From Sedimenticola selenatireducens DSM 17993 (GTDB lineage: Bacteria; Pseudomonadota; Gammaproteobacteria; Chromatiales; Chromatiaceae), in the NCBI RefSeq assembly GCF_000428045.1, contig NZ_KE386614.1:72066-136065 (forward strand): 64,000 bases of DNA, given 5' to 3'. Positions 1-64,000 of the stretch are shown in pieces. Position 1 is the stretch's first letter, and every line of letters starts with the position of its first letter. A program made the translations under genes and the position numbers. The notes below the pieces were generated by a model. That model ran no database searches. It was not told where the DNA came from and was given only the letters and a program-made list of their open reading frames with translations.

Positions 1-160
1 TCTGCTGCCAGATTGGCAGTTCCCCGGGCTTGGGTTCCAGTAGCGGTTCGTCCTCCGCGTCCACCAGGGTGGTGGAGAGGGCGCCGAGGTTCTCGAACAG
101 CAGTTCGATCAGTGGTGCCTGGTCTTTGCTGGTAATCAGATGGGCTTGTATCCAGGGCAC
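1..160 (-). CDS. prmA: Ribosomal protein L11 methyltransferase, N-terminal fragment (cut by window edge)
   Basis: Only the first 53 codons lie in the window. They begin with GTG at 158-160 and read VPWIQAHLITSKDQAPLIEL, which fits the N-terminal substrate-binding domain of PrmA, the enzyme that trimethylates ribosomal protein L11. A GGAG ribosome binding site lies a few bases upstream. It follows accC by 36 bases on the same strand, and accB-accC-prmA is a common gammaproteobacterial order, which supports the call. The catalytic methyltransferase domain is outside the window, so the assignment rests on the N-terminus and on context. Confidence 0.75.
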   Translation of the reverse strand, partial: MPWIQAHLITSKDQAPLIELLFENLGALSTTLVDAEDEPLLEPKPGELPIWQQ

Positions 161-196
161 GATCAACTCCAGTCGACGGGGCCGGTAATCCGGCTC

Positions 197-1537
197 CTAG
201 ATACCCAGTTTCTTTTCCAGGTAATGAATGTTGGCGCCACCCTTGGCGAATGCTTCGTCCTGCATAATCCGCTGCTGCAACGGGATGTTGGTCTTGATAC
301 CGTCCACCACCATCTCCGAGAGCGCCGTCTTCATGCGGGCGATGGCCGATGCGCGGTTCTCGCCATGGGCGATCAGCTTGCCGATCATGGAGTCGTAGTG
401 GGGCGGTACCCGGTAACCATCGTAGATGTGGGTGTCCACGCGAATACCGGGACCCCCGGGGATATGCAAATGGGTGATGTCACCCGGGCTGGGCATGAAG
501 CTGTCCGGGTCCTCGGCGTTGATGCGGCATTCCACGGCATGGCCACGGATCTGGATATCGGACTGCCGGTAGGCAAGCGCTTCGCCGGCGGCGATACGCA
601 GCTGCTCCTTGACGATATCGACACCGGTGATCATCTCGGTGACCGGGTGCTCGACCTGAATCCGGGTGTTCATCTCGATGAAATAGAACTCGCCGTTTTC
701 ATACAGGAATTCGAACGTGCCGGCGCCGCGGTAGCCGATGCGACGGCACGCCTCGGCACAGCGTTCGCCCAGGCGATTGCGCAACTCTTCGGAGATGCCC
801 GGTGCCGGCGCCTCTTCCACCACCTTCTGGTGCCGGCGCTGCATGGAACAGTCGCGCTCACCCAGATGGATGGCGTTGCCGTGGGTGTCCGCCAGCACCT
901 GAAACTCCACATGACGTGGATTCTCCAGATACTTTTCCATGTAGACGGTATCGTTGCCGAAGGCGGCGCCCGCCTCGGCCTTGGTCAGGGAGATGGCGTT
1001 GAGCAGGGTTGCCTCGGTATGCACCACGCGCATGCCGCGCCCGCCACCACCACCGGCCGCCTTGATAATGACCGGATAGCCGATGTCGGTGGCCATTTTC
1101 AGGGTCTTGCGCTCGTCGTTGTCGAGCGGCCCGTCCGAGCCCGGGACGCAAGGCACACCCGCGGCCTTCATCGCCTCGATGGCGGTAATCTTGTCCCCCA
1201 TCATGCGGATGGTTTCGGGTTTGGGGCCGATGAAAATGAAGCCGCTCTCTTCCACGCGTTCGGCGAAGTCGGCATTCTCGGAGAGGAAGCCGTACCCGGG
1301 GTGGATCGCCACGGCATCGGTTACTTCCGCGGCACTGATGATGGAGTGGACCTGCAGGTAGCTTCCGGCAGAGGGGGCGGGGCCGATGCAGACGGTTTCA
1401 TCTGCCAGTCGGACATGCTTCAACTCCCGGTCTGCCTCGGAGTGTACCGCCACGGTCTTGATGCCCAGTTCGCGGCAGGCCCGCAGGATACGCAGGGCGA
1501 TTTCGCCCCGATTGGCGATGACGATTTTTTCGATCAT
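197..1537 (-). CDS. accC: Biotin carboxylase subunit of acetyl-CoA carboxylase
   Basis: AccC carboxylates the biotin on AccB using ATP and bicarbonate, the first half-reaction of acetyl-CoA carboxylase in fatty-acid synthesis. The 446-residue product has the usual family length. It opens with [17 protein letters not shown], has the glycine-rich ATP-grasp loop [12 protein letters not shown] near residue 160, and the active-site stretch [16 protein letters not shown] near residue 290. It lies 14 bases downstream of accB and is evidently co-transcribed with it. Nothing unusual was seen. Confidence 0.98.
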
Positions 1538-1551
1538 AGCGACAGGGGCCT

Positions 1552-2001
1552 TTATTCGACAATAAACAGGGGCTCGTTGTATTCCACCGGCTGGCCGTTG
1601 TCCACCAGGATCTGGGTGACTACACCGGACTTGTCACACTCGATCTGGTTGAGAATCTTCATCGCTTCGATGATGCAGAGCGTTTCACCCGCGCTGACAT
1701 GCTGGCCGACCTCGACAAAGGGTTTGGAGGTGGGGGTGGGTGAGCGATAGAAGGTGCCGACCATGGGGGAGCGAATCGCGTGCCCCGTCAGTTCCGGCTT
1801 GGTTTCAGCCGTGGTCTCGTGCACCGGGGCAGGGTGCGCCGCCGCAACCACCTGGGGCTGAGGAGCCGCCATGCTCATGACGGGGGCGGTGGAGCTGACG
1901 CGGCTGATGCGCACCGACTCTTCCCCTTCGTGTATTTCGATCTCGGCGACATCGGACTCTTCGATGAGCTCGATCAGTTTTTTTACTTTTCGGATATCCA
2001 T
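1552..2001 (-). CDS. accB: Biotin carboxyl carrier protein of acetyl-CoA carboxylase
   Basis: AccB carries the biotin that shuttles CO2 from AccC to the carboxyltransferase. The 149-residue protein has an N-terminal [17 protein letters not shown] segment, an Ala/Pro-rich linker at about residues 40-65 and a C-terminal biotinyl domain. The biotinylation site is EAMKIL, with the modified lysine at about residue 115. It sits between aroQ (26 bases upstream) and accC, in the aroQ-accB-accC order common in gammaproteobacteria. Confidence 0.97.
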
Positions 2002-2027
2002 TGTGACTGTAAATCCTGGTTCAGTGG

Positions 2028-2468
2028 CTAGATGCTGAGACGCTTGAGGGCGGCGGCAAGTGCGAGTTCATAACTCTGCACCCCCAGTCCGCTGATAACG
2101 CCTTCAGCGATATCGGAAAAATAGGAGTGCTTGCGAAACGGCTCCCGTGCGTGGACATTGGAGAGATGCACTTCTATAAAGGGTATGCCCACTCCAAGCA
2201 GGGCGTCACGAAGCGCCACGCTGGTGTGAGTGAAGGCAGCAGGGTTGAAAATGATGTAGGCAATCTGCTCATCCCGGGCGCGGTGGATGCGCTCGATCAG
2301 CTCATGCTCGGCATTGCTCTGGGTAAAGGTGAGGTCATGCCCGGCGCCTTGGGTGAGGTGGATCAGCCGCTCTTCAATATCGGCGAGCGTGTCCCGGCCA
2401 TACAGCTCCGGTTCCCGGGTCCCTAATAGATTCAGGTTGGGTCCGTTCAGTACCAGAATGGTCGCCAT
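2028..2468 (-). CDS. aroQ: 3-dehydroquinate dehydratase, type II
   Basis: This enzyme dehydrates 3-dehydroquinate to 3-dehydroshikimate in aromatic amino-acid biosynthesis. The 146-residue length is typical of the type II (dodecameric) family. Signature stretches are [17 protein letters not shown], which includes the catalytic arginine and tyrosine, [17 protein letters not shown], and [17 protein letters not shown] with the catalytic histidine region. It is the first gene of an aroQ-accB-accC-prmA unit; the promoter should lie in the 221 bases upstream. Confidence 0.97.
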
Positions 2469-2689
2469 GCTTGTTTACCTGACAGGTGATGCGCGCTGCT
2501 GCTGCACATTTGAAGCTGCTGATGAATAAAATCGAACTGAACGCAAATTCTGACCGAGTAGAACCAGTTTGTCCAGATTTTACCGGAGATCACGCCAAGA
2601 TCGGCGAAAATTAATAGCGAATTAAAAGACTTGCCGGGCTGGGCTGTGATGGGGGCCTCAATCGGCCAGGGCGTGTAGCGCATTTTAGC
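2469..2689. other. Intergenic region upstream of aroQ and downstream of the TlpA gene
   Basis: This 221-base stretch is relatively AT-rich and contains no supported gene. It must hold the minus-strand promoter of aroQ-accBC-prmA and any terminator of the dsbD-tlpA unit. I could not pick out a convincing -35/-10 pair or a clear intrinsic terminator by eye. Confidence 0.5.
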
Positions 2690-3211
2690 CTACAGCAGCG
2701 GCAGTAACTCTTTCTCCAGTACCTCGCGGTGCACCTCGCCTGCCTGGATAAAGCGGGTCTTGCCCTGGCGGTCGAAGATGGCGGTGAAGGGGAGCGAATC
2801 GAAGCGGTTGCCCATGCGGTTTGAGAGCTCAATCGCCTTGGTGTTGCCGATCAGGATCGGAAAATTGATGTCATAGACATCGACAAAATCCTGCACCATG
2901 TCGGGGTCATCAATGGCGATGCCGACAAACTGCACCCCTTTTTCGGCGTAGTTCTTCTGGGTCTCGATGAACAGCGGCATCTCCTTGCGGCAAGGTGGAC
3001 ACCAGGTAGCCCAGTAGTTCACCACCAGGACCTTGCCATCCCATTGGCCGCTTGCCTGCTGCTTGCCCTCCAGGTTGGGGAAACTGAATGCAGGCATCTG
3101 ACTCTCGGCCTTACCGGTCAGCGTTGTTTTTGGCGGCTCCTGTTCACAACCGAGCAGCAGGACGAGACTGAGCAGGAGCAGTGGGAGGGTCAGGATGTAA
3201 CGGATATTCAT
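2690..3211 (-). CDS. TlpA/ResA-family thioredoxin-like lipoprotein
   Basis: This is a periplasmic membrane-anchored thiol-disulfide protein. The N-terminus is a hydrophobic signal ending in the lipobox LLLGC with the lipidated cysteine near residue 22. A thioredoxin fold follows with the active site WCPPC (cysteines about 71 and 74) and the cis-Pro region LPFTAIF. It overlaps the end of dsbD by four bases, so DsbD is its probable electron donor. Likely roles are reduction of apocytochrome c or other periplasmic cysteines; the exact partner cannot be told. The 173-residue length is normal for the family. Confidence 0.9.
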   Translation of the reverse strand: MNIRYILTLPLLLLSLVLLLGCEQEPPKTTLTGKAESQMPAFSFPNLEGKQQASGQWDGKVLVVNYWATWCPPCRKEMPLFIETQKNYAEKGVQFVGIAIDDPDMVQDFVDVYDINFPILIGNTKAIELSNRMGNRFDSLPFTAIFDRQGKTRFIQAGEVHREVLEKELLPLL

Positions 3212-5529
3212 TGCAGGGCGTTCCTCACATGGCTGGAAAACTCATCGGGTCCCATAAAGCCGACCACGCGATAGCCTTTCCGTTCTTTCCCGTCCCGGCC
3301 ATAGAACATGATGCTGGGTGGTCCGGGCAGGCCGAAGTGGCCCTGCAGCAGGGCCACGTCCTGTTCATCGTTGGCGGTCACGTCGGCCTGCAGCAGGACG
3401 GCATCGGCCAGTGCGGCGATCACCTTCGGGTTGCTGAAGGTGTAGCGTTCCATCTCTTTGCAGGAGACGCACCAGTCGGCATAGAAATCGAGCATCACCG
3501 GCTTGCCGGCGGCGCTGGCGGCCCCGACTTCACGTTGCAGGTCGGTTACATTCTTGATGCGCCTGAATTGCAGATGTGCGGCCTCACTGCTACCGCTGGC
3601 CGCGATCAGGCCACGCAGCGGCTGCACGGTATCCTTGCCGCCAGCCGCGGCACCGATCAACATCAGGGTGCCGTAAACCAGTACCACCACGCCGAGGCCT
3701 TTCCAGAGCCGGTCCCAGCCTGACGCCTCAACCGCCAGCTCCCGCAGGGCACCCATATAGATGGCGCTCACCACCAGCAGGATGCCCCAGAGCAGCATGG
3801 CGATTTCGGCCGGTAGTATCCGTTCCAGCAGGATGATGGCCACCGCCAGCATGCCGACTCCGAAGACCGCCTTGACCCTGTCCATCCAGCTGCCGGCCCG
3901 CGGCAGGTACTTGCCGGCCGAGGTGCCGATAATAATCAGCGGTGCCCCCATGCCCATGGCCAGGGCAAACAGGGCCAGGCCGCCGAGCAGGGCGTCACCG
4001 GTCTGGCCGATATAGATCAGTGCGCCGGCCAGGGGAGGGGCCACGCAAGGGCCGACGATCAGGGCGGAAAGGAAGCCCATGATCGCCACACCCACCAGGC
4101 TGCCGCCGGATTGCCGGTTGCTCCGTTCCGCCAGTTTGCTCTGCCAACGGCTGGGCAGTTGCAGTTCATAGAAGCCGAACATGGAGAGCGCCAGCAGGAC
4201 GAACACCAGGGCGAAGAAGCCGAGAATCCATGGGTCCTGGAAGGCTGCCTGGAGATTCTGTCCGAACAGGCCCGCCAGCACGCCGGCTGCGGTGTAGGTC
4301 AGGGACATGGCCAGCACATAGACCACCGAGAGGACGAACGCCTTGCGCGTGGTGATGCTACTGCCCTGTCCGGCGATAATGCCGGAGAGGATCGGGATCA
4401 TCGGGAAGACGCAGGGCGTCAGGGAGAGCGCCAGTCCCAGGCCGAAGAACAGCAGTATCACCAGCCAGGTGCTGCCCCCGGCCAGGGTAGAGGCTATCTC
4501 ATCCAGTTCGGAAACGGGTTCCGCGGGCGCGTCTGTCGCACCCTCATCCGGTGTCTGGGTGGCGATCAGCGCCTGCTGGGCCTGCTGCAAGGGGGAGGCG
4601 GCTACTCCCTCCGGCAGGACCGGCAGGGCCAGGGACAGGGTTTTGCGGATCGGCGGATAGCAGACCCCGGCCTCGGCGCAGCCCTGATAACCCACCTGGA
4701 GTTCGACGTCCGTGGCGGCGGGGTTGCTGCGGATGAGTGACACCGGCAGATTGATCTCGTTGTGGTAGACCGGCAGATCGCCGAATGTCCCGTCGGGTCG
4801 TAATGCGTCCTGCTTGATCTCGGCGGGTGGGAGCTGGATCTGGCCGAGCTGCACGCCGTCGGTGGATTTCAGCTCTACGCTGATCTTGTCCTGATAGAGA
4901 TAAGTGCCCGGGGCGATCTGCCAGATCAGGCGGATTCGATCTGCTTGCTCGACCGTTGCCGAGAGCTGGTAGGCCTGCTCCGGAGTGAGTATCTCGTCCT
5001 CCTCCTGCAGTCCCAGTGCCTGACCCAGGTTGCCCAGGGAAGAGAGCGCGGGAGCGGCCGGCGCTTCCTGGACAGCAGCGGCCGGGGGCAGGGTAATGGA
5101 GACGTTCTCCTTCTGCGGCGGGTAACAGAGGCCGGCATCGGCACAGCCCTGGGAGACCGTGGCCAGGACCAGCGAACTGCCCGCATCGGCGGCCCTCTGA
5201 ATGGGAATTAGGACGGATACCGAGTTGCGGTACACCTCCATGTCACCGAAAAACTGGTCCTGCTTGATCTTTCCCGCCGGGAATTCGGCGTCGCCCAGGG
5301 TGATGCCAGGAGTCTGGCTGGTGATTTTGATCTTGCTGCGATAGAGATAGTAGCCGTCGACAATCTGCCAGGTGACCCGGATATTGTCAGCGTCTTCGGC
5401 CTGGGCGGTGAGTTTGAATGCCTGCTGTGGCAGCAGGTAGTCCGGTTCCGCCTGGGCCCCGGCAAATACCGGGAACAGCAGCAGGATCAGTAGCAGGAGC
5501 AGTGGGTTCAATCTTGTTGTTGTGTACAT
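3208..5529 (-). CDS. dsbD: Thiol:disulfide interchange protein DsbD with duplicated N-terminal domain
   Basis: DsbD moves electrons from cytoplasmic thioredoxin to periplasmic thiol proteins. At 773 residues it is about 200 longer than the E. coli protein (565). After a signal peptide there are two tandem nDsbD-like domains, about residues 30-150 and 175-300, with cysteine motifs GCADAGLCYPP and GCAEAGVCYPP. The membrane domain follows, with the cysteines in LTPCVFPMIP and GPCVAPPLAG, then a C-terminal thioredoxin domain with YADWCVSCKE. The extra alpha domain explains the length. The gene overlaps cutA upstream by 22 bases and the TlpA gene downstream by 4. Confidence 0.95.
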   Translation of the reverse strand: MYTTTRLNPLLLLLILLLFPVFAGAQAEPDYLLPQQAFKLTAQAEDADNIRVTWQIVDGYYLYRSKIKITSQTPGITLGDAEFPAGKIKQDQFFGDMEVYRNSVSVLIPIQRAADAGSSLVLATVSQGCADAGLCYPPQKENVSITLPPAAAVQEAPAAPALSSLGNLGQALGLQEEDEILTPEQAYQLSATVEQADRIRLIWQIAPGTYLYQDKISVELKSTDGVQLGQIQLPPAEIKQDALRPDGTFGDLPVYHNEINLPVSLIRSNPAATDVELQVGYQGCAEAGVCYPPIRKTLSLALPVLPEGVAASPLQQAQQALIATQTPDEGATDAPAEPVSELDEIASTLAGGSTWLVILLFFGLGLALSLTPCVFPMIPILSGIIAGQGSSITTRKAFVLSVVYVLAMSLTYTAAGVLAGLFGQNLQAAFQDPWILGFFALVFVLLALSMFGFYELQLPSRWQSKLAERSNRQSGGSLVGVAIMGFLSALIVGPCVAPPLAGALIYIGQTGDALLGGLALFALAMGMGAPLIIIGTSAGKYLPRAGSWMDRVKAVFGVGMLAVAIILLERILPAEIAMLLWGILLVVSAIYMGALRELAVEASGWDRLWKGLGVVVLVYGTLMLIGAAAGGKDTVQPLRGLIAASGSSEAAHLQFRRIKNVTDLQREVGAASAAGKPVMLDFYADWCVSCKEMERYTFSNPKVIAALADAVLLQADVTANDEQDVALLQGHFGLPGPPSIMFYGRDGKERKGYRVVGFMGPDEFSSHVRNALQ

Positions 5530-5837
5530 TCATCAATCCAGTGGAGATAAGCTGGCAGGCCCTGCTGTACAGGGACCGCGATGATCTCCGGAAGTTCATA
5601 GGGATGGAGGGAGAGAATGGCCTGTTGCAGATCCGGATAACGCGCTTGCGTTGTCTTGATTATCAACAGCCACTCCTCCGACGTCTCAAGCTTATCCTGC
5701 CAGACATAGACCGATTTTATCGGTGCCGTCATGCTGACGCAGGCGGCAAGTCGTTGTTCAACCAGATGGCCGGCAATCCGGTCGGCGCTAGTCTGGTCGG
5801 GACAGGTACAGTAGATCAAAAGCTTGTCCACGGGCAT
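5508..5837 (-). CDS. cutA: Divalent-cation tolerance protein CutA
   Basis: CutA is a small trimeric cytoplasmic protein linked to divalent-metal tolerance; its biochemical role is poorly defined. The product reads MPVDKLLIYCTCPDQTSADR and includes VYVWQDKLETSEEWLLIIKT, matching the family core. I chose the ATG at 5835-5837 (109 residues) because an upstream in-frame TTG at 5873 would add a non-conserved leader. The 3' end overlaps the start of dsbD by 22 bases, so the two are translationally linked, a common cutA-dsbD arrangement. Confidence 0.92.
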   Translation of the reverse strand: MPVDKLLIYCTCPDQTSADRIAGHLVEQRLAACVSMTAPIKSVYVWQDKLETSEEWLLIIKTTQARYPDLQQAILSLHPYELPEIIAVPVQQGLPAYLHWIDECTQQQD

Positions 5838-6150
5838 CTGCCGGAAGATACAGGATTGCCCGGTTGTGCGCAAAATGAAAAGTGGTTGCAGGGCGAGACT
5901 TCTTCAGTGAATTGAACTTTGCGTCAACCTCTGGCAAAGACGCCAAGAGCGCCACGATAACCTGGAGAAACTGCCCTGATATCACAACAGACCCTGGATT
6001 AGGCGATGAGCTGTTATTTACCCCGAGTTTTTTGACCTTTGAGTGCGCTGTATTCTTGCGAGAGTAATTCGGGCTACACGGCATGAGGCGATTCCCGGCA
6101 GGTGGTGGTCAGCTTGAATCGCGTAGATTCGGGGCGTAAGCTCTGCCCCC
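5838..6150. other. Divergent intergenic region between cutA and fxsA
   Basis: About 310 bases between a minus-strand (cutA-dsbD-tlpA) and a plus-strand (fxsA-murI) unit. It should carry promoters in both directions. A fragment resembling the dispersed GCGCAAAGAACGC-type repeat (ggcaaagacgccaagagcgc) occurs near 5934-5953. Short open frames here overlap on both strands and lack ribosome binding sites or recognisable sequence, so no gene is called. Confidence 0.5.
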
Positions 6151-6597
6151 ATGAATCCAATAGTCCTGCTTCTGCTGCTGTTTGTCGGAATTCCCCTGTT
6201 TGAGCTCTATTTCCTGATCGAGGTTGGTTCTCAGATAGGCGCCCTGCCGACCATATTTCTTACCGTTTTTACCGCGGTGCTGGGTGGATTGCTGGTCCGC
6301 TTGCAGGGCTTTTCCACCGCCATGCGGGTGCGGGCCGGGATGGACCGCGGAGAAGTGCCGGCCATCGAAATGCTGGAAGGGGTGGTGTTGCTGCTCAGCG
6401 GTATCCTGCTGTTGTTACCCGGATTTTTTACCGACTTGTTCGGTTTTCTCTGCCTGGTCCCGCCCATACGCCGTGCCATGATCGTCTGGTTCCTGAAACG
6501 TTCCGGGACCATGCGTCCCGCCCCGGGTGTCGATCCTGCGCAGCAACCCGGCGAGCATCGGGTGATTGAAGGCGAATATCGTCGGGATGATGACTGA
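6151..6597 (+). CDS. fxsA: FxsA family membrane protein
   Basis: FxsA proteins are small inner-membrane proteins; E. coli FxsA, when overproduced, relieves exclusion of phage T7 by the F plasmid. This 148-residue protein has hydrophobic segments at the N-terminus (IVLLLLLFVGIPLFELYFLI), about residues 28-50, and a long one near 75-100 containing LLLLPGFFTDLFGFL, the conserved FxsA region. A charged cytoplasmic tail follows. It overlaps the murI start, so the two are probably co-transcribed. Confidence 0.9.
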   Translation: MNPIVLLLLLFVGIPLFELYFLIEVGSQIGALPTIFLTVFTAVLGGLLVRLQGFSTAMRVRAGMDRGEVPAIEMLEGVVLLLSGILLLLPGFFTDLFGFLCLVPPIRRAMIVWFLKRSGTMRPAPGVDPAQQPGEHRVIEGEYRRDDD

Positions 6598-7402
6598 CCT
6601 GGAAGTTGCCGGACCGATCGGTGTTTTCGATTCCGGGATTGGCGGGCTGTCGGTACTGAAACATATCCGCCGGCTGTTGCCGGCGGAGTCACTCCTTTAT
6701 GTGGCCGACACCGGCCATCTCCCCTATGGCAGCAAGCCGCCTGATGTGGTGCTCCGGCGTTCTGTGGCGATTAGCCGGTTCCTGGTGGAGCGGGGCGCCA
6801 AGGCCATTGTGGTGGCCTGCAATACCGCCACTGCGGTAGCGGTTGCCGAGCTGCGGCAACAGTTTGCGCTGCCGGTAATCGGCGTCGAACCGGGGCTAAA
6901 GCCGGGAATCAGTCGCAGTCGGGGCGGGGTGGTCGGGGTTTTGGCGACGGAAGGCACCCTGGGCAGTGAAAAATTCCGGCGCCTGGTCTCGGCTCATGGG
7001 CAACAGCGTCAGGTGATCGTACAGCCCTGCCCGGGTTGGGTGGAACAGGTAGAGTCGTGCACGTTTGATAGTGCCGGGGCACGTGAGTTGATTGCGTCCA
7101 TCATCACTCCCTTGCTGCGGCAGGGTGTGGATACCCTGGTGCTCGGTTGCACCCATTACCCCTATCTGCGGCCGCTGATTCAGGAGCTGGCGGGACCGGA
7201 AGTGGAGATTGTGGATACCGGACCGGCAATTGCCCGGGAATTGCAGCGCCGCCTCGACCTTCTGGGATTGTTGACGGACAGTGCGGTCGCCGGCGACGAA
7301 CGATTCTGGGTAAGTGGTGATGCCCGGTCGGCCGGATGGCAGTTTGCCCGGCTGTGGCGGCCTGGCTGTCTCTTGGAGCCACTGCCGGACAGCGTGAAAT
7401 AA
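6587..7402 (+). CDS. murI: Glutamate racemase
   Basis: MurI converts L-glutamate to D-glutamate for peptidoglycan. The two catalytic cysteines are visible in VACNTATAVAV and VLGCTHYPYL, and the N-terminus has the substrate loop FDSGIGGLSVL. The start could be ATG 6587 or 6590; an upstream TTG at 6566 is less likely. With ATG 6587 the protein is 271 residues, normal for the family. It overlaps fxsA by 11 bases and runs convergently into the ydcF-like gene 15 bases downstream. Confidence 0.95.
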   Translation: MMTDLEVAGPIGVFDSGIGGLSVLKHIRRLLPAESLLYVADTGHLPYGSKPPDVVLRRSVAISRFLVERGAKAIVVACNTATAVAVAELRQQFALPVIGVEPGLKPGISRSRGGVVGVLATEGTLGSEKFRRLVSAHGQQRQVIVQPCPGWVEQVESCTFDSAGARELIASIITPLLRQGVDTLVLGCTHYPYLRPLIQELAGPEVEIVDTGPAIARELQRRLDLLGLLTDSAVAGDERFWVSGDARSAGWQFARLWRPGCLLEPLPDSVK

Positions 7403-7417
7403 CTTGTCAGAAACGCC

Positions 7418-8179
7418 TCAGCCGAGGAAACGATACCACCAGCGTCCCAGGTGTTCATGCAGCGCAAAGTAGCTGTTCAGAAATGCCTTGGCGTTGGGCA
7501 ACCAGTCGTGGAACGAGGCCCGGTCAGCCGGCCCATGGGCAAACCCGGTTGGTGCCGGCTGCACCTCGATTCCGACTGCCTCGAATACATCCAGGGCGCG
7601 CAGCATATGCCAGGCATGGGTCACCAGCATGATCTTGCGAATGCCACGTCTGCTCAACAGCGGTTTGAGTGCCCGGGCTTGCTCCCGGGTGGTGCGGCTC
7701 TGCTCTTCCACGGTCAGCACTTTTGCGCCGAACTCCTGCTCCAGTAGCACCTTGGCAATCGCCGCCTCGCTGGGGCCGTTGCTGCGCGGGGTACCACCAC
7801 TGGGAATCAGCGGCAGGCCGCTTTTGTGTGATAGCCAGGCGGCGTAACGCAGCCGCTCCAGAAACAGCGCATTGGCCGTGTCCTGATCGCCAAATTCCGG
7901 AGCCGATTCATGTCGGCCGGCGCCCAGCACCACGATGGCATCGGCGCTGGAACTGCGGATCTGGTCCTCGGTCAGTGCGGCAACCGTCTCCAGGCCGGCC
8001 ATCAGCTGACCGGAAAAGTAAGGCGTCGATAGCAGATAGAACCCGGCCAGGGTGGCCAGCAGCAGCAGTTTGCCAATCAGTCGCCGGGCCAGAACCAGGC
8101 CGAGCAGTCCCAGTATTATCAGAATCCCCGGTGGCAGGACCAGTGTTTTCAGAGCCCAGACGATCTCCTGATTCATCAT
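7418..8179 (-). CDS. YdcF/ElyC-type DUF218 membrane protein
   Basis: The 253-residue protein has two N-terminal membrane segments (about residues 10-30 and 36-55) and a DUF218 domain beginning DAIVVLGAGRHESAPEF. Conserved pieces include SGGTPRSNGPSEA and LVTHAWHMLRA. Relatives such as ElyC (YcbC) affect envelope polysaccharide and peptidoglycan assembly, but the activity of this member is unknown. It overlaps the lipA stop by one base (TAATG) with an AGGAG site just before, so it is translationally coupled at the end of the cell-wall/lipoate operon. Confidence 0.85.
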   Translation of the reverse strand: MMNQEIVWALKTLVLPPGILIILGLLGLVLARRLIGKLLLLATLAGFYLLSTPYFSGQLMAGLETVAALTEDQIRSSSADAIVVLGAGRHESAPEFGDQDTANALFLERLRYAAWLSHKSGLPLIPSGGTPRSNGPSEAAIAKVLLEQEFGAKVLTVEEQSRTTREQARALKPLLSRRGIRKIMLVTHAWHMLRALDVFEAVGIEVQPAPTGFAHGPADRASFHDWLPNAKAFLNSYFALHEHLGRWWYRFLG

Positions 8180-9165
8180 TACTCCTGGCTGTCGCGGTCG
8201 AGTAGCGGATTGGCCTGCAGGTCGGCGTGATAGGAGGAGCGCACCAGCGGGCCACTGGCCACATTGGCAAAGCCCATCGCCTCGCCCTGCCGGCGCAGGT
8301 CATCGAATTCCCGGGGTGTGACGAAGCGGTCAACCGGCAGATGGTCCCGGCTGGGCTGCAGGTACTGGCCCAGCGTCAGCATGTTGACCTGGTGCTCACG
8401 CAGGTCCTGCATCACGGTCAGCACTTCGTCAGTGGTCTCGCCCAGTCCCAGCATCAAGCCGGACTTGGTCTGTACATCGGGGTGGCGTTGCTTGAATCGG
8501 GCCAACAGATCGAGTGATCCCTGGTAGTCCGCGCCGGGACGGGCCTGGCGGTAGAGTCGGGGGATGGTCTCCAGATTGTGGTTGAACACGTCCGGCTGGG
8601 TCTCGGCGAACGCCTCCAGTGCTACGTCGATACGGCCACGGAAATCGGGTACCAGGATCTCGATGCGGGTGTCCGGGTTGCTGCCGCGCAAGGCTGTTAT
8701 GCAGTCGACGAAATGCCCGGCGCCGCCATCCCGCAAATCATCCCGGTCCACCGAGGTGACCACCACGTAGCGCAACTGCATCGCCTTTACCGCCTCGGCC
8801 AGTTCTGCCGGCTCATGCGGGTCCAGCGGCAGCGGCTTGCCGTGGGCTACGTCGCAGAAGGGGCAGCGACGGGTGCAGATATCCCCCATGATCATGAAGG
8901 TGGCGGTGCCGTGGCTGAAGCACTCCCCCAGATTGGGACAGGCAGCCTCTTCACACACCGAGCTGAGTTTGCTCTGGCGCAGGATCTGCTTGATCTGGTT
9001 GACCCGCTCACCACTGGGCATTTTTACCCGAATCCAGTCCGGCTTGCGTGGCATCACGCGGGTCGGCTCCACTTTTACGGGAATCCTGGCCAGTTTTTCG
9101 CTGCCGCGCTGGTGGGTCTCGGGGGTGGCCCGGGATGGGGCGTTGTGGTCTTCGGCTTTACTCAT
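8179..9165 (-). CDS. lipA: Lipoyl synthase
   Basis: LipA is a radical-SAM enzyme that inserts two sulfurs into protein-bound octanoyl groups. The 328-residue protein carries the auxiliary cluster motif [12 protein letters not shown] (C-x4-C-x5-C), the radical-SAM motif [10 protein letters not shown] (C-x3-C-x2-C), and the C-terminal RSSYHAD serine motif that ligates the auxiliary cluster. It overlaps lipB by 8 bases, giving the conserved ybeD-lipB-lipA order. Confidence 0.98.
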
Positions 9166-9859
9166 GGGAAATGTTATCGCCTGTTGTTAGTTTGTTTTGT
9201 ACCCTGTCTATATCATTCTGACAGGGTACTTTATTGTAGCCGAGTCGCCTTAAGATGTGGCGGGCCAGCCGGTTACCCACGGTAAACAGCGCCACCGGTT
9301 GCGTCAGGTCGCGCATCTGTACCACCTGTAGATCCGGATAGCCACAGGGATTGATGCGGCTGAACGGCTCCAGATCCATGTCAACATTCAGACTCAGGCC
9401 GTGAAAACTGCAGCCGTGCCGCACCCGCAGTCCCAGTGCCGCGATCTTGCAACCGTCCACATAGACACCGGGAGCGTCCGGGCGGGCCGCCGATGCAATC
9501 CCGAACTCCCGCAGCAGATCCACGATGCTCTGTTCGATCAGGGTGACCAGCTGGCGCACCCCCAGGCCGTAGTGTCGCAGATTCAGCAGCAGGTATGCGA
9601 CCAGCTGTCCCGGGCCGTGGTAGGTGACCTGGCCGCCGCGATCCGTTCGGATGACGGGGATATCACCCGGGTCGAGCAGGTGCTCCGGCTTGCCGGCCTG
9701 TCCCAGGGTGAATACCGGTAGATGTTCCACCAGCCAGATTTCATCCCGGGTGGTCGCATCCCGGCTGGCGGTGAAGGCCTGCATCTCCTGCCACACCGGC
9801 TCATAGGGCTGCCGGCCCAGCTGCCGGATCAGCGGCGGAAGGGCGGGGCGGTTGCCCAT
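9158..9859 (-). CDS. lipB: Octanoyl-[ACP]:protein N-octanoyltransferase
   Basis: LipB transfers octanoate from acyl carrier protein to lipoyl domains, the step before LipA. It has the family signature [18 protein letters not shown], the catalytic lysine in [16 protein letters not shown] and the catalytic cysteine in INPCGYPDL. The 233 residues are slightly longer than E. coli LipB, with a C-terminal extension that overlaps lipA. Its start ATG touches the ybeD stop codon. Confidence 0.97.
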
Positions 9860-10131
9860 CAGAGACTCATCACCACATCGTTATGATCGGTCAGATCGTA
9901 ATAGATGGCGTCCAGCTGGGCCTTGCTGGTGGCCTGAAAGGTAATGGTGACGGACAGGTATTTGCCGTTTTTGCTGGTCCGGCTGCGGCTGGCGTCGGGC
10001 GTCAGATCCGGGACGTGGACCGACACGATCTCCATCACCAGCGCCTCAAAATCGGTATGGCTGGAGAGGCCCATGGCCTTGACGGAGAATTCGCAGGGGA
10101 ATTCCAGCAGCGTATCTTTCTCTTGGTTCAT
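9859..10131 (-). CDS. ybeD: YbeD/DUF493 family protein
   Basis: A 90-residue ACT-like protein in the conserved position before lipB. Its sequence, with [12 protein letters not shown] near the N-terminus and [21 protein letters not shown] in the middle, fits DUF493. The family is implicated in lipoate metabolism or regulation mainly by gene neighbourhood; no enzyme activity is established. It ends on the lipB start codon, implying translational coupling. Confidence 0.93.
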
Positions 10132-10136
10132 GTCGC

Positions 10137-11045
10137 TCAGGATAGTATCCGGCCTGCCTGGAGCAGGGCCTTGTGTTCGCCGTAGAAGCCGGCCATACGG
10201 GTGTAAATGGGGCCGGGTGTGCCGTTTCCAACCGCTCTGCCGTCCAGTTCCACCACCGCCATCACCTCCTTGGTGGAACTGGTCACCCAGATCTCGTCGG
10301 CGCTGTCGAGCATCTGTTGGCTGATCTCTTTTTCACTGCAGGGCAGGGCGTGCTGTTGCGCCAGTTCCAGTACCAGGTCGCGGGTTATGCCGGGCAGCAG
10401 ATGGTCGCTTTTCGGCGGGGTGATGATCTCGCCCGCCAGGACGATGAACAGATTGCTGGTGGCCCCCTCGGTGGCGTAGCCATTGCGGACCAGGATCGCC
10501 TCGGCTGCGCCGTGCTCCATCGCCTCACCGCGCAGCAGAACATTGGCCAGCAGGGTAATGGCCTTGATGTCGCAGCGTAGCCAGCGGTTATCTTCCAGGG
10601 TGACGGCTTTGATACCCGTCGCCAGGGCGGCGGCATCGGGATACACCGCCGGCTGGGTCATGACGAAGACGGTTGGAGCAATGCCGGTGGGGATGGCGTG
10701 GTCCCGTTTTCCGGTGGAGCCGCGCGTGATCTGCAGATAGATAGACTGGTCTGCGCCCGGCAGTTGCCCGATAAGCCGCTGCAGGATTGCCTGCCACTGT
10801 GCACGGTCCAGGGGATTCTGCATACGGATGGCATGCAGGCTGTTATCCAGGCGTTGCAGGTGGTGTTCCAGCCTGAACAACCGCCCCCCGTAACAGGGGA
10901 TGACCTCATAGACCCCGTCGCCGAACAGAAATCCCCGGTCCATGACCGAGACCTTCCCCTCCTGGGGTGGCATAAAGTGCCCGTTGAGGTAGATTTCCGG
11001 TCGTGCCGCCTGCATTGTCTGGTCGTTCTCCCCTACTCCAGCCAT
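10137..11045 (-). CDS. dat: D-amino-acid aminotransferase-like class IV PLP enzyme
   Basis: A fold-type IV PLP aminotransferase. Visible features are the N-terminal YLNGHFMPPQEGKVSVMDRGFLFGDGVYE, typical of D-alanine aminotransferases, and the PLP lysine in RCDIKAITLL near residue 150. It lies between dacA and ybeD-lipB, the standard place for a Dat-like enzyme in this lineage, where it would interconvert D-Ala, D-Glu and 2-oxoacids. The start is uncertain: ATG 11045 overlaps dacA by 13 bases, while ATG 11015 (292 residues) has a GGGGAG upstream. Branched-chain or aminodeoxychorismate activity cannot be excluded. Confidence 0.85.
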   Translation of the reverse strand: MAGVGENDQTMQAARPEIYLNGHFMPPQEGKVSVMDRGFLFGDGVYEVIPCYGGRLFRLEHHLQRLDNSLHAIRMQNPLDRAQWQAILQRLIGQLPGADQSIYLQITRGSTGKRDHAIPTGIAPTVFVMTQPAVYPDAAALATGIKAVTLEDNRWLRCDIKAITLLANVLLRGEAMEHGAAEAILVRNGYATEGATSNLFIVLAGEIITPPKSDHLLPGITRDLVLELAQQHALPCSEKEISQQMLDSADEIWVTSSTKEVMAVVELDGRAVGNGTPGPIYTRMAGFYGEHKALLQAGRILS

Positions 11046-12187
11046 AACAGGACGGTATCCTTGGCGGTCTGCAGCAGCCCCCCCTCGGCGATCGGGTCCA
11101 GCGCCACCAGGTCGTCCTCTACAATGGTCTCTCCGGCCAGGGCAATATTGACCTTGCCCAGCGGTTGTCCCGAGCTCACCGGGGCAATGATTTTTGGTTC
11201 AATGCGCATGCCGGCATTCAGATTCTGGTACTGCCCCCGGGGAATGGTGATATAGAGGTCCCGGGTCAGCCCCAGACGAAGTTGTTCCTGGCTGCCCTTC
11301 CAGACCCGCGTGCTGGCCAGTTTTTCGCCGGCACCGTAGAGCCGGTGGGTCTCGAAGAAACGAAAGCCGTAATTGAGCAGGGATTGGCTCTCGCTGGCCC
11401 GGGCATCCTCGCTGCTGGTGCCCATCACCACCGAGATGAGACGCATGCCATCTTTTTTTGCCGATGCCACCAGACAGAAGCCCGCTGCCTCGGTATGGCC
11501 GGTTTTGACGCCGTCCACCGCGTCATCGCGCCACAGCAGCTTGTTGCGATTGTGCTGCTTGATGTTATTGAAGGTGAATTCCTTGGTGGCATACCACTGA
11601 TAGATATCCGGGAACTCCCGGATGGTGGCCCGGGTTACCCGGGCGATGTCCCGCGGTGTGGTGTAGTGCTGCTCATCCGGCAGTCCGGTGCTGTTGACGA
11701 AGTGAGTGTTTATCATTCCCAGACGCCGGGCGTGGTCATTCATCAGGTTGGCAAAGGTCTCTTCACTGCCGGCAATGTGTTCGGCCAGGGCAACGCTGGC
11801 GTCGTTGCCGGACTGGATGATCATGCCTTTAAGCAGATCCTCGAGGGCAATCTTTTTTCCGACCTCGATGAACATGCGTGACCCAGGGGTGCGCCAGGCT
11901 TTTTTGCTCACCAGCACCTGATCCTGCAGGGTGACCTGACCTGCCTGGATCTCTTTCATTACCACATAGGCGGTCATGATCTTGGTCAGGCTGGCCGGTT
12001 CAAGACGCTGTTCCGCATTGTTCTCTGCCAGTACATAGCCACTGTCAAAATCGATCAGCAGGTGACCGGTAGCCGCGACACCGGGAGGTGCAGGCACCGG
12101 GGCGGCGGTGACGGGCAGGACGAACAGGATGAGAAAGATAAGGCCGAAAAGGGTGAATAGATCAACTCTGGTGGTGCGTGCAAACAT
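11033..12187 (-). CDS. dacA: D-alanyl-D-alanine carboxypeptidase (PBP5/6 type)
   Basis: A low-molecular-mass penicillin-binding protein that trims the terminal D-Ala from peptidoglycan pentapeptides. After a hydrophobic signal sequence it shows all three active-site motifs: SLTK (nucleophile Ser), SGNDASVALAEH, and DGVKTGHTEAAG. A C-terminal beta-rich domain and an amphipathic tail (GLLQTAKDTVLLWLE) fit the PBP5 membrane anchor. At 384 residues it has standard length. It overlaps the following aminotransferase gene. Confidence 0.96.
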   Translation of the reverse strand: MFARTTRVDLFTLFGLIFLILFVLPVTAAPVPAPPGVAATGHLLIDFDSGYVLAENNAEQRLEPASLTKIMTAYVVMKEIQAGQVTLQDQVLVSKKAWRTPGSRMFIEVGKKIALEDLLKGMIIQSGNDASVALAEHIAGSEETFANLMNDHARRLGMINTHFVNSTGLPDEQHYTTPRDIARVTRATIREFPDIYQWYATKEFTFNNIKQHNRNKLLWRDDAVDGVKTGHTEAAGFCLVASAKKDGMRLISVVMGTSSEDARASESQSLLNYGFRFFETHRLYGAGEKLASTRVWKGSQEQLRLGLTRDLYITIPRGQYQNLNAGMRIEPKIIAPVSSGQPLGKVNIALAGETIVEDDLVALDPIAEGGLLQTAKDTVLLWLE

Positions 12188-12367
12188 GGTAATCCTTGTC
12201 AGTTACTTGAACCTGAAGCAGCTAGAGACAGCGCAAAACAGGCGAGGTTCTGTCAGTTATCGGCTTATTCTAACGCGAATGACCGGCCAAAACCGCTGCC
12301 GATAGTGGATAGGTGGTACGTCCCGGCCTGGAATAGCCGTTTCTGTGCACCACTTAACCCTGGGTCG
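12188..12367. other. Intergenic region upstream of dacA
   Basis: 180 bases separating rlpA from dacA on the same strand; the largest break in the mre-to-lip block, so dacA-dat-ybeD-lipBA-ydcF may have its own promoter here. No gene or clear terminator was seen. Confidence 0.45.
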
Positions 12368-13204
12368 TCAGTCGATGATCACCTGAGTCTCGACAATCCC
12401 CAGTCGGGGCAGGTTGAGACTCAGGCTGTCCACCTGTTCCACGCTGGCCAGGGGGCCGATCTGCACCCGAAACAGCGGTTGTCCCCGGTGATCGACCTGC
12501 TGGATACGCACTTTCTCGCCCAGCGAACTGGTCAGCCGCTGGCTCAGTTGATTGGCATTCTGGCGGCTGCTGAAGGCTCCGACCTGGATAAAGAGTCCGG
12601 GGGACGTCGGTACGCTGGCCTGTATCACCGGACTGGGTGCCGTTTGCACCGGTGGGGCGCCGGGATTGAGCGCCCGTACCTCCACCAGGCCGGTACCCTC
12701 GCCCAGGATGCCCAGCTTGGTTGCCGCCGCATAGGAGAGATCGATCAGTCGGTTGTCATGGAAAGGGCCGCGGTCATTCACCTTGACGATGGCGCTGCGC
12801 CCATTGCGCAGGTTGGTGACCTGGACATAGGTGGGTAGTGGCAGGCTCTTGTGGGCGGCCGTCATGGCATACATATCGTAGGGTTCGCCGCTACTGGTGG
12901 AGCGGCCGTGAAACTTGGTGCCATACCAGGAGGCGATACCCCGTTCCACGTAGCCCCGACTGCTTGGCAGGGTGTGGTAACGCTGGCCGAGCACAACATA
13001 GGAGTCCGGGTTGCCGCGCCGGCTTTTCGGCTCAACCCGTGGTGTGGCGTCCGCGATGGAATTGGGATCGAGTCGCCGGGCCGGTGCGCTGTCGCCGCTA
13101 TCGGGATAGCCGGGTGGCATGAGGGGGCGGACCGAACAGGCACTGAGTAAGGTGGCGCACGCCACGCCATAGAGCAGTGATTTTACCGGCATCGCGACGC
13201 TCAT
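12368..13204 (-). CDS. rlpA: Septal ring lipoprotein RlpA
   Basis: RlpA is an outer-membrane lipoprotein with lytic transglycosylase activity on denuded glycans in some species. The 278-residue protein has a lipobox LLSAC near residue 22, a double-psi beta-barrel domain with GIASWYGTKFHGRSTSSGE and VKVNDRGPFHDNRLIDLSY, and a C-terminal SPOR domain (FIQVGAFSSRQNANQLSQRL) that binds septal peptidoglycan. It overlaps the mltB stop codon by one base. Confidence 0.96.
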   Translation of the reverse strand: MSVAMPVKSLLYGVACATLLSACSVRPLMPPGYPDSGDSAPARRLDPNSIADATPRVEPKSRRGNPDSYVVLGQRYHTLPSSRGYVERGIASWYGTKFHGRSTSSGEPYDMYAMTAAHKSLPLPTYVQVTNLRNGRSAIVKVNDRGPFHDNRLIDLSYAAATKLGILGEGTGLVEVRALNPGAPPVQTAPSPVIQASVPTSPGLFIQVGAFSSRQNANQLSQRLTSSLGEKVRIQQVDHRGQPLFRVQIGPLASVEQVDSLSLNLPRLGIVETQVIID

Positions 13205-14208
13205 TAACTGGCTGATCCGTTCTTCAGTGCCAGTATTTCCTGGCTCAGCTGGTAAACCGCCATGGCGTAGAGGTTGCTATGGTTATAGCGGGTGATGACG
13301 TAGAAGTTATCCAGCCCCAGCCAGAACTCGGCGCCTTCGGCACCCTGAAGATGCAGCAGTGTTGCCTTGGCGTCAGTCGTGACCGGGGTGGGACCGGTGA
13401 CAATGCCGGCCTGCGCGAGATCGGCCAGTGGTTTGTCCGGTGGCGTGGCGCGCTGGGCAGGCTCGACATAGTAGGGGTGTCCCGGCTCGACTGCCCTGAC
13501 CGGCAGGGCAACGGCCTCCCCTTCACGCCAGTTGTGCTTGCTGAAATAGTTGGCCACGCTGCCGATCACATCGGCATCATTGCCCCAGATATCCCGCTTG
13601 CCGTCACCATCGAAATCAACCGCATAGCTGAGGTAGCTGGTGGGGATGAACTGGGGCGTGCCCATGGCACCTGCATAGGAGCCTACAGCCATGGCCGGTT
13701 CCATCCGTTCCTCCATGAGGATCTGCAGGAAGGCCTTCAGCTGACTACGTCCGAACTGGTAGCGTTTAGGGTAGTGATAAGCCTGGGTGTAGAGGGCGTC
13801 GAGTATGCTGATAGTACCGGGCCGTTTGCCGTAAAAGGTCTCAACGCCGATGATGGCGACAATGATCTCCGGGGGCACGCCGTAAATCGCCTGGGCCCGT
13901 TCCAGGGTCTCCCTGTGTTTTTCCCAATAGGCGACTCCCTCCTCGATCCGGTTCTGCTTTAAGAAGATCGGCCGGTAGGTCTTCCAGGTGTGAATGGTCT
14001 CAGCCGGGCGGTTGAGACTGTCTATGACCAGCTGGCTGCGGCTGGCGCCCTGCAGCAGTTCACGCAGCGTTTGCGTCGGGTATCCCTTCTCCGCCGCCAG
14101 ATCCTGGATCAGCTCCTCGACCTGGTCCGTCGGGGGCGCCGCCAGTACCGCCCCCTGCCAGTACAGCAGGGTCGCCAGAAAGCCGATTCTTGTCAGGGTG
14201 TTAACCAT
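13204..14208 (-). CDS. mltB: Membrane-bound lytic murein transglycosylase B
   Basis: MltB cleaves glycan strands of peptidoglycan to anhydromuropeptides. The catalytic glutamate is in the IIGVETFYGKRPG segment, followed by YAGAMGTPQFIPTSYL and VDFDGDGKRDIWGNDADVIGS, all hallmarks of the family. I place the start at ATG 14206-14208 because an AAGGAAC ribosome binding site precedes it and a signal peptide ending near AAPPTD follows; an upstream ATG at 14244 is also in frame. No lipobox cysteine is visible, so it may be a soluble or cleaved periplasmic form. Confidence 0.94.
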   Translation of the reverse strand: MVNTLTRIGFLATLLYWQGAVLAAPPTDQVEELIQDLAAEKGYPTQTLRELLQGASRSQLVIDSLNRPAETIHTWKTYRPIFLKQNRIEEGVAYWEKHRETLERAQAIYGVPPEIIVAIIGVETFYGKRPGTISILDALYTQAYHYPKRYQFGRSQLKAFLQILMEERMEPAMAVGSYAGAMGTPQFIPTSYLSYAVDFDGDGKRDIWGNDADVIGSVANYFSKHNWREGEAVALPVRAVEPGHPYYVEPAQRATPPDKPLADLAQAGIVTGPTPVTTDAKATLLHLQGAEGAEFWLGLDNFYVITRYNHSNLYAMAVYQLSQEILALKNGSAS

Positions 14209-14254
14209 GCCTTGTTCCTTTTGCGTTAACGCGGTTTCGTGCAATTGCCGCCCG

Positions 14255-15391
14255 TTATGTGGGCAGCAGCTTGCGATGTGTGTGTATGGACATCAGGATA
14301 CCGAACCCGGCCATAATGGTCACCAGTGAGGTGCCGCCGTAGCTGACCAGGGGGAGCGGTACGCCGACCACCGGCAGAATGCCACTGACCATGCCGGTAT
14401 TCACGAACAGGTAGACGAAGAAGACCATGGTGACGGCTCCGCCCAGCAGCCGGCTGAAGGTGTCCTGGGCCTGGGCGGCTATATAGAGGCCGCGCAGGAC
14501 GATCACCAGATAGAGCGCCAGCAACAACAGAATGCCGATGAATCCGAACTCTTCGGACAGAACGGCGAAGATGAAATCAGTGGTGCCCTCCGGCAGGAAC
14601 TCCAGGTAGGACTGGGTGCCGTTCAGCCAGCCCTTGCCATAGATCCCGCCGGAGCCGATGGCGATCTTGGACTGGATGATATGATATCCGGTACCCAATG
14701 GATCCCGCTCCGGATTGAGAAAGGTGAGGACTCGGTTACGCTGGTAGTCGCGCATGCCCCACTCCCAGAGGACCCAGGAGACCGGTATGGCGGTGAGGAT
14801 CATGCCGCCGATAAAGCGCCAGCTGAGTCCGGCGAGAAAAAGTACAAAAATCCCCGCGCTGGCAACCAGTAGTGACGTACCGAGATCGGGCTGGCGGGCG
14901 ATCAGCAGCACAGGAACCAGGATCATCACACCGGCAATGACCAGACGGTTCCAGCGCGGAGGCAGGGATTTCTCCGCCAGAAACCAGGCAATCATCATCG
15001 GCACTGCCAGTTTCACCAGTTCGGACGGTTGGAAGCGGAATAGTCCCAGGTTGAGCCATCGCTGAGCGCCCTTGCCGACCTGGCCGGCGACCAGCACGGC
15101 GATCAGCATCAGGATGCCGGCGGTAAACAGCCAGGGCGCCCAGCGGCGTAGCGTGGCGGGCGGCACCTGGGCGACCGCAACCATCACGGCGAACGCAACC
15201 CCCAGCCGGATCAACTGGCGTTCCATCACCGCCATGTCCTGGCCACTGGCACTGTACAGTACCAGCAGACCGAATCCGCACAGCAGGATCAGACCGGTGA
15301 GAAGCGGCAGGTCCAGATGCAGGTCCGCCAATAGCCCTTCGGCCCGGGTCGGGTTGGATTCTGGCAGGCCGCTCGGTTTGTAATGTGCCAT
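14255..15391 (-). CDS. rodA: Rod-shape-determining SEDS glycosyltransferase RodA
   Basis: RodA polymerises glycan strands during cell elongation together with PBP2. The 378-residue protein has about ten membrane segments and SEDS motifs such as LGLFRFQPSELVKLA, RQPDLGTSLLV, FLPEGTTDFIFAVLSEEFGF and the C-terminal VPLPLVSYGGTSLVT. It overlaps mrdA by one base (TAATG), so the polymerase and transpeptidase are translationally coupled. Confidence 0.97.
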   Translation of the reverse strand: MAHYKPSGLPESNPTRAEGLLADLHLDLPLLTGLILLCGFGLLVLYSASGQDMAVMERQLIRLGVAFAVMVAVAQVPPATLRRWAPWLFTAGILMLIAVLVAGQVGKGAQRWLNLGLFRFQPSELVKLAVPMMIAWFLAEKSLPPRWNRLVIAGVMILVPVLLIARQPDLGTSLLVASAGIFVLFLAGLSWRFIGGMILTAIPVSWVLWEWGMRDYQRNRVLTFLNPERDPLGTGYHIIQSKIAIGSGGIYGKGWLNGTQSYLEFLPEGTTDFIFAVLSEEFGFIGILLLLALYLVIVLRGLYIAAQAQDTFSRLLGGAVTMVFFVYLFVNTGMVSGILPVVGVPLPLVSYGGTSLVTIMAGFGILMSIHTHRKLLPT

Positions 15392-17235
15392 TAGCGGGTG
15401 TCCTGAAGCAGGTAACGGTCCATGATGGCCTTGGCGATGGGCGCCGCCACCGAGCCACCGTGACCGCCGTTTTCCACAATTACGGCGACCGCGATGCGCG
15501 GTGCGTCGGCCGGGGCAAAGGCGATAAAGAGGGCGTGATCGCGCATCTTTTTCTCCAGTTTTTCCTCTTCGTATTTCTCTTCCTGCTTGATGGTGAACAC
15601 CTGCGCGGTGCCGGTCTTGCCGGCAATGCGGTAATGCTCGTTGCGGATCAGCCGGGCGGTGCCGCGCACTCCCTCGGTGACCTGAATCATTGCTTCGACA
15701 ATGCTATCCCAATGGGACTCTGATTGCCGGGCAATCTGCTGCTGCTGGCTGACCGGCTGATCCCGCGGGTCCGGTTCACCGTTGCGGCGGATCGACTTGA
15801 CTATTCTGGGTCGTAGGCGGGAACCGCCGCTGGCTAGTGTTGCGGTGGCGCTGGCCAGTTGCAGTGGCGTGGTGAGGAAATAGCCCTGGCCGATGCCGGT
15901 GATGAGGGTTTCGCCCGGATACCAGGGCTGATTCTTGCTGCGCCGCTTCCACTCCCGGGAGGGCAGCAGTCCGCCCAGCTCGCCGGTGATGTCCACGCCG
16001 GTTTTCTCGCCGAATCCGAAGGGGGCAAGATATTCGGCCAGATTGTCTATGCCCATCTGCTGCGCCAGGTCGTAGTAGTAGACGTCGCAGGACTGGGCGA
16101 TGGCGTCGTAGATGTCGACGGCACCATGGCCAGCCTTTTTCCAGTCCCGGTACTTGTGGCTGTGGTTGGGTAGCTGGAAAAAACCGGGGCAGTAGTTTTT
16201 CCGGGTTGCAGTGATAACGCCGCTTTCCAGTCCCCCCAGGCCGATGAAGGGCTTGATGGTGGAGCCGGGCGGATACTGGCCGCGTATGGCGCGGTTGAAC
16301 AGCGGCTTCTCCTCCGAGTTCTGCAGGGCGTTATAGTCCGCAGAGGAGATGCCCTCCACGAACAGGTTGGGATCGAATCCCGGTTTGCTGACCATGGCCA
16401 GGATATCCCCGGTCTGCGGGTCGATGGCCACTGCCGCGCCGTTTTCCTCCCCGAATGACTCGATGGCAACGCGCTGCAGGGCCGAGTCCAGCGTCAGGTG
16501 CAGGTCCGCTCCCGGCTCCGGCGGCTTGCTTTCCAGTATCCGGATCACCCGCCCCAGTGCGTTGATCTCCACCTGCTGCAGTCCCACTTTGCCGTGCAGG
16601 GTCTCCTCGTAGTATTTTTCAATACCGTTTTTACCGATATGCGTGGTCCCCGAGTAACTGGAATTATCAATGGTCTGCAGTTCGCGTTTATTGATACGTC
16701 CGACATAACCGAGGATGTGCGCCGTCACATCCTTGAGTGGATAGTCCCGCAACAGCTTGGCCTGGATATCGACACCGGGAAAAAGATGCCGATTGACCGC
16801 AAAACGCGCCACTTCTTCATCACTCAGCTGGACGCGGATGGGAATGCTCTCGAAACGGCGCTGGTGGCTTTTCAGCCGGTTGAAGCGCTTGCGGTCGTTG
16901 TCACTGATGCTGATGAGCTTGCCCAGCTCCTGCAGTGTCCAGTCCAGGTCCTTGACCCGTTCCGGAGTGATCTCCAGGCTGTGGGTGGGGAGGTTCTGGG
17001 CCAGAACGACGCCGTTGCGATCATAGATCAGTCCTCTAGTTGGTGGCAGCGGCTCCACCTTCACCCGGTTATCCCGCGACAGGGTGGTGAAGTGGGCGTG
17101 ATCAATAATCTGCAGTTTGGCGAGATGCAGGATCAGCAGCAGCAACAGCAGCAGTATAATCAGGGTGGCGGTAATGGCGCGCGCCCGAAACAGACGGCTC
17201 TCGCGCAGGTAATCTTTCAGTGTGGCCTGATACAT
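15391..17235 (-). CDS. mrdA: Penicillin-binding protein 2 (elongation transpeptidase)
   Basis: The class B PBP that cross-links peptidoglycan for elongation. A single N-terminal membrane anchor (about residues 20-42) precedes the dimerisation domain with RGLIYDRNGVVLAQN. The transpeptidase motifs are STIK (within YPPGSTIKPF), SCD (within AQSCDVYYYD) and KTGTAQ. At 614 residues the length is typical. It lies 4 bases after mreD and is coupled to rodA. Confidence 0.97.
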   Translation of the reverse strand: MYQATLKDYLRESRLFRARAITATLIILLLLLLLILHLAKLQIIDHAHFTTLSRDNRVKVEPLPPTRGLIYDRNGVVLAQNLPTHSLEITPERVKDLDWTLQELGKLISISDNDRKRFNRLKSHQRRFESIPIRVQLSDEEVARFAVNRHLFPGVDIQAKLLRDYPLKDVTAHILGYVGRINKRELQTIDNSSYSGTTHIGKNGIEKYYEETLHGKVGLQQVEINALGRVIRILESKPPEPGADLHLTLDSALQRVAIESFGEENGAAVAIDPQTGDILAMVSKPGFDPNLFVEGISSADYNALQNSEEKPLFNRAIRGQYPPGSTIKPFIGLGGLESGVITATRKNYCPGFFQLPNHSHKYRDWKKAGHGAVDIYDAIAQSCDVYYYDLAQQMGIDNLAEYLAPFGFGEKTGVDITGELGGLLPSREWKRRSKNQPWYPGETLITGIGQGYFLTTPLQLASATATLASGGSRLRPRIVKSIRRNGEPDPRDQPVSQQQQIARQSESHWDSIVEAMIQVTEGVRGTARLIRNEHYRIAGKTGTAQVFTIKQEEKYEEEKLEKKMRDHALFIAFAPADAPRIAVAVIVENGGHGGSVAAPIAKAIMDRYLLQDTR

Positions 17236-17239
17236 GGGC

Positions 17240-17728
17240 TTAGCTGACCTGGAACTTGCGTCTCAGGTCGCGCAGCACGATGTAGATCCAGGGCCAGAGC
17301 AGCATGCCGATCAGCGGAGGGAACCAGTAGGAGAGCGGTGGTGTGGGCTGACCCACGGCGCCCATGACCCAAAGAGAGAGCAGTTTCTCCAGTAGCAGCA
17401 GTACCAGGATAGTCAGCGACTGTTGCCACAGGGGAAACAGGCGGATGCGCAGATGCATTTCGAAGGTGATATAGGCAATCAGCGCCAGCGACAGGGCGTG
17501 CTGACCCAGCAGGGTGCCGGAGAGCACGTCGACCACAATACCCACCAGCCAGCCGACGCCGACACCGACCCGCTGCGGCAATGCCATGGTCCAGTAGATC
17601 AGTACCAGCGTGTACCACTGCGGGCGCAGCATCTGGGCCCAGTCCGGCAGCGGCAGAATGGCCAGCAGCAGGGCGACGCAGAAGCTGATGATGATGACGG
17701 TGGTGCCGCTCCTCGGGGTCAGGGTCAT
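17240..17728 (-). CDS. mreD: Rod shape-determining protein MreD
   Basis: MreD is a small polytopic membrane protein of the elongasome. The 162-residue product has about five or six hydrophobic segments and motifs such as RPQWYTLVLIYWTMALPQRVGVG and DVLSGTLLGQHALSLAL that match the family. It overlaps mreC by four bases (ATGA). Confidence 0.95.
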   Translation of the reverse strand: MTLTPRSGTTVIIISFCVALLLAILPLPDWAQMLRPQWYTLVLIYWTMALPQRVGVGVGWLVGIVVDVLSGTLLGQHALSLALIAYITFEMHLRIRLFPLWQQSLTILVLLLLEKLLSLWVMGAVGQPTPPLSYWFPPLIGMLLWPWIYIVLRDLRRKFQVS

Positions 17729-18615
17729 GGCTCCTCCGGTGGCGGCTGTTCCGCGCTCTGCCCGGAATTGGCGTCGCTGTCGTCCCGGTCGGGAGGGGTC
17801 AAGGTCCAGACCAGCAGCGCCTCGCGGGCCCGCTCCAGGTGGGCGCTCGGCTGGGCCTTGATCAGGGCAAAGGGTTCGCCAGGCTCACGGCGGATCGAGG
17901 TGACGGTGGCAACCGGGTAACCGGAGGGGAAGCGGCCGCCCAGTCCGGAAGTGACCAGCAGATCGCCCACTTCTATATCGGCATTGTTCGGCAGGTTGGG
18001 CAGTTCCAGCTCATTGATGCGCCCGGTGCCGATGGCCACGGTACGCAGACCATTACGATTCACCTGGATCGGCAAGGCATGGCTGGCATCGGTGATCATC
18101 AGCACCGATGCGGTGAAGCGGTTGACGTGCACCACCTGGCCCATCACGGCATTGGCGTGCAGCACCGGCTGGCCTTTGTAGATGCCGGAGCTGGAGCCCT
18201 TGTTCAGCAGCACCAGCTGCCGGTACGGGTCCATGTCCACCGCGATCAGCTCGGCGATCAATACCCGGTCGCCGAGTTTGAACGAGGAGTCGAGCAGGTC
18301 GCGCAGACGCATATTCTCCGCTTCCAGGGCGGCCAGTTTCTGCTGTCTACCCTGCAGCAGCAGGTTCTCCCGGTGCAGTTCCCGGTTTTCTTCCTGCAGG
18401 CGGGTGCGGGTGGCGAAGGTCTCGGAGACCCAATAGCCGGCGGCGATGGGCAGGTTGGCCACAAATTGCAACGGATAGGTAAGGGTCGAAAGAATTGAGC
18501 GGACCGATTCCAGGTGATGCTGGCGGTGATCGACAATCATCAGGGCGAGCGATAGCACCACGGCGAGCAGCACGCGGATACTGATGGATGGACCTTGTGT
18601 AAAGATCGGCTTAAT
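17725..18615 (-). CDS. mreC: Rod shape-determining protein MreC, apparently with an ATT start
   Basis: MreC is a bitopic periplasmic scaffold linking MreB to the murein synthases. It has a membrane segment (LLAVVLSLALMIVD), a coiled coil around residues 75-115 and the beta-rich MreC core. The first conventional start is GTG 18573, but the frame stays open upstream, encoding (I)KPIFTQGPSISIR directly before it. E. coli MreC begins MKPIFSRGPS, so translation most likely starts at ATT 18613-18615, with an AGAGG site about 10 bases upstream, giving 296 residues. If GTG is used the cytoplasmic leader is lost. Confidence 0.93.
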   Translation of the reverse strand: MKPIFTQGPSISIRVLLAVVLSLALMIVDHRQHHLESVRSILSTLTYPLQFVANLPIAAGYWVSETFATRTRLQEENRELHRENLLLQGRQQKLAALEAENMRLRDLLDSSFKLGDRVLIAELIAVDMDPYRQLVLLNKGSSSGIYKGQPVLHANAVMGQVVHVNRFTASVLMITDASHALPIQVNRNGLRTVAIGTGRINELELPNLPNNADIEVGDLLVTSGLGGRFPSGYPVATVTSIRREPGEPFALIKAQPSAHLERAREALLVWTLTPPDRDDSDANSGQSAEQPPPEEP

Positions 18616-18658
18616 AGGGGATCAGCCTCTTTGCTTTCTGATCGGTGCCTGACGGCAA

Positions 18659-20039
<1,381 letters not shown>

Positions 20040-20327
20040 ATGTCGCTGGAAAGATCCGATGTTGAGAAAATTGCGCATCTGGCCCGACTTGCCGTGAGTG
20101 AGGATGAGCTGGATGCGGTCACTTCAGACCTGTCGAATATCCTGCACCTGGTGGCGCAGATGGACGCGGCCGACACCGCCGGGGTGGAGCCGATGGCCCA
20201 CCCGCTGCACATGGCGCAGCGCCTGCGCCCGGATGAGGTGAGCGAAACGGATCAGCGGGAGAAATTCCAGGCGATTGCCCCGTTGACCGAGGACGGGCTC
20301 TACCTGGTGCCCCGGGTGATAGAATAA
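20040..20327 (+). CDS. gatC: Asp-tRNA(Asn)/Glu-tRNA(Gln) amidotransferase subunit C
   Basis: GatC wraps around GatA and stabilises the GatCAB complex. The 95-residue protein matches the family: [35 protein letters not shown] at the N-terminus and a C-terminal YLVPRVIE. It is the first gene of a gatC-gatA-gatB unit. Confidence 0.96.
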
Positions 20328-20376
20328 ACAGTGTCGCCGATCTCGGGAGACTGAAAGATTTTGATGGGTAGAGTGC

Positions 20377-21831
20377 ATGCATAACAATACTATTTTGGAG
20401 TTGGCGCACGGCCTGCGGGGCGGTGAATTCACCAGCGTTGAGCTCACCCGGGCCTATCTGGACCGGATTGCCAGTCATAACCCGGCGCTGAACTGTCTTA
20501 TCAGTGTGTGCGAAGAGGGCGCCCTGCAGGAGGCGGAGCTGGCGGATCGACGGATTCGGGCGGGTGACGACGGACCGCTACTGGGCATTCCCATCGTGCA
20601 CAAGGACATCTTCTGCACCGACGGGGTGAAAACCAGCTGCGGCTCCCGGATGCTGGATAATTTTACCGCACCCTATGATGCCCATGTGGTCTCGCAGCTG
20701 AAGCAGGCGGGTGCGGTCATGCTGGGCAAGGCCAACATGGATGAGTTCGCCATGGGCTCATCCAATGAAAACAGCTTCTACGGTCCGGTCCACAACCCCT
20801 GGAAGGCGGGCAGCGTGCCGGGTGGCTCTTCCGGTGGTTCCGCTGCCGCGGTGGCGGCACGGCTCTGTGCGGCCGCCACCGGCACGGATACCGGCGGGTC
20901 GATCCGCCAGCCGGCCGCCTTCTGCGGTATTACCGGGCTGAAACCCACTTATGGCCGGGTGTCGCGCTACGGCATGATCGCCTTCGCCTCATCGCTGGAC
21001 CAGGGTGGGCCGATGGCGCGCAGCGCGGAGGACGCCGCCGCCCTGCTGCAGGCCATGGCCGGCTTCGACAGCCGTGATTCCACCAGTGCCGAACAGCCGG
21101 TGCCGGATTATCTGTCGGCCCTGAATGATGATCTGAAGGGGTTGCGTATCGGCGTGCCCAAAGAGTATCTCGGCGAGGGGCTGGACGCGGCGATTGCCGA
21201 GTCCATTCAACTGGCACTGGACGAGTACGTTCGCCTGGGGGCGGAGCTGGTGGAGATCAGCCTGCCCAATACCCATTTGGGCATTCCAACCTACTACGTG
21301 GTGGCACCGGCCGAGTGCTCCTCCAACCTGTCGCGCTTTGATGGTGTGCGTTACGGCTACCGCTGCAGCGATCCGAAAGATCTCGAGGATCTCTATAAAC
21401 GCTCCCGGGGAGAGGGATTCGGCGCCGAGGTGAAACGGCGCATCATGATCGGTACCTACGCACTTTCGGCCGGCTATTACGATGCCTATTACCTGAAGGC
21501 GCAGAAGATCCGTCACCTGATATCCGACGATTTCCGCGCCGCCTTTGAACAGGTGGACGTGATCATGGGTCCGACCGCGCCATCAACCGCCTTTGCTATC
21601 GGCGAGAAGGCGGATGATCCGGTCAACATGTATCTTTCGGATATCTACACCATTGCGGTGAATCTGGCCGGATTGCCCGGGATGTCAATTCCGGTGAGGC
21701 CGGTTAATGACATGCCGGTGGGTCTGCAGTTGATCGGTAACTATTTTCAGGAGGCGCGGCTGCTGAACGTGGCCCACCAGCTACAGCAGGTGACAAACTG
21801 GCACGGTGCGGCCCCGGCCGGTTTTGAGTAA
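20377..21831 (+). CDS. gatA: Asp-tRNA(Asn)/Glu-tRNA(Gln) amidotransferase subunit A
   Basis: GatA is the glutaminase of GatCAB and supplies ammonia for converting mischarged Asp-tRNA(Asn) or Glu-tRNA(Gln). The amidase catalytic triad Ser-cisSer-Lys is evident: the lysine in PIVHKDIF and the serines in [17 protein letters not shown], followed by [14 protein letters not shown]. At 484 residues it has the usual length. It lies 49 bases after gatC and just before gatB. Confidence 0.98.
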
Positions 21832-21856
21832 CAGAGACGGACTACAGAGACAGCAT

Positions 21857-23293
21857 ATGCAATGGGAAACCGTAATCGGGCTGGAGATTCATGCCCAGCT
21901 GGCGACCAGATCAAAAATCTTTTCCGGTGCCTCCACGGCGTTTGGCGCGGCGCCGAATAGCCAGGCTTGCAATATCGATCTCGGCATGCCGGGTGTGTTG
22001 CCGGTATTGAATCAGGAGGCGGTGCGCATGGCCGTCACCTTCGGCGTGGCGATCAATGCCGAGATTGCGCCGCGCTCGGTATTTGCGCGTAAAAACTACT
22101 TCTATCCGGACCTGCCCAAGGGTTACCAGATCAGCCAGTTCGAGCTGCCGATCGTGGGCAAGGGGGTCGTTGAGATTGAGCTGGATGATGGCACGCTAAA
22201 GCCGGTGGGTGTGACCCGGGCCCATCTGGAGGAAGATGCCGGTAAATCGCTGCACGAGGATTTTCACGGCATGACCGGTGTGGACCTGAACCGGGCCGGC
22301 ACGCCGCTGCTGGAAATTGTCTCGGAACCGGATATGCGTTCCGCCCGGGAGGCGGTGGCCTATGCCAAAAAGATTCACCAGATCGTCCAGTATCTGGGGA
22401 TCTGCGACGGCAATATGCAGGAGGGTTCGTTCCGCTGTGACGCCAATGTCTCGGTCAGGCCCCAGGGCGGGCCGCTGGGCACCCGTGCGGAGCTGAAGAA
22501 CCTGAACTCCTTCCGCTTCCTGGAGCGCGCCATCAATATCGAGGTGGAGCGCCAGATCGACCTGATTGAGGCCGGTGGCACGGTGGTACAGGAGACCCGG
22601 TTATACGATGCCGACCGGGATGAGACCCGCTCCATGCGCTCCAAGGAGGAGGCCAATGACTACCGATATTTCCCGGACCCGGATCTGTTGCCGGTGGAGC
22701 TGGATGGGGGCCTGATCGAGTCGGTCAGGGCGGCCATGCCGGAACTGCCCGACGCCAGGCGGCACCGGTTTGAGCGGGACTACGCATTGAGCCCGTACGA
22801 CGCCTCGGTGCTCACGGCCAGCAAGGGGCTGGCGGACTATTTTGAGCAGGCGACCAAAGTCGCGGGGGATGCCAAGCTGGCGGCCAACTGGGTCATGGGG
22901 GAGCTCTCCGGGGCCCTGAACAAGGCCGGCATGTCACTTGATGCGAGCCCGGTAAGCGCCCAGGCCCTGGGTGGCATGCTGCTGCGCATTGTCGACAATA
23001 CCATCTCCGGCAAGATCGCCAAGCAGGTGTTCGAGGCCATGTGGGCCGGTGAAGGAAGTGCCGACCAGATCATCGATGCGCGGGGATTGAAACAGATCAC
23101 CGATAGCGGGGCGATTGAGGCGGTTGTGGATGAGGTCCTGGAGGCCAACCCGGAACAGGTCAGCAATTACCGCAAGGCAGATGAGAAGAAGCGACCGAAA
23201 ATGCTCGGCTTCTTTGTCGGCCAGGTGATGAAGCAGTCCAAAGGCAAGGCCAACCCGCAACAGGTCAACGAACTGCTGCTGAAAAAGCTCTGA
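21857..23293 (+). CDS. gatB: Asp-tRNA(Asn)/Glu-tRNA(Gln) amidotransferase subunit B
   Basis: GatB activates the mischarged aminoacyl-tRNA and transamidates it. The start is ATG 21857, giving [24 protein letters not shown], the conserved N-terminus; a longer frame from 21806 only adds a non-conserved leader. The 478-residue protein contains [19 protein letters not shown] and the C-terminal YqeY-like tail ending in [12 protein letters not shown]. Whether Asn or Gln formation is the physiological role depends on AsnRS/GlnRS genes elsewhere. Confidence 0.98.
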
Positions 23294-23329
23294 ATGCAGT
23301 CAGTCAAGTCACGGATTCTGCTCGTCGGA

Positions 23330-23466
23330 ACAACCGCGAAGAGCGCAAAGAACACGAAGCAAAACAACGGTATGTGTTCTCCGATCCTTTACCCGCCGGG
23401 TGGAGCGGAAATCTTGCCTAGCCACAGTGTCTCCTGGTGCGCTTTGCGTTCTTTGCGGTGAAATCA
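23330..23466. repeat. Pair of GCGCAAAGAACGC-type dispersed repeats, inverted
   Basis: Downstream of gatB, accgcgaagagcgcaaagaa (about 23331-23350) and, inverted, gcgctttgcgttctttgcgg (about 23439-23458) flank about 90 bases. The same motif recurs at 55552-55579 and in weaker form near 5934. These look like a dispersed repeat of unknown function. Confidence 0.5.
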
Positions 23467-23518
23467 ATATGTAGCCTGGAGGGAGTCCCGTCCTGCCGAC
23501 CGCTGCGCCGGGGCTGAA

Positions 23519-24139
23519 TCAGCGCGTTTTCAGGCTGTGCTCGAAGATCGCCTCAATCAGGTCATCGCGACTGGCGCTCTCTTTTACCAGTGCGGTGGCC
23601 AGGTTGGCCAGTTTCAGGCTTTTGGATCGTGCGAAACACCTGATCGCGTCAAAAGCGTTCTGTTCATCAGCGGCAAATCGCTGCATGTAGATGCCTACTG
23701 CAACACTGATTTCACGGTTGCGACTGATGGCACCCAGTAGTTCCGACTCTTTTTTTTGTAGCTGCTGCAACTCGGCTGAACGTTTGAGCGCCGTCTCAAT
23801 CGCCGGAATCAACTGCTGGATGTTGACGGGTTTGACCAGGTAGCCGAGCGCGCCCTCCCGGGTGGCCACTTCCACCACATCATGATCGGAATAGGCGCTG
23901 AGAAACAGGGTGCTGATGTTTCCACGTTGCTTTAATTCGCGCGCTGCTTCAATGCCGGTCATGCCGGGCATACGGATATCCAGGAGGGCAAGATCGGGCT
24001 GTTCGAGCAGGCCAAGTTGAACGGCGGTTTTGCCATCCTGGGCGGAGACCACCTGGTACCCGGCATCGCTCAGGCCGCTTGTAATGCTGGTGAGTGTGAA
24101 GATGTCGTCATCAGCAACCAGGATTGTATCTTGCTTCAT
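23519..24139 (-). CDS. Response regulator with ANTAR output domain
   Basis: The 206-residue protein (start ATG 24137-24139) has an N-terminal receiver domain with the acidic pair in ILVADDDIF, the phospho-acceptor aspartate in LALLDIRMPG, and the conserved lysine in YLVKPVN. A short coiled coil (about residues 115-140) leads to a C-terminal ANTAR domain (ISVAVGIYMQRFAADEQNAF), which binds two-hexaloop RNA antiterminators. The protein is therefore predicted to control a terminated transcript, as AmiR and NasR/NasT do. No histidine kinase is adjacent. It runs convergently toward gatB across 225 bases. Confidence 0.9.
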   Translation of the reverse strand: MKQDTILVADDDIFTLTSITSGLSDAGYQVVSAQDGKTAVQLGLLEQPDLALLDIRMPGMTGIEAARELKQRGNISTLFLSAYSDHDVVEVATREGALGYLVKPVNIQQLIPAIETALKRSAELQQLQKKESELLGAISRNREISVAVGIYMQRFAADEQNAFDAIRCFARSKSLKLANLATALVKESASRDDLIEAIFEHSLKTR

Positions 24140-24303
24140 GGTGATTCCTGAATAATCTGTACGCAAAATTCCTACATCCCTACAGGATGCAAGGGCATGG
24201 TATCAGAAAGATAACAGCCGGCTGTCTGTTGTGATACAGGATTATAAAGCATCAAGCGCGGATGCCCAAACCTTGTCCTTTGGGACGGTGACCCTCGACC
24301 GGA

Positions 24304-24915
24304 CTAGTCCGGTAACGTGGCCATGGCTACCGTATAGGTATTTCCCTGTTTGAGTTTTTTGTAATTACCGAACACTTCAAGGAAGGCTTTCTGGATGAAT
24401 TTTCGCAATCCGCTGATTGTTACCACATAGAAACGGGCGCCGGGGTTCATTCGTACCAGGGCATCGTAAAAGTAGAGGTAATAGAGTTCCTTGCCGGTCT
24501 TGGCCGGTAGATTGGAGACAATCAGGTCAAAACGGCGATCCCCTATCTGGGCGAAGCCGTTACTGAGAAAGATCTCCGTATTGGTAATGCCGTTGATTGC
24601 GGCATTTTTCCGGCTGTAATCAATGGCGACAAAGTCCTTATCCACCAGTACGCTGGTTCCCTGCGGCGCCAGCCGGGCCAGGGTCAGGCCGAGCGGTCCG
24701 TAGCCACAACCCAGATCCAGAGTGTCGTCCGTCTCCCGCACCTCCAGGTAATCGAGCAGCAGCCGGCTTCCCTCGTCGATCCCCTTCGGGGAGAAGAGTC
24801 CCCAGGTGGTGTGGTAAGTGAGCGTCTCTCCACGCAGGGTCTCCTGGAACACAATATCCCTGCGCAGGTTGTCCAGGTAAGTGGCGGTGTTGTCGGGTAT
24901 TTTTATGCTGCTCAT
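24304..24915 (-). CDS. Class I SAM-dependent methyltransferase (RsmC/MTS-like)
   Basis: A 203-residue protein with the SAM-binding motif LDLGCGYGPLGLTLA and a catalytic-loop motif SNLPAK, a variant of the NPPF/NPPY loop of N-methyltransferases such as RsmC. The N-terminal WGLFSPKGIDEGSRLLL is typical of the 'small methyltransferase' family that modifies guanine in rRNA. It lacks the N-terminal pseudo-domain of full RsmC. It lies six bases after moeB on the same strand. Substrate is inferred, not shown. Confidence 0.82.
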   Translation of the reverse strand: MSSIKIPDNTATYLDNLRRDIVFQETLRGETLTYHTTWGLFSPKGIDEGSRLLLDYLEVRETDDTLDLGCGYGPLGLTLARLAPQGTSVLVDKDFVAIDYSRKNAAINGITNTEIFLSNGFAQIGDRRFDLIVSNLPAKTGKELYYLYFYDALVRMNPGARFYVVTISGLRKFIQKAFLEVFGNYKKLKQGNTYTVAMATLPD

Positions 24916-24921
24916 CGATAG

Positions 24922-25668
24922 CTACTGCTGGTTGCCGCAGGTCTTGCAGGCGGGGTCTTTCTTCAGGATCAGGCTGCGCCATTGCATCTCCAGGGCATCC
25001 AGGACCAGCAATCGGCCGATCAGCGGACTGCCCGACCCGGTAAGCACCTTGATCGCCTCCAGCGCCTGGACGCTGCCGATAATGCCCACCAGTGGTGACA
25101 GGACACCATTGGCGGAGCAGGTCTCATCCAGTTCGGCGGCGCTGCCGTAGAGGCAGCGGTAGCAGGGCTCGTCGGCCCGGCCGGTGAATACCGAGACCTG
25201 GCCCTCCATGCGAATGGCGGCGCCCGAGACCAGGGGGATCTGATGTTTGACGCAGGCCTCGTTGATCGCGAAGCGGGTGGTGAAGTTGTCGGTGCCGTCG
25301 ACCACCAGGTCGGCGCGCCGGATCTCCCGTTCCAGCTCCTCGCCCTCAAGCCGGCTGGAAACCGTCTCGATCCGGCACTCGGGGTTGAGCGAGCGCAGGG
25401 TCTGGCGGGCGGAATCGACCTTCAGCTGTCCAATGCTGCCGGTGGTGTGGATGATCTGGCGTTGCAGGTTGGTCAGGTCGACGCGGTCGAAATCCACCAG
25501 CACCAGTTCGCCGATACCCGCCGCGGCGAGGTACATGGCGGCGGGCGATCCAAGTCCGCCCAGGCCGAAAATCACCACCCGGGATTGCAGCAGTTTATCC
25601 TGTCCCTCGATGCCGATGCTGGGCAGCATGATCTGGCGGCTGTAGCGGAGGAGTTGGTCGTCATTCAT
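24922..25668 (-). CDS. moeB: MoeB/ThiF-family adenylyltransferase
   Basis: An E1-like enzyme that adenylates the C-terminal glycine of a sulfur-carrier protein (MoaD for molybdopterin, or ThiS). The 248-residue protein has the nucleotide loop IFGLGGLGSPAAMYLAAAGIG, the GTDNFTTRFAINEACV region, and zinc-binding cysteine pairs CYRCLYG and the C-terminal CKTCG. The position in hemA-prfA-prmC-moeB is conserved in gammaproteobacteria. The two molybdoenzymes in this window need molybdopterin, which fits MoeB, but ThiF or HesA function cannot be excluded. Confidence 0.88.
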   Translation of the reverse strand: MNDDQLLRYSRQIMLPSIGIEGQDKLLQSRVVIFGLGGLGSPAAMYLAAAGIGELVLVDFDRVDLTNLQRQIIHTTGSIGQLKVDSARQTLRSLNPECRIETVSSRLEGEELEREIRRADLVVDGTDNFTTRFAINEACVKHQIPLVSGAAIRMEGQVSVFTGRADEPCYRCLYGSAAELDETCSANGVLSPLVGIIGSVQALEAIKVLTGSGSPLIGRLLVLDALEMQWRSLILKKDPACKTCGNQQ

Positions 25669-25761
25669 AAGTCGGAGGTCGAGTCATCTCAGTTCGGCAT
25701 GGGCGGGTAGGCAACTCCCGCCCCCGGCCCCCGATGGGTTGAAATCCGCTGTAGGGTCCTG

Positions 25762-26172
25762 CTACAGATACTTGCGCCAGTGTTCGGGCCGGGGGTCCGA
25801 ACAGCCATGGTTTCGATGTTCGTAGCGGTTGATGAAAATCTTGCGCGTGCTGTTGTGATCCTCATCACTGCAGCCGTTGTTGACGCGCTGGATTTCCTCT
25901 GTGTAGTAGTAGAGGGCACGCGAGATCTTGTAGATCAGTTTGCTGCTGAGATGAAAGCCGCAATCGACCAGGGCGGTTTCAATGTGCTCCAGGGAGATCT
26001 TCAGGACGTGGTAGCGCACCTTGAGCAGCAGCCGGGTCTCTGCCTGGACCTCGATTACGCCATCAATGCCTTCCAATAGTCTGGCGGCCGAGTGGGCCTG
26101 CTCAGGATCGGGGTGCAGTTCCGTGAAGACGATTTCCCGGAACTTGATGACGTCGCTATCGTCGCTTTCCAT
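25762..26172 (-). CDS. Conserved-type hypothetical protein with HMA-like N-terminal region
   Basis: Not recognised with confidence. From ATG 26170-26172 the product has 136 residues. Residues about 10-80 (REIVFTELHPDPEQAHSAAR, then GIDGVIEVQAETRLLLKVRY) have the beta-alpha-beta rhythm of an HMA-type domain, with no CxxC metal motif. The C-terminal third is rich in Asn, His, Cys and charged residues and ends in PRPEHWRKYL. It stands between moeB and prmC with small gaps on the same strand. Codon use looks coding and the frame is long for both strands, but an upstream leader (to 26220) is possible. Confidence 0.6.
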   Translation of the reverse strand: MESDDSDVIKFREIVFTELHPDPEQAHSAARLLEGIDGVIEVQAETRLLLKVRYHVLKISLEHIETALVDCGFHLSSKLIYKISRALYYYTEEIQRVNNGCSDEDHNSTRKIFINRYEHRNHGCSDPRPEHWRKYL

Positions 26173-26234
26173 AGGGATGATCGTAAACACTACGCAGAAA
26201 TTATCAAGCGTTACGCGCACATTTTGCGGTGAAA

Positions 26235-27119
26235 TTAAGGGCTCTGATTCCCCTTGGATTCGGCCCCGATGGCGGGTGGCCGCTTACCCCGGGTTAGCCG
26301 GTCATGTGCGGCCAGGTCCTGGTGGGTGGAGGTCTCCAGATAGCCGGCCTGATCGAACAGCCGGCGCACGGCGCTGCCCTGGTCAAGGCCGTGTTCGATC
26401 AGCAACCATCCGTCGGCGGCGAGGTGATCCGGGGCACCGCCGATCAGGCGGCGGATGTCGTCAAGGCCGTCCGCGCCCGAACTCAGCGCGGTGGCCGGCT
26501 CCCAGGGCAGCCCGTCGCGCAGCAGGTGCGGATCCCCCTCGGCCACGTAGGGGGGGTTGCTGAGGATCAGGTCGAAGCGCTCCCCGGGGTGCAGGGCGGA
26601 GCACCAGTTCCCCTGGCGTGTTTCGATCCGCCTCAGCCCGAGTCGCCGGAAGTTGTCCGCGGCTACCGCCAGGGCGGCGGCCGAGATATCGGTGGCCAGC
26701 AACCGGGCCCGCGGCCGTTCGCTGGCGATGGCGGCGGCGATGGCGCCGCTGCCGGTACCCAGATCCGCCACCCGCGCGTCGCCCCCCGGGTCCAGCAGGG
26801 CCAGTGCCTGCTCCACCAGCAGTTCGGTTTCCGGGCGCGGGATCAGCGTGTCCGGCGTGACCCGCAGGGAGAGCGACCAGAACTCCCGCTGGCCCGTCAG
26901 GTAGGCCACCGGTTCGCCCTGTTGACGACGTTCCAGGAGGGTCAGAAAGGCAATCCGCTGCGCGGCGTTCAGGGGCTGCTCCGGCCAGGCGTAGAGATGA
27001 CTGCGGGGGGTTTGCAGGACATGGGCCAGCAACACCTGCGCCTCCAGTTGAGGCAGGTGGTGGGTCCGGGCAGCAAGCTGCAGTGCCTCGGCGATGGAGA
27101 GCGGTTGATCCGGTGTCAT
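26235..27119 (-). CDS. prmC: Peptide chain release factor N5-glutamine methyltransferase
   Basis: PrmC methylates the glutamine of the GGQ motif in RF1 and RF2. From ATG 27117-27119 (MTPDQPLSIAEAL) the product has 294 residues, with the SAM motif VADLGTGSGAIAAAIASERP and the catalytic NPPY in LILSNPPYVAEGDPHL. A longer frame reaching 27434 only reads out-of-frame through prfA. The gene follows prfA by five bases; RF1 is its substrate. Confidence 0.96.
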   Translation of the reverse strand: MTPDQPLSIAEALQLAARTHHLPQLEAQVLLAHVLQTPRSHLYAWPEQPLNAAQRIAFLTLLERRQQGEPVAYLTGQREFWSLSLRVTPDTLIPRPETELLVEQALALLDPGGDARVADLGTGSGAIAAAIASERPRARLLATDISAAALAVAADNFRRLGLRRIETRQGNWCSALHPGERFDLILSNPPYVAEGDPHLLRDGLPWEPATALSSGADGLDDIRRLIGGAPDHLAADGWLLIEHGLDQGSAVRRLFDQAGYLETSTHQDLAAHDRLTRGKRPPAIGAESKGNQSP

Positions 27120-27124
27120 CGGGC

Positions 27125-28201
27125 TCAGTGGGCCAGGGAGGTGAGCTGCTCGGCCTGATGTTCCTGGATCAGCGGATCGATCACCTGGTCGAGTGCCCCG
27201 GTCATGATCTCGTCCAGCTTGTACAGGGTCAGGTTGATGCGGTGATCGGTGAGCCGGTTCTGCGGAAAGTTGTAGGTCCGGATCCGCTCCGAGCGGTCGC
27301 CGCTGCCGACCTGCAGTTTGCGCGATTCTGCCTGTTCGCTGGCCTGTTTCTGCTGGATGCCGGCGAGCAACCTGGCCTGCAGCAGGGAGAGGGCGCGGGC
27401 CTTGTTCTTGTGCTGGGAGCGTTCGTCCTGGCACTCCACCACGATACCCGTCGGCAGGTGGGTGATGCGCACCGCCGAGTCGGTCTTGTTGACGTGCTGG
27501 CCGCCGGCCCCGGAGGCACGGAAGGTGTCGATGCGCAGGTCGTTGCCGCTGACCTCCACGTTGTCGATCTCGGCCGCCTCCGGGAGGATGGCCACGGTGC
27601 AGGCCGAGGTGTGCACCCGGCCCTGGGACTCGGTCTCCGGGACCCGTTGCACCCGGTGGGTACCGGATTCGAATTTCAGCCGCGAGTAGACATTGCGCCC
27701 GGATACCCGGCTCACCACCTCCTTGTAGCCGCCCTGCTCGCCCGGCGTCTGGCTGATGGTCTCGGTCTGCCAGCCCATCTGCTCGGCGTAGCGCAGGTAC
27801 ATGCGCAGCAGGTCGCCGGCGAACAGGGCCGCCTCGGCGCCGCCCGTGCCGGCACGCACCTCCAGAAAGATGTTCCGGTCATCGTTCGGGTCAGGGGGGA
27901 TCAGCAGCAGCTGAAGCTGCGGCTCCAGCTGTTGCAGTCTCTGCTCTCCCTCAGCCAGTTCCTCTTTCGCCAGATCGGCCATTTCCGGATCGCTCAACAT
28001 CTCCCGGGCACTGGCAATTTCGCTTTCCAGGTCACGATAGCGGCCAAAACACTCCACTACCGGTTCCAGCAGGGCGTACTCCTGACCCAGTTCCCGGTAG
28101 CGGTTCTGATTGTTCTGGACTTCTGGTTCTGCGAGGAGGGCGGTGATCTCTTCAAAGCGTTCGGCAATCTGGTCCAGCTTGCTGCGTATGGATGCGTTCA
28201 T
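27125..28201 (-). CDS. prfA: Peptide chain release factor 1
   Basis: RF1 terminates translation at UAA and UAG. From ATG 28199-28201 ([20 protein letters not shown]) the product has 358 residues. The peptidyl-hydrolase motif GGQ is in [17 protein letters not shown] and the codon-recognition loop region is in the preceding domain. An in-frame upstream extension to 28210 enters a hairpin repeat and is not conserved. prmC follows by five bases. Confidence 0.97.
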
Positions 28202-28346
28202 GCAGCACATCCCTGTGCTGCACCCTTCGGGCAGCTTCGCTGTGCAAAACGGCTATCCTGCCGTTTTGTCATGCGGCATACACATCCCTGTGCCGCACCC
28301 TCACGGGCGGCCTTCGGCCGTGAAAATTGTCTCTCCTGCCAATTTT
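28202..28346. repeat. Array of short hairpins with constant loops between hemA and prfA
   Basis: Six adjacent palindromes fill this gap: GCAGCACATCCCTGTGCTGC; a stem around GGGCAGCTTCGCTGT; AAACGGCTATCCTGCCGTTT; GGCATACACATCCCTGTGCC; ACGGGCGGCCTTCGGCCGTG; AAATTGTCTCTCCTGCCAATTT. They form two copies of a three-hairpin unit in which loops are kept (ATCCCTG, CTTCG, TATCCTGC/TCTCCTGC) but stems differ. The array starts at the prfA start codon and ends at the hemA stop. Confidence 0.7.
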
Positions 28347-29612
28347 TCATTGAGTGCTTTTATCACTGATCTGGAACAGGGTGTTGGCCGCCTCCAGGAT
28401 CTCCGACTGGCCCTCGAAGCCGGCCTGTCTGATCTGGGTACTGGGGGTGTGCAGCAGCTTGTTGGTCAGGGTGTGGGCCAGGAAGCGGAGGCTCTCCTCG
28501 GGCGACTTGCCGGATTGCATCTGTTTCAGTGCCCGTTCTAGCACCTCGTCGCGCATCCGCTCCGCCTGGCGCCGGTAGTCCTGGATCATCCCCACCGCAT
28601 CCAGGGAGCGCAGCCAGCCCATGAACTCATCGACATGCAGGTCGACGATCTCCACCGCCTGTTCGGCCGCCTCCTGGCGTGAGCGCAGGTTCTCCTGAAT
28701 CACCTCCTGCAGATCATCCACCGTATACAGGTAGATATCGTTCAGTTCGCTCACCTCGCTTTCGATATCCCGCGGGACGGCGATGTCCACCATGAAGATC
28801 GGTTGGTGTTTGCGCTTTTTCAGGGCGCTCTCCACCGTGCCCTTGCCGACCACTGGCAGCGGGCTGGCGGTGGAGGAGATGACGATGTCGGCCTCCGCCA
28901 GGTGGTTGGGGATCTCGGTGAGGCCGATGGCGAAACCATCGAACTGTCCCGCCAGTTGGTGGGCCTTCTCCAGTGTCCGGTTGGCAACGATAATCCGCCC
29001 GATGCCGTGCTGATGCAGGTGCCGGGCCGCCAGCTCGATGGTCTCTCCGGCACCGATCAGCAGGGCGGTCTGCTGGGACAGGTCACTGAAGATCTGGCGG
29101 GCCAGGCTGACGGCGGCGAAGGCCACCGACACCGGGCTGTGGCCGATGGCGGTGTCGGTGCGCACCTGCTTGGCCACCGAGAAGGTGTGCTGGAACAGGC
29201 GACCGAGAAACTTGCCGGTGGCGGAGGCGTCATTGGCGGTCTGGAAGGCCTGTTTGACCTGTCCCAGGATCTGCGGTTCGCCGAGTACCATGGAGTCCAG
29301 TCCGCTGGCCACCTTGAGCAGGTGACGAACGCACTCCTGGTCCTGATAGCTGTACAGAAAAGGCGAGATGGTCTCCTGCTCCAGGCCGTGAAACTCGCCC
29401 AGCCAGGCGCAGATCTCCTCCCTCCCGGAGCGGGTATGGGCGCAGTAGAGCTCGGTCCGGTTGCAGGTGGAGAGGATCACCGCTTCGTCGATGCCGGGCC
29501 TTTCCGACAGGCTGCGCAGCGCCGCCACGATGATATCCGGGCCGAAGGTGAGGCGTTCGCGGATATCAATGGGTGCGGTCTTGTGATTGAGGCCGAGCGT
29601 AATCAGTGCCAT
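28347..29612 (-). CDS. hemA: Glutamyl-tRNA reductase
   Basis: HemA reduces Glu-tRNA to glutamate-1-semialdehyde, the first committed step of tetrapyrrole synthesis, needed here for many cytochromes. The 421-residue protein has the catalytic cysteine in LSTCNRTELYC, the tRNA-binding N-terminal domain starting LGLNHKTAPIDIRERL, the NADPH-binding GAGETIELAARHL, and a C-terminal helical dimerisation domain. It is the first gene of hemA-prfA-prmC. Confidence 0.97.
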   Translation of the reverse strand: MALITLGLNHKTAPIDIRERLTFGPDIIVAALRSLSERPGIDEAVILSTCNRTELYCAHTRSGREEICAWLGEFHGLEQETISPFLYSYQDQECVRHLLKVASGLDSMVLGEPQILGQVKQAFQTANDASATGKFLGRLFQHTFSVAKQVRTDTAIGHSPVSVAFAAVSLARQIFSDLSQQTALLIGAGETIELAARHLHQHGIGRIIVANRTLEKAHQLAGQFDGFAIGLTEIPNHLAEADIVISSTASPLPVVGKGTVESALKKRKHQPIFMVDIAVPRDIESEVSELNDIYLYTVDDLQEVIQENLRSRQEAAEQAVEIVDLHVDEFMGWLRSLDAVGMIQDYRRQAERMRDEVLERALKQMQSGKSPEESLRFLAHTLTNKLLHTPSTQIRQAGFEGQSEILEAANTLFQISDKSTQ

Positions 29613-29885
29613 ATGAACTTGTCGTGTATCAGAGCAGTCTCAGTAGTCTCGCCGGCAGGCCAACGCGTCCGGACGGGAGCGATCCGGACGCCGCCGCAAT
29701 CAGGCCGTACACGATGCAAGTCGTCTTTACCGGACCCGGAAAGTTGAAATTTTGTATTATCAAAAGGTTAAATACAAGTCGCAGGGTGCTTTCAGGAGTT
29801 AAATGTCGTCCATTGGCTGTAAACTCGGTTATCATCTATTCTCACTAACAGGCCCCGGGCCGGGCGTACTTCAGGTGTAATATTC
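29613..29885. other. Divergent promoter region between hemA and the TPR lipoprotein gene
   Basis: 273 bases, AT-rich in the middle (about 29745-29785). TTGAAA (29744-29749) with a weak TTAAAT 18 bases further on could serve the plus strand; on the minus strand GATAAT-like sequence occurs at about 29755-29760. Neither is convincing. No gene seen. Confidence 0.4.
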
Positions 29886-31631
29886 ATGCGGCAGTCGCTT
29901 CAACTGATTTTCACCCTCGCATTTTCCTGGACACTTGTCAGCTGTCAAACCGCCCAGGTCAAGACCGCCCCCGAGGAGACTGCCTCCGCATCCACCGGGC
30001 AGGCGGACCCCTCGCGACAGGCCGCCGCCCCGGAGGGCGGTGTTCCTGAATTGACCGAGGATATCGTTTTTAATCTGCTGGCGGGCGAAGTGGCCGCGCA
30101 ACGGGGGGCCTTGAGCGAGGCCTACGACTACCAGTTGCGTACCGCCCGGTTGTCCGGCGATGCCACCGCTGCGGAGCGTGCGACCCGCCTGGCACTGCAC
30201 ATGGACAAAAGCGAACTTGCCGTCGAGGCGGCCGCCCTTTGGGTGGAGTTGGCGCCGGAGGACCTTACGGCGCGTCAACTGCTGGTGGTGATGCTGTTGC
30301 GCCGCAACGCGGACGTGCCCGTGCTGGAGCACCTCAAGGCGATCGTGCGCATCAGTGAGAACAAGGATGAGAACGGCTTTCTGAATGTCATGGCGGCGAT
30401 CAACCGCGAGCTGAAGCGCGAGTCGGCCATGGAACTGATGCGCAAGCTGGTGCTGGAGTTTCCCGGAGATCCCCGGGGTGGCTATGCGCTGACCATCGCC
30501 GCATTGGTGGACAAGGACTTTGCGGCGGCGGAACGCGAAGCCAACACGCTGGTCACCGACCACCCCGACTGGCCGAAGGGCTATCTGGTGCTGAGCCGGG
30601 TGTTCCTGGCCCAGGGCGACAAGGCCGGGGCCAGGACGCTGCTGGCGGATGCCGTCGGCCGTTTTCCGGACGATCCGTTCCTGTTGTCCGCCTACGCGCG
30701 GCTGCTGGTGGATGCCAAGGAGCTGGAGGCGGCCTATGAGCAGTTCCTGCGCCTGGAGAAGGTAGAGCAGGAGCAGGGCGATGCCAGCTACTGGCTTGGG
30801 TTGATTGCCCTGGAGCTGGGTCGGGACGAGGTGGCGCGCGGACATTTCCTGCGTCTGCTCGAGATCGATGGCCGCTCCGATGTGGCGGCCTACTATCTGG
30901 GGCGTATCGCGGAGCAGCGCAAGGAGTCGCAACAGGCCCTGCGGTGGTATCAGCGGGTCGAAGGCGGCGAGCATCGCGCCGAGGCCGAACTGCGCATCGT
31001 GCGGCTGATGGTGGCCACGGGGGAGTCCCGCGAGGTGTTCGAATGGCTGCAACGAATGCGTATCCAGTATCCGGATCAGGTGGTCAGGTACTACCTGATG
31101 GAAGTGGAGCTGTTGCGTGAGCACGGGACCCCGGAACAGGTGATGGCGCTGTTCGATACGGCCATTGGCGCCCTCCCCGACAGCAACGAGTTGCTCTACG
31201 CCCGCGGACTGTATGCCGCCACCCAGAGCCGGGTGGACATCCTGGAGCGGGACCTGCTTCAGGTGATCGCCAATGACCCCAAGCATGCTGACGCCCTTAA
31301 CGCCCTGGGATACACCCTGGCGGATCAGACCAACCGGCACCAGGAGGCGCTGGACTACATACAGCGCGCCCTGGCGCTGAAACCGGAGTCGGCGGCGATC
31401 CTGGACAGCATGGGCTGGGTGATGTTCCGGCTGGGTCGGTATCCGGAGGCACTTGATTACCTGCGCCAGGCCTACGAAAAACTGCCCGATGCGGAGATCG
31501 CGGCGCACCTGGGCGAGGTGCTCTGGGTGACCGGTGAGCGGCAACAGGCGCGCCAGGTGTGGCAGGAGATTCTCGATAAGACTCCGGAGAGCGAGCACGT
31601 GCTGGAAGTGATGCGTCGTCTCAAGATCTGA
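29886..31631 (+). CDS. Tetratricopeptide-repeat lipoprotein
   Basis: The 581-residue protein has a signal peptide ending in the lipobox LVSC and a low-complexity Ala/Glu linker, then TPR-type helical repeats through the rest. The clearest are at the C-terminus (DALNALGYTLADQTNRHQEA, LDSMGWVMFRLGRYPEALDY). It corresponds to the PA4667-type protein found beside hemA and before lolB-ispE in Pseudomonas. A periplasmic protein-interaction or outer-membrane scaffold role is inferred. It lies 33 bases before ispE, with no lolB between them. Confidence 0.88.
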   Translation: MRQSLQLIFTLAFSWTLVSCQTAQVKTAPEETASASTGQADPSRQAAAPEGGVPELTEDIVFNLLAGEVAAQRGALSEAYDYQLRTARLSGDATAAERATRLALHMDKSELAVEAAALWVELAPEDLTARQLLVVMLLRRNADVPVLEHLKAIVRISENKDENGFLNVMAAINRELKRESAMELMRKLVLEFPGDPRGGYALTIAALVDKDFAAAEREANTLVTDHPDWPKGYLVLSRVFLAQGDKAGARTLLADAVGRFPDDPFLLSAYARLLVDAKELEAAYEQFLRLEKVEQEQGDASYWLGLIALELGRDEVARGHFLRLLEIDGRSDVAAYYLGRIAEQRKESQQALRWYQRVEGGEHRAEAELRIVRLMVATGESREVFEWLQRMRIQYPDQVVRYYLMEVELLREHGTPEQVMALFDTAIGALPDSNELLYARGLYAATQSRVDILERDLLQVIANDPKHADALNALGYTLADQTNRHQEALDYIQRALALKPESAAILDSMGWVMFRLGRYPEALDYLRQAYEKLPDAEIAAHLGEVLWVTGERQQARQVWQEILDKTPESEHVLEVMRRLKI

Positions 31632-31664
31632 AATCGTCCCCAACCCCCTGAAGCTGTTTGCACC

Positions 31665-32546
31665 ATGCATATCACCGATAACGACTGGTGGCCGGCTCCG
31701 GCCAAGCTCAATCTCATGCTGCGGATCGTCGGCCGCCGCCCGGATGGCTACCACCTGCTGCAGACGGTGTTCCGTTTCGTCGACTACGGCGACCGGATTG
31801 CGTTCCGGGTCAGGCCGGATGGCGTGATCCGGCGGGTGCAGGGTAACGAGACGGTGGCGGAGTCCGCGGACCTGATGGTCCGGGCGGCGCGACTGTTGCA
31901 GCAGGAGTCGGGAACTTCCGGGGGGGTGGAGATCGCCCTGGTCAAGAAGATCCCCATGGGCGGCGGGCTGGGGGGCGGCAGTTCCGACGCCGCGACCGTG
32001 CTGGTGGCCCTCAACCGGCTGTGGGAGGTCGGCTATCCCGCGGGAAAACTGGCGCAGCTGGGCTTGCGCCTGGGCGCCGACGTGCCGGTCTTTATCCATG
32101 GCCAATCGGCGTGGGCCGAAGGGGTGGGCGAGGAGTTGACGCCGCTACGGATGCCGGCCGCCTGGTACCTGGTACTGGTGCCCCCTTGCCATGTCTCCAC
32201 GGCCGATGTTTTTAGCGATCCGCAATTGACACGAAACGCGCCGCAAACGACAATACGCGACTTTCTCGCCGGCTCCCAGGTCAATGATTGTCTGCCGGTC
32301 GTGCTCAAACGCTACCCCGAGGTCGCGACGGCCGTGGGGTGGCTGAACAGGTTCGCGCCAGCGCGGCTGACCGGTACCGGCGGGGCCGTATTCGCCGAGT
32401 TCGCCGGGGAAACCGAGGCCCGGCGGGTGTTGCGGCAGGTGCCGGGTCTATACACGGCGTTCCTGGCCCGGGGGCTGGACAGTTCCCCGTTGCTGGAACG
32501 CGTGGCGGGCTGGAACGGAAATCCGGAGACATCGCCAGGCGGCTAG
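31665..32546 (+). CDS. ispE: 4-diphosphocytidyl-2-C-methyl-D-erythritol kinase
   Basis: IspE phosphorylates CDP-methylerythritol in the MEP isoprenoid pathway. The 293-residue protein has the GHMP-kinase signatures WPAPAKLNLMLRIVGRRPDGYH near the N-terminus, the ATP loop PMGGGLGGGSSDAATVLVAL, and the C-terminal RLTGTGGAVFAEF. It sits directly before tRNA-Gln and prs, a conserved order. Confidence 0.97.
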   Translation: MHITDNDWWPAPAKLNLMLRIVGRRPDGYHLLQTVFRFVDYGDRIAFRVRPDGVIRRVQGNETVAESADLMVRAARLLQQESGTSGGVEIALVKKIPMGGGLGGGSSDAATVLVALNRLWEVGYPAGKLAQLGLRLGADVPVFIHGQSAWAEGVGEELTPLRMPAAWYLVLVPPCHVSTADVFSDPQLTRNAPQTTIRDFLAGSQVNDCLPVVLKRYPEVATAVGWLNRFAPARLTGTGGAVFAEFAGETEARRVLRQVPGLYTAFLARGLDSSPLLERVAGWNGNPETSPGG

Positions 32547-32661
32547 GTCTCACCTTTGTCCATAACTACCGACGAACACGCGTGTAGGATGGGTGGAGGC
32601 GCTCACCGGGCTTGTTCACCCCAACCCGGCCGCGATGGAAGAGAAAAGGTAAACGATTAAT

Positions 32662-32736
32662 TGGGGCGTCGCCAAGCGGCTAGGCACCTGGTTTTGATCC
32701 AGGCATACGTAGGTTCGAATCCTACCGCCCCAGCCA
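32662..32736 (+). tRNA. tRNA-Gln (anticodon TTG)
   Basis: A complete 75-base tRNA including an encoded CCA end. The acceptor stem pairs TGGGGCG with CGCCCCA, the anticodon loop TTTTGAT (32692-32698) carries anticodon TTG at 32694-32696, and the T-arm contains GGTTCGAATCC. It decodes CAA (and CAG by wobble). A tRNA-Gln between ispE and prs is a typical gammaproteobacterial position. Confidence 0.97.
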
Positions 32737-32788
32737 TATTTCAGAGGTATCTGCCGGGCAGTGCCTGGGCGGAAGGAAGAGAACCCAC

Positions 32789-32885
32789 AGGTTCGAAAGG
32801 TCGGCGCAGCGAACCTGACAGCGGCTTGCCGCTGGCCCCGAAGGGGCGGAGGGCGCAGCCCGGAGTCATCCTGCCGCCCCAGCCA
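32789..32885 (+). repeat. Tandem partial copy of the tRNA-Gln 3' half interrupted in the T loop
   Basis: AGGTTCGAA at 32789-32797 and TCATCCTGCCGCCCCAGCCA at 32866-32885 match the two sides of the tRNA-Gln T-loop, and the second match runs through the acceptor 3' strand and CCA. Between them is about 68 bases rich in short hairpins (AGCGGCTTGCCGCT, GCCCCGAAGGGGC, GGGCGCAGCCC). The acceptor 5' strand, D arm and anticodon arm are absent, so this is not a functional tRNA. Confidence 0.65.
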
Positions 32886-32984
32886 TATATTTAGCCAGGC
32901 ATCCGCGGGCAGTTGCCCGGGCCGGCCAGCACATTGAAGTGCAATCATTTCCCGTTGTATGTCAGACAGGTGGAGAGGCGAGTC

Positions 32985-33938
32985 ATGCCAGATAGCCACA
33001 TGATGGTTTTTTCAGGAAATTCCAATCCTGAACTTGTTAGCGAGATCACCTCTCGCCTCAGTCTGCGTACGGGTAGGGCGGTGGTTGGCCGCTTCAGCGA
33101 CGGCGAGGCCATGGCCGAGATTCAGGAGAGCGTGCGTGGCCGTGACGTGTACGTCATCCAGAGCACCTCGCAGCCGACCAATGACAACCTGATGGAGTTG
33201 TTGGTACTGATCGACGCGCTGCGCTGGGCATCGGCGGAGCGTATTACGGCGGTGATCCCCTATTTCGGCTATGCGCGCCAGGACCGGCGGCCGCGCTCCG
33301 CCCGGGTGCCGATTACCGCCCGGCTGGTGGCCAAGCAGATCGCGGCGGCGGGTGCCGACCGGGTGGTGACGGTCGATCTGCATGCCGACCAGATCCAGGG
33401 TTTTTTCGATATTCCGGTGGACAATATCTACGCCCTGCCGGTGCTGCTGGGCGATGTGTGGCGTCAGAAGTACCCCAACCTGATGGTGGTCTCGCCGGAC
33501 GTGGGCGGCGTGGTGCGCGCCCGGGCGCTGGCCAAGCAGCTGGATGACGCGGACCTGGCGATCATCGACAAGCGCCGGCCCAAGGCCAATGACGCCCAGG
33601 TGATGAATATTATCGGTGACGTCAAGGGACGCACCTGCGTGTTGATCGACGACATGGTCGATACCGCCGGCACCCTGTGCAAGGCGGCCCAGGCGCTCAA
33701 GGATCGGGGGGCGGAGCAGGTGATCGCCTACTGTACCCATCCGGTGTTGTCCGGGCCGGCGATTCACAATATTGAGAATTCGGTACTCGACCAGCTGGTG
33801 GTCTCGAACACCATTCAGCTGCACGAGGAGGCGCGGCACTGCACCCGGATTCGCCAGATCTGCATCGCGGAGCTGCTGGCGGAGACCATGCGCAGGATCG
33901 CCCTCAATGAATCGGTGACCTCACTCTTCATGGAGTGA
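32985..33938 (+). CDS. prs: Ribose-phosphate pyrophosphokinase
   Basis: Prs makes PRPP for nucleotide, histidine and tryptophan synthesis. I use ATG 32985 (317 residues), preceded by GGAGAGG; the longer frame from 32913 adds a non-conserved leader. Signatures are [33 protein letters not shown] and the PRPP-binding [17 protein letters not shown]. It precedes rplY and pth. Confidence 0.98.
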
Positions 33939-34010
33939 TCGCCAGTCCTTCACCGTCAATTCTGGTCGCGGAGAGATGGTGATTATTTAACTGATGATTT
34001 GGAGAAAATC

Positions 34011-34640
34011 ATGAAAGATGTATTTGTTGTTAACGCGCAGCTGCGCACTGATACAGGGAAGGGTGCGAGCCGCCGCCTGCGTCATGCCGGGCTGGTTCCG
34101 GGTATCGTCTATGGTGCTCACCAGGACCCCGCCATGATTTCCATGGTGCACAGCGATCTGATCCAGCGCCTGGATCAGGAGGCATTTTACTCCCACATTC
34201 TGACCCTGAAGATTGACGGCAAGTCCGAGCAGGTGATCCTGAAGGATCTGCAGCGCCATCCCGCGCGGCCGTTCATCATGCACGCGGACTTCCTGCGGGT
34301 CAGCGCCAAGGAGAAGCTCAAGACCCACGTGCCGCTGCACTTTGTGGGCGAGAACGTGTCGCCCGGCGTCAAGGCCGGTGGTGTGGTCTCGCATCTGCTC
34401 ACCGAGGTCGATGTGAGCTGCCTGCCGGGCGATCTGCCGGAGTACATCGAGGTCAACGTCTCTGGGCTGGCAATTGGCGACGCGGTCATGCTTTCCGAGC
34501 TGGCGCTGCCGAAGGGCGTCGAGTTGCCGGCACTGGCGCAGGATGAGCCGCAGGATGTGCAGGTGGTCTCTATCCACACTGCGCATGTGGCAGTGGAAGA
34601 AGGTGAGGCCGAAGAAGGAGAGGGTGCTGCGGAGGAGTAA
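34011..34640 (+). CDS. rplY: 50S ribosomal protein L25, long (CTC) form
   Basis: L25 binds 5S rRNA. The 209-residue product starts at ATG 34011 (MKDVFVVNAQLRTDTGKGASRRLRHAG), with a GGAG site 8 bases upstream. The N-terminal ~90 residues are the L25 domain; the remainder is the CTC-type C-terminal beta domain, ending in an acidic tail of Glu/Gly. The long form is usual outside enterobacteria. Confidence 0.97.
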   Translation: MKDVFVVNAQLRTDTGKGASRRLRHAGLVPGIVYGAHQDPAMISMVHSDLIQRLDQEAFYSHILTLKIDGKSEQVILKDLQRHPARPFIMHADFLRVSAKEKLKTHVPLHFVGENVSPGVKAGGVVSHLLTEVDVSCLPGDLPEYIEVNVSGLAIGDAVMLSELALPKGVELPALAQDEPQDVQVVSIHTAHVAVEEGEAEEGEGAAEE

Positions 34641-34661
34641 TTCGCGTATTCTGCTCCAAGT

Positions 34662-34695
34662 AAGTGGGCCGGGCATTGCCCGGCCCACTTGTTTA
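34662..34695 (+). terminator. Strong hairpin after rplY, probable terminator
   Basis: AAGTGGGCCGGGC-ATT-GCCCGGCCCACTT forms a 13-bp perfect stem with a 3-base loop at 34662-34690, followed by GTTTAT. The U-tract is short, so termination may be partial, and pth begins 46 bases later. Confidence 0.6.
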
Positions 34696-34741
34696 TGACC
34701 TTTCTGTATATCAGTCTGCTGATAACCGAGCGACAGTCTGA

Positions 34742-35332
34742 ATGACCAATCTGCCTACACAGCCTATCCGCCTGATTGTCGGCCTCGGTAACCCGGGGGC
34801 TGACTATGCCGCGACGCGCCACAACGCGGGTTACTGGTTCGTGGATCTCCTCGCGGAGCGGCATGGCGGCGTTTTCAGGGCGGAATCGAAATTCCATGGC
34901 CAGGTGTGTCGCATCCTGGTCAGGGGGCGGGAGTGCTGGTTGCTCAAACCGTCTACCTTCATGAATCGCAGCGGGCAGTCACTTTCCAGCCTGGCCAAAT
35001 ACTACAAGATAGGTCTTGAAGAGATCCTGGTCGCGCATGACGAGCTGGACATGCCGCCGGGTGTGGCGCGGCTCAAGTTCGGCGGCGGCCACGCCGGCCA
35101 CAACGGTCTGCGGGACATTGTCAGCGCCATGGGGGGCAAGGATTTCTGGCGTCTGCGGATCGGCATCGATCACCCCGGCAATGCCCGCGAGGTGGTCAAC
35201 TATGTGCTGGGTCGCCCCTCGAAACAGGACGCCGATGCCATTGCCGGTGCGCTCGATGCGAGTGAGCGGGTACTCACCGACCTGGTGGAGGGGCGCTTTC
35301 AGCTGGCGATGAACGCGCTGCATTCGGGTTGA
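34742..35332 (+). CDS. pth: Peptidyl-tRNA hydrolase
   Basis: Pth recycles peptidyl-tRNA released from ribosomes. The 196-residue protein has the motifs LIVGLGNPGADYAATRHNAG (with the catalytic histidine), PSTFMNRSGQS, and KFGGGHAGHNGLRDI. It ends 39 bases from the convergent FNR-like gene; ychF, often next to pth, is not here. Confidence 0.97.
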   Translation: MTNLPTQPIRLIVGLGNPGADYAATRHNAGYWFVDLLAERHGGVFRAESKFHGQVCRILVRGRECWLLKPSTFMNRSGQSLSSLAKYYKIGLEEILVAHDELDMPPGVARLKFGGGHAGHNGLRDIVSAMGGKDFWRLRIGIDHPGNAREVVNYVLGRPSKQDADAIAGALDASERVLTDLVEGRFQLAMNALHSG

Positions 35333-35371
35333 TGGACGGGGCGAGCCGGAGTGCCGCGTCCGGTTCCGGGA

Positions 35372-36112
35372 TCACAACCGGGACACATACTCCTTGCCGG
35401 AAACGGAAAGATCACGTAATTCGGCCATATCCAGCAGGGCTATCCCGCGTCCTTTGACACCGATCACCCGTGCATCGGCAAGACGTTTCAACACCCGGCT
35501 AACGGTCTCCTGGGCCATGCCAAGATGGCAGGCAATATCGCTGCGGCTCATTCTCAGCTTAACCAATGGCGTCCTGTCCACTCCCCTTTCCGGGAGCCGT
35601 CGGTGCATCTCCAGGAGAAAATCAGCCACCCGGGCGTCACTGTGCATCCGGTGGCGGAATAACGACGCCTGGAGAAGCGTCTGTTCCAAATTACATGCGT
35701 GGATGATGGATCGGGTCAACTGCAGATTGTCCTGCCGACGATTCAGCAGCAGGCGGCGGGGCAGCCGGCACAACTGGCTGTCCATCGTGGCCATGGCACG
35801 CACGCGTTTCATGCCGTCATCGAGCAAGCCCTGGGTTCCGAACGGCTCGCCTGGAAATCGAAAGCTGGCCCACTCCAGATCGCCAACCCGCTGGCTGATC
35901 CTGATACAGCCGCTGCGAACCACATACACCGCGTCGGGTGAGAATTGCAGCCCTTGACGCACCGCGTGCAGCGCCTCGCCGTTGGAGGCGCGGTCACCGT
36001 AGGGACAGACCGCGTTCAGTGGGCAGGACTCCGCGTTTATCACGCCACTTCCGGCACCGACACTATCGGCGACCCTTGATTTGTACAGGGTTAGGCAGGG
36101 ACTGGACGACAT
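35372..36112 (-). CDS. FNR/CRP-family transcriptional regulator
   Basis: A 246-residue regulator (ATG 36110-36112, preceded by a perfect AAGGAGGTG). An N-terminal cysteine pair C-x5-C (CPLNAVC, residues 30-36) and a cysteine in SQLCRLP (about 115) correspond to three of the four [4Fe-4S] ligands of E. coli FNR (C23, C29, C122). The C20 equivalent is alanine; C6 or C69 might substitute. The cNMP-like barrel and dimer helix lead to a helix-turn-helix with MAQETVSRVLKRL, which keeps the FNR E--SR recognition residues. It is the last gene of the respiratory island and its likely regulator. Confidence 0.88.
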   Translation of the reverse strand: MSSSPCLTLYKSRVADSVGAGSGVINAESCPLNAVCPYGDRASNGEALHAVRQGLQFSPDAVYVVRSGCIRISQRVGDLEWASFRFPGEPFGTQGLLDDGMKRVRAMATMDSQLCRLPRRLLLNRRQDNLQLTRSIIHACNLEQTLLQASLFRHRMHSDARVADFLLEMHRRLPERGVDRTPLVKLRMSRSDIACHLGMAQETVSRVLKRLADARVIGVKGRGIALLDMAELRDLSVSGKEYVSRL

Positions 36113-36225
36113 CGATTTCACCTCCTTATCGGTTCAGTGGTTCTCGGCAGAATTTTTACTGTTCCGGTGTTCCATCACCACCCGGGACAGCTTGTGCCTG
36201 GGCTTTCAGATCGCGTGGCGGCTCA

Positions 36226-36816
36226 TCACTCATCGAACTCCGACACATCCTTGTGCGCAATACCCTGATGGCAATCAATGCAGGTCTCGCCGGTCTCCTT
36301 GATCTCCTCGTGTGCCTGCCACGCCATTTCCGTCTGTGCCGCCTCGGTCATGCCCTCGATGCCGTGGCAGTTGCGACACTCCCGCGAATTGCTGGCCCGC
36401 ATCGACGCCCATACGCGTTTCGCGAGCTCCACCCTTTTGGCCTCGAATTTTTCCGGGGTGTCAACCGTACCCATGACCTTGTGAAACAGTTCATTACTGG
36501 CCTGAATTTTTCTCATCAACTTATAACCCCAGGGGCGCGGCACATGACAATCGGCGCATGTTGCCCGAACACCAGTACGGTTCTGGTAATGCACCGTCTC
36601 CTTGTACTCCTGGTAGACAGTATCCCGCATTTCATGGCAGCTGATGCAGAACGAGAGCGAGTTGCTCGCTTCCATCGCAGTATTGAACCCGCCCCAAAAA
36701 ATGATGCCACCAAATAGACCGATCACGAGCAAGGTCAGTATTGAATACTTTGCACTAGGCCTTCTAAGTACACTCCACCAGCGGCGCAGCGTGCCAGGTT
36801 TGTTTGTTTTACTCAT
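36226..36816 (-). CDS. NapC/NirT-type membrane-anchored tetraheme cytochrome c
   Basis: These proteins oxidise menaquinol or ubiquinol and pass electrons to periplasmic partners. From ATG 36814-36816 the product has 196 residues: an N-terminal cytoplasmic stretch, one membrane anchor (ILTLLVIGLFGGIIFWGGFN) and four heme motifs CISCH, CADCH, CRNCH and CIDCH. The length fits NapC/NrfH-like proteins. It is the only quinol-oxidising candidate in the locus, so it probably feeds the upstream-encoded molybdoenzyme or cytochromes. The 304-base gap before it may contain a separate promoter. Confidence 0.9.
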   Translation of the reverse strand: MSKTNKPGTLRRWWSVLRRPSAKYSILTLLVIGLFGGIIFWGGFNTAMEASNSLSFCISCHEMRDTVYQEYKETVHYQNRTGVRATCADCHVPRPWGYKLMRKIQASNELFHKVMGTVDTPEKFEAKRVELAKRVWASMRASNSRECRNCHGIEGMTEAAQTEMAWQAHEEIKETGETCIDCHQGIAHKDVSEFDE

Positions 36817-37120
36817 ATCGACTACCCCTGAAATTCCGGACGATAAAATTAGCCCGCGATCGCCGTTTTGATCGCGCAATGGCGGGCAATGCACACCCTG
36901 CGGGCGGATTGGCCTGGATGGCGGGTGAATAAGCGACAGCGCGCGCCATCCTCGGGTCTGTCAGGTACATCCCTGTACCACGCGTCACCGCCGCATTATT
37001 GGTGGATGCGCCTGCCGGTTTGTCCACCCTGTCATCGCAGCCGTTCCACCAAGACCGTGAACCCGGCTATACCGATGTGCCCACTTCCAGACCAACCTGT
37101 GCCGGCAACCGGGAGCCAGT
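36817..37120. other. Intergenic region upstream of the NapC-type gene
   Basis: 304 bases on a same-strand gap within the island. It contains several hairpins: CGCGATCGCC...GATCGCG near 36855-36876 and GGTACATCCCTGTACC at 36963-36978. The second is the same constant-loop hairpin type seen before prfA. No gene is supported; a promoter for the NapC-FNR pair could lie here but no FNR box (TTGAT-N4-ATCAA) was found. Confidence 0.5.
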
Positions 37121-37828
37121 CTATTTCAACGTGTCCTTCGCCGTTTTTTGCAGCTCAACGCGGATTGGCGGTACCGGGTCCCCGGTGAAGATATCCTTGA
37201 GTTTGTAATGCTCGTGCATGGCATCGCCGTTTCTTACGAATTTGTCGAATTCGAAGTGGTACTTCGAATCGACATTTGGCGTGAACGGCGTGTAGGGCGG
37301 TTTCGCCGCTTTATAGGGAGAGCCTTCGTATGAAAGGTGGCACTTGGCGCATGCCTGCTCATATTCGAAATTTTGACCGGCCTCGACCAAAATGCCGCGA
37401 GCGGTCGGCTCGGACTTTTTCTTCATGAGCGACTGGGCACTGCCATGCTCGGCCCGGTATAACTTTCCGGCGCCATGACAGGATTCACAGTTGACAGAGC
37501 CCATGGATTTTTTTCCGCCTGGTTTCATACCGACCTTATAACCGGTTTTTTCTCCAAAACCCGTTGTATGACAGGTCAGGCACTCCTTGTCCTGGGTGTA
37601 ATCTTTCTCAGGGTCCAGCTTGGCTGCCTTTTTGGCGTCAGCCTTCGCGCCTGGCTTTAGCGATTCAAAGGACTTTGCATGCGCCGTCCCAGACCATGAT
37701 TCTCCCTGCGGTTTGTGACATTTGGTGCAATTCTTTACCCCGACGTAGACGGCATCCGCACTAATGGCACCCGGCGCCATACTCATCATGGCTACCGCGC
37801 TGATGAGCCATACAAAAATATGTTTCAT
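37121..37828 (-). CDS. Periplasmic tetraheme cytochrome c (c554-like)
   Basis: The 235-residue protein has a signal peptide cleaved near AISA-DA and four heme motifs: CTKCH, CLTCH, CESCH and CAKCH. The arrangement, with GVKNCTKCHKPQGESW near the mature N-terminus and a Lys-rich spacer, resembles cytochrome c554-type proteins. It is likely a soluble electron shuttle between the NapC-type protein and other members of the island. It ends with a Lys-rich tail; no membrane anchor is seen. Confidence 0.88.
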   Translation of the reverse strand: MKHIFVWLISAVAMMSMAPGAISADAVYVGVKNCTKCHKPQGESWSGTAHAKSFESLKPGAKADAKKAAKLDPEKDYTQDKECLTCHTTGFGEKTGYKVGMKPGGKKSMGSVNCESCHGAGKLYRAEHGSAQSLMKKKSEPTARGILVEAGQNFEYEQACAKCHLSYEGSPYKAAKPPYTPFTPNVDSKYHFEFDKFVRNGDAMHEHYKLKDIFTGDPVPPIRVELQKTAKDTLK

Positions 37829-37919
37829 GATGTTATTCTCCCCTCGAATGATCTTTAATCCTGATTAATACAAACCGATGCGCTGAATTTTCGTGGACAG
37901 CATTCGGCCTCTGGCCCTC

Positions 37920-38852
37920 TCAGCAGCCGCACTCCTGTTCAACGGAAATGCCAACCTGGGCACTGGCCTTTTGTCCATTTTCATCCTCCACCCGCAACGT
38001 GACGATATAAAGCCCTTGCGTGAACGTATGCTCGACGACCTTTTCCGTTGAAGATTCACCGTCGCCAAAATTCCAGGTGACGCTCTTTATCTTTCCACTG
38101 CCGCCACCGGTCAGCGCCTTGAAGGTTACCTTGTAGGGTGCGTCGCCTCGGCGATTTCTTACACCGCCGATTCGTGCCATAAGATTACCGCCAACGGGAG
38201 CCAATACTTCCTCGACAAAAAGACTTCCACCGAGGACATGTGACGCCTTGGTCAGGGATTCCTTGATCTTATCCTCCATCATTACGACATCCTGCTGGCT
38301 CATGTTGCTGCCTTTTGTAACTTCCGCTTGTTGTCCGTCATCCACTCTCAAGCGGGTTGAACCGACATCCGTTACCAGGCGACCTATAAGCGACCATGCC
38401 GTAAAACTGTCCTTTTCAGGATCGTACTTTATTGCAAACTCCGAACCTTGGGTTCGCACATCCATTGCACCCATGCGGACCTTGAATTCGGAAAACAGGT
38501 GCTCGGGTACCTGCGCCTTAACAAACAGGCGTCCGTTGATGATGTCCAGATAGGTCTTTTCAATCTTTTTTTCGAGATCGAAGATGACGCCGGTCAGGGC
38601 AACTTCCGAATTGGGATAGACTCTGACCATGCTTCCGTTCGACCAAGTGATGTTCGCGGCGGACCTGTTCCTGGTTGCGAGGCGGTCGCCACGAGTCAGG
38701 ACGTCACCGTCGGATACCTTTACCCACTTTTCCGTTCCGGGTTTGAGTACTTCCACATCGCCATCTGCCCGTGTGACGCGTACCACCGACGCGTCATCGG
38801 CCCATGTGAACACGGCCCAAAACATTAGCATGGAGGCAATTACGTATTTCAT
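37920..38852 (-). CDS. Exported FecR-domain protein with C-terminal PKD domain
   Basis: From ATG 38850-38852 (AGGAGA nine bases upstream) the product has 310 residues. A signal peptide ends near TWA-DD. Residues about 20-175 match the FecR/OstA-like fold (WVKVSDGDVLTRGDRLATRN, then MDVRTQGSEFAIKYD). A PKD-like immunoglobulin fold follows at about 215-305, with VTWNFGDGESSTEKVVEHTF. The C-terminus ends in CGC, possibly a metal or disulfide site. There is no N-terminal anti-sigma region, so a structural or ligand-binding periplasmic role is more likely than classic FecR signalling. Confidence 0.82.
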   Translation of the reverse strand: MKYVIASMLMFWAVFTWADDASVVRVTRADGDVEVLKPGTEKWVKVSDGDVLTRGDRLATRNRSAANITWSNGSMVRVYPNSEVALTGVIFDLEKKIEKTYLDIINGRLFVKAQVPEHLFSEFKVRMGAMDVRTQGSEFAIKYDPEKDSFTAWSLIGRLVTDVGSTRLRVDDGQQAEVTKGSNMSQQDVVMMEDKIKESLTKASHVLGGSLFVEEVLAPVGGNLMARIGGVRNRRGDAPYKVTFKALTGGGSGKIKSVTWNFGDGESSTEKVVEHTFTQGLYIVTLRVEDENGQKASAQVGISVEQECGC

Positions 38853-38892
38853 GGCCAAAATCTCCTGAATTTCATTAATCGTTCATTCATAA

Positions 38893-40659
38893 TCAGTAAA
38901 TCAACTCCAGCCCGACAACCACCTCATAAGCCGCACCCGGGATGGTTCCATCAGGACGTGCATAGACGGCGCCGGGTTGGAAGTAACCGATGTTGGCAAA
39001 CATTTCGAGCCACTTGCGGTGTTGGTATCTGGCAGCTATGTCCAGCTCCCATCCCACATCATTGGTCAGGTTTGTCGATGTGGATGTACCGTTGCTCCAA
39101 TCCCGAATCGGGCCGCGACCCTCAAACACGTCCTCGGTTGTCCATATCCTGGCAATGGAAGGTGTTATCGACAGGCCTTTTGCCGGCTTCAGGGTTGTAT
39201 CAAGACGCAGGTACGTGATATTGGCCAGGTTGCTGTCCCATAAAAAATATCCGGCCCGGATGTCCTCGCTGAAAATCTCTCCGAACTTATGGCGGTCACG
39301 ACACAGAGAGAGCCCGGTAAAGTATTTGTAATCGCCGGTTGCCGAATCATTCACGCCATTTCCAGAACCGCGACCGAGTTCGAAACCAAGCGACCATTCC
39401 CCCAGCGATTTCGACCGGGAGAAGCTGCGCTCGGCACGGAACAGCAGCGCATTCGCATCGATGTCCCTGTCCTCGGTATAACCACCAGTAAGCCATACCG
39501 CCTCACCTTCCATTCTCCAGCGATCGATATCGACTGATCCCGCGATTCCCGACCATAACGGATTGAACCCGCCATCCCTTGGGGTTGTTGCCGCATTGAA
39601 GTCCTTGTCAAGATTCAAATCCGCATCACCTGCTTCTCCCCCGTCAACCGCCTTCATTAGAAAGGGCCTGATCCATGAGTTCCGCGATGGACGGAGATCG
39701 AAATCGAGGTAATAGGCATCCAGTCGGGTGTCGCTGAAAAGGACGTTCTCGCGAGTTCCGGCGGGAGGCCCCGTAGTGGAAAAGTCCGTGTAATCGGTCC
39801 AGCCGCCGGCAAGACTCAAATAGCCCGCTGTGATACTTGCTGCAGAAAATACCGGTACCTGAAGACGAAACGAGTTGATGGGACCTTGCACCACGACGCC
39901 ATACCCTTCATCCCAATTCTGGCGACCAATACGTGCCATAAAGTGTTCGTTGGTGTATTGACCGTAGAGCTCGCGTACCAACGTGGTATTAACGGATTCG
40001 AAATCACCCCACCGTTCGAGCGTTCCTTCGCTGTCCTCCTTCCAATCAAAGGTAAAATTGCCCTTGTCAAGAAGGAGACGTACCAGAAAATCCTCGTAGG
40101 AAGCATCGACTTGCAACTGGAACCGCTGATCAAAGAAGTTTCGATTATCGAAATCCCAGCTTTGCTGCGCGTTGCCCAAGTCAAAATTATTGCGCGAATT
40201 GAATTGGACTTTATACTTTCCTGAAAACTCGAAGCCGACCTTTCCCTTCCGCTCCTCCTCCTCCCTGACCGCCACCGATTTCATCTTGCGGATGTCCGTT
40301 TCGATCTCAGTGAGACGCCGGCGCGCCTCGTCATCCCGCCCGGTTTGTGCCCCCGCGATATCCGGCTCGCCCCATTCGTCATTACCTTCCGTTGCCGCGG
40401 AATCTGCTTGTGTGACATCCGTGTCATTACCGGAATCCCGGGTCTTGTCGGCAAGGGCCGACTTCAGTTGGCTGATATCCTGCCGCGAACTGGCAAGTTG
40501 CGCTTCCATGGTTTGAAGGCGTTTCAATAACTCGGCTACATCTTTGCTGTTCAGTCCGGCGGATTCCGCCGCAACCGCGATGGGAGTCGATACCGCGACT
40601 CCCGTCAGCAGGCAACTGGTCGCCAGCGGAATACAATACCTTTGCAGTTTATTCTTCAT
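38893..40659 (-). CDS. Outer-membrane beta-barrel protein with N-terminal coiled coil
   Basis: A 588-residue protein with a signal peptide (cleavage near AVA-AE), a coiled coil at about 35-75 (LLKRLQTMEAQLASSRQDIS), an acidic linker, a second helix, and then aromatic-rich alternating strands to the C-terminus, which ends VVGLELIY. This is the build of a porin-like outer-membrane protein. It lies between two multiheme cytochrome genes, so it may be a substrate channel or, like MtrB/DmsF in other systems, a sheath for a trans-outer-membrane cytochrome; no CxxCH or MtrB CxxC motif was seen in it. Confidence 0.8.
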   Translation of the reverse strand: MKNKLQRYCIPLATSCLLTGVAVSTPIAVAAESAGLNSKDVAELLKRLQTMEAQLASSRQDISQLKSALADKTRDSGNDTDVTQADSAATEGNDEWGEPDIAGAQTGRDDEARRRLTEIETDIRKMKSVAVREEEERKGKVGFEFSGKYKVQFNSRNNFDLGNAQQSWDFDNRNFFDQRFQLQVDASYEDFLVRLLLDKGNFTFDWKEDSEGTLERWGDFESVNTTLVRELYGQYTNEHFMARIGRQNWDEGYGVVVQGPINSFRLQVPVFSAASITAGYLSLAGGWTDYTDFSTTGPPAGTRENVLFSDTRLDAYYLDFDLRPSRNSWIRPFLMKAVDGGEAGDADLNLDKDFNAATTPRDGGFNPLWSGIAGSVDIDRWRMEGEAVWLTGGYTEDRDIDANALLFRAERSFSRSKSLGEWSLGFELGRGSGNGVNDSATGDYKYFTGLSLCRDRHKFGEIFSEDIRAGYFLWDSNLANITYLRLDTTLKPAKGLSITPSIARIWTTEDVFEGRGPIRDWSNGTSTSTNLTNDVGWELDIAARYQHRKWLEMFANIGYFQPGAVYARPDGTIPGAAYEVVVGLELIY

Positions 40660-40719
40660 GGCTGTAGTGTCTCCGTCGCCAGCCTGTCTCGAATCAGTCG
40701 AATTGGTTGCCGCTGAAAC

Positions 40720-41367
40720 TCATTTCAAGGAAGCTTCCTGCGGCCTGCCATAGAACGTCTTGATCTTGCTGTCCGGTCCGTGGCATTCAACACACACCAG
40801 CTTTTTGAGCGATGCCTTGTAGGTATATGGGTCGGCCGGTCTCAACGTATTCACGTAGTTAAGATTGTCGGGCGCCTGCGGTTTCACCAGTCGACGGCTC
40901 CATGAATTCTTCGGTGCGCGTAACACATTGGGATGGTATATATCGCCTTCGATAAACCATCCTTCCTTGGGCGGCACCTCATCTCCATCGGGTATGGTTA
41001 CCATTTCATGACAAGTCAGACAGGAACGGTTTTTGCCCTTGTAGGCAATCTTGTTGGATTCCAGATGGAGCAGATGTGGGTTCTTTATATAGGGTTTCGC
41101 GGTCTCCTCTTCCATGATGAACTGATGGCAATCAAGGCATTCCATATTCTGCTCGCTGTAGTCTGGCACCTCGCCATCCGTCGGGCCCTTTACCGCCTTT
41201 GGGGGCCAGTCGATCGCAACCTGTGTGGGTAGTGCTGCAGCCACCGGAGCGGTTACACCCGATTCGGGGGCACGGGTTCCCCCCGCAGTGACCGATTCCC
41301 CTATGGCCCCCCCGCATCCCGTCAGGCTTAGAAGCAGGCTCAGTCCGATAGTATTCAGCATTCGCAT
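40720..41367 (-). CDS. Triheme cytochrome c lipoprotein
   Basis: The 215-residue protein begins with a signal ending in lipobox SLTGC, so it is lipid-anchored. Three heme motifs are present: CLDCH, CLTCH and CVECH. The start ATG 41365-41367 has a GGGGAGAG site and overlaps the chaperone gene by 13 bases. Its position suggests it links the periplasmic oxidoreductase to the outer-membrane protein encoded next. Confidence 0.87.
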   Translation of the reverse strand: MRMLNTIGLSLLLSLTGCGGAIGESVTAGGTRAPESGVTAPVAAALPTQVAIDWPPKAVKGPTDGEVPDYSEQNMECLDCHQFIMEEETAKPYIKNPHLLHLESNKIAYKGKNRSCLTCHEMVTIPDGDEVPPKEGWFIEGDIYHPNVLRAPKNSWSRRLVKPQAPDNLNYVNTLRPADPYTYKASLKKLVCVECHGPDSKIKTFYGRPQEASLK

Positions 41368-42044
41368 GACACTCTCCCCTCGGTTTCCAATTGTTCAACC
41401 AACCCCGGAACGAACTCACCCTCTGTCTGTAGCAAGTCGAGGGTGAGATAGGCCAGGGCCCGATACAGGCCGGATCTTGATTCTTTAATGACACGCGCAC
41501 AAAACGGTTGGTACCAGCGCAGCAAGTGACTGACCAGTAAGTCATGCTGGTGTTTGAGATTTTGCCGGAGACCGTCGATATTTTGTGCCCGCCACAGCTG
41601 CTCCTCTATAAAGCAGAGAAAATTAAGGCACTCCAGCTCGACTCCTATATGGTCGGGCAGTTCCAGACAATCCTTTGTCAGTTGGATCCCGGCATTGCGA
41701 TAAGCCGTCTGCACCATGACCGATATCTTTCCACCCACCCGCTGTTTTTCGTCCAGATAAAATGATTCGACCGGATGCACCCCGCTTGGCAGCACGAATA
41801 GCCTGGTGTATTCCGCGGTCAATTCATTTTCCTTATTGTCGATGGCTGATATCTCTTCATAAAACGATTTCATCTCATCGGTTACCAGCTTGGCCGCCTC
41901 GTTTCCCGGCCCCATCTGGAGCGGTTCGGCTTGGAGCGATTCCACAAGTTCCGCGGTTGGTGGAGCGCTGTATAGCGTGGCCAGCACCGCATACCTTCTG
42001 CCGCGTTCCGCCGCCACGTTCGCCATGGTTGTATAGTCAAACAT
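41355..42044 (-). CDS. TorD/DmsD-family molybdoenzyme chaperone
   Basis: A 229-residue all-helical cytoplasmic chaperone starting at ATG 42042-42044 (GGAGAGG upstream). Features are RRYAVLATLYSAPP near the N-terminus, EYTRLFVLPSGVHPVESFYLDE (the conserved E-Y-x-R-L-F...P..S.Y region) and DHIGVELECLNFL. TorD-type proteins bind the Tat leader and help insert the cofactor, here presumably of the molybdoenzyme encoded at 43870-46803. It overlaps the polyferredoxin gene by 8 bases. Confidence 0.9.
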   Translation of the reverse strand: MFDYTTMANVAAERGRRYAVLATLYSAPPTAELVESLQAEPLQMGPGNEAAKLVTDEMKSFYEEISAIDNKENELTAEYTRLFVLPSGVHPVESFYLDEKQRVGGKISVMVQTAYRNAGIQLTKDCLELPDHIGVELECLNFLCFIEEQLWRAQNIDGLRQNLKHQHDLLVSHLLRWYQPFCARVIKESRSGLYRALAYLTLDLLQTEGEFVPGLVEQLETEGRVSCEC

Positions 42045-43215
42045 TTTCAGTTCCTCTCCTGGCAAAGCGCCGGGCCATTTTTTCCCGACGCTTTTCGGTG
42101 GTGATGCACAATGGACAGAAGCTCTCATCCGTACTCCCCAGAAAAGGTTGACGGCAGAACTCGCAAGTGTTTTTTTCCCCCGTCACCAGCTTCTGCTGAG
42201 TGCCTAGAAACAACAATGAGAGATCCACGTTATCGCTGACACGGACCGCCCGGTGGAAGCAGGCCTCCTCGCAAACACGGCAACCGGTACATAGCGACGG
42301 TGTGTAGCTCAACTCATAGTGCCTTTCTGAATCGCTGTGATGAATGGCACCCACCGGACATAACGTCTCGCAAACATTACACCCGGTACATTTTGGTCCG
42401 ATCTCTATACTTGCTACCGGTAAGCCCTGGGCGGCATAGCCCGCTTTTAAGGGCCTGGCCCCGGGAAGGGCCTGTAGCACATTGAGAAGATGAGACCGTT
42501 TCGGATTTTCCGCATGGTTCCGTACGAGATCACGAAACGGCGTGATCGCAACATCAAGCGGATCCTCCGCATCGATGCCGGGAGAAGCATCTGCCTCTTC
42601 CCATTTGTCGGCGAAAGCCCGAAAGAAGTCGCGTCGCGAGACACCCGTTTTTTGGGCGGGCAGGGTTTGCCGAGGAGTGCCCAGAGGGGTGGTCAAATGC
42701 ACAATCCGCCCTGCATCCAGGTTGACGGATTCCAGCAGTCCCCTGGCCAACTTTATTACCTTCTTCCATTGCCCCGCGGTTTTATGTAGTCCGCAGCCTG
42801 AACAGTCCGGCGAACGCAGTTCAACGCTTTGTGCGCCCCACCTCAAAGGCTCCAGAACTACCCCCTCGGTCAGTCTACAGAGGCAGGAAAGAACCAGATC
42901 CGCCTTGCCATTGGCCCGGTCGCAGGCAATTCGAAACGGCTCTGATGGATGTTCCCGATTCCGTGTTCGAGAACCAAGGTCCAGATTGTTGATATCCTGC
43001 CCTAATGCACCATTCGGACAGGCTGAAACACAGGCACCACACGCAATGCATGCTTCCGATATCTCGGCACCCTCTCCGGAGAGGTGGATCGCATCCGGAA
43101 CAGGGCACACTTGCATGCATTCAACACAAGATGACTGTGAGCATCGATAGCGGGAGCAGAGCCCATTCTCGATGAGAATGGGCTGCTCCCTACCAGTACT
43201 TACGCTTTGGTCCAT
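42037..43215 (-). CDS. Cytoplasmic polyferredoxin with zinc-ribbon-like C-terminus
   Basis: The 392-residue protein (ATG 43213-43215, GGAG upstream; GTG 43227 also possible) has no signal peptide. N-terminal cluster motifs are CSQSSCVECMQVCP and CIACGACVSACPNG. A middle section contains LVLSCLCRL and DCSGCGLH. Two further clusters, CTGCNVCETLCPVG and CTGCRVCEEACFHR, lie at about 290-340, and the tail has CEFCRQPF...CPLC, a probable zinc ribbon. Up to four [4Fe-4S] clusters are possible. Being cytoplasmic, it is more likely to serve maturation or redox supply than to be a subunit of the exported enzyme. I do not recognise a named family. Confidence 0.8.
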   Translation of the reverse strand: MDQSVSTGREQPILIENGLCSRYRCSQSSCVECMQVCPVPDAIHLSGEGAEISEACIACGACVSACPNGALGQDINNLDLGSRTRNREHPSEPFRIACDRANGKADLVLSCLCRLTEGVVLEPLRWGAQSVELRSPDCSGCGLHKTAGQWKKVIKLARGLLESVNLDAGRIVHLTTPLGTPRQTLPAQKTGVSRRDFFRAFADKWEEADASPGIDAEDPLDVAITPFRDLVRNHAENPKRSHLLNVLQALPGARPLKAGYAAQGLPVASIEIGPKCTGCNVCETLCPVGAIHHSDSERHYELSYTPSLCTGCRVCEEACFHRAVRVSDNVDLSLLFLGTQQKLVTGEKNTCEFCRQPFLGSTDESFCPLCITTEKRREKMARRFARRGTENV

Positions 43216-43235
43216 TAGGTTATTCACTCCGTCTA

Positions 43236-43856
43236 TCAGCGCGTGTACTTGGTGGACGGTCCTGTGTCCGAGCCGGCAACGGTAATACTTACCGCTCGCG
43301 ACCGCTTCTCCCTGATCAGCGACGTCAACTCATTAAGCTCGCCAAAGAAACGTGTCTTCCCGACACAGGTTTCAACACAGGCGGGAACTTTTCCCTGTTC
43401 GAGACGCTGTACACAAAGCGTGCATTTCTCCATGACCCGTGCTTCCGCGTTGAACTGCGGCGCGCCATAGGGGCAGGCCCAGGCACAGTAGCGACAGCCG
43501 ATGCACTTGTCCTTGTTGATAAGAACAATGCCGTCCTCCTTGCGCTTGGTTATCGCCCCCACCGGACATGCGGCCTGGCATGCCGGTCGACCGCAATGCA
43601 TGCACGGCATGGGTACGAAGGTAAGCGCCATGTTTGGAGCCTTGGTTGTATCCCTGAATTCACCCTCCTCGATTTCGATCACACGGGTATAATCGACCCC
43701 CAACGGCGTGTTGTTTTCCGCCTTGCACGCCATGGTGCAGGCGTTACATCCGATACAGAACTCCAAATCGATCCAGAGTGTGTATTGTTTCGGTCCGGGT
43801 TTCGCAAGCGACCGCTCAAAGATCTCCGGAGAAATTACTGGGTTCTTTTCTGTCAT
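43236..43856 (-). CDS. DmsB/PsrB-type four-cluster iron-sulfur subunit
   Basis: The electron-transfer subunit of the molybdoenzyme. The 206-residue protein has four cysteine groups: CIGCNACTMAC, CMHCGRPACQAACP, CIGCRYCAWACP, and CTLC...CVETC, consistent with four [4Fe-4S] clusters. No signal peptide is present; such subunits are exported with the Tat-tagged catalytic partner. It follows that gene by 13 bases with a GAGGAGGG site. Confidence 0.93.
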   Translation of the reverse strand: MTEKNPVISPEIFERSLAKPGPKQYTLWIDLEFCIGCNACTMACKAENNTPLGVDYTRVIEIEEGEFRDTTKAPNMALTFVPMPCMHCGRPACQAACPVGAITKRKEDGIVLINKDKCIGCRYCAWACPYGAPQFNAEARVMEKCTLCVQRLEQGKVPACVETCVGKTRFFGELNELTSLIREKRSRAVSITVAGSDTGPSTKYTR

Positions 43857-43869
43857 GGCTTGGCCCTCC

Positions 43870-46803
43870 TCAAACTGAAAGTTTTTCGATCTTGAGCGGC
43901 GTACCGTAGCTCTGTGTACCGCCGGCTACAGGATCCTGTAATCCGCGGTCACCCAAGACCGGGTCTGCCATATAGAGCGGGTTGATACTGAACCCGGCGC
44001 CGATGCGCTTATCGGAAAACTGCTCCTGGCCGTCGGCGTCCCATCCCTTTGCACCGGCACCCCATCTGCCATAGGAGTTGCTTACCGAAAAGACTCCTGG
44101 ACGGATCCGGCTGGTGACATTTACCTGGAACTTGAACCAACCGTCACCCATCGAGTTTTCAACACTGGGAATGTGCTTGCTCGAAGGCGATTTAACCCTG
44201 ACCCAATCACCGGAAACCACGCCCATCTTCTCCGCATCCACCGGATTCATTTCCGCATAGTTTTGCGGTTTGATCGTTGCCAGCCACAGGTTGTTCATGG
44301 TCCGTGACTGGGTATGCCAGGCATCCTTGTGGGTGTGCAGCTGGATCGGATACTCATCCCAGATGGCCTGGTCGATCTCCCGCTCCTTGCAATCGATCAT
44401 GAAGCGATACTGCGGCAGGCCATCAAAGTACTTGCCCGTCATGCTGTTCTTGTTGGTGGCCACGGCCTGTGAGTAGGCGCGCAGACCCCGCACCTGTCGA
44501 CCACCGGGGAAGCGCACATAGTCACCCTCGTATTGATTTCCCGGGTTCTCGAACTTGCCGCCTAGTTTCACAAAGCTGCTTTGCGGGTCCTCCAGACCGG
44601 TTTGACCCTCGAAGTCCTTGTGCTTGTAGTACTCGTTCCAGAATTGCCAGGAGTTCATGAGGTCGATTCCTGGGCCGCCGCCATCCTTGCCAAAACCCGG
44701 CAAGCCGCAACGGATGGCCAACTGGATCAGCGTGTCGTCGCCGGTCTGTACATCCGGATGCACGCCACGATAATCCTTGGTCGCGGGATCGACTGTCCCC
44801 ACCACGGGTTGGCGCAGGCCCCACAAGCGGGTCTTGATGGGCGGATAGGTCTTGAACCCGCCGATCCTTTCCAGGTATTCGGAGTCGGGGAGTATGTAAT
44901 CGCACAGCGAACTGGTCTCGCCCATGTAGGCGTCGATACTGAAGGTCAGCGGCATCGCCTTGAGGTCCAGCAGTGCCTCGATTACCGATGAATTCATCGG
45001 CACGGTGTAGGCCGGGTTGTTGTAGTAGTTAAGGTAGGCCTTGATCCGGTAGGGATAGCCTTGGCGCACCGAGGAGAAAAACTCGCCGGCGACCGAACGA
45101 TAGGCCAGCGGATACCAGGGACGGGTGGACAATGGCTTAATGCCCTGGTATTTCGCCTTGTGACGGTCGATGGTTACGCCCTGGGCCTTGCGTTTTTCGC
45201 CCTTTACCGCGCCCTTGTAAGCGGCATGGCCGGGATTGAAGCCACCCTTGCGGTCGATATTGTCGACCATCATGTTAATGATGATCAGGGCTTGCCCGTT
45301 CCACCAGCCATTTGACTGCTGGATGGGTCCGCGGAACATCTCTATGACCGGCCGCTTGGCGTCGGTGAAATCCTTGGCCACGCGCGCGATGGTGCCGGCC
45401 GGGAGATCACACCGCTGCTCGCACTCGGCCAGGGTCTTTTCAGTCACCCGTTCGCGGAGCATGCGAAAGACGGTCTTGTACTTTTTACCCTTCAGCGTTA
45501 TTTCCGCATCGAGCTCGGCCGGGCCGTCCACTTCGTGGAATAGCGTCGGCTTGCCCTTGACCAGTACAACATGATCCGACTGACCCAGACCGGCATCCTT
45601 ACCGGTCAGATAGACCTTTGGCTCATCCGTGGCAACCAGGTAAGTCATATCGGTCCAGTTGCGCCGGCCTGTTTTCTTGGCCGCCTGTTCATTGGGCAGG
45701 GCGAGGTAGTCCACCTTGTAGGCCTTGTTCTCGATCATCCACTGGATCATGCCCATCAGGAAGAAGGCATCCGATGACGGTTTGAGTGGAACCCACTCAC
45801 CCTTGTTGGAGTGCGTAGCCTTCGCCGCCGCGGGCGAGAACCAGGGGTCCACGACCACGTGCTTGAAGCTGCGCGAATCGGGGCCGGTTCTTTTGGCCAT
45901 TTTCTGCAGATAGCGCGCCCGTGTCTGGCCCGGATAATCCGCGTGCGTGACGTTCGATCCGACACTGATCAGATGTGTGCAGTACTCGTAGTCGGCATAG
46001 GCGCCAATCTCGAAGCGCGGGATATTGAGGGTATCCTCGATGACGTTGTAGAAGGTACCGGCACAACGGTCGCAATGGTTGAGCATGTGCGGCACACCGG
46101 CGGCTTCCTTGACAAAGCGGGGCGTGAGCGGGGACTGCTCGTTACGCCCATGCGCCCATACGAACTGATTGCGCTTGGGCCCCCAGCCCTCTGGAGGTGC
46201 CTCGTCCATGAAGTCGGAATCCGCCGCGCCAATCGGACTGTCATTGTTGAGGATTGACTTGAGCCCCTCGACGACACGGCCCTCTTCACCCGGAACGTCC
46301 TTGAAAAGTTTGCCGCCTTCGGTGATTTCTGTCAGCGCCTGATCCCAGCTGACCACTTTCCATTTACCCGAACCGCGAGGACCCACCCGCTTCAGGGGGT
46401 GCGTCAGGCGAGCGGGGCTGTAGAGTGCGAATATGCCGGATTGACCCTTGGGACAGAGGGTGCCCACATCCTTGCCATTGAGTCCGGCATCGAGATCACT
46501 CTCCTCGACCAGGTCCCCCTTGGCGACATAGTCGTAGGTGTTGGGGTGATAGGGATTGCCACTGATCTTTACCAGTTCCCCGTTCTGTACCGTGCATTGG
46601 ATTCCACATCCGCTGTGACACATCAGGCAGACGCTGCGCACGATCTCCGCCTGCTCCATGTGGCGGTCTGGCTGGGATCCGGATTTTCCCAGTTGTTCCA
46701 GCCACTCTCCCGCATTTACCGGGTTTACTCGAGTTAGTACCGCCGCGGTACCACTGACCTGTAGAAATGTTCGACGGCTGAGATAATGCTTCAACAGCTT
46801 CAT
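43870..46803 (-). CDS. Tat-exported molybdopterin oxidoreductase, DMSO reductase family
   Basis: A 977-residue catalytic subunit. The Tat motif is SRRTFL at residues 9-14. The N-terminal cluster is C59-x2-C62-x3-C66-x50-C117, a long final spacer. The probable Mo-ligand region is NHCDRCAGTF (C244 or C247), suggesting a cysteine ligand. DAYMGETSSLCDYILPDSEYLE and the C-terminal VNVTSRIRPGVFSVSNSYG fit the tetrathionate/arsenate/selenate (TtrA/ArrA/SrdA-like) side of the family. The substrate is not determinable here. It leads a ten-gene unit and has a GGGAGG site 8 bases before ATG. No NrfD-type anchor gene follows. Confidence 0.9.
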   Translation of the reverse strand: MKLLKHYLSRRTFLQVSGTAAVLTRVNPVNAGEWLEQLGKSGSQPDRHMEQAEIVRSVCLMCHSGCGIQCTVQNGELVKISGNPYHPNTYDYVAKGDLVEESDLDAGLNGKDVGTLCPKGQSGIFALYSPARLTHPLKRVGPRGSGKWKVVSWDQALTEITEGGKLFKDVPGEEGRVVEGLKSILNNDSPIGAADSDFMDEAPPEGWGPKRNQFVWAHGRNEQSPLTPRFVKEAAGVPHMLNHCDRCAGTFYNVIEDTLNIPRFEIGAYADYEYCTHLISVGSNVTHADYPGQTRARYLQKMAKRTGPDSRSFKHVVVDPWFSPAAAKATHSNKGEWVPLKPSSDAFFLMGMIQWMIENKAYKVDYLALPNEQAAKKTGRRNWTDMTYLVATDEPKVYLTGKDAGLGQSDHVVLVKGKPTLFHEVDGPAELDAEITLKGKKYKTVFRMLRERVTEKTLAECEQRCDLPAGTIARVAKDFTDAKRPVIEMFRGPIQQSNGWWNGQALIIINMMVDNIDRKGGFNPGHAAYKGAVKGEKRKAQGVTIDRHKAKYQGIKPLSTRPWYPLAYRSVAGEFFSSVRQGYPYRIKAYLNYYNNPAYTVPMNSSVIEALLDLKAMPLTFSIDAYMGETSSLCDYILPDSEYLERIGGFKTYPPIKTRLWGLRQPVVGTVDPATKDYRGVHPDVQTGDDTLIQLAIRCGLPGFGKDGGGPGIDLMNSWQFWNEYYKHKDFEGQTGLEDPQSSFVKLGGKFENPGNQYEGDYVRFPGGRQVRGLRAYSQAVATNKNSMTGKYFDGLPQYRFMIDCKEREIDQAIWDEYPIQLHTHKDAWHTQSRTMNNLWLATIKPQNYAEMNPVDAEKMGVVSGDWVRVKSPSSKHIPSVENSMGDGWFKFQVNVTSRIRPGVFSVSNSYGRWGAGAKGWDADGQEQFSDKRIGAGFSINPLYMADPVLGDRGLQDPVAGGTQSYGTPLKIEKLSV

Positions 46804-47741
46804 TAGATTGTCCTCCCGAGAGTTACCTATGCTTCAAACCGACATTCGCATGTCATTGGGTGTACTTGTTCATGACTTTAATGACCCAATTACTGGTCGT
46901 TCACTGTTTAGCTAAATACCTTTCCTGCTTGGATAAACGACACCCCCTTTCATGTCGTATCTGGACAACCAACCGAATTTCGAGCGTATGCGAGTCAGTC
47001 GGGGATGTTCAAAGTAGGTTGCTTTTCTGGCCACCGCCCCTTTTGGGTGGGCTGGGTTAATCGATTTGGCGACCGTTTGATATGACATGACTGAGTCGCA
47101 ACACTCCCCGCTGGGTCAGTATGCATATTCCCTGCCATGAATTATTCGGAATATGGTTGTATGTTGTTTCTATTGAAAATTACTTGTTAAATTTAGGGTT
47201 AATCTAATTTCTGTATTCGGTTTATGGATTAATTCGGTTCTGAATTATGGGAATGTGTCTCCAAGCGGTAGCATAATCGGAGAAACAGCCTTGTTTCGTA
47301 ACCGTTTGGTAACCAAATACGGATTTGACTGGATTTACCAGACAATCCGGTTACCCATTGGTAACGGTTGAAACGAAATTTATGCGCTCCGGCGCTCCAC
47401 CCAGGCTCGCGTTCCGATGACGGCGCCCTCGGGATGCCTCATGTACCGGGACATCCGGTTGATCTGGAGATTGGGGTGGGGTAGGAAACGCATTGCCCGC
47501 GAATGATGGGCATGCAGACCTCGCCTGTCGGGAGGCGGGCCAGGTCGGTGAGAGTTAAGTAACGTAGGTCGGATCGGCGCGGCCTGATTCGATCCCTGGG
47601 CTCCGATGCATCGACCCGTGCTGTCGGGTTTTGCCGTCGACTGATGCGACCGGCAACGCCCGCAACGGGATAAACCGTGCTATTTGCGTTTATTTGCGGC
47701 TTTATAAATGGTATTCGGCCGTAGCTGAGCCTGAGGGGTAA
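46804..47741. other. AT-rich leader region of the respiratory island
   Basis: 938 bases without a supported gene. GC is far below the neighbourhood: 47161-47280 has 39 G/C in 120 bases by my count. Palindromes occur at about 47301-47321 (CCGTTTGGTAACCAAATACGG) and 47350-47365 (GTTACC-CATT-GGTAAC), and the flanking TTTCGTAACC/GGTTGAAACGAAA are themselves roughly inverted. The minus-strand promoter of the molybdoenzyme operon should be here. I saw no FNR consensus; TTTGATATGACATGA near 47076 is only a half-site. From about 47400 onward the sequence returns to normal GC and I see nothing. Confidence 0.55.
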
Positions 47742-48446
47742 TCAGCTTTCGTAATGACGATCTCCAGGTTGGATCGCTTCCTCGTTGGCCCGCTCCACCG
47801 GCAGGCCCTCCATGCGCCATTCCGGCAGCCCCCCCTCCAGCCGCCGGGCATTCATCCCCTGCTGGCGCAGTCGGGACACCGCCTCGAACGCCAGCACGCA
47901 ATGGGGGCCGCGACAGTAGGCGACGATCTCCTGGGAGGGGGCGAGTTCATCCAGGTGTTTTTCCAGATCCTTCAACGGAATATTGATTGCCCCCGGCAGG
48001 TGTCCGGCGGCGTACTCTTCCGGTGGACGCACATCCAGCACCGTTACCAGGCCCGCGCGGGCACGCTCCAGCAGTTGACTGGCGGGGATCGGTTCCAGGC
48101 TGTCCTTGACCTTGAGGTAGTCATCGACCAGGCGGTTGACATCGGCCAGATGACGCTCGGCGACACCCCTCAGGGAGCCGAGCAGGGCGGATACGTCCTG
48201 ACCGCTCAGCCGGTAGTAGACCTTTTGCCCCTCCTTGCGGCTGGACACCAGCCCCGCCTGCCGGAGCTGCTGCAGGTGCTGGGAGGTGTTGGCCACGCTG
48301 AGCCCGGAAACCCGGGCCAGCTGATCGACGCTGCGTTCCCCCTGATCCAGGAACTCCAGCAGTTCCAGTCGGTAACCGTTCCCCATCGCCTTGGCGATAC
48401 GCGCAAACTGGCTGAACAGGTCGTGTTTGAAATTGGCGGTTGACAT
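47742..48446 (-). CDS. ArsR-family regulator fused to a rhodanese domain
   Basis: The 234-residue protein (ATG 48444-48446) has an N-terminal winged helix of the ArsR/SmtB type, residues about 5-95 (RSVDQLARVSGLSVANTSQHLQQLRQAGLVSSRKEG), lacking cysteines. Residues about 115-220 are a rhodanese domain with VLDVRPPEEYAAGHLPGAI and the active-site loop AYCRGPHC. The rhodanese cysteines could sense persulfide or another sulfane species. It is divergent from a seven-gene cluster that also contains rhodanese and DsrE domains, with an inverted repeat in between. Confidence 0.92.
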   Translation of the reverse strand: MSTANFKHDLFSQFARIAKAMGNGYRLELLEFLDQGERSVDQLARVSGLSVANTSQHLQQLRQAGLVSSRKEGQKVYYRLSGQDVSALLGSLRGVAERHLADVNRLVDDYLKVKDSLEPIPASQLLERARAGLVTVLDVRPPEEYAAGHLPGAINIPLKDLEKHLDELAPSQEIVAYCRGPHCVLAFEAVSRLRQQGMNARRLEGGLPEWRMEGLPVERANEEAIQPGDRHYES

Positions 48447-48460
48447 GGCTCGGTCCTTGG

Positions 48461-48490
48461 TATTCAATTATTCAAGAAATCTATTGAATA
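48461..48490. promoter_or_regulatory. Inverted-repeat operator candidate between the ArsR gene and the plus-strand cluster
   Basis: TATTCAAT (48461-48468) and ATTGAATA (48483-48490) are a perfect 8-bp inverted repeat with a 14-base spacer. The right half contains the TTGAAT used as -35 of the plus-strand promoter. The left half lies 15 bases upstream of the regulator start. ArsR-type repressors commonly bind such A/T-rich inverted repeats, so autoregulation and control of the divergent cluster are inferred. Confidence 0.6.
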
Positions 48491-48512
48491 GCAGATCTAG
48501 CAAAATTATAAC
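48484..48512 (+). promoter_or_regulatory. Sigma70 promoter of the hydroxylase-VTT-DsrE cluster
   Basis: TTGAAT at 48484-48489 and TATAAC at 48507-48512 are separated by 17 bases. They are followed about 15 bases later by a GGAGGAAAGAGG ribosome-binding region and the ATG at 48540. The hexamers each match five of six (-10) or four of six (-35) consensus bases. Confidence 0.6.
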
Positions 48513-48539
48513 AGACGGAGCGGTGGAGGAAAGAGGCAT

Positions 48540-49382
48540 ATGAACTGGCATGACTGGATTCTCGCCCAAGAGGTATCCATACGACTGGGCTTCTTCTTCG
48601 GCATCTTTGCCGTCGTGGCGCTCTGGGAAGTGTTGGCGCCGCGCCGTCTCCTCATGCTCTCCCGGGGAGTCCGCTGGACCAGCAACCTGGGACTGGTGGT
48701 GCTCAACAGCGTGGTGCTGCGGCTGTTGTTTCCGGCCGCCGCGGTGGGCGTCGCCGCCCTGGCCGAACAGCGCGGCTGGGGGCTGCTAAATCTGTACCGG
48801 CTGCCCGACCTGCTCACGGTGGTCATCGCCGTGGTGGCGCTGGACTTCGTGATCTGGCTGCAGCACGTGATGGTGCACGCCATACCGCTGTTCTGGCGCC
48901 TGCACCGGGTGCACCACGCCGACCTCGACTACGACCTCACCACTGGTGCGCGCTTTCACCCCCTGGAGATCATCCTCTCCATGCTGATCAAGTTCGCCGC
49001 CATCCTGGTACTGGGACCGCCGGTGCTGGCGGTGGTGATCTTCGAGGTGCTGCTCAACGCCACGTCCATGTTCAATCACGGCAACATCCGCATCCCGGAG
49101 CGCATCGACCGGGTGCTGCGGCTGTTCGTGGTCACCCCGGACATGCACCGGGTGCACCACTCGGTGCACGCCCCGCTGACCAACTCCAACTTCGGCTTCA
49201 ATCTGCCCTGGTGGGACCGGCTGTTCGGCACCTACGTGGCGCAGCCGCCGGAAGGTCACGTGGCGATGGAGATCGGCCTGGCCGACCTGCGCGACCCGAA
49301 GCAGGTGGACCGGCTACCCGGCATGCTGATGCTGCCGTTTGTCCGCCAGTTGGGCGAATACACCATCAACCGGAGGTGGTAG
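48540..49382 (+). CDS. Sterol desaturase/fatty-acid hydroxylase superfamily membrane protein
   Basis: A di-iron integral-membrane oxygenase-type protein of 280 residues. Histidine-cluster motifs are LQHVMVH, HRVHHAD and HRVHHSVH, the arrangement that ligates the di-iron centre. Several hydrophobic segments lie in the N-terminal half and around residues 140-170. Substrates in this family include sterols, fatty acids and carotenoids; which applies here is unknown. It begins the plus-strand cluster and ends on the start of the next gene. Confidence 0.88.
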   Translation: MNWHDWILAQEVSIRLGFFFGIFAVVALWEVLAPRRLLMLSRGVRWTSNLGLVVLNSVVLRLLFPAAAVGVAALAEQRGWGLLNLYRLPDLLTVVIAVVALDFVIWLQHVMVHAIPLFWRLHRVHHADLDYDLTTGARFHPLEIILSMLIKFAAILVLGPPVLAVVIFEVLLNATSMFNHGNIRIPERIDRVLRLFVVTPDMHRVHHSVHAPLTNSNFGFNLPWWDRLFGTYVAQPPEGHVAMEIGLADLRDPKQVDRLPGMLMLPFVRQLGEYTINRRW

Positions 49383-50450
49383 ATGGCTACCGGGAGCTCA
49401 GTACCGCCCATTGACCCCGCCGAACCGAACCGCGACGAAGGGAAAAACAGAATGAATCGGAAGGTCACACGTCTGGCACTGTTCCTTGTGTTGGCGGCGG
49501 CTATCGTCCTGGCCATTCTCTATCGGGACCGCTTCAACGCCGCCGCCCTGGAGCAGTGGGTCGGCGGTGCGGGCGCTGCCGCGCCCCTGCTGTTCATGCT
49601 CATCTATGCCGTTGCCACGGTGCTGTTTCTGCCCGGTTCCATGCTGACCCTTGCCGGTGGCGCCCTGTTCGGGCCGGTCATGGGCACCTTCGTCAACCTC
49701 ACCGGCGCCACCCTGGGGGCGCTGCTGGCGTTCCTGGTGTCGCGCCACCTGGCCGCGGACTGGGTGGAACAAAAGACCGCCGGACGACTCGGGCAACTCA
49801 AGGCGGGTGTCGAGCAGGAGGGCTGGCGCTTTGTCGCCTTCGTGCGCCTGGTGCCGCTGTTCCCCTTCAATCTGCTCAATTACGCCCTGGGACTCACCCG
49901 TATCCGCCTGCTCCACTACCTGGTAGCCACCTACCTGTGCATGCTGCCGGGCGCCCTCGCATACACCTGGCTGGGTTACGCCGGACGCGAGGCGCTGGCC
50001 GGTGGCGAGGGGTTGATCCAGAAGGGCCTGATGGCCCTGGCGCTGCTGGCCGTGGTGGCCTTTCTGCCACGCATCATCGCCCGCCTGCGGCAGGGACCGA
50101 CCCTGGGCATCGCCGAGCTGCACAACCGACTGCAGGGTGACCAGCCGCCGCTGTTGCTGGATGTGCGCAGCGAGGCCGACTACCGGGGCGAGCTGGGCCA
50201 CATCGCCGGTTCCCGCAACATTCCGCTGGAGGCGCTGGAGTCGCGCCTGGCCGAGCTTGGCGATTTTCTGGAACAGCCGGTGGCGCTGATCTGCACCACC
50301 GACCGGCGCTCCAAACAGGCCGCCCGGATCCTCGCCGGCCAGGGTTTTGCCGATGTACACGTGGTGGTCGGTGGCATGACCGCGTGGCGCCAGGCGGCGC
50401 TGCCGGTGCAAATTGCCACCTCAAGTCCGGGCCGGCCAGTGGAGGCCTGA
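49383..50450 (+). CDS. VTT/TVP38 (DedA-like) membrane protein fused to a rhodanese domain
   Basis: The 355-residue protein starts at ATG 49383 directly after the preceding stop, with GGAGGT five bases upstream; ATG 49452 (MNRKVTRLALFL) is an alternative. Membrane region about 25-230 carries the VTT signature VLFLPGSMLTLAGGALFGPVMGTF and FVRLVPLFPFNLLNYALGLT. Residues about 245-345 are a rhodanese domain (LLLDVRSEADYRGELGHIAG) with the active-site loop CTTDRRS. The fusion ties a small-molecule or lipid transporter-like fold to sulfane-sulfur chemistry. Confidence 0.88.
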   Translation: MATGSSVPPIDPAEPNRDEGKNRMNRKVTRLALFLVLAAAIVLAILYRDRFNAAALEQWVGGAGAAAPLLFMLIYAVATVLFLPGSMLTLAGGALFGPVMGTFVNLTGATLGALLAFLVSRHLAADWVEQKTAGRLGQLKAGVEQEGWRFVAFVRLVPLFPFNLLNYALGLTRIRLLHYLVATYLCMLPGALAYTWLGYAGREALAGGEGLIQKGLMALALLAVVAFLPRIIARLRQGPTLGIAELHNRLQGDQPPLLLDVRSEADYRGELGHIAGSRNIPLEALESRLAELGDFLEQPVALICTTDRRSKQAARILAGQGFADVHVVVGGMTAWRQAALPVQIATSSPGRPVEA

Positions 50451-50462
50451 TAATGTTTTCCT

Positions 50463-50669
50463 GTAACTACTCACGGGGTGATTGGCCTGCCTTGACGACC
50501 TCACGTGATGGCTCGTTTCCTCGAATCCGGCCCCATTTTCAGCGCCTGCCCAAACTCGCTTCGCTCAAACAAGGGCAGGCTTGAATCTGAAAAAGGGGCC
50601 GGATTCGAGGCGCCATCAAGATCGGCCAACAAGGCAGGCCAATCACTTACAGACCGGGTAAGTAGTTAC
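50463..50669. repeat. Long imperfect inverted repeat (MITE-like hairpin)
   Basis: About 207 bases. Ends are GTAACTACTCACGGGGTGAT (50463-50482) and, inverted, ...AAGTAGTTAC (50669), with a small interruption in the right arm. Nested arms include GGCCTGCCTTG/CAAGGCAGGCC, CCTCGAATCCGGCCCC/GGGGCCGGATTCGAGG and GCCTGCCC/GGGCAGGC around a 21-base loop. A related end sequence occurs at 61513-61565. It has no coding capacity. Confidence 0.75.
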
Positions 50670-50705
50670 GTTTTCCTTACCTGCAACAACATGGGAGATT
50701 CGCAG

Positions 50706-51050
50706 ATGAAGGTTCTGATCATACTCAACGACCCACCCTACGGCACGGAGCGCAGCTTCAACGGTCTGCGCCTGGCCAAGGCCCTGTCCAGCAAGGACGC
50801 CGAGGTCTCGGTATTTCTGATGGCCGACGCCGTGGCCTGCGCCAAGGCGGGCCAGAAGGTCCCCCAGGGCTACTACAACCTGGAGCTGATGGTGAAATCG
50901 GTGTCCCGCCAGGGTGAGGTGCTGTTGTGCGGCACCTGCATGGATGCCCGCGGCCTGAGCGACGAAGAGATCATCGAAGGGGCCCGCCGCGGCACCATGG
51001 CGGAGCTGGCGGAGCGCACCCTGGCCGCCGACAGGACGCTGGTGTTTTGA
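50706..51050 (+). CDS. DsrE-family sulfur-relay protein
   Basis: The 114-residue protein starts at ATG 50706 with GGGAG upstream. It begins MKVLIILNDPPYGTERSFNG, the standard DsrE/YchN opening, and contains a cysteine pair in LLCGTCMDARG at the position of the sulfur-accepting cysteine. Such proteins relay persulfide sulfur or are periplasm-independent redox proteins. Its presence beside rhodanese fusions suggests shared sulfane-sulfur handling. A long hairpin element separates it from the preceding gene. Confidence 0.88.
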   Translation: MKVLIILNDPPYGTERSFNGLRLAKALSSKDAEVSVFLMADAVACAKAGQKVPQGYYNLELMVKSVSRQGEVLLCGTCMDARGLSDEEIIEGARRGTMAELAERTLAADRTLVF

Positions 51051-51101
51051 AGAGCGAAGTGTGACATCTGATCATCAACAATAATCACCGGGAGTACGAC
51101 G

Positions 51102-53414
51102 ATGCTTAAACGGATCATCTGGTTATCGATGGACTTTCCCAAGGCAACCATCGGTCTTGTTTTGCTGGCGACCCTTCTCTTTGGCATTCAGTTTCCGAAG
51201 ATCCACATCGACACGGATCCCGAGAACATGTTGCCGGCGGATCAGGCGGACCGGGTGCTCTACAACCAGGCCAAGCGGGACTTCGGCATCAACGACCTGA
51301 TCGTGCTCGGCATCACCGACGAGGCGGGGATGTTCCGGCCCGAACCACTGGCCCGGGTGGCGCGGGTGGTGGATCGGCTGCTGGGGCTCAAGGGGGTGAT
51401 CACCGCGGATGTCATCAGCCTCACCACCACCGACGATGTGCGCTCCAAGGGTGGGCTGCTGGAGGTGCGTCCGCTGATGCAGGCGGTCCCGGAGGGCACG
51501 GATGAGATCGCGGCGCTGCAGGCTGCCATCGCCGACAATCCACTGTTCAAAGACAAGCTGGCCTCTGCCGACGGCACCGCGCTGGCGATCTACATCCCGA
51601 TCGAACGCAAGGACCAGGCGGCGCGCATCGGCGGTGAGCTGCGCGCCATCCTGGACGAGGAGCTGGCGCCGGAACAGCGCTATCACCTGGCGGGGCTGCC
51701 GATCGCCGAGGACAGCTTCGGCATCGAGATGTTCCAGCAGATGGGCATCGTCTCGCCAGCCAGCGGCGGCGTGTTGTTCCTGCTGCTGTGGTTCGCCTTC
51801 CGCAAGTTCACCCTGGTACTGCCGGTGATGGGTGTGGCCATGCTCACCGTGGTCTGGGGCATGGGGCTGCTGATCGGCATGGGCTACACGGTGCATATCA
51901 TGTCCAGCATGATTCCGGTATTCCTGATGCCCATCGCGGTGCTCGACTCGGTGCATATTCTGAGTGATTTTTACGACCGCTATCCGCGCCTCGGGGACCG
52001 GCGCGCCGCCCTGCGCGAGAGCATCGAGGAGCTCTACACCCCAATGCTCTACACCTCCCTGACCTCGGCCGCCGGCTTCGCTTCCCTGCTGCTGGCCGAC
52101 ATCCCGCCGGTACAGGTGTTCGGCGCCTTTGTCGCATTTGGCATCCTGGCCGCCTTCCTGCTGACCCTCACCCTGGTTCCCGCCTCCGTCATGTTGATCC
52201 GTGAGGAGCGCCTGCAGGCGGCAATCGGTGCCCTGGATCACGAGGGCGGGCGCCTCGGCGCGCTGTTGCGCGGTTTCGGCCGCTTCACCTTCGGCCGCGC
52301 CGTACCGGTGGCGCTGATCTCCGCCCTGGTCCTGGGCTTGGGCTTCTGGGGGGTGTCGCGCACCGTGGTCAACGACAACCCGGTGGCCTGGTTCCCCGAG
52401 AGCCACGATATCCGCATTGCCGACCGGGTGATGAACCGCCAGTTCGGCGGCACCTACATGGCCTACCTGCTGATCCAGGGCGACGCCAACGGCGCCATCA
52501 AGCGGCCCGAGGTGATGCGCTATATCGAAAAACTACAGCGGGTGCTGGAGTCCGATCCCGAGGTGGGCAAGACCTCCTCGCTGGCGGACGTCATCAAGCA
52601 GGTGAACTATGTGGTTCACGATGCCGATCCGCAATCCCGGCAGCTCCCGCAGAAGGTCGACGAGCTGGCCCAGTACCTGTTCCTGTACGAGACCGCCGGG
52701 GACGCCGGGGACCTGGACAACTTCGTCGACTATGACTACCGCACCGCCAACATCTGGGTGCAGATGCGTGCCGGCGATAACCGGGAGATGGCGCGCGTGG
52801 TGGCGCTGATCGACGAACAGCTGCGCCTGGAGCCGCCCCCGGCGGGCATCCAGGTGGAGTGGTCCGGTCTCACCTATATCAACAAGGTGTGGCAGGACGA
52901 GATGGTGGTGGGGATGATGAACGCGGTGCTGGGGGGCTTCCTGGCGGTATTTGCCATGATGATTATCCTGTTCCGCTCCCCGGTCCTGGCGCTGCTCTCC
53001 ATGCTGCCGCTGGTGTTCGCCATCACCCTCTCCTACGGCCTGGCGGCCTTCGTGGGCAAGGAGTACGACATGCCCATGGCGGTCTGCTCGGCCCTGACCC
53101 TGGGGCTCTCCATCGATTTTGCCATCCACTTCATCCAGCGTTACCGGCTCAATCTGTCGCGCCTCGGCGGGGATCTTGCCGCGGCCAACGGGGTGGTGTT
53201 CGGCGAGACCGCCCGCGCCATCGCGCGCAACGCCTGGGTGATCGCCGTGGGCTTCTCGCCCATGATGTTCTCGCCGCTCGGCCCCTACAAAACGGTGGGG
53301 GTGTTCTTCGCCCTGCTGATGCTGTTTTCCGGCCTCACCGCCCTGGGGCTGTTGCCGGGACTGTTGAAACTGACCCACGGCCGGCTCTGGCGGCTGCAAC
53401 CCGCGACCGCCTGA
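51102..53414 (+). CDS. RND-superfamily (MMPL type) exporter
   Basis: The 770-residue protein has the RND layout: an N-terminal helix, a periplasmic loop starting near HIDTDPENMLPADQADR, a group of membrane helices (about 210-400) with PVFLMPIAVLDSVHILSDFYDRY, a second periplasmic loop, and a second helix group (about 610-760) with GLSIDFAIHFIQRYR and a proton-relay-type acidic residue. It lacks an adjacent membrane-fusion protein. It heads a unit with a LolA-like protein and an outer-membrane protein, a gene set seen for lipid or hydrophobic-substrate export. Confidence 0.88.
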   Translation: MLKRIIWLSMDFPKATIGLVLLATLLFGIQFPKIHIDTDPENMLPADQADRVLYNQAKRDFGINDLIVLGITDEAGMFRPEPLARVARVVDRLLGLKGVITADVISLTTTDDVRSKGGLLEVRPLMQAVPEGTDEIAALQAAIADNPLFKDKLASADGTALAIYIPIERKDQAARIGGELRAILDEELAPEQRYHLAGLPIAEDSFGIEMFQQMGIVSPASGGVLFLLLWFAFRKFTLVLPVMGVAMLTVVWGMGLLIGMGYTVHIMSSMIPVFLMPIAVLDSVHILSDFYDRYPRLGDRRAALRESIEELYTPMLYTSLTSAAGFASLLLADIPPVQVFGAFVAFGILAAFLLTLTLVPASVMLIREERLQAAIGALDHEGGRLGALLRGFGRFTFGRAVPVALISALVLGLGFWGVSRTVVNDNPVAWFPESHDIRIADRVMNRQFGGTYMAYLLIQGDANGAIKRPEVMRYIEKLQRVLESDPEVGKTSSLADVIKQVNYVVHDADPQSRQLPQKVDELAQYLFLYETAGDAGDLDNFVDYDYRTANIWVQMRAGDNREMARVVALIDEQLRLEPPPAGIQVEWSGLTYINKVWQDEMVVGMMNAVLGGFLAVFAMMIILFRSPVLALLSMLPLVFAITLSYGLAAFVGKEYDMPMAVCSALTLGLSIDFAIHFIQRYRLNLSRLGGDLAAANGVVFGETARAIARNAWVIAVGFSPMMFSPLGPYKTVGVFFALLMLFSGLTALGLLPGLLKLTHGRLWRLQPATA

Positions 53415-53427
53415 AGGAGAAATTGCG

Positions 53428-54222
53428 ATGAAATTAACACGCTTATTCCTGGTGCTGATCCTGGCCCTCTTCGCGGCGGCCAGCGTACAGGCGCAACCCG
53501 GCGCTGACGACATCGTCGCCCGCTCCCTGGAGACCTTCTACTATGCCGGGGACGACCAGCGTACCCGGGTCAGCATGCGGCTGATCAATCCCCAGGGCAA
53601 GGAGCGCAAGCGGGTCATGACCCTGCTGCGCAAGGACCTGGGCGGTGAGGGCGAGCAGCGCTACTTTATCTATTTCCACGAACCGTCCGACGTAAAGGGC
53701 ACCACCTTCATGGTCTGGAAATATCCGGCCCGGGAGGATGATCGCTGGATTTTCATTCCGGCGATCAAGCTGGTCAGACGCATCGCCGCCGATGACAAGC
53801 GCTCCTCTTTCGTCGGCTCGGATTTCACCTATGAGGACGTCTCGGGCCGCGAGGTGGGAGACGAGAGCCACAGCTTGCTGGATGAGACGGACCTGGATGG
53901 CCGACCGGTCTACCGGATCGAGAGCGTTCCCAAGGCCAAGGCGGACTACGTGCGTCGCCTCTCCTGGGTCGACCGGGAGCGCTGGCTGCCGCTCAAGGAG
54001 GAGTACTACGACGGCCGCGGCGAACTGCTGCGCACCTTTACCGCCGACCAGGTGCGAGAGGTGGACGGTCACTGGACGGTCACCCACCGTACCATGCGCG
54101 ACGCCCAGAGCGGTCACCACACCGAGGTGGTGTACGACGAGGTGAACTACGGCGTCGGGCTCGACGACGACCTGTTCAGCGAGCGCTATCTGCAGCGCCC
54201 GCCACGGCAGTGGATACGATGA
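53428..54222 (+). CDS. Outer-membrane lipoprotein-sorting (LolA-like) periplasmic protein
   Basis: A 264-residue exported protein with a signal peptide ending QAQPG and a LolA/LppX-like fold. Characteristic pieces are MTLLRKDLGGEGEQRYFIYF, DVKGTTFMVWKYP and DDRWIFIPAIKLVRRI. Proteins of this group bind hydrophobic molecules in the periplasm. It lies 13 bases after the RND gene, so it probably carries that exporter's substrate. It overlaps the next gene by 4 bases. Confidence 0.85.
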   Translation: MKLTRLFLVLILALFAAASVQAQPGADDIVARSLETFYYAGDDQRTRVSMRLINPQGKERKRVMTLLRKDLGGEGEQRYFIYFHEPSDVKGTTFMVWKYPAREDDRWIFIPAIKLVRRIAADDKRSSFVGSDFTYEDVSGREVGDESHSLLDETDLDGRPVYRIESVPKAKADYVRRLSWVDRERWLPLKEEYYDGRGELLRTFTADQVREVDGHWTVTHRTMRDAQSGHHTEVVYDEVNYGVGLDDDLFSERYLQRPPRQWIR

Positions 54223-55499
54223 TGAGCAGGCAGATGTCGGCCACCCTCCGGCTCGGCCTGCCGACCGTTCTGCCAGCTGTTCTGACAGCCGCCCTGGTCT
54301 GGGGCGTGGGGCTGCCCGCCGGCGCGGCGGAGGCGTCCCCGCTGGAGATACCTGAAATCCACGGCTTCCTCCAGGCCCATGGCGCGGCGCGCCTCGGCGG
54401 CGTGGGCTGTGACCCGGGAACGGCCTGCGATGGGCCCTTCAACGAGCAGCGCCTGCAACTCAAGGCGGAAGGGGGCGGGCTCGAGGGGGCGCTGGGCTAT
54501 GCCGGCAAGATCGACCTGTTGCATGATGCCGCGCTGGGCGAATCCGAGGCGGATATCCGCGAACTCTACGCCGACTACAACGCCGAGCGCTACACCCTCC
54601 GTGCCGGCCGCCAGGTGGTCACCTGGGGAGTGGCGGACCTGCTGTTCATCAACGACACCTTCCCCAAGGACTGGACGGCCTTCTACGGCGGCCTGCCCCT
54701 GGAGTATCTCAAACGCGGCAGCGATGCCCTGCGCCTCGACCTGTTCCCGGAGTTTGCCGATGTGCAACTGGTGCTGGCCGACTTTCGCCCGGACCGCTTG
54801 CCCGACCGGGAGCGTTTCGTCTTTCCGGGCCAGGCGATCCAGGCCGAGCTGGACGAGCCGTCGGGGTTGGAGGTCGGGTTGCGCGTCTCGCGCTACATCG
54901 GCAGTTGGGACGGGGCGTTGTACCTCTCCCGCACCCACTACCGCGCCCCGGCATTGCGTCAGGTGGGGGCGATTTGGCAGGGCGGATTTCCGCGCCTGAA
55001 CGCCTACGGTGCGAGCCTTTCCGGTCCGCTGGGCAGCGGCGTGCTCAACCTGGAGGCGGGCTATTACGACTCGGTCGAGGATCGTGACGGCAACGATCCC
55101 GCCATCGAGAACAGCCAGACGCGGCTGCTGGCCGGCTACAGCCGCCAGATCGGCGCCGACACCACCCTCGGGGTACAGGGCTATGTGGAGTGGATGCACG
55201 ACCATGACGCCTACCGGCGAACCTTGCCGGCGGGGCAGACCGAACGTGACGAGCTGCGCGGCGTGGCGACCCTGCGCCTCACCCGGTTCCAGATGCATCA
55301 GACCCTGCGCCTGAGCCTGTTCGCCTTCTGGGGCATCAGTGAGGGCGACGGCTATATCATCCCGTCCGCCCGCTATGCCTTCAGCGACGCCCTGTGGGGC
55401 GAGGTCGGCGCAAACCTGCTGGTGGGCGATCGTAGCGGCCAGTTCGGCGTCCTGGGGGACAACGACAACCTCTACATGACCCTGCGCTATGCCTTTTGA
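54219..55499 (+). CDS. Outer-membrane beta-barrel protein of an export unit
   Basis: The product (ATG 54219 or 54222; about 426 residues) has a signal peptide ending PAGAAEA and then aromatic strands typical of a beta barrel, ending DNDNLYMTLRYAF. Pieces such as LRAGRQVVTWGVADLLFINDTF and YLKRGSDALRLDLFP resemble DUF1302-type outer-membrane proteins. It has two cysteines near the mature N-terminus (GCDPGTAC). It is translationally coupled to the LolA-like gene and is probably the outer-membrane member of the system. Confidence 0.8.
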   Translation: MMSRQMSATLRLGLPTVLPAVLTAALVWGVGLPAGAAEASPLEIPEIHGFLQAHGAARLGGVGCDPGTACDGPFNEQRLQLKAEGGGLEGALGYAGKIDLLHDAALGESEADIRELYADYNAERYTLRAGRQVVTWGVADLLFINDTFPKDWTAFYGGLPLEYLKRGSDALRLDLFPEFADVQLVLADFRPDRLPDRERFVFPGQAIQAELDEPSGLEVGLRVSRYIGSWDGALYLSRTHYRAPALRQVGAIWQGGFPRLNAYGASLSGPLGSGVLNLEAGYYDSVEDRDGNDPAIENSQTRLLAGYSRQIGADTTLGVQGYVEWMHDHDAYRRTLPAGQTERDELRGVATLRLTRFQMHQTLRLSLFAFWGISEGDGYIIPSARYAFSDALWGEVGANLLVGDRSGQFGVLGDNDNLYMTLRYAF

Positions 55500-55551
55500 G
55501 CAAGGGATGTCAAATCACATCGTGCGTTCGCGGCGCAGCGAACCAAAGCTC

Positions 55552-55579
55552 AACCGCAAAGCGCGCAAAGAACGCAAAG
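55552..55579. repeat. GCGCAAAGAACGCAAAG-type dispersed repeat
   Basis: accgcaaagcgcgcaaagaa followed by cgcaaagg lies here, downstream of the beta-barrel gene. The same motif occurs inverted and direct at 23330-23466. No function can be assigned. Confidence 0.5.
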
Positions 55580-55710
55580 GGATGCACTGGCTTACCTGAT
55601 ATTTTCGGTTCAAATCTGCGGATGAAGGACCTGCGTAATACAAGTCATTGCTTTACTTAGTGTTCTTGGCGGTTTAAATGAGGTTTTTCGAAAAAAGTAG
55701 GTGTAGGGTG

Positions 55711-55853
55711 GAATGCTACTTAGTTAAGCCCAGAACCACCGTCATCCCGGCGAATGCCGGGATCCAGGCGGCTCGATGGAGGCGGTTTTCCTGGATTCCG
55801 GCCTGCGCCGGAATGACGAAAATCCTGCAATTCGCCTTAAGTAAGTAGCATTC
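55711..55853. mobile_element. MITE-like element with terminal inverted repeats and flanking direct repeat
   Basis: The ends GAATGCTACTTAGTTAAG (55711-55728) and, inverted, CTTAAGTAAGTAGCATTC (55836-55853) match at 17 of 18 positions. Inside is a second palindromic pair CGTCATCCCGGCGAATGCCG and CGGCCTGCGCCGGAATGACG, a widespread REP-type motif. The element is flanked by the direct repeat GGTGTAGGGTGG (55700-55711 and 55854-55865). No transposase is encoded, so movement would depend on an enzyme elsewhere. Confidence 0.75.
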
Positions 55854-55935
55854 GGTGTAGGGTGGATAAGCCGGTAAGCGCATCCACCGATGCGCAGTGG
55901 TTGAGCCATACCATTATGTTGAACTGGAAAATTGC

Positions 55936-57144
55936 ATGAAGCGAAAGACAATCATCCTCGGCGTCGGCCTGTTGGCGCTGGCGGCCTTTCTGGGCTGGCG
56001 TTTCGTGCGCCCGCTGAACATCTTCGTGGTCGCTCCTGCATTCGAGAGGCCGGTGGATACCAGTGCGGCGCCCGCTAGTCTGGGGGACCTCAAGGCTGAG
56101 AGCTGCGGCGAATGCCATGCGGATTTCTATGACGAGTGGCGCACCAGCATGCACAGCCAGGCGTGGACCGACCCCTATTTCCAGGCGGACTGGCAATTCG
56201 ACGGCAGTCAGCAGGTCTGCAAGAACTGCCACACCCCCCTGGACCGGCAGCAGGAGCATCGGGTGCTCGGTTTTCGCGATGACGAAAAGTGGGACCCGAT
56301 ACTGGCGCCCAATCCCGACTTCGATCCGGACCTGCAGCACCAGGGGGTCACCTGTGCCGCCTGCCACCTGCGTGAGGGGCGGATTCTCGGGCCCTACGGC
56401 AGCCAAAGCGATGCCCACCCCGTAGAACGGATCAGCAGCGGCAACCAGGTGTGCATACAGTGTCATCTGGTGGGCGGCGAGCGCTGGGACACCTTCTTCC
56501 GCTTTCCACCCTGCGGCACGGTCGCTGAAATCCGCACCGGTGCCGACGAGCCAACGACCCGCATCGGCGACATCCAGGGGGTCGACCCGGCCACCCTGGG
56601 CTGTGTCGAGTGCTACATGCCGGCGGTGGAGCGTCCGCTGGTGGCCGGCGGCGAGCCGAGGCTGACACGACAACATCTGTGGCGTGGCGGCCACGATCCG
56701 GAGATGGTCCGCCAGGCGGTGGAGGTCGGCTTCGAACGAATGAGCGACAAATCGGACCGCTATCGCCTGACCATCACCAACGTCGGCGCCGCCCACTACG
56801 TGCCCACCGGCACCCCGGACCGGCATTTCGTCCTGAGCGTGCGGCTGCTGGACCAGGATGGCGCGGTACTGGCCGAGGAGGAGCGGGTACTGAAGCGGAC
56901 GGTTATGTGGCGGCCGTTCATCGTCGATCTGTGGGACACCCGGCTGCCGCCCGGCCGCCCCCGCAGCGAGGAGTTCGACTTCTCCGGCGCGGAACTCGAG
57001 CGGGCCTGGACCGCCGAGGCGGTGGTGCGCTACGGGCTGGTTGAAGAGGCGCGGCTCAAACGCATCGGGTACCAGAGCGAGGAGCCCACCACCTATGAGA
57101 TCTACCGCAAGCGCCTGCCCCTCGGCGATCCGCGGGCGGGCTGA
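55936..57144 (+). CDS. Membrane-anchored multiheme cytochrome c
   Basis: The 402-residue protein starts at ATG 55936 (MKRKTIILGVGLLALAAFLGWRF), whose hydrophobic segment is an uncleaved anchor or signal. Heme motifs CGECH, CKNCH, CAACH and CIQCH are intact. A fifth, in GCVECYMP, has Tyr where His is expected (codon TAC). The C-terminal half is a beta domain with YRLTITNVGAAHYVPTGTPDRHFVLSV, as in cytochrome c554-related proteins with a fused beta domain. It begins a plus-strand unit with an exported unknown, TlpA and a PLP enzyme. Confidence 0.85.
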   Translation: MKRKTIILGVGLLALAAFLGWRFVRPLNIFVVAPAFERPVDTSAAPASLGDLKAESCGECHADFYDEWRTSMHSQAWTDPYFQADWQFDGSQQVCKNCHTPLDRQQEHRVLGFRDDEKWDPILAPNPDFDPDLQHQGVTCAACHLREGRILGPYGSQSDAHPVERISSGNQVCIQCHLVGGERWDTFFRFPPCGTVAEIRTGADEPTTRIGDIQGVDPATLGCVECYMPAVERPLVAGGEPRLTRQHLWRGGHDPEMVRQAVEVGFERMSDKSDRYRLTITNVGAAHYVPTGTPDRHFVLSVRLLDQDGAVLAEEERVLKRTVMWRPFIVDLWDTRLPPGRPRSEEFDFSGAELERAWTAEAVVRYGLVEEARLKRIGYQSEEPTTYEIYRKRLPLGDPRAG

Positions 57145-57172
57145 TCCCGGCGTGGCCGCTAGGGAGAATTTT

Positions 57173-57748
57173 ATGGCAAGCCACGCGATTGGCGCGGCAC
57201 TCGGAGTGGCGCTGCTCAGCGCCGCCGCGCAAGCCGGCGTCGAGCACACCCACGATCCGGAAACGGGTTTGGAGGCCTGGATCTTGCGGGCTGAAGGTGC
57301 CTCGTTCACCTTCAACCAGCGCCTGCCGGATCAAACCCGCGCCTATTTTCAGGGCCGGGGGTTTCGGTCCGGGGAGGTGGAGGCCGTGGCCCTGGCCTGC
57401 GTCTTCCAGGTCACCGTGCGCAATGACACCGACGTCCCCATCGACCTGGACCTGTCCGACTGGCGGGTGATACCGGCGCGGGGGAGTCACCGGCCGTTGC
57501 GGCTGGAGGCCGACTGGCAACAGGAGTGGCAACGGCTACAGGTCGCCCAACCGGCACGTGTCGCCTTTCGCTGGTCCCTGTTCCCCACCCGGCAAAGCTT
57601 TCAGCCCGGCGACTGGAACATGGGCATGGTGACCTTCGATCTCGAGCCGGGCACCCTGTTTGATCTTGAAATCGACTGGCACCAGGATAAAACAGCGCGG
57701 CATTTGCGCTTCCAGGGGATGCGCTGTGCCCCGGACCGCCAGTTATGA
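57173..57748 (+). CDS. Exported protein of unknown function
   Basis: Not recognised. The 191-residue product (ATG 57173, AGGGAG upstream) has a signal peptide cleaved near AQA-GV and a predicted all-beta mature part, with ALACVFQVTVRNDTDVPIDLDLSDW and PTRQSFQPGDWNMGMVTFDLEPG. Two cysteines (FQV region and near the C-terminus, MRCAPD) could form a disulfide. It overlaps the TlpA frame and lies 28 bases after the multiheme cytochrome gene, so it may be a periplasmic partner of that cytochrome. Confidence 0.75.
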   Translation: MASHAIGAALGVALLSAAAQAGVEHTHDPETGLEAWILRAEGASFTFNQRLPDQTRAYFQGRGFRSGEVEAVALACVFQVTVRNDTDVPIDLDLSDWRVIPARGSHRPLRLEADWQQEWQRLQVAQPARVAFRWSLFPTRQSFQPGDWNMGMVTFDLEPGTLFDLEIDWHQDKTARHLRFQGMRCAPDRQL

Positions 57749-57762
57749 AAGGAGAGAAACTG

Positions 57763-58308
57763 ATGCGACGACTGCTGCTTGCGGTAACCCTGCTGCCGTT
57801 CACCGTCCTGGCCGCCACGCCGGCTCAGACCCTGACCCCGGTCGAGCCGCGGCCGCCGGCTCCGGACTTCACCCTGCAGGATCTGGACGGCAACAGGGTC
57901 CGCCTCGTCGATTTGCGCGGGCGGCCGGTTATCGTCAACTTCTGGGCCACCTGGTGCCCGCCCTGCCGCGAAGAGATGCCCTCCATGCAACGGGCCTGGG
58001 AGCGGCTGCGGCCCGAAGGGGTGGCGCTGCTGGCGGTCAATGTCGGTGAGGACGTGGATACTGTGTTCCAGTTCACCGGCAGCTACCCGGTGGAGTTCCC
58101 CATTTTGTTCGATCACGACGGCGCGGTCAGCGGCGCCTGGCCGATCCGCGGCCTGCCCACCACCTTCGTGGTCGATCCACAGGGACGCATCGCCTACCGC
58201 GCCATTGGCGGGCGCGAGTGGGACGATCCGGCATTGCTGCAACCGGTGCTCGAACTGCGCAACATCAGCACCACTTTCGATAATCCACCCTCAGGGAGCG
58301 AACGATGA
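57763..58308 (+). CDS. TlpA-family periplasmic thioredoxin
   Basis: The 181-residue protein starts at ATG 57763 (GGAGAG upstream). A signal peptide ends near VLAATP, and a thioredoxin domain carries WCPPC in NFWATWCPPCREEMPS and a cis-Pro in LPTTFVVD. Proteins of this type reduce apocytochrome or other periplasmic thiols, in keeping with the multiheme cytochrome encoded just upstream. It overlaps the start of the next gene by 4 bases. Confidence 0.9.
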   Translation: MRRLLLAVTLLPFTVLAATPAQTLTPVEPRPPAPDFTLQDLDGNRVRLVDLRGRPVIVNFWATWCPPCREEMPSMQRAWERLRPEGVALLAVNVGEDVDTVFQFTGSYPVEFPILFDHDGAVSGAWPIRGLPTTFVVDPQGRIAYRAIGGREWDDPALLQPVLELRNISTTFDNPPSGSER

Positions 58309-59477
58309 CCGAATCAAAATCACAACAACTTGCCACCCGCTGCGTCCACGCCGGCGAACTGGCCGACAGTCACGGCAGTCCGCACACCCCGATCTATGCG
58401 ACGACCACCTTCAAATTCGCCGATACGGCGGCGCTGCTCGACGTGGTGGAGGGGCGCCAGGCGGGTAGCCTCTACACCCGCTACGGGCTGAATCCCACCA
58501 TTCAGGCGCTGGAGGCGAAACTGGCCAGCCTGGAGGGGGCGGAAGCGGCCTTCGCCTTCGCCTCCGGCATGGCGGCGGAGGCGGCCCTGTTCCTGACCCA
58601 TGGCAGGGAGGGGATCGTCTGCATCGGCGACGCCTACGGCGGCACCCTGGAGCTGATCGCCGAGCAGTTGCCGTTGCTGGGCATCCCGACCCACCTGATC
58701 CTCGGTTCCGAGCTCAATCGCCTGGACGGGTTGCTGGCGGGGGGTGTGCGCCTGGTGTTCCTGGAGACGCCCACCAACCCGGCCCTGGAGCTGTTCGACA
58801 TCGCCGCACTCGCCGATCAGGTCCACGCCCACGGCGCGCTGCTGGCGGTGGATAATACCTTCGCCTCACCGGTCAACCAGCAGCCGCTGGCGCTGGGTGC
58901 CGACGTCGTGGTGCACAGCGCCACCAAGTACCTGGGCGGCCACAGCGACCTCACGGCCGGCGCTCTGATGGGCTCTAAGGCCCTGCTCGATCCAGTCTGG
59001 GGCTGGCGCAAGAACCTCGGTTCGATGCCGGCGCCGGAGACCTGCGGCCAACTGGCACGCAGCCTGCGCACCCTGGTGGTACGGGTACGCCAGCAGAACG
59101 CCACGGCCCAGGCCATTGCGGAAGCCATGGCACACCACCCGCGTATCCGCCGCGTGTTCTATCCCGGCCTGACCGACTTCCCCGGCCATGAGCTCGCTGT
59201 CCGCCAGATGAGCGGCTTTGGCGGCATGCTCACCATTGAAGTCGACGCCGATACCGCCGCTACGTCGGCCATGGTCGACCGGCTCAAGCTGTTCTCTCTG
59301 GCCGCCAGCCTGGGCGGGGTGGAGAGCCTGGTGACCCAGCCGGTGACCACTACGCACCACGGGTTGAGCGAGGATGAGCGCGCCCGTCGCGGTATCAGCG
59401 GCGCCATGGTGCGCCTGTCGGTGGGGCTGGAGGATGCCGGCGACCTGATCGCCGACCTGCAACAGGCGCTGGATTAA
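58305..59477 (+). CDS. Trans-sulfuration PLP enzyme (Cys/Met metabolism family)
   Basis: The 390-residue protein belongs to the cystathionine gamma-synthase/gamma-lyase, methionine gamma-lyase and O-acyl-homoserine sulfhydrylase family. The PLP lysine is in VVHSATKYLGGHSDLT, and YTRYGLNPTIQALEAKLASLEG and LETPTNPALELFDI are family signatures. The exact reaction cannot be separated by eye. Being coupled to a TlpA gene and following cytochromes, it could supply or remove thiols or H2S. Confidence 0.88.
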   Translation: MTESKSQQLATRCVHAGELADSHGSPHTPIYATTTFKFADTAALLDVVEGRQAGSLYTRYGLNPTIQALEAKLASLEGAEAAFAFASGMAAEAALFLTHGREGIVCIGDAYGGTLELIAEQLPLLGIPTHLILGSELNRLDGLLAGGVRLVFLETPTNPALELFDIAALADQVHAHGALLAVDNTFASPVNQQPLALGADVVVHSATKYLGGHSDLTAGALMGSKALLDPVWGWRKNLGSMPAPETCGQLARSLRTLVVRVRQQNATAQAIAEAMAHHPRIRRVFYPGLTDFPGHELAVRQMSGFGGMLTIEVDADTAATSAMVDRLKLFSLAASLGGVESLVTQPVTTTHHGLSEDERARRGISGAMVRLSVGLEDAGDLIADLQQALD

Positions 59478-59506
59478 CTAATGACCGACAGCAGGAGAGC
59501 GCCTTG

Positions 59507-59887
59507 ATGGACAGGACAAAAAAGTGGTTCGGGCTGGGTTGCCAGGGTGTTTGGGCGGCACTGTGGATGGCCATGGCACCTCTTCAGGCCGCCACCCTGT
59601 CGGGGGTCGTGGCGGACGAGGATGAACGCCTCGCCAAGGTGGAGATCATCCTGGTTGACGCGGACAGCCGGATCACCCTGGGCAGTGTCTATACCGGCGC
59701 CGACGGCCAGTTCCGCTTCACCGTCGAGCGCGGCAAATTCGATGTCGGGGCGTTCAAGTCCGGCTACGTCAGCCGCTGGACCCGGGGAATCGGCGTGGGT
59801 GCCGACGATGTGGCGATAGAGATTGGCCTGGTGAACGAGGCCTTCGCGGAGGATCATTCCGGGAGCGCGGAGGATGATTGTAATTGA
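59507..59887 (+). CDS. Small exported protein with carboxypeptidase-regulatory-like fold
   Basis: The 126-residue product (ATG 59507; an in-frame TTG precedes it) has a signal peptide ending PLQA-ATL and a beta-sandwich of the CarboxypepD-regulatory type, with LSGVVADEDERLAKVEIILVD and TGADGQFRFTVERGKFDVGAFKSGYV. The tail is acidic and Ser-rich and ends DDCN. Such domains bind or support partner proteins; no function is evident. It lies between the PLP-enzyme gene and a hydrolase gene. Confidence 0.7.
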   Translation: MDRTKKWFGLGCQGVWAALWMAMAPLQAATLSGVVADEDERLAKVEIILVDADSRITLGSVYTGADGQFRFTVERGKFDVGAFKSGYVSRWTRGIGVGADDVAIEIGLVNEAFAEDHSGSAEDDCN

Positions 59888-59950
59888 CTCGACCCCTATA
59901 GGATTGAACCAAGCGATAACGATAATAAATCAGACCAGAGAGGTAAAACC

Positions 59951-60832
59951 GTGACCCGATATATTCTTCTGTTAGCCGCGCTGTTTCTTGCCCCGGCCCA
60001 GGCCGACGAGGTGTCCCTGAGCGACGCCGGCCTGACCCTGAATGCCCGTCTTGAAAAGACCGAAAACTGGCCCGCCGGACCGGTCATCCTCATCACCCAC
60101 GGCACGCTGTCGCACAACCGGAGCGAAATCATCACCGCCCTGCAGACGCTGTTTCAGGAAAACGGCTTGAGTTCGCTGGCGATCAACCTGGGCCTGGGCC
60201 TGAACGACCGGCAGGGTCCCTACGAGTGCCCCACGCCCCACGCCCACAAACATGCGGATGCGGTGACCGAGATCGGGCTCTGGCTGGCGTGGCTGAAACG
60301 CCAGGGGGCGCAACAGGTGGTGCTGCTGGGCCACTCCCGGGGCGGCAACCAGACCGCCTGGTTTGCAGCTGAACAGAGCGACCCGGTGATCAGGAAGGTG
60401 ATTCTTGTCGCGCCCCAGACCTGGAGCCCTGAATACGCCGCCGAGGAGTATGAAAAGCGTTACGGCAAGCCGTTGGCACCGGTGCTGGCATCGGCCCAGG
60501 CCCTGGTTTCCGCCGGCAAGCCGAACACATCGATGGAGCGCACCGATTTCATCTACTGCCGGGACACCAGCGTCACCGCCGGGGCTTTCGTCTCCTACTA
60601 TGCCCCGGAACCGCGCCAGGATACTCCCCATCTGTTGCCCGGGATCAGCCAGCCGGTGCTGGTGTTCGCCGGCACCGAGGATCAGGTGGTCAAGGGGCTG
60701 GACAAGGCACTGGCCCCCATGGCGGAGGCCGGCGCCATCACGCTGGAGGTGCTGGAAGGCGCCGACCACTCCTTCCGTGACCTCTATGCCGAAGATCTGG
60801 TTGAGCGCGCTATCGAATTCATCAATGAGTAA
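59951..60832 (+). CDS. Exported alpha/beta-hydrolase
   Basis: A 293-residue protein starting at GTG 59951, with a signal peptide ending AQA-DE. The alpha/beta-hydrolase nucleophile elbow is GHSRGG, and the oxyanion region is ITHGTLSHNR. An acid in FAGTEDQVV and a His in EGADHSFRD complete the catalytic triad. Substrate is unknown. A methyltransferase gene follows six bases later. Confidence 0.85.
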   Translation: MTRYILLLAALFLAPAQADEVSLSDAGLTLNARLEKTENWPAGPVILITHGTLSHNRSEIITALQTLFQENGLSSLAINLGLGLNDRQGPYECPTPHAHKHADAVTEIGLWLAWLKRQGAQQVVLLGHSRGGNQTAWFAAEQSDPVIRKVILVAPQTWSPEYAAEEYEKRYGKPLAPVLASAQALVSAGKPNTSMERTDFIYCRDTSVTAGAFVSYYAPEPRQDTPHLLPGISQPVLVFAGTEDQVVKGLDKALAPMAEAGAITLEVLEGADHSFRDLYAEDLVERAIEFINE

Positions 60833-60838
60833 CCGGCC

Positions 60839-61486
60839 ATGAACGGCATTACCGATCCGGCGGCCTACGAGGCGTGGTATCACACCCCGCGCGGGCGCTG
60901 GATCGGTGACCGGGAGTTCGCGCTGCTGCGTGATCTGCTGCAGCCGGTGGCCGGCGCGTCACTGCTGGATGTGGGCTGTGGAACCGGCCACTTCAGCCGC
61001 CGGTTTGCCGGGCTGGGCCTGGTGGTCAGCGGCATCGACCCGGATGCGCAAGCGCTCGCCTATGCGGCGGGAGAGGGCGACGACATCACCTACCTGCGGG
61101 GCGACGGTCGGGCACTGCCGTTTGCCGATAACCAGTTCGACTACAGCAGCGCCGTCACCAGCCTCTGTTTCGTGGATGATCCGGTCGCGGCCCTGCGGGA
61201 GATGTGGCGGGTAACCCGCCTTGGCGTGGTGCTCGGCCTGCTCAACCGGCACAGCCTGCTGTATCGGGAGAAGCAGGGCCGGGGCGCTTACCGGGGCGCC
61301 CGCTGGGACAGCGCCGAAGTGGTAAGGGAGGTGTGGCTACCCCGGCTTACCTCCGGCCCCGCCGCGGTCAGCATGGGCAGCGCCATCTTCCTGCCACGGG
61401 GAGACGGCGTGGCCCGCATCGCCGAGGCGTGGCTACCCCGACAAATTCCCTGGGGTGGTTTTCTGGCGGTCTGTCTGAGGCGATGA
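60839..61486 (+). CDS. Class I SAM-dependent methyltransferase (UbiE/Methyltransf_11 type)
   Basis: The 215-residue protein has the SAM motif LLDVGCGTGHFSRRFAG and the acidic motif II region ALPFADNQFDYSSAVTSLCF. The class is used on quinones, lipids and small molecules; the substrate here is not known. It lies six bases after the hydrolase and is followed by a repeat and by the convergent C-subunit gene of the oxidoreductase operon. Confidence 0.85.
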   Translation: MNGITDPAAYEAWYHTPRGRWIGDREFALLRDLLQPVAGASLLDVGCGTGHFSRRFAGLGLVVSGIDPDAQALAYAAGEGDDITYLRGDGRALPFADNQFDYSSAVTSLCFVDDPVAALREMWRVTRLGVVLGLLNRHSLLYREKQGRGAYRGARWDSAEVVREVWLPRLTSGPAAVSMGSAIFLPRGDGVARIAEAWLPRQIPWGGFLAVCLRR

Positions 61487-61512
61487 TGGCGGCGCCGCAT
61501 GGCGGAACAGGC

Positions 61513-61565
61513 GTGCCATCGTATGAGGCAGGCAAGGCAGGCCAACCACCCCGTGAATAGTTACG
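61513..61565. repeat. Single end of the 50.5-kb inverted-repeat element
   Basis: CAAGGCAGGCCAACCACCCC followed by GTGAATAGTTAC (61533-61564) closely matches the reverse complement of the left end of the 50463-50669 element, with GTGCCATC...TGAGG also shared further in. Only one arm is obvious here. This shows the sequence is a dispersed repeat family in the genome. Confidence 0.65.
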
Positions 61566-61576
61566 TTTGGGGAATG

Positions 61577-61599
61577 AAAAAAGGGGCCTTGCCGGCCCC
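61577..61599 (-). terminator. Intrinsic terminator of the A-B-D-C oxidoreductase operon
   Basis: Read on the minus strand, GGGGCCGGCAAGGCCCC forms a 6-bp G/C stem with a 5-base loop, followed by TTTTTT (61582-61577). It lies about 60 bases after the C-subunit stop codon. A second hairpin, AGCCCCCGGC...GCCGGGGGCT at 61626-61649, lies between and may add to termination. Confidence 0.7.
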
Positions 61600-61658
61600 A
61601 AAAGGAGGGAGGATGTCTATGTGAAAGCCCCCGGCGGTTGCCGGGGGCTCGGTCTTGC

Positions 61659-62375
61659 TCAGAACTGCAACTGCCACCACTCGAGTGTGACGGCCTTGAA
61701 GCCGTCGCGTTCCTGCCCGGCGCCATCCCAGGCCGCGAAGGCGACCGGCACCGATTTACGGCCATTGAGCACGACACCTTCGTCACTCTTCACCACCAGC
61801 GGCCGAGCCAATACCACGTCCCAGCCGTCGCCGTTGCGCGCATGGCTGCTGGTCAGTTCCTTGGAGGCTACCGGTGTCGCCGTACCGAATCCCTGTGCAA
61901 ACAGGTTCTCGGTGCGGCCATCGGCGAACCAGTGCCAGATGTTGACCGGGTTGTTGCCATCCCCCATGAAGGGGGTGGTGGTGACCTCGCCGCTGAGCGG
62001 GAACTGCACCGCCACCTGATCGAGGAAACGGTCGGTATCCGCCATGTCGGTATTGGCGGTCTTGTCGGTCCAGCGCAGGCGCACGTAGAGCATGTCACCC
62101 GCCTGGACCGCCTGGGCGGTGAGCCGATGGGTCGCCGGTGTGCCGACGATCGAGGGATGCCCCGGAAACGCCGGTTGCAGGTCGACCTGGGTTACCGGCG
62201 CCTGCTTCCACACCGCCGCCCCCGGAGACTTGGCATCCACCCCGGCCTTTACCGACAGGGCGCTCAGGGTGCGCGCGCCGGTTTCGGCCGGCGCCGCCCA
62301 GGCTGTGGTGCCCAGTGCCGCGGCGGAGCAGAGCATGAGCAGGGAGAGTTTTTTTGCATAACGGACAAGTTTCAT
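61659..62375 (-). CDS. Heme-binding gamma subunit of a type II DMSO-reductase-family enzyme (SerC/ClrC/DdhC-like)
   Basis: The product from ATG 62373-62375 has 238 residues and a signal peptide cleaved near TAWA-AP. The mature part, with [15 protein letters not shown] and AVQFPLSG...[18 protein letters not shown], fits the ethylbenzene-dehydrogenase gamma-like family that binds a b-type heme and receives or donates electrons to the beta subunit. A longer frame adds an out-of-context leader. It begins one base after the chaperone stop, completing the A-B-D-C order. Confidence 0.87.
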
Positions 62376-62376
62376 G

Positions 62377-62952
62377 TCACGCCTCCGATTCATCTTGTTG
62401 TTCCTCGAGCAGGGTACGGTGCTGGCGTACCAACTCATCCAGGGTTGCGCCGAACTCGCCGTAGACTGTACCGGTCGCTTCCAGTTTTTCGCGGAACCCG
62501 GAAACCCAGGCCCCGGTATGACGGTCCAGAAAATCCCGCGCCGCATGACGGTACGGTTCGGCGTCGCCACCTTCCTGCCTGGCGGCATGCTCCTTCATGC
62601 ACAGCCAGGCTAGGAATTCGAGTTCGGTCGTCAGGTGGTCGGGATACTCCCGGTCGGACTCGCTGAGCTTGGCGTCGAAGAACTCGTAGAAGCGCAGCAA
62701 GTCCTCAAGGATGCCCTCGCGGCCCAACTCGCGGCGGTTCAACCCCTCGAACAGAGGCACCGGGGAGCCGTCGTTGCCGGTCTCGAAGGCGTCCAGGTAG
62801 TCGGTCTCCAGCTTCTCCCGGGTCAACCCGGGGCCGACCAGGCCGTGCCTCGTCAACTTCTGCCACGAGGCATCGTCCGGGTAGGAGAACAGTTGTGCCA
62901 TCGCCAGATAGCCCCCGGCCAGGGTTTCGGCGTTATTCATCATCGCGTTCAT
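62377..62952 (-). CDS. TorD-family chaperone of the type II enzyme (SerD/DdhD-like)
   Basis: A 191-residue helical cytoplasmic protein with [20 protein letters not shown] (the E-x-T-G-D region), [30 protein letters not shown], typical of the NarJ/SerD branch of the chaperone family. It would assist maturation of the molybdenum subunit. It overlaps the beta-subunit gene by 4 bases. Confidence 0.9.
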
Positions 62953-63929
62953 ATGCCATACCTGTCTTTGTTGGTGTAGCCGATCAGGATGTCGGTCAGT
63001 TCCGACGGTTTGGCCTCGCGGCGCTTCTGCATTTCCCGTCCCAGCGTAGCCAGCGCTTCCTTGGTGCGGGGACCGAACAGCGCCTCGATGTCGGCGATCG
63101 GGATACGCGGCTCATCCTTCAACCGTCCGTCTTCCTCGAACGGCGGCGGCGTGACGTTGATCGGCGGCACATAGAACACGTTCGGCTCGGTACCGTACTC
63201 GGCATGCAGCGGCAGCGCGATTTTCCATTTATCCACCAGCTTGTAGATCGGGCCATCTTTGTCGTCGCGATAACCCCAGAAGCGGATACGGCCGGAGCAC
63301 TGCTTGACACAGGCGGGCACCTCGCCCTTCTCGACCCGCGGGTAGCAACCGATGCACTTCTCGGACTTGCCGGTCTGGAGGTTGAAGTAGACCTTGCCAT
63401 AGGGGCAGGCCTTGACACAGTAGCGGTAGCCACGGCAGCGCTCCTGGTCGACCACCACCAGTCCGTCCTCTTCGCGTTTGTAGATCGCCTTGCGCGGGCA
63501 GGCGGCGAGGCATGCCGGGTTGGAGCAGTGGTTGCAGATGCGCGGCATGTAGAAGTAGTGATTGTTCGGGAACTGGCCCGTTCCCTCGTCCTCGTCCCAG
63601 TTGGGTCCGTAGGTTGGTTTCTCGTGGGGAACGACCTGATCGCCCTTGCCTTTCAACAGCACATCGGCCGTGTTGTACTCCCACACACCGCCGTAGTCGG
63701 CCATGGGTGGGATCTTGCCGTCGGTGCGGATCACTCCGTCCTTGAAGCCGCCGCCCTTTTGCTCCCAGTTCTTTGGGTAGCCCATGCCGGGCCGCGTCTC
63801 GACGTTGTTCCAATACATGTACTCACGACCCTTGCGATTGGTCCACAACTGCTTGCAGGCCATGGTGCAGGTGTGGCAGCCGATGCATTTATTCAGGTCG
63901 AATACGTAAGCTAATTGTCGCTGACTCAT
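62949..63929 (-). CDS. Iron-sulfur beta subunit of a type II DMSO-reductase-family enzyme (SerB/ClrB/DdhB-like)
   Basis: The 326-residue protein has cluster motifs CIGCHTCTMAC, CNHCSNPACLAACP, CRGYRYCVKACP and CIGC...CVKQC. In the third group one cysteine is replaced by Tyr (CRGYRYC), as in NarH-type subunits that carry one [3Fe-4S] cluster, which marks the type II branch (selenate, chlorate, nitrate, dimethylsulfide, ethylbenzene enzymes). It lacks a signal peptide and is exported with the Tat-tagged A subunit, whose end is 11 bases upstream. Confidence 0.92.
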   Translation of the reverse strand: MSQRQLAYVFDLNKCIGCHTCTMACKQLWTNRKGREYMYWNNVETRPGMGYPKNWEQKGGGFKDGVIRTDGKIPPMADYGGVWEYNTADVLLKGKGDQVVPHEKPTYGPNWDEDEGTGQFPNNHYFYMPRICNHCSNPACLAACPRKAIYKREEDGLVVVDQERCRGYRYCVKACPYGKVYFNLQTGKSEKCIGCYPRVEKGEVPACVKQCSGRIRFWGYRDDKDGPIYKLVDKWKIALPLHAEYGTEPNVFYVPPINVTPPPFEEDGRLKDEPRIPIADIEALFGPRTKEALATLGREMQKRREAKPSELTDILIGYTNKDRYGI

Positions 63930-63940
63930 AATCTGTTTCC

Positions 63941-64000
63941 TCAGGCTTTCTCGACGTCAACCGTCGTTTCATGGAAGATGCGGTTCGGGTTGAAGCCGCC
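63941..64000 (-). CDS. C-terminus of the catalytic A subunit (SerA/ClrA/DdhA-like), cut by window edge
   Basis: Nineteen codons before the TGA at 63941-63943 read GGFNPNRIFHETTVDVEKA. Their position right before the beta subunit on the same strand indicates the molybdenum-containing A subunit of an A-B-D-C operon. Identity rests on context because almost all of the gene is outside the window. Confidence 0.7.
   Translation of the reverse strand, partial: GGFNPNRIFHETTVDVEKA

Follow-up and report, generated by a model that had tools for sequence, protein, structure and literature searches.

The described system closest to the locus reported here is the tetrathionate reductase TtrBCA, in which a molybdenum (Mo) subunit with an FS0 motif and a Cys ligand is paired with a four-cluster B subunit. 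The SrdBCA selenate reductase of Bacillus and an archaeal arsenate reductase have been placed in the TtrA family (PMC10100899), and a sister lineage of that family was recorded, without a name, by Wells et al. (2023). SerABDC and ClrABDC belong to another Mo-enzyme class, the Asp-ligated type II enzymes. Among regulators, the AioX-type sensor family is known for arsenic (PMC5908839), and the AioR box has the consensus GTTN10AAC (PMC5335332). Sedimenticola selenatireducens AK4OH1T, isolated from estuarine sediment, is a selenate respirer; strain CUZ is reported not to respire selenate (PMC5052931). Which enzyme reduces selenite to elemental selenium in Gram-negative bacteria that respire selenate is, to our knowledge, still unsettled.

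We analyzed a 64,000-nucleotide stretch of S. selenatireducens DNA (herein the window) that carries a Ttr-like operon. Its Mo subunit falls nearest to TtrA among the sampled clades and shares the FS0 motif, Cys ligand, and four-cluster partner, but forms a separate clade with ~27-35% identity to TtrA-group members; the locus also differs in lacking NrfD and in having an extra Cys244, further conserved genes, and a different sensor type. To SrdBCA and the archaeal arsenate reductase, compared by published placement only, the enzyme is related through the TtrA family, to which its clade is sister. This clade is possibly the unnamed lineage of Wells et al. The open-access literature searched, mostly titles and abstract openings, yielded no prior description of the operon.

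Gene content and class of the molybdoenzyme

The initial annotation had proposed a ten-gene, one-strand respiratory cluster, and the ORF list and domain search bear this out: all ten ORFs, with named domains, lie on the minus strand at 35372 through 46803. The catalytic Mo-bisPGD subunit (977 residues, Tat signal; 43870 through 46803), called from ORF, domains, tree, and alignment, is followed by a four-cluster Fe-S subunit of DmsB/TtrB type (43236 through 43856; ORF and domain models), a polyferredoxin of 396 residues with 26 Cys (42037 through 43227; domain models and Cys count), and a TorD/NarJ-family chaperone (41355 through 42128; domain models), for which a later in-frame ATG near 42044 is the likelier start. 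Next come a triheme c-type cytochrome (40720 through 41367), a protein with an N-terminal coiled coil and an 18-strand AlgE-like outer-membrane barrel (38893 through 40659; predicted structure and fold search), and a periplasmic FecR and PKD protein (37920 through 38858; domain models). A tetraheme cytochrome of the c554 family (37121 through 37828), a NapC/NirT-type tetraheme quinol dehydrogenase (36226 through 36894), both called from domain models and heme motifs, and a Crp/Fnr-family regulator (35372 through 36121; domain models) complete the run. Heme motifs number three in the triheme gene and four each in the c554 and NapC genes. The triheme protein had been annotated as a lipoprotein; the three hemes stand, but a lipoprotein signal occurs in only 2 of 16 aligned rows, both from Sedimenticola.

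From the Mo gene as far as c554, neighboring genes are separated by less than 100 nt, and NapC lies at least 226 nt further on. Membership is uncertain for two neighboring sets called from domain hits, an ArsR and rhodanese protein (47742 through 48467, minus strand) and DsrE, MMPL, LolA-like, and DUF1302 genes (50505 through 55499, plus strand). A promoter and terminator scan of the locus did no better than shuffles, and an Rfam search gave a single match, far under the gathering score. A GC dip was rejected as a mark of an island of foreign origin (operon genes, 52-60%; other 2-kb windows, 58-67%; genome, 56.6%).

The Mo subunit contains PF00384, PF01568, and PF04879 domains, including Molybdop_Fe4S4, with FS0 cysteines at C59, C62, C66, and C117. 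C247, the predicted Mo ligand, aligns with Cys of the 17 non-family rows displayed; the subunit thereby carries both marks of Cys-ligated MopB enzymes, a Cys Mo ligand and the FS0 motif, and C244 is a family-specific addition. Its predicted structure (pLDDT 32.7) was not used. The best NCBIfam model was TtrA, at 374 bits against a cut-off of 1750, and the ArrA model gave 71 bits against 1600. The tree places the family in a clade of its own (17 rows, support 100/100), whose sister is the sampled TtrA group, with the sampled ArrA/ArxA and PhsA lying elsewhere; ArxA was represented through the Sulfuricella arx gene named in PMC6549141, only PhsA was sampled from PhsA/PsrA/SrrA, and SrdA, SrrA, SoeA, AnrA, and archaeal Arr stood outside the tree. 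TtrA identity was rejected on the separate clade and the low score, ArrA/ArxA identity on score and placement, and PhsA identity on placement. These results support a Ttr-related Tat molybdoenzyme that lies outside the characterized clades that were sampled, with no nesting in any of them.

A TtrA-sister enzyme might reduce a sulfur intermediate (tetrathionate, polysulfide, or thiosulfate), its linkage to a SerA/ClrA-type operon (below) meaning only that both are anaerobic oxyanion systems. The TtrA model and sister clade point this way, as do hosts that include Sulfuritalea, Sulfurisoma, and Hydrogenophilales, and rhodanese, DsrE, and Cys/Met PLP genes nearby. However, enzymes that do fall within the TtrA group are encoded separately in congeners G001, G003, and G006 (that of G003 scoring 1231 of 1750 bits), and the one ttr locus examined, on an E. 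coli plasmid, has TtrR and a sensor kinase with neither an AioX-type sensor nor SerA/ClrA linkage. We consider a sulfur substrate unlikely, although it is the strongest of the alternatives.

Conservation and proposed electron path

A core of seven genes keeps one order across the 20 relatives retrieved, which by their record titles belong to Gamma- and Betaproteobacteria, Nitrospirae, and Deltaproteobacteria; genes are missing only at contig ends. Because seven genes recur in this way, the locus is more than a chance grouping. The other three genes of the proposed ten-gene island are not general to the relatives. The FNR-like gene occurs in 1 of the 20 relative loci (S. hydrogenitrophicus) and hence only in two Sedimenticola; c554 occurs in 11, being absent from L015, L019, L021, L022, L026, and L030 though the contig continues; and NapC occurs in 9, with one further 78-residue fragment. 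A further small PKD gene precedes the FecR-PKD gene in some relatives, and genes like the DsrE, MMPL, LolA-like, and DUF1302 set, all or in part, lie near the operon in L013, L022, L023, L024, and L028. For the selenocysteine question in L022, the fold z was -1.47.

The genome has three NrfD matches, none on contig C8, which carries the operon, and the TtrB-TtrC(NrfD)-TtrA gene set was rejected for this locus on that ground. The absence of an NrfD anchor, noted in the initial annotation, thus holds for this genome but not for the family: NrfD-type genes are carried by L022, L014, and L025, and in L022 (Desulfobacula) an Fe-S and NrfD pair lies upstream of the operon. Members of a single enzyme family thus show NapC/c554 and NrfD substituting for one another. 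The path first suggested, from quinol through NapC and cytochrome to the Fe-S and Mo subunits, remains plausible, with NapC/c554 in NrfD's place here. Quinol would be oxidized by NapC and electrons passed via c554, perhaps with the triheme protein, to the four-cluster subunit and the Mo site; an NrfD module would replace NapC in some relatives. Maturation would involve TorD and possibly the polyferredoxin, which perhaps serves instead in electron transfer. A NapC-family protein and a tetraheme c554 are also found in the Nap/Pcr NapC-type and HAO-c554-cM552 modules, but here they are paired with a Ttr-like Mo enzyme.

In ammonia oxidizers, c554 and cM552 pass electrons to the quinone pool, and NapC-type proteins are able to work in both directions. 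The chain could accordingly run in reverse, the Mo enzyme oxidizing a donor and c554 and the NapC-family protein delivering electrons to quinone; consistent with this, the Nitrosomonas CycA model matches our c554 over nearly its full length, at 289 bits against a cut-off of 400. The adjoining FNR-type regulator, the linkage to a reductase-type operon, and NrfD in NapC's place in one relative all argue for the reductive direction, and we regard reversal as improbable.

A linked SerA/ClrA-type operon and its sensor

At the right edge of the window lies an operon in the A-B-D-C order of SerABDC; 15 kb separate the Mo gene from the closest member of this operon and 17 kb from its A gene. It comprises, all on the minus strand, a gamma (EB_dh, heme b) subunit (listed as 61659 through 62588, with the true start probably near 62380), chaperone D (PF02613; 62377 through 62952), a beta (Fe-S) subunit (62949 through 63929), and the 3' end of the alpha (type II Mo) subunit (63941 through 64000); the window ends before the rest of alpha and the divergently oriented genes for a sensor (L074:5119-6120), kinase, and regulator (L074). 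The type II model was scored on the A subunits of two relatives, 82-83% identical to our own, and gave 1330 and 1340 bits against a cut-off of 984.75. By our own mapping the A gene is A3GODRAFT_03351, a published selenate-reductase candidate, since all five published tags fell within 24 of the predicted gene numbers with contigs read forward. The enzyme is of another Mo class than the Ttr-like one and has its own partner subunits, but is linked to it and shares its sensor type. An ortholog of at least 80% identity is present in 10 of the 20 relatives' genomes and in 0 of 298 other genomes of the phylum (Fisher p 7e-14, rows not independent); it was not found in the other 10, assemblies of unstated completeness. 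Both operons share a contig within 20 kb in 9 of the 10 ortholog-bearing relatives. This linkage, the sensor type, and the boxes described next, which the initial annotation had missed, gave the first hint of a substrate.

Genes for a periplasmic binding protein, kinase, and response regulator are divergent from the Mo operon in 9 of 20 relative loci. In AK4OH1 the sensor is not beside the Mo operon. A sensor adjoins the SerA/ClrA-type genes on C8 and C4, and also in G350 and G365; no such sensor was found in 5 of 21 genomes. The sensor is 36% identical to AioX and keeps the arsenite-binding Cys. In an alignment of 19 of 34 matches plus three plasmid rows, the Cys106 equivalent is kept in all 12 linked rows, whereas pocket residue 210 is Ser in 12/12 of these and Asp in 10/10 others, including AioX and published ArxX. 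As in AioXSR/ArxXSR, there are a binding protein, a kinase, a sigma-54-type regulator, and boxes fitting GTTN10AAC, but Ser210 replaces Asp, His212 replaces Tyr or Phe in nearly all, and the partner enzymes differ.

One exact box lies upstream of the AK4OH1 operon, the putative AioR-type site GTTACCCATTGGTAAC (47350 through 47365; unstranded), 547 nt from the Mo start. Across the 20 loci, 18 of 21 boxes fall within 600 nt upstream of the Mo gene, while five shuffles average 4.2 in all; no upstream box is present in L014, L019, L021, or L022, and the one in L024 is degenerate. A sigma-54 scan gave 8-9 of 11 matches upstream in the window, L013, L016, L017, L018, L020, L023, L024, L028, and L032, and at most 7 in L014, L015, L019, L021, L022, and L025, though L015 has sensor genes. 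Coding controls reached 8 in 9 of 64 cases, background was 0.226 such sites per 400 nt on one strand, and the window's site is out of register with those of the betaproteobacterial loci; the scan is supportive, not decisive. Activation of the operon probably depends on an AioX-like sensor in the periplasm together with a kinase and a sigma-54 regulator, a type of set that would also serve the SerA/ClrA-type reductase.

The similarity to AioX, its conserved Cys, and the AioR-like boxes raise the prospect of an enzyme for arsenic or antimony oxyanions, regulated by a system of the AioXSR/ArxXSR type. Replacement of Asp210 by Ser in every linked row, the placement outside ArrA/ArxA, and the failure of AK4OH1 to respire arsenate all tell against it, and the only arsenic-type feature among the domain hits at the locus is an ArsR-type domain. 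We judge this as improbable as reversal of the chain.

Outer-membrane barrel and predicted substrate

The barrel's best fold-search match was AlgE (E 2e-16, 18 strands; predicted structure, pLDDT 65.6), from which it differs in its extra N-terminal coiled coil and the absence of any Pfam or NCBIfam match. Multiheme proteins and a barrel in one operon could suggest that electrons are conducted outward for extracellular reduction, as by DmsEF-AB or MtrCAB in Shewanella, and an outer-membrane-linked chain had been proposed. We found no support for such a conduit and regard it as very unlikely: the fold is AlgE-like, no MtrB-type sheath appears among the 50 matches listed of 881, the heme motif count finds no deca-heme gene among the ten, and the triheme lipobox is confined to the two rows noted above. 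An anionic substrate or its product may instead cross, or be handled at, the outer membrane by way of the barrel and PKD proteins.

Least probable of all is a chlorate/perchlorate system: the linked enzyme is 82% identical to ClrA of Ideonella and Alicycliphilus (Thauera SerA being outside the comparison) and AK4OH1 can use chlorate with peptone, but chlorite dismutase (cld) was found in just three of the 21 genomes, in every case sharing its contig with a PcrA-like type II gene (35-36% to the query), chlorate respiration is unlikely in the 8 of 11 genomes that have the SerA/ClrA-type gene and show no cld, and 27 kb around Ideonella clr holds no AioX-like Ser210-type sensor.

Our favored reading, held tentatively, is that the locus is an oxyanion-respiration island encoding a Tat-exported, quinol-linked periplasmic Mo reductase of an uncharacterized clade, with a selenium oxyanion as its likeliest predicted substrate, either selenite, which the SerA step produces, or selenate. 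That the genome belongs to a selenate respirer speaks for this reading. Several observations count against selenium. S. hydrogenitrophicus has both operons, yet one passage on it lists only nitrate, N2O, and O2 as acceptors; the type II enzyme resembles ClrA no less closely (82%), and the C4 copy, called ClrA-like in the published work, has the same Ser210 sensor. In AK4OH1 itself, the sensor lies away from the Mo operon and a single exact box precedes it. The ortholog of at least 80% went unfound in 10 of 20 genomes, the sensor in 5 of 21, c554 and upstream boxes are missing in several loci, and the sensor family is known for arsenic (PMC5908839). A fuller version, which we think doubtful, predicts a two-step Se(VI) to Se(0) island: a new MopB clade would supply a respiratory reductase dedicated to selenite (or an alternative one for selenate), sharing one Se-oxyanion sensor with a SerA-type selenate reductase; NapC/c554 and NrfD would be interchangeable quinone modules, and the AlgE-like barrel and PKD proteins would manage substrate or elemental selenium at the outer membrane.

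The locus offers a concrete set of genes in a type strain that can be cultivated, along with a SerA/ClrA-type partner at the same location, a type of sensor, and boxes resembling operators. It also shows which genes accompany a MopB lineage that is sister to TtrA, maybe the one noted without function by Wells et al. (2023). If the selenium reading is true, a Mo enzyme of this lineage would carry out a selenium-respiration step alongside the presumed selenate reductase.

Clade and gene set of the molybdoenzyme

The ten minus-strand genes initially annotated at 35372-46803 are all real open reading frames with the domains then stated (ORF and domain search). Scanning named genomes yielded 21 loci, 20 of which (L013 through L032) belong to close relatives by Mo subunit (68 to 97% identity); the distant 21st match (L033, 30%) was excluded from operon counts. 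The Fe-S, polyferredoxin, and TorD genes are present in 20/20 loci, the triheme gene in 19/20, the barrel gene in 18/20, and the FecR-PKD gene in 17/20, every absence falling at a contig end. c554 is found in 11/20 loci, NapC in 9/20 (plus a 78-residue fragment in L015), and the FNR-type regulator in 1/20; the contigs of L018, L025, and L029 stop short of the c554/NapC position. Of the 55 relatives that were searched, the window genome and one congener alone carry the Mo enzyme at high identity; in the set of 299 phylum genomes, the window genome is the single carrier at that level, and four others have a distant match.

Individual loci show further features. A small 119-residue protein lies between the barrel and FecR-PKD proteins in L022 (15844-16203, PKD domain scored) and L031 (6185-6544); the window has no room for such a gene. 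Another Tat Mo enzyme, preceded by a gene resembling MoaA, follows the operon in L017 (21237-22091) and L019 (20434-22851; 805 residues). In L022, from a Desulfobacula MAG, an in-frame TGA (10743-10745) stands where the four-cluster subunit has a conserved Cys ligand to an Fe-S cluster and represents selenocysteine or an assembly error; the downstream fold is not unusual (z = -1.47), and the contig name gives a coverage of 3.2.

In trees of 40 rows, the family of the Mo subunit (977 residues; 43870-46803) forms a single clade (17 rows, support 100/100, stem 1.15 to 1.27). Its sister is a 14-row group of TtrA, a Citrobacter plasmid enzyme, and haloarchaeal enzymes, itself supported at 96/93 and 85/88 in the two trees; together, these 31 rows (100/99 and 100/100) are separate from PhsA, ArrA, and the Sulfuricella arx gene. 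For the second tree, two long-branch rows (DmsA and Paraburkholderia) were removed and two rows added; the root is a drawing aid only, and long branches meet. The subunit, initially called Ttr/Arr/Srd-like, has its own clade outside the TtrA group, ArrA, PhsA, and Sulfuricella arx in a sampling without SrdA, SrrA, SoeA, AnrA, and archaeal Arr: TtrA lies in the sister group, but the family is not a member of that group. C247, the predicted Mo ligand, aligns with the Cys of reference enzymes; C244, three residues N-terminal to it, is invariant in the family (17/17 rows) and missing in all 17 rows displayed of the 23 non-family rows. The clade may be an unnamed lineage that PMC10100899 describes as sister to the TtrA family. 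What is new here is one clade with one gene set, within a known kind of enzyme.

Quinone module and envelope components

The initial annotation described an island with no NrfD anchor. This holds for C8, the contig of the operon, where a search of the whole genome placed none of its three NrfD matches, but not for three of the relatives. In L022, multiheme, Fe-S, and NrfD genes (PF03916, E = 3e-36) lie immediately upstream of the Mo gene; L025 opens with what was judged by eye to be the tail of an NrfD-type protein; and in L014, Fe-S and NrfD-like genes lie downstream of c554. By gene content, NapC/c554 and NrfD thus appear to be alternative quinone modules. c554 is absent from L015, L019, L021, L022, L026, and L030 though the contig continues (in L026 for <500 bases, where an Fe-S gene starts), and no quinone module was identified in L015, L019, L021, and L030. 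The region after the core in L014 (13682-17359) holds c554, hexaheme cytochrome, Fe-S, and NrfD-like genes, a mixed quinone module.

The suggestion of an outer-membrane-linked chain fared less well. The predicted barrel structure has 18 strands (pLDDT 65.6), its best fold match is AlgE (E = 2e-16, TM by target about 0.6), and a lipobox occurs in 2/16 triheme rows, which together argue against an MtrB-type conduit. As a guess, the barrel could be an anion or polymer channel.

An AioX-like sensor and its candidate boxes

In 9/20 loci, genes for a PhnD-like sensor, a kinase, and an NtrC-type regulator (families scored on the L016 and L023 examples) are divergent from the Mo operon; the same set is divergent from the SerA/ClrA-type (type II) genes on contigs C8 and C4. 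A sensor relative was found in 16/21 genomes, and the sensor is 36% identical to annotated AioX. The sensor family is known for arsenic (PMC5908839), and the main text of that paper does not contain the word "selenite". In an alignment of 19 of 34 matches plus three plasmid rows, all 12 sensors linked to the Mo operon or type II genes carry Ser210 together with His212. The other 10/10 rows, among them AioX, the published ArxX, and a row linked to ArxA, carry Asp210, and nine of these have Tyr or Phe at 212. With the carboxylate at 210 gone, the pocket would suit an anionic ligand more than neutral arsenite. L143 (G000:C36:93000-110000) and L137 encode a different Mo enzyme, also accompanied by an AioX-like sensor, there of the Asp210 type; this enzyme is 56% identical to an Azoarcus KH32C plasmid enzyme near ars genes and falls in a clade adjoining ArrA/ArxA.

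AioR is reported to recognize GTTN10AAC (PMC5335332). A more stringent version, GTTNC-N6-GNAAC, is found 21 times across the 20 loci, whereas simple shuffles give 4.2; 18 of the 21 boxes, spread over 10 loci, lie upstream of the Mo gene at a distance of ≤600 nt. The window has three (0.73 expected; 4/100 shuffles reach three), of which the box at 47350 is upstream of the operon. On C8, on C4, and in S. hydrogenitrophicus, paired boxes lie between the sensor genes and the type II genes. L014, L019, L021, and L022 have no upstream box, and the one in L024 is degenerate; sigma-54-like sites from a motif scan show partial agreement. A match to an Rfam plant miRNA family at 50479-50645, far below the gathering score, was taken as chance.

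Linkage to the type II operon and the proposed substrate

A type II operon in A-B-D-C order lies at the right edge of the window. An ortholog (≥80% identity) is present in 10/20 relatives' genomes (some match at 1e-100 in 13/20), in none of 298 phylum genomes besides its own, and, among the 55 relatives, only in the two genomes having the Mo operon. Both lie on the same contig, <20 kb apart, in 9/10 genomes; in the tenth (L018), the contig with the Mo gene measures 7.8 kb.

The window genome, that of Sedimenticola selenatireducens AK4OH1T (4,588,530 bases, 37 contigs), is described in PMC5052931 as having five DMSO-family genes, and 03903 is named there as NapA, 01428 as NarG, 02603 as ClrA-like, 04296 as PcrA-like, and 03351 as SerA-like in serABDC order. 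With contigs ordered by size and each read forward, we predict gene numbers of 3342, 2611, and 4295 for the type II genes on C8, C4, and C26 (published 03351, 02603, and 04296), 1404 for the 1257-residue NarG candidate (01428), and 3907 for the 857-residue NapA candidate (03903). From these five genes, the linked type II A gene is very probably 03351. Its product is 82% identical to ClrA, so SerA and ClrA are indistinguishable here. Chlorite dismutase occurs in 3/21 genomes, always on the contig carrying a PcrA-like type II gene. A second ClrA/SerA-type set, L075 (G000:C4:20000-34000), likewise has a Ser210 sensor and box pairs of its own.

Right-hand neighbors of the operon include rhodanese, DsrE, MMPL, LolA-like, DUF1302, and Cys/Met PLP genes; DsrE, MMPL, and LolA-like counterparts, mostly recognized by eye, lie near the operon in five relatives. 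All or some of DsrE, MMPL, LolA-like, and DUF1302 occur at 50505-55499 of the window and in L013, L022, L023, L024, and L028, across several classes; in L022, the last three share one direction, upstream of the operon.

According to PMC5052931, AK4OH1T grows on nitrate, nitrite, and selenate, uses chlorate and perchlorate when peptone is present, and does not respire arsenate. We propose that the Mo operon encodes a quinol-linked periplasmic oxyanion reductase, with a selenium oxyanion as its most likely substrate. Several points speak against this: a search for the type II partner failed to find it in ten genomes, the sensor family has a history with arsenic, and the same sensor type stands beside the ClrA-named copy. 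The main rival is that the enzyme acts on sulfur intermediates.
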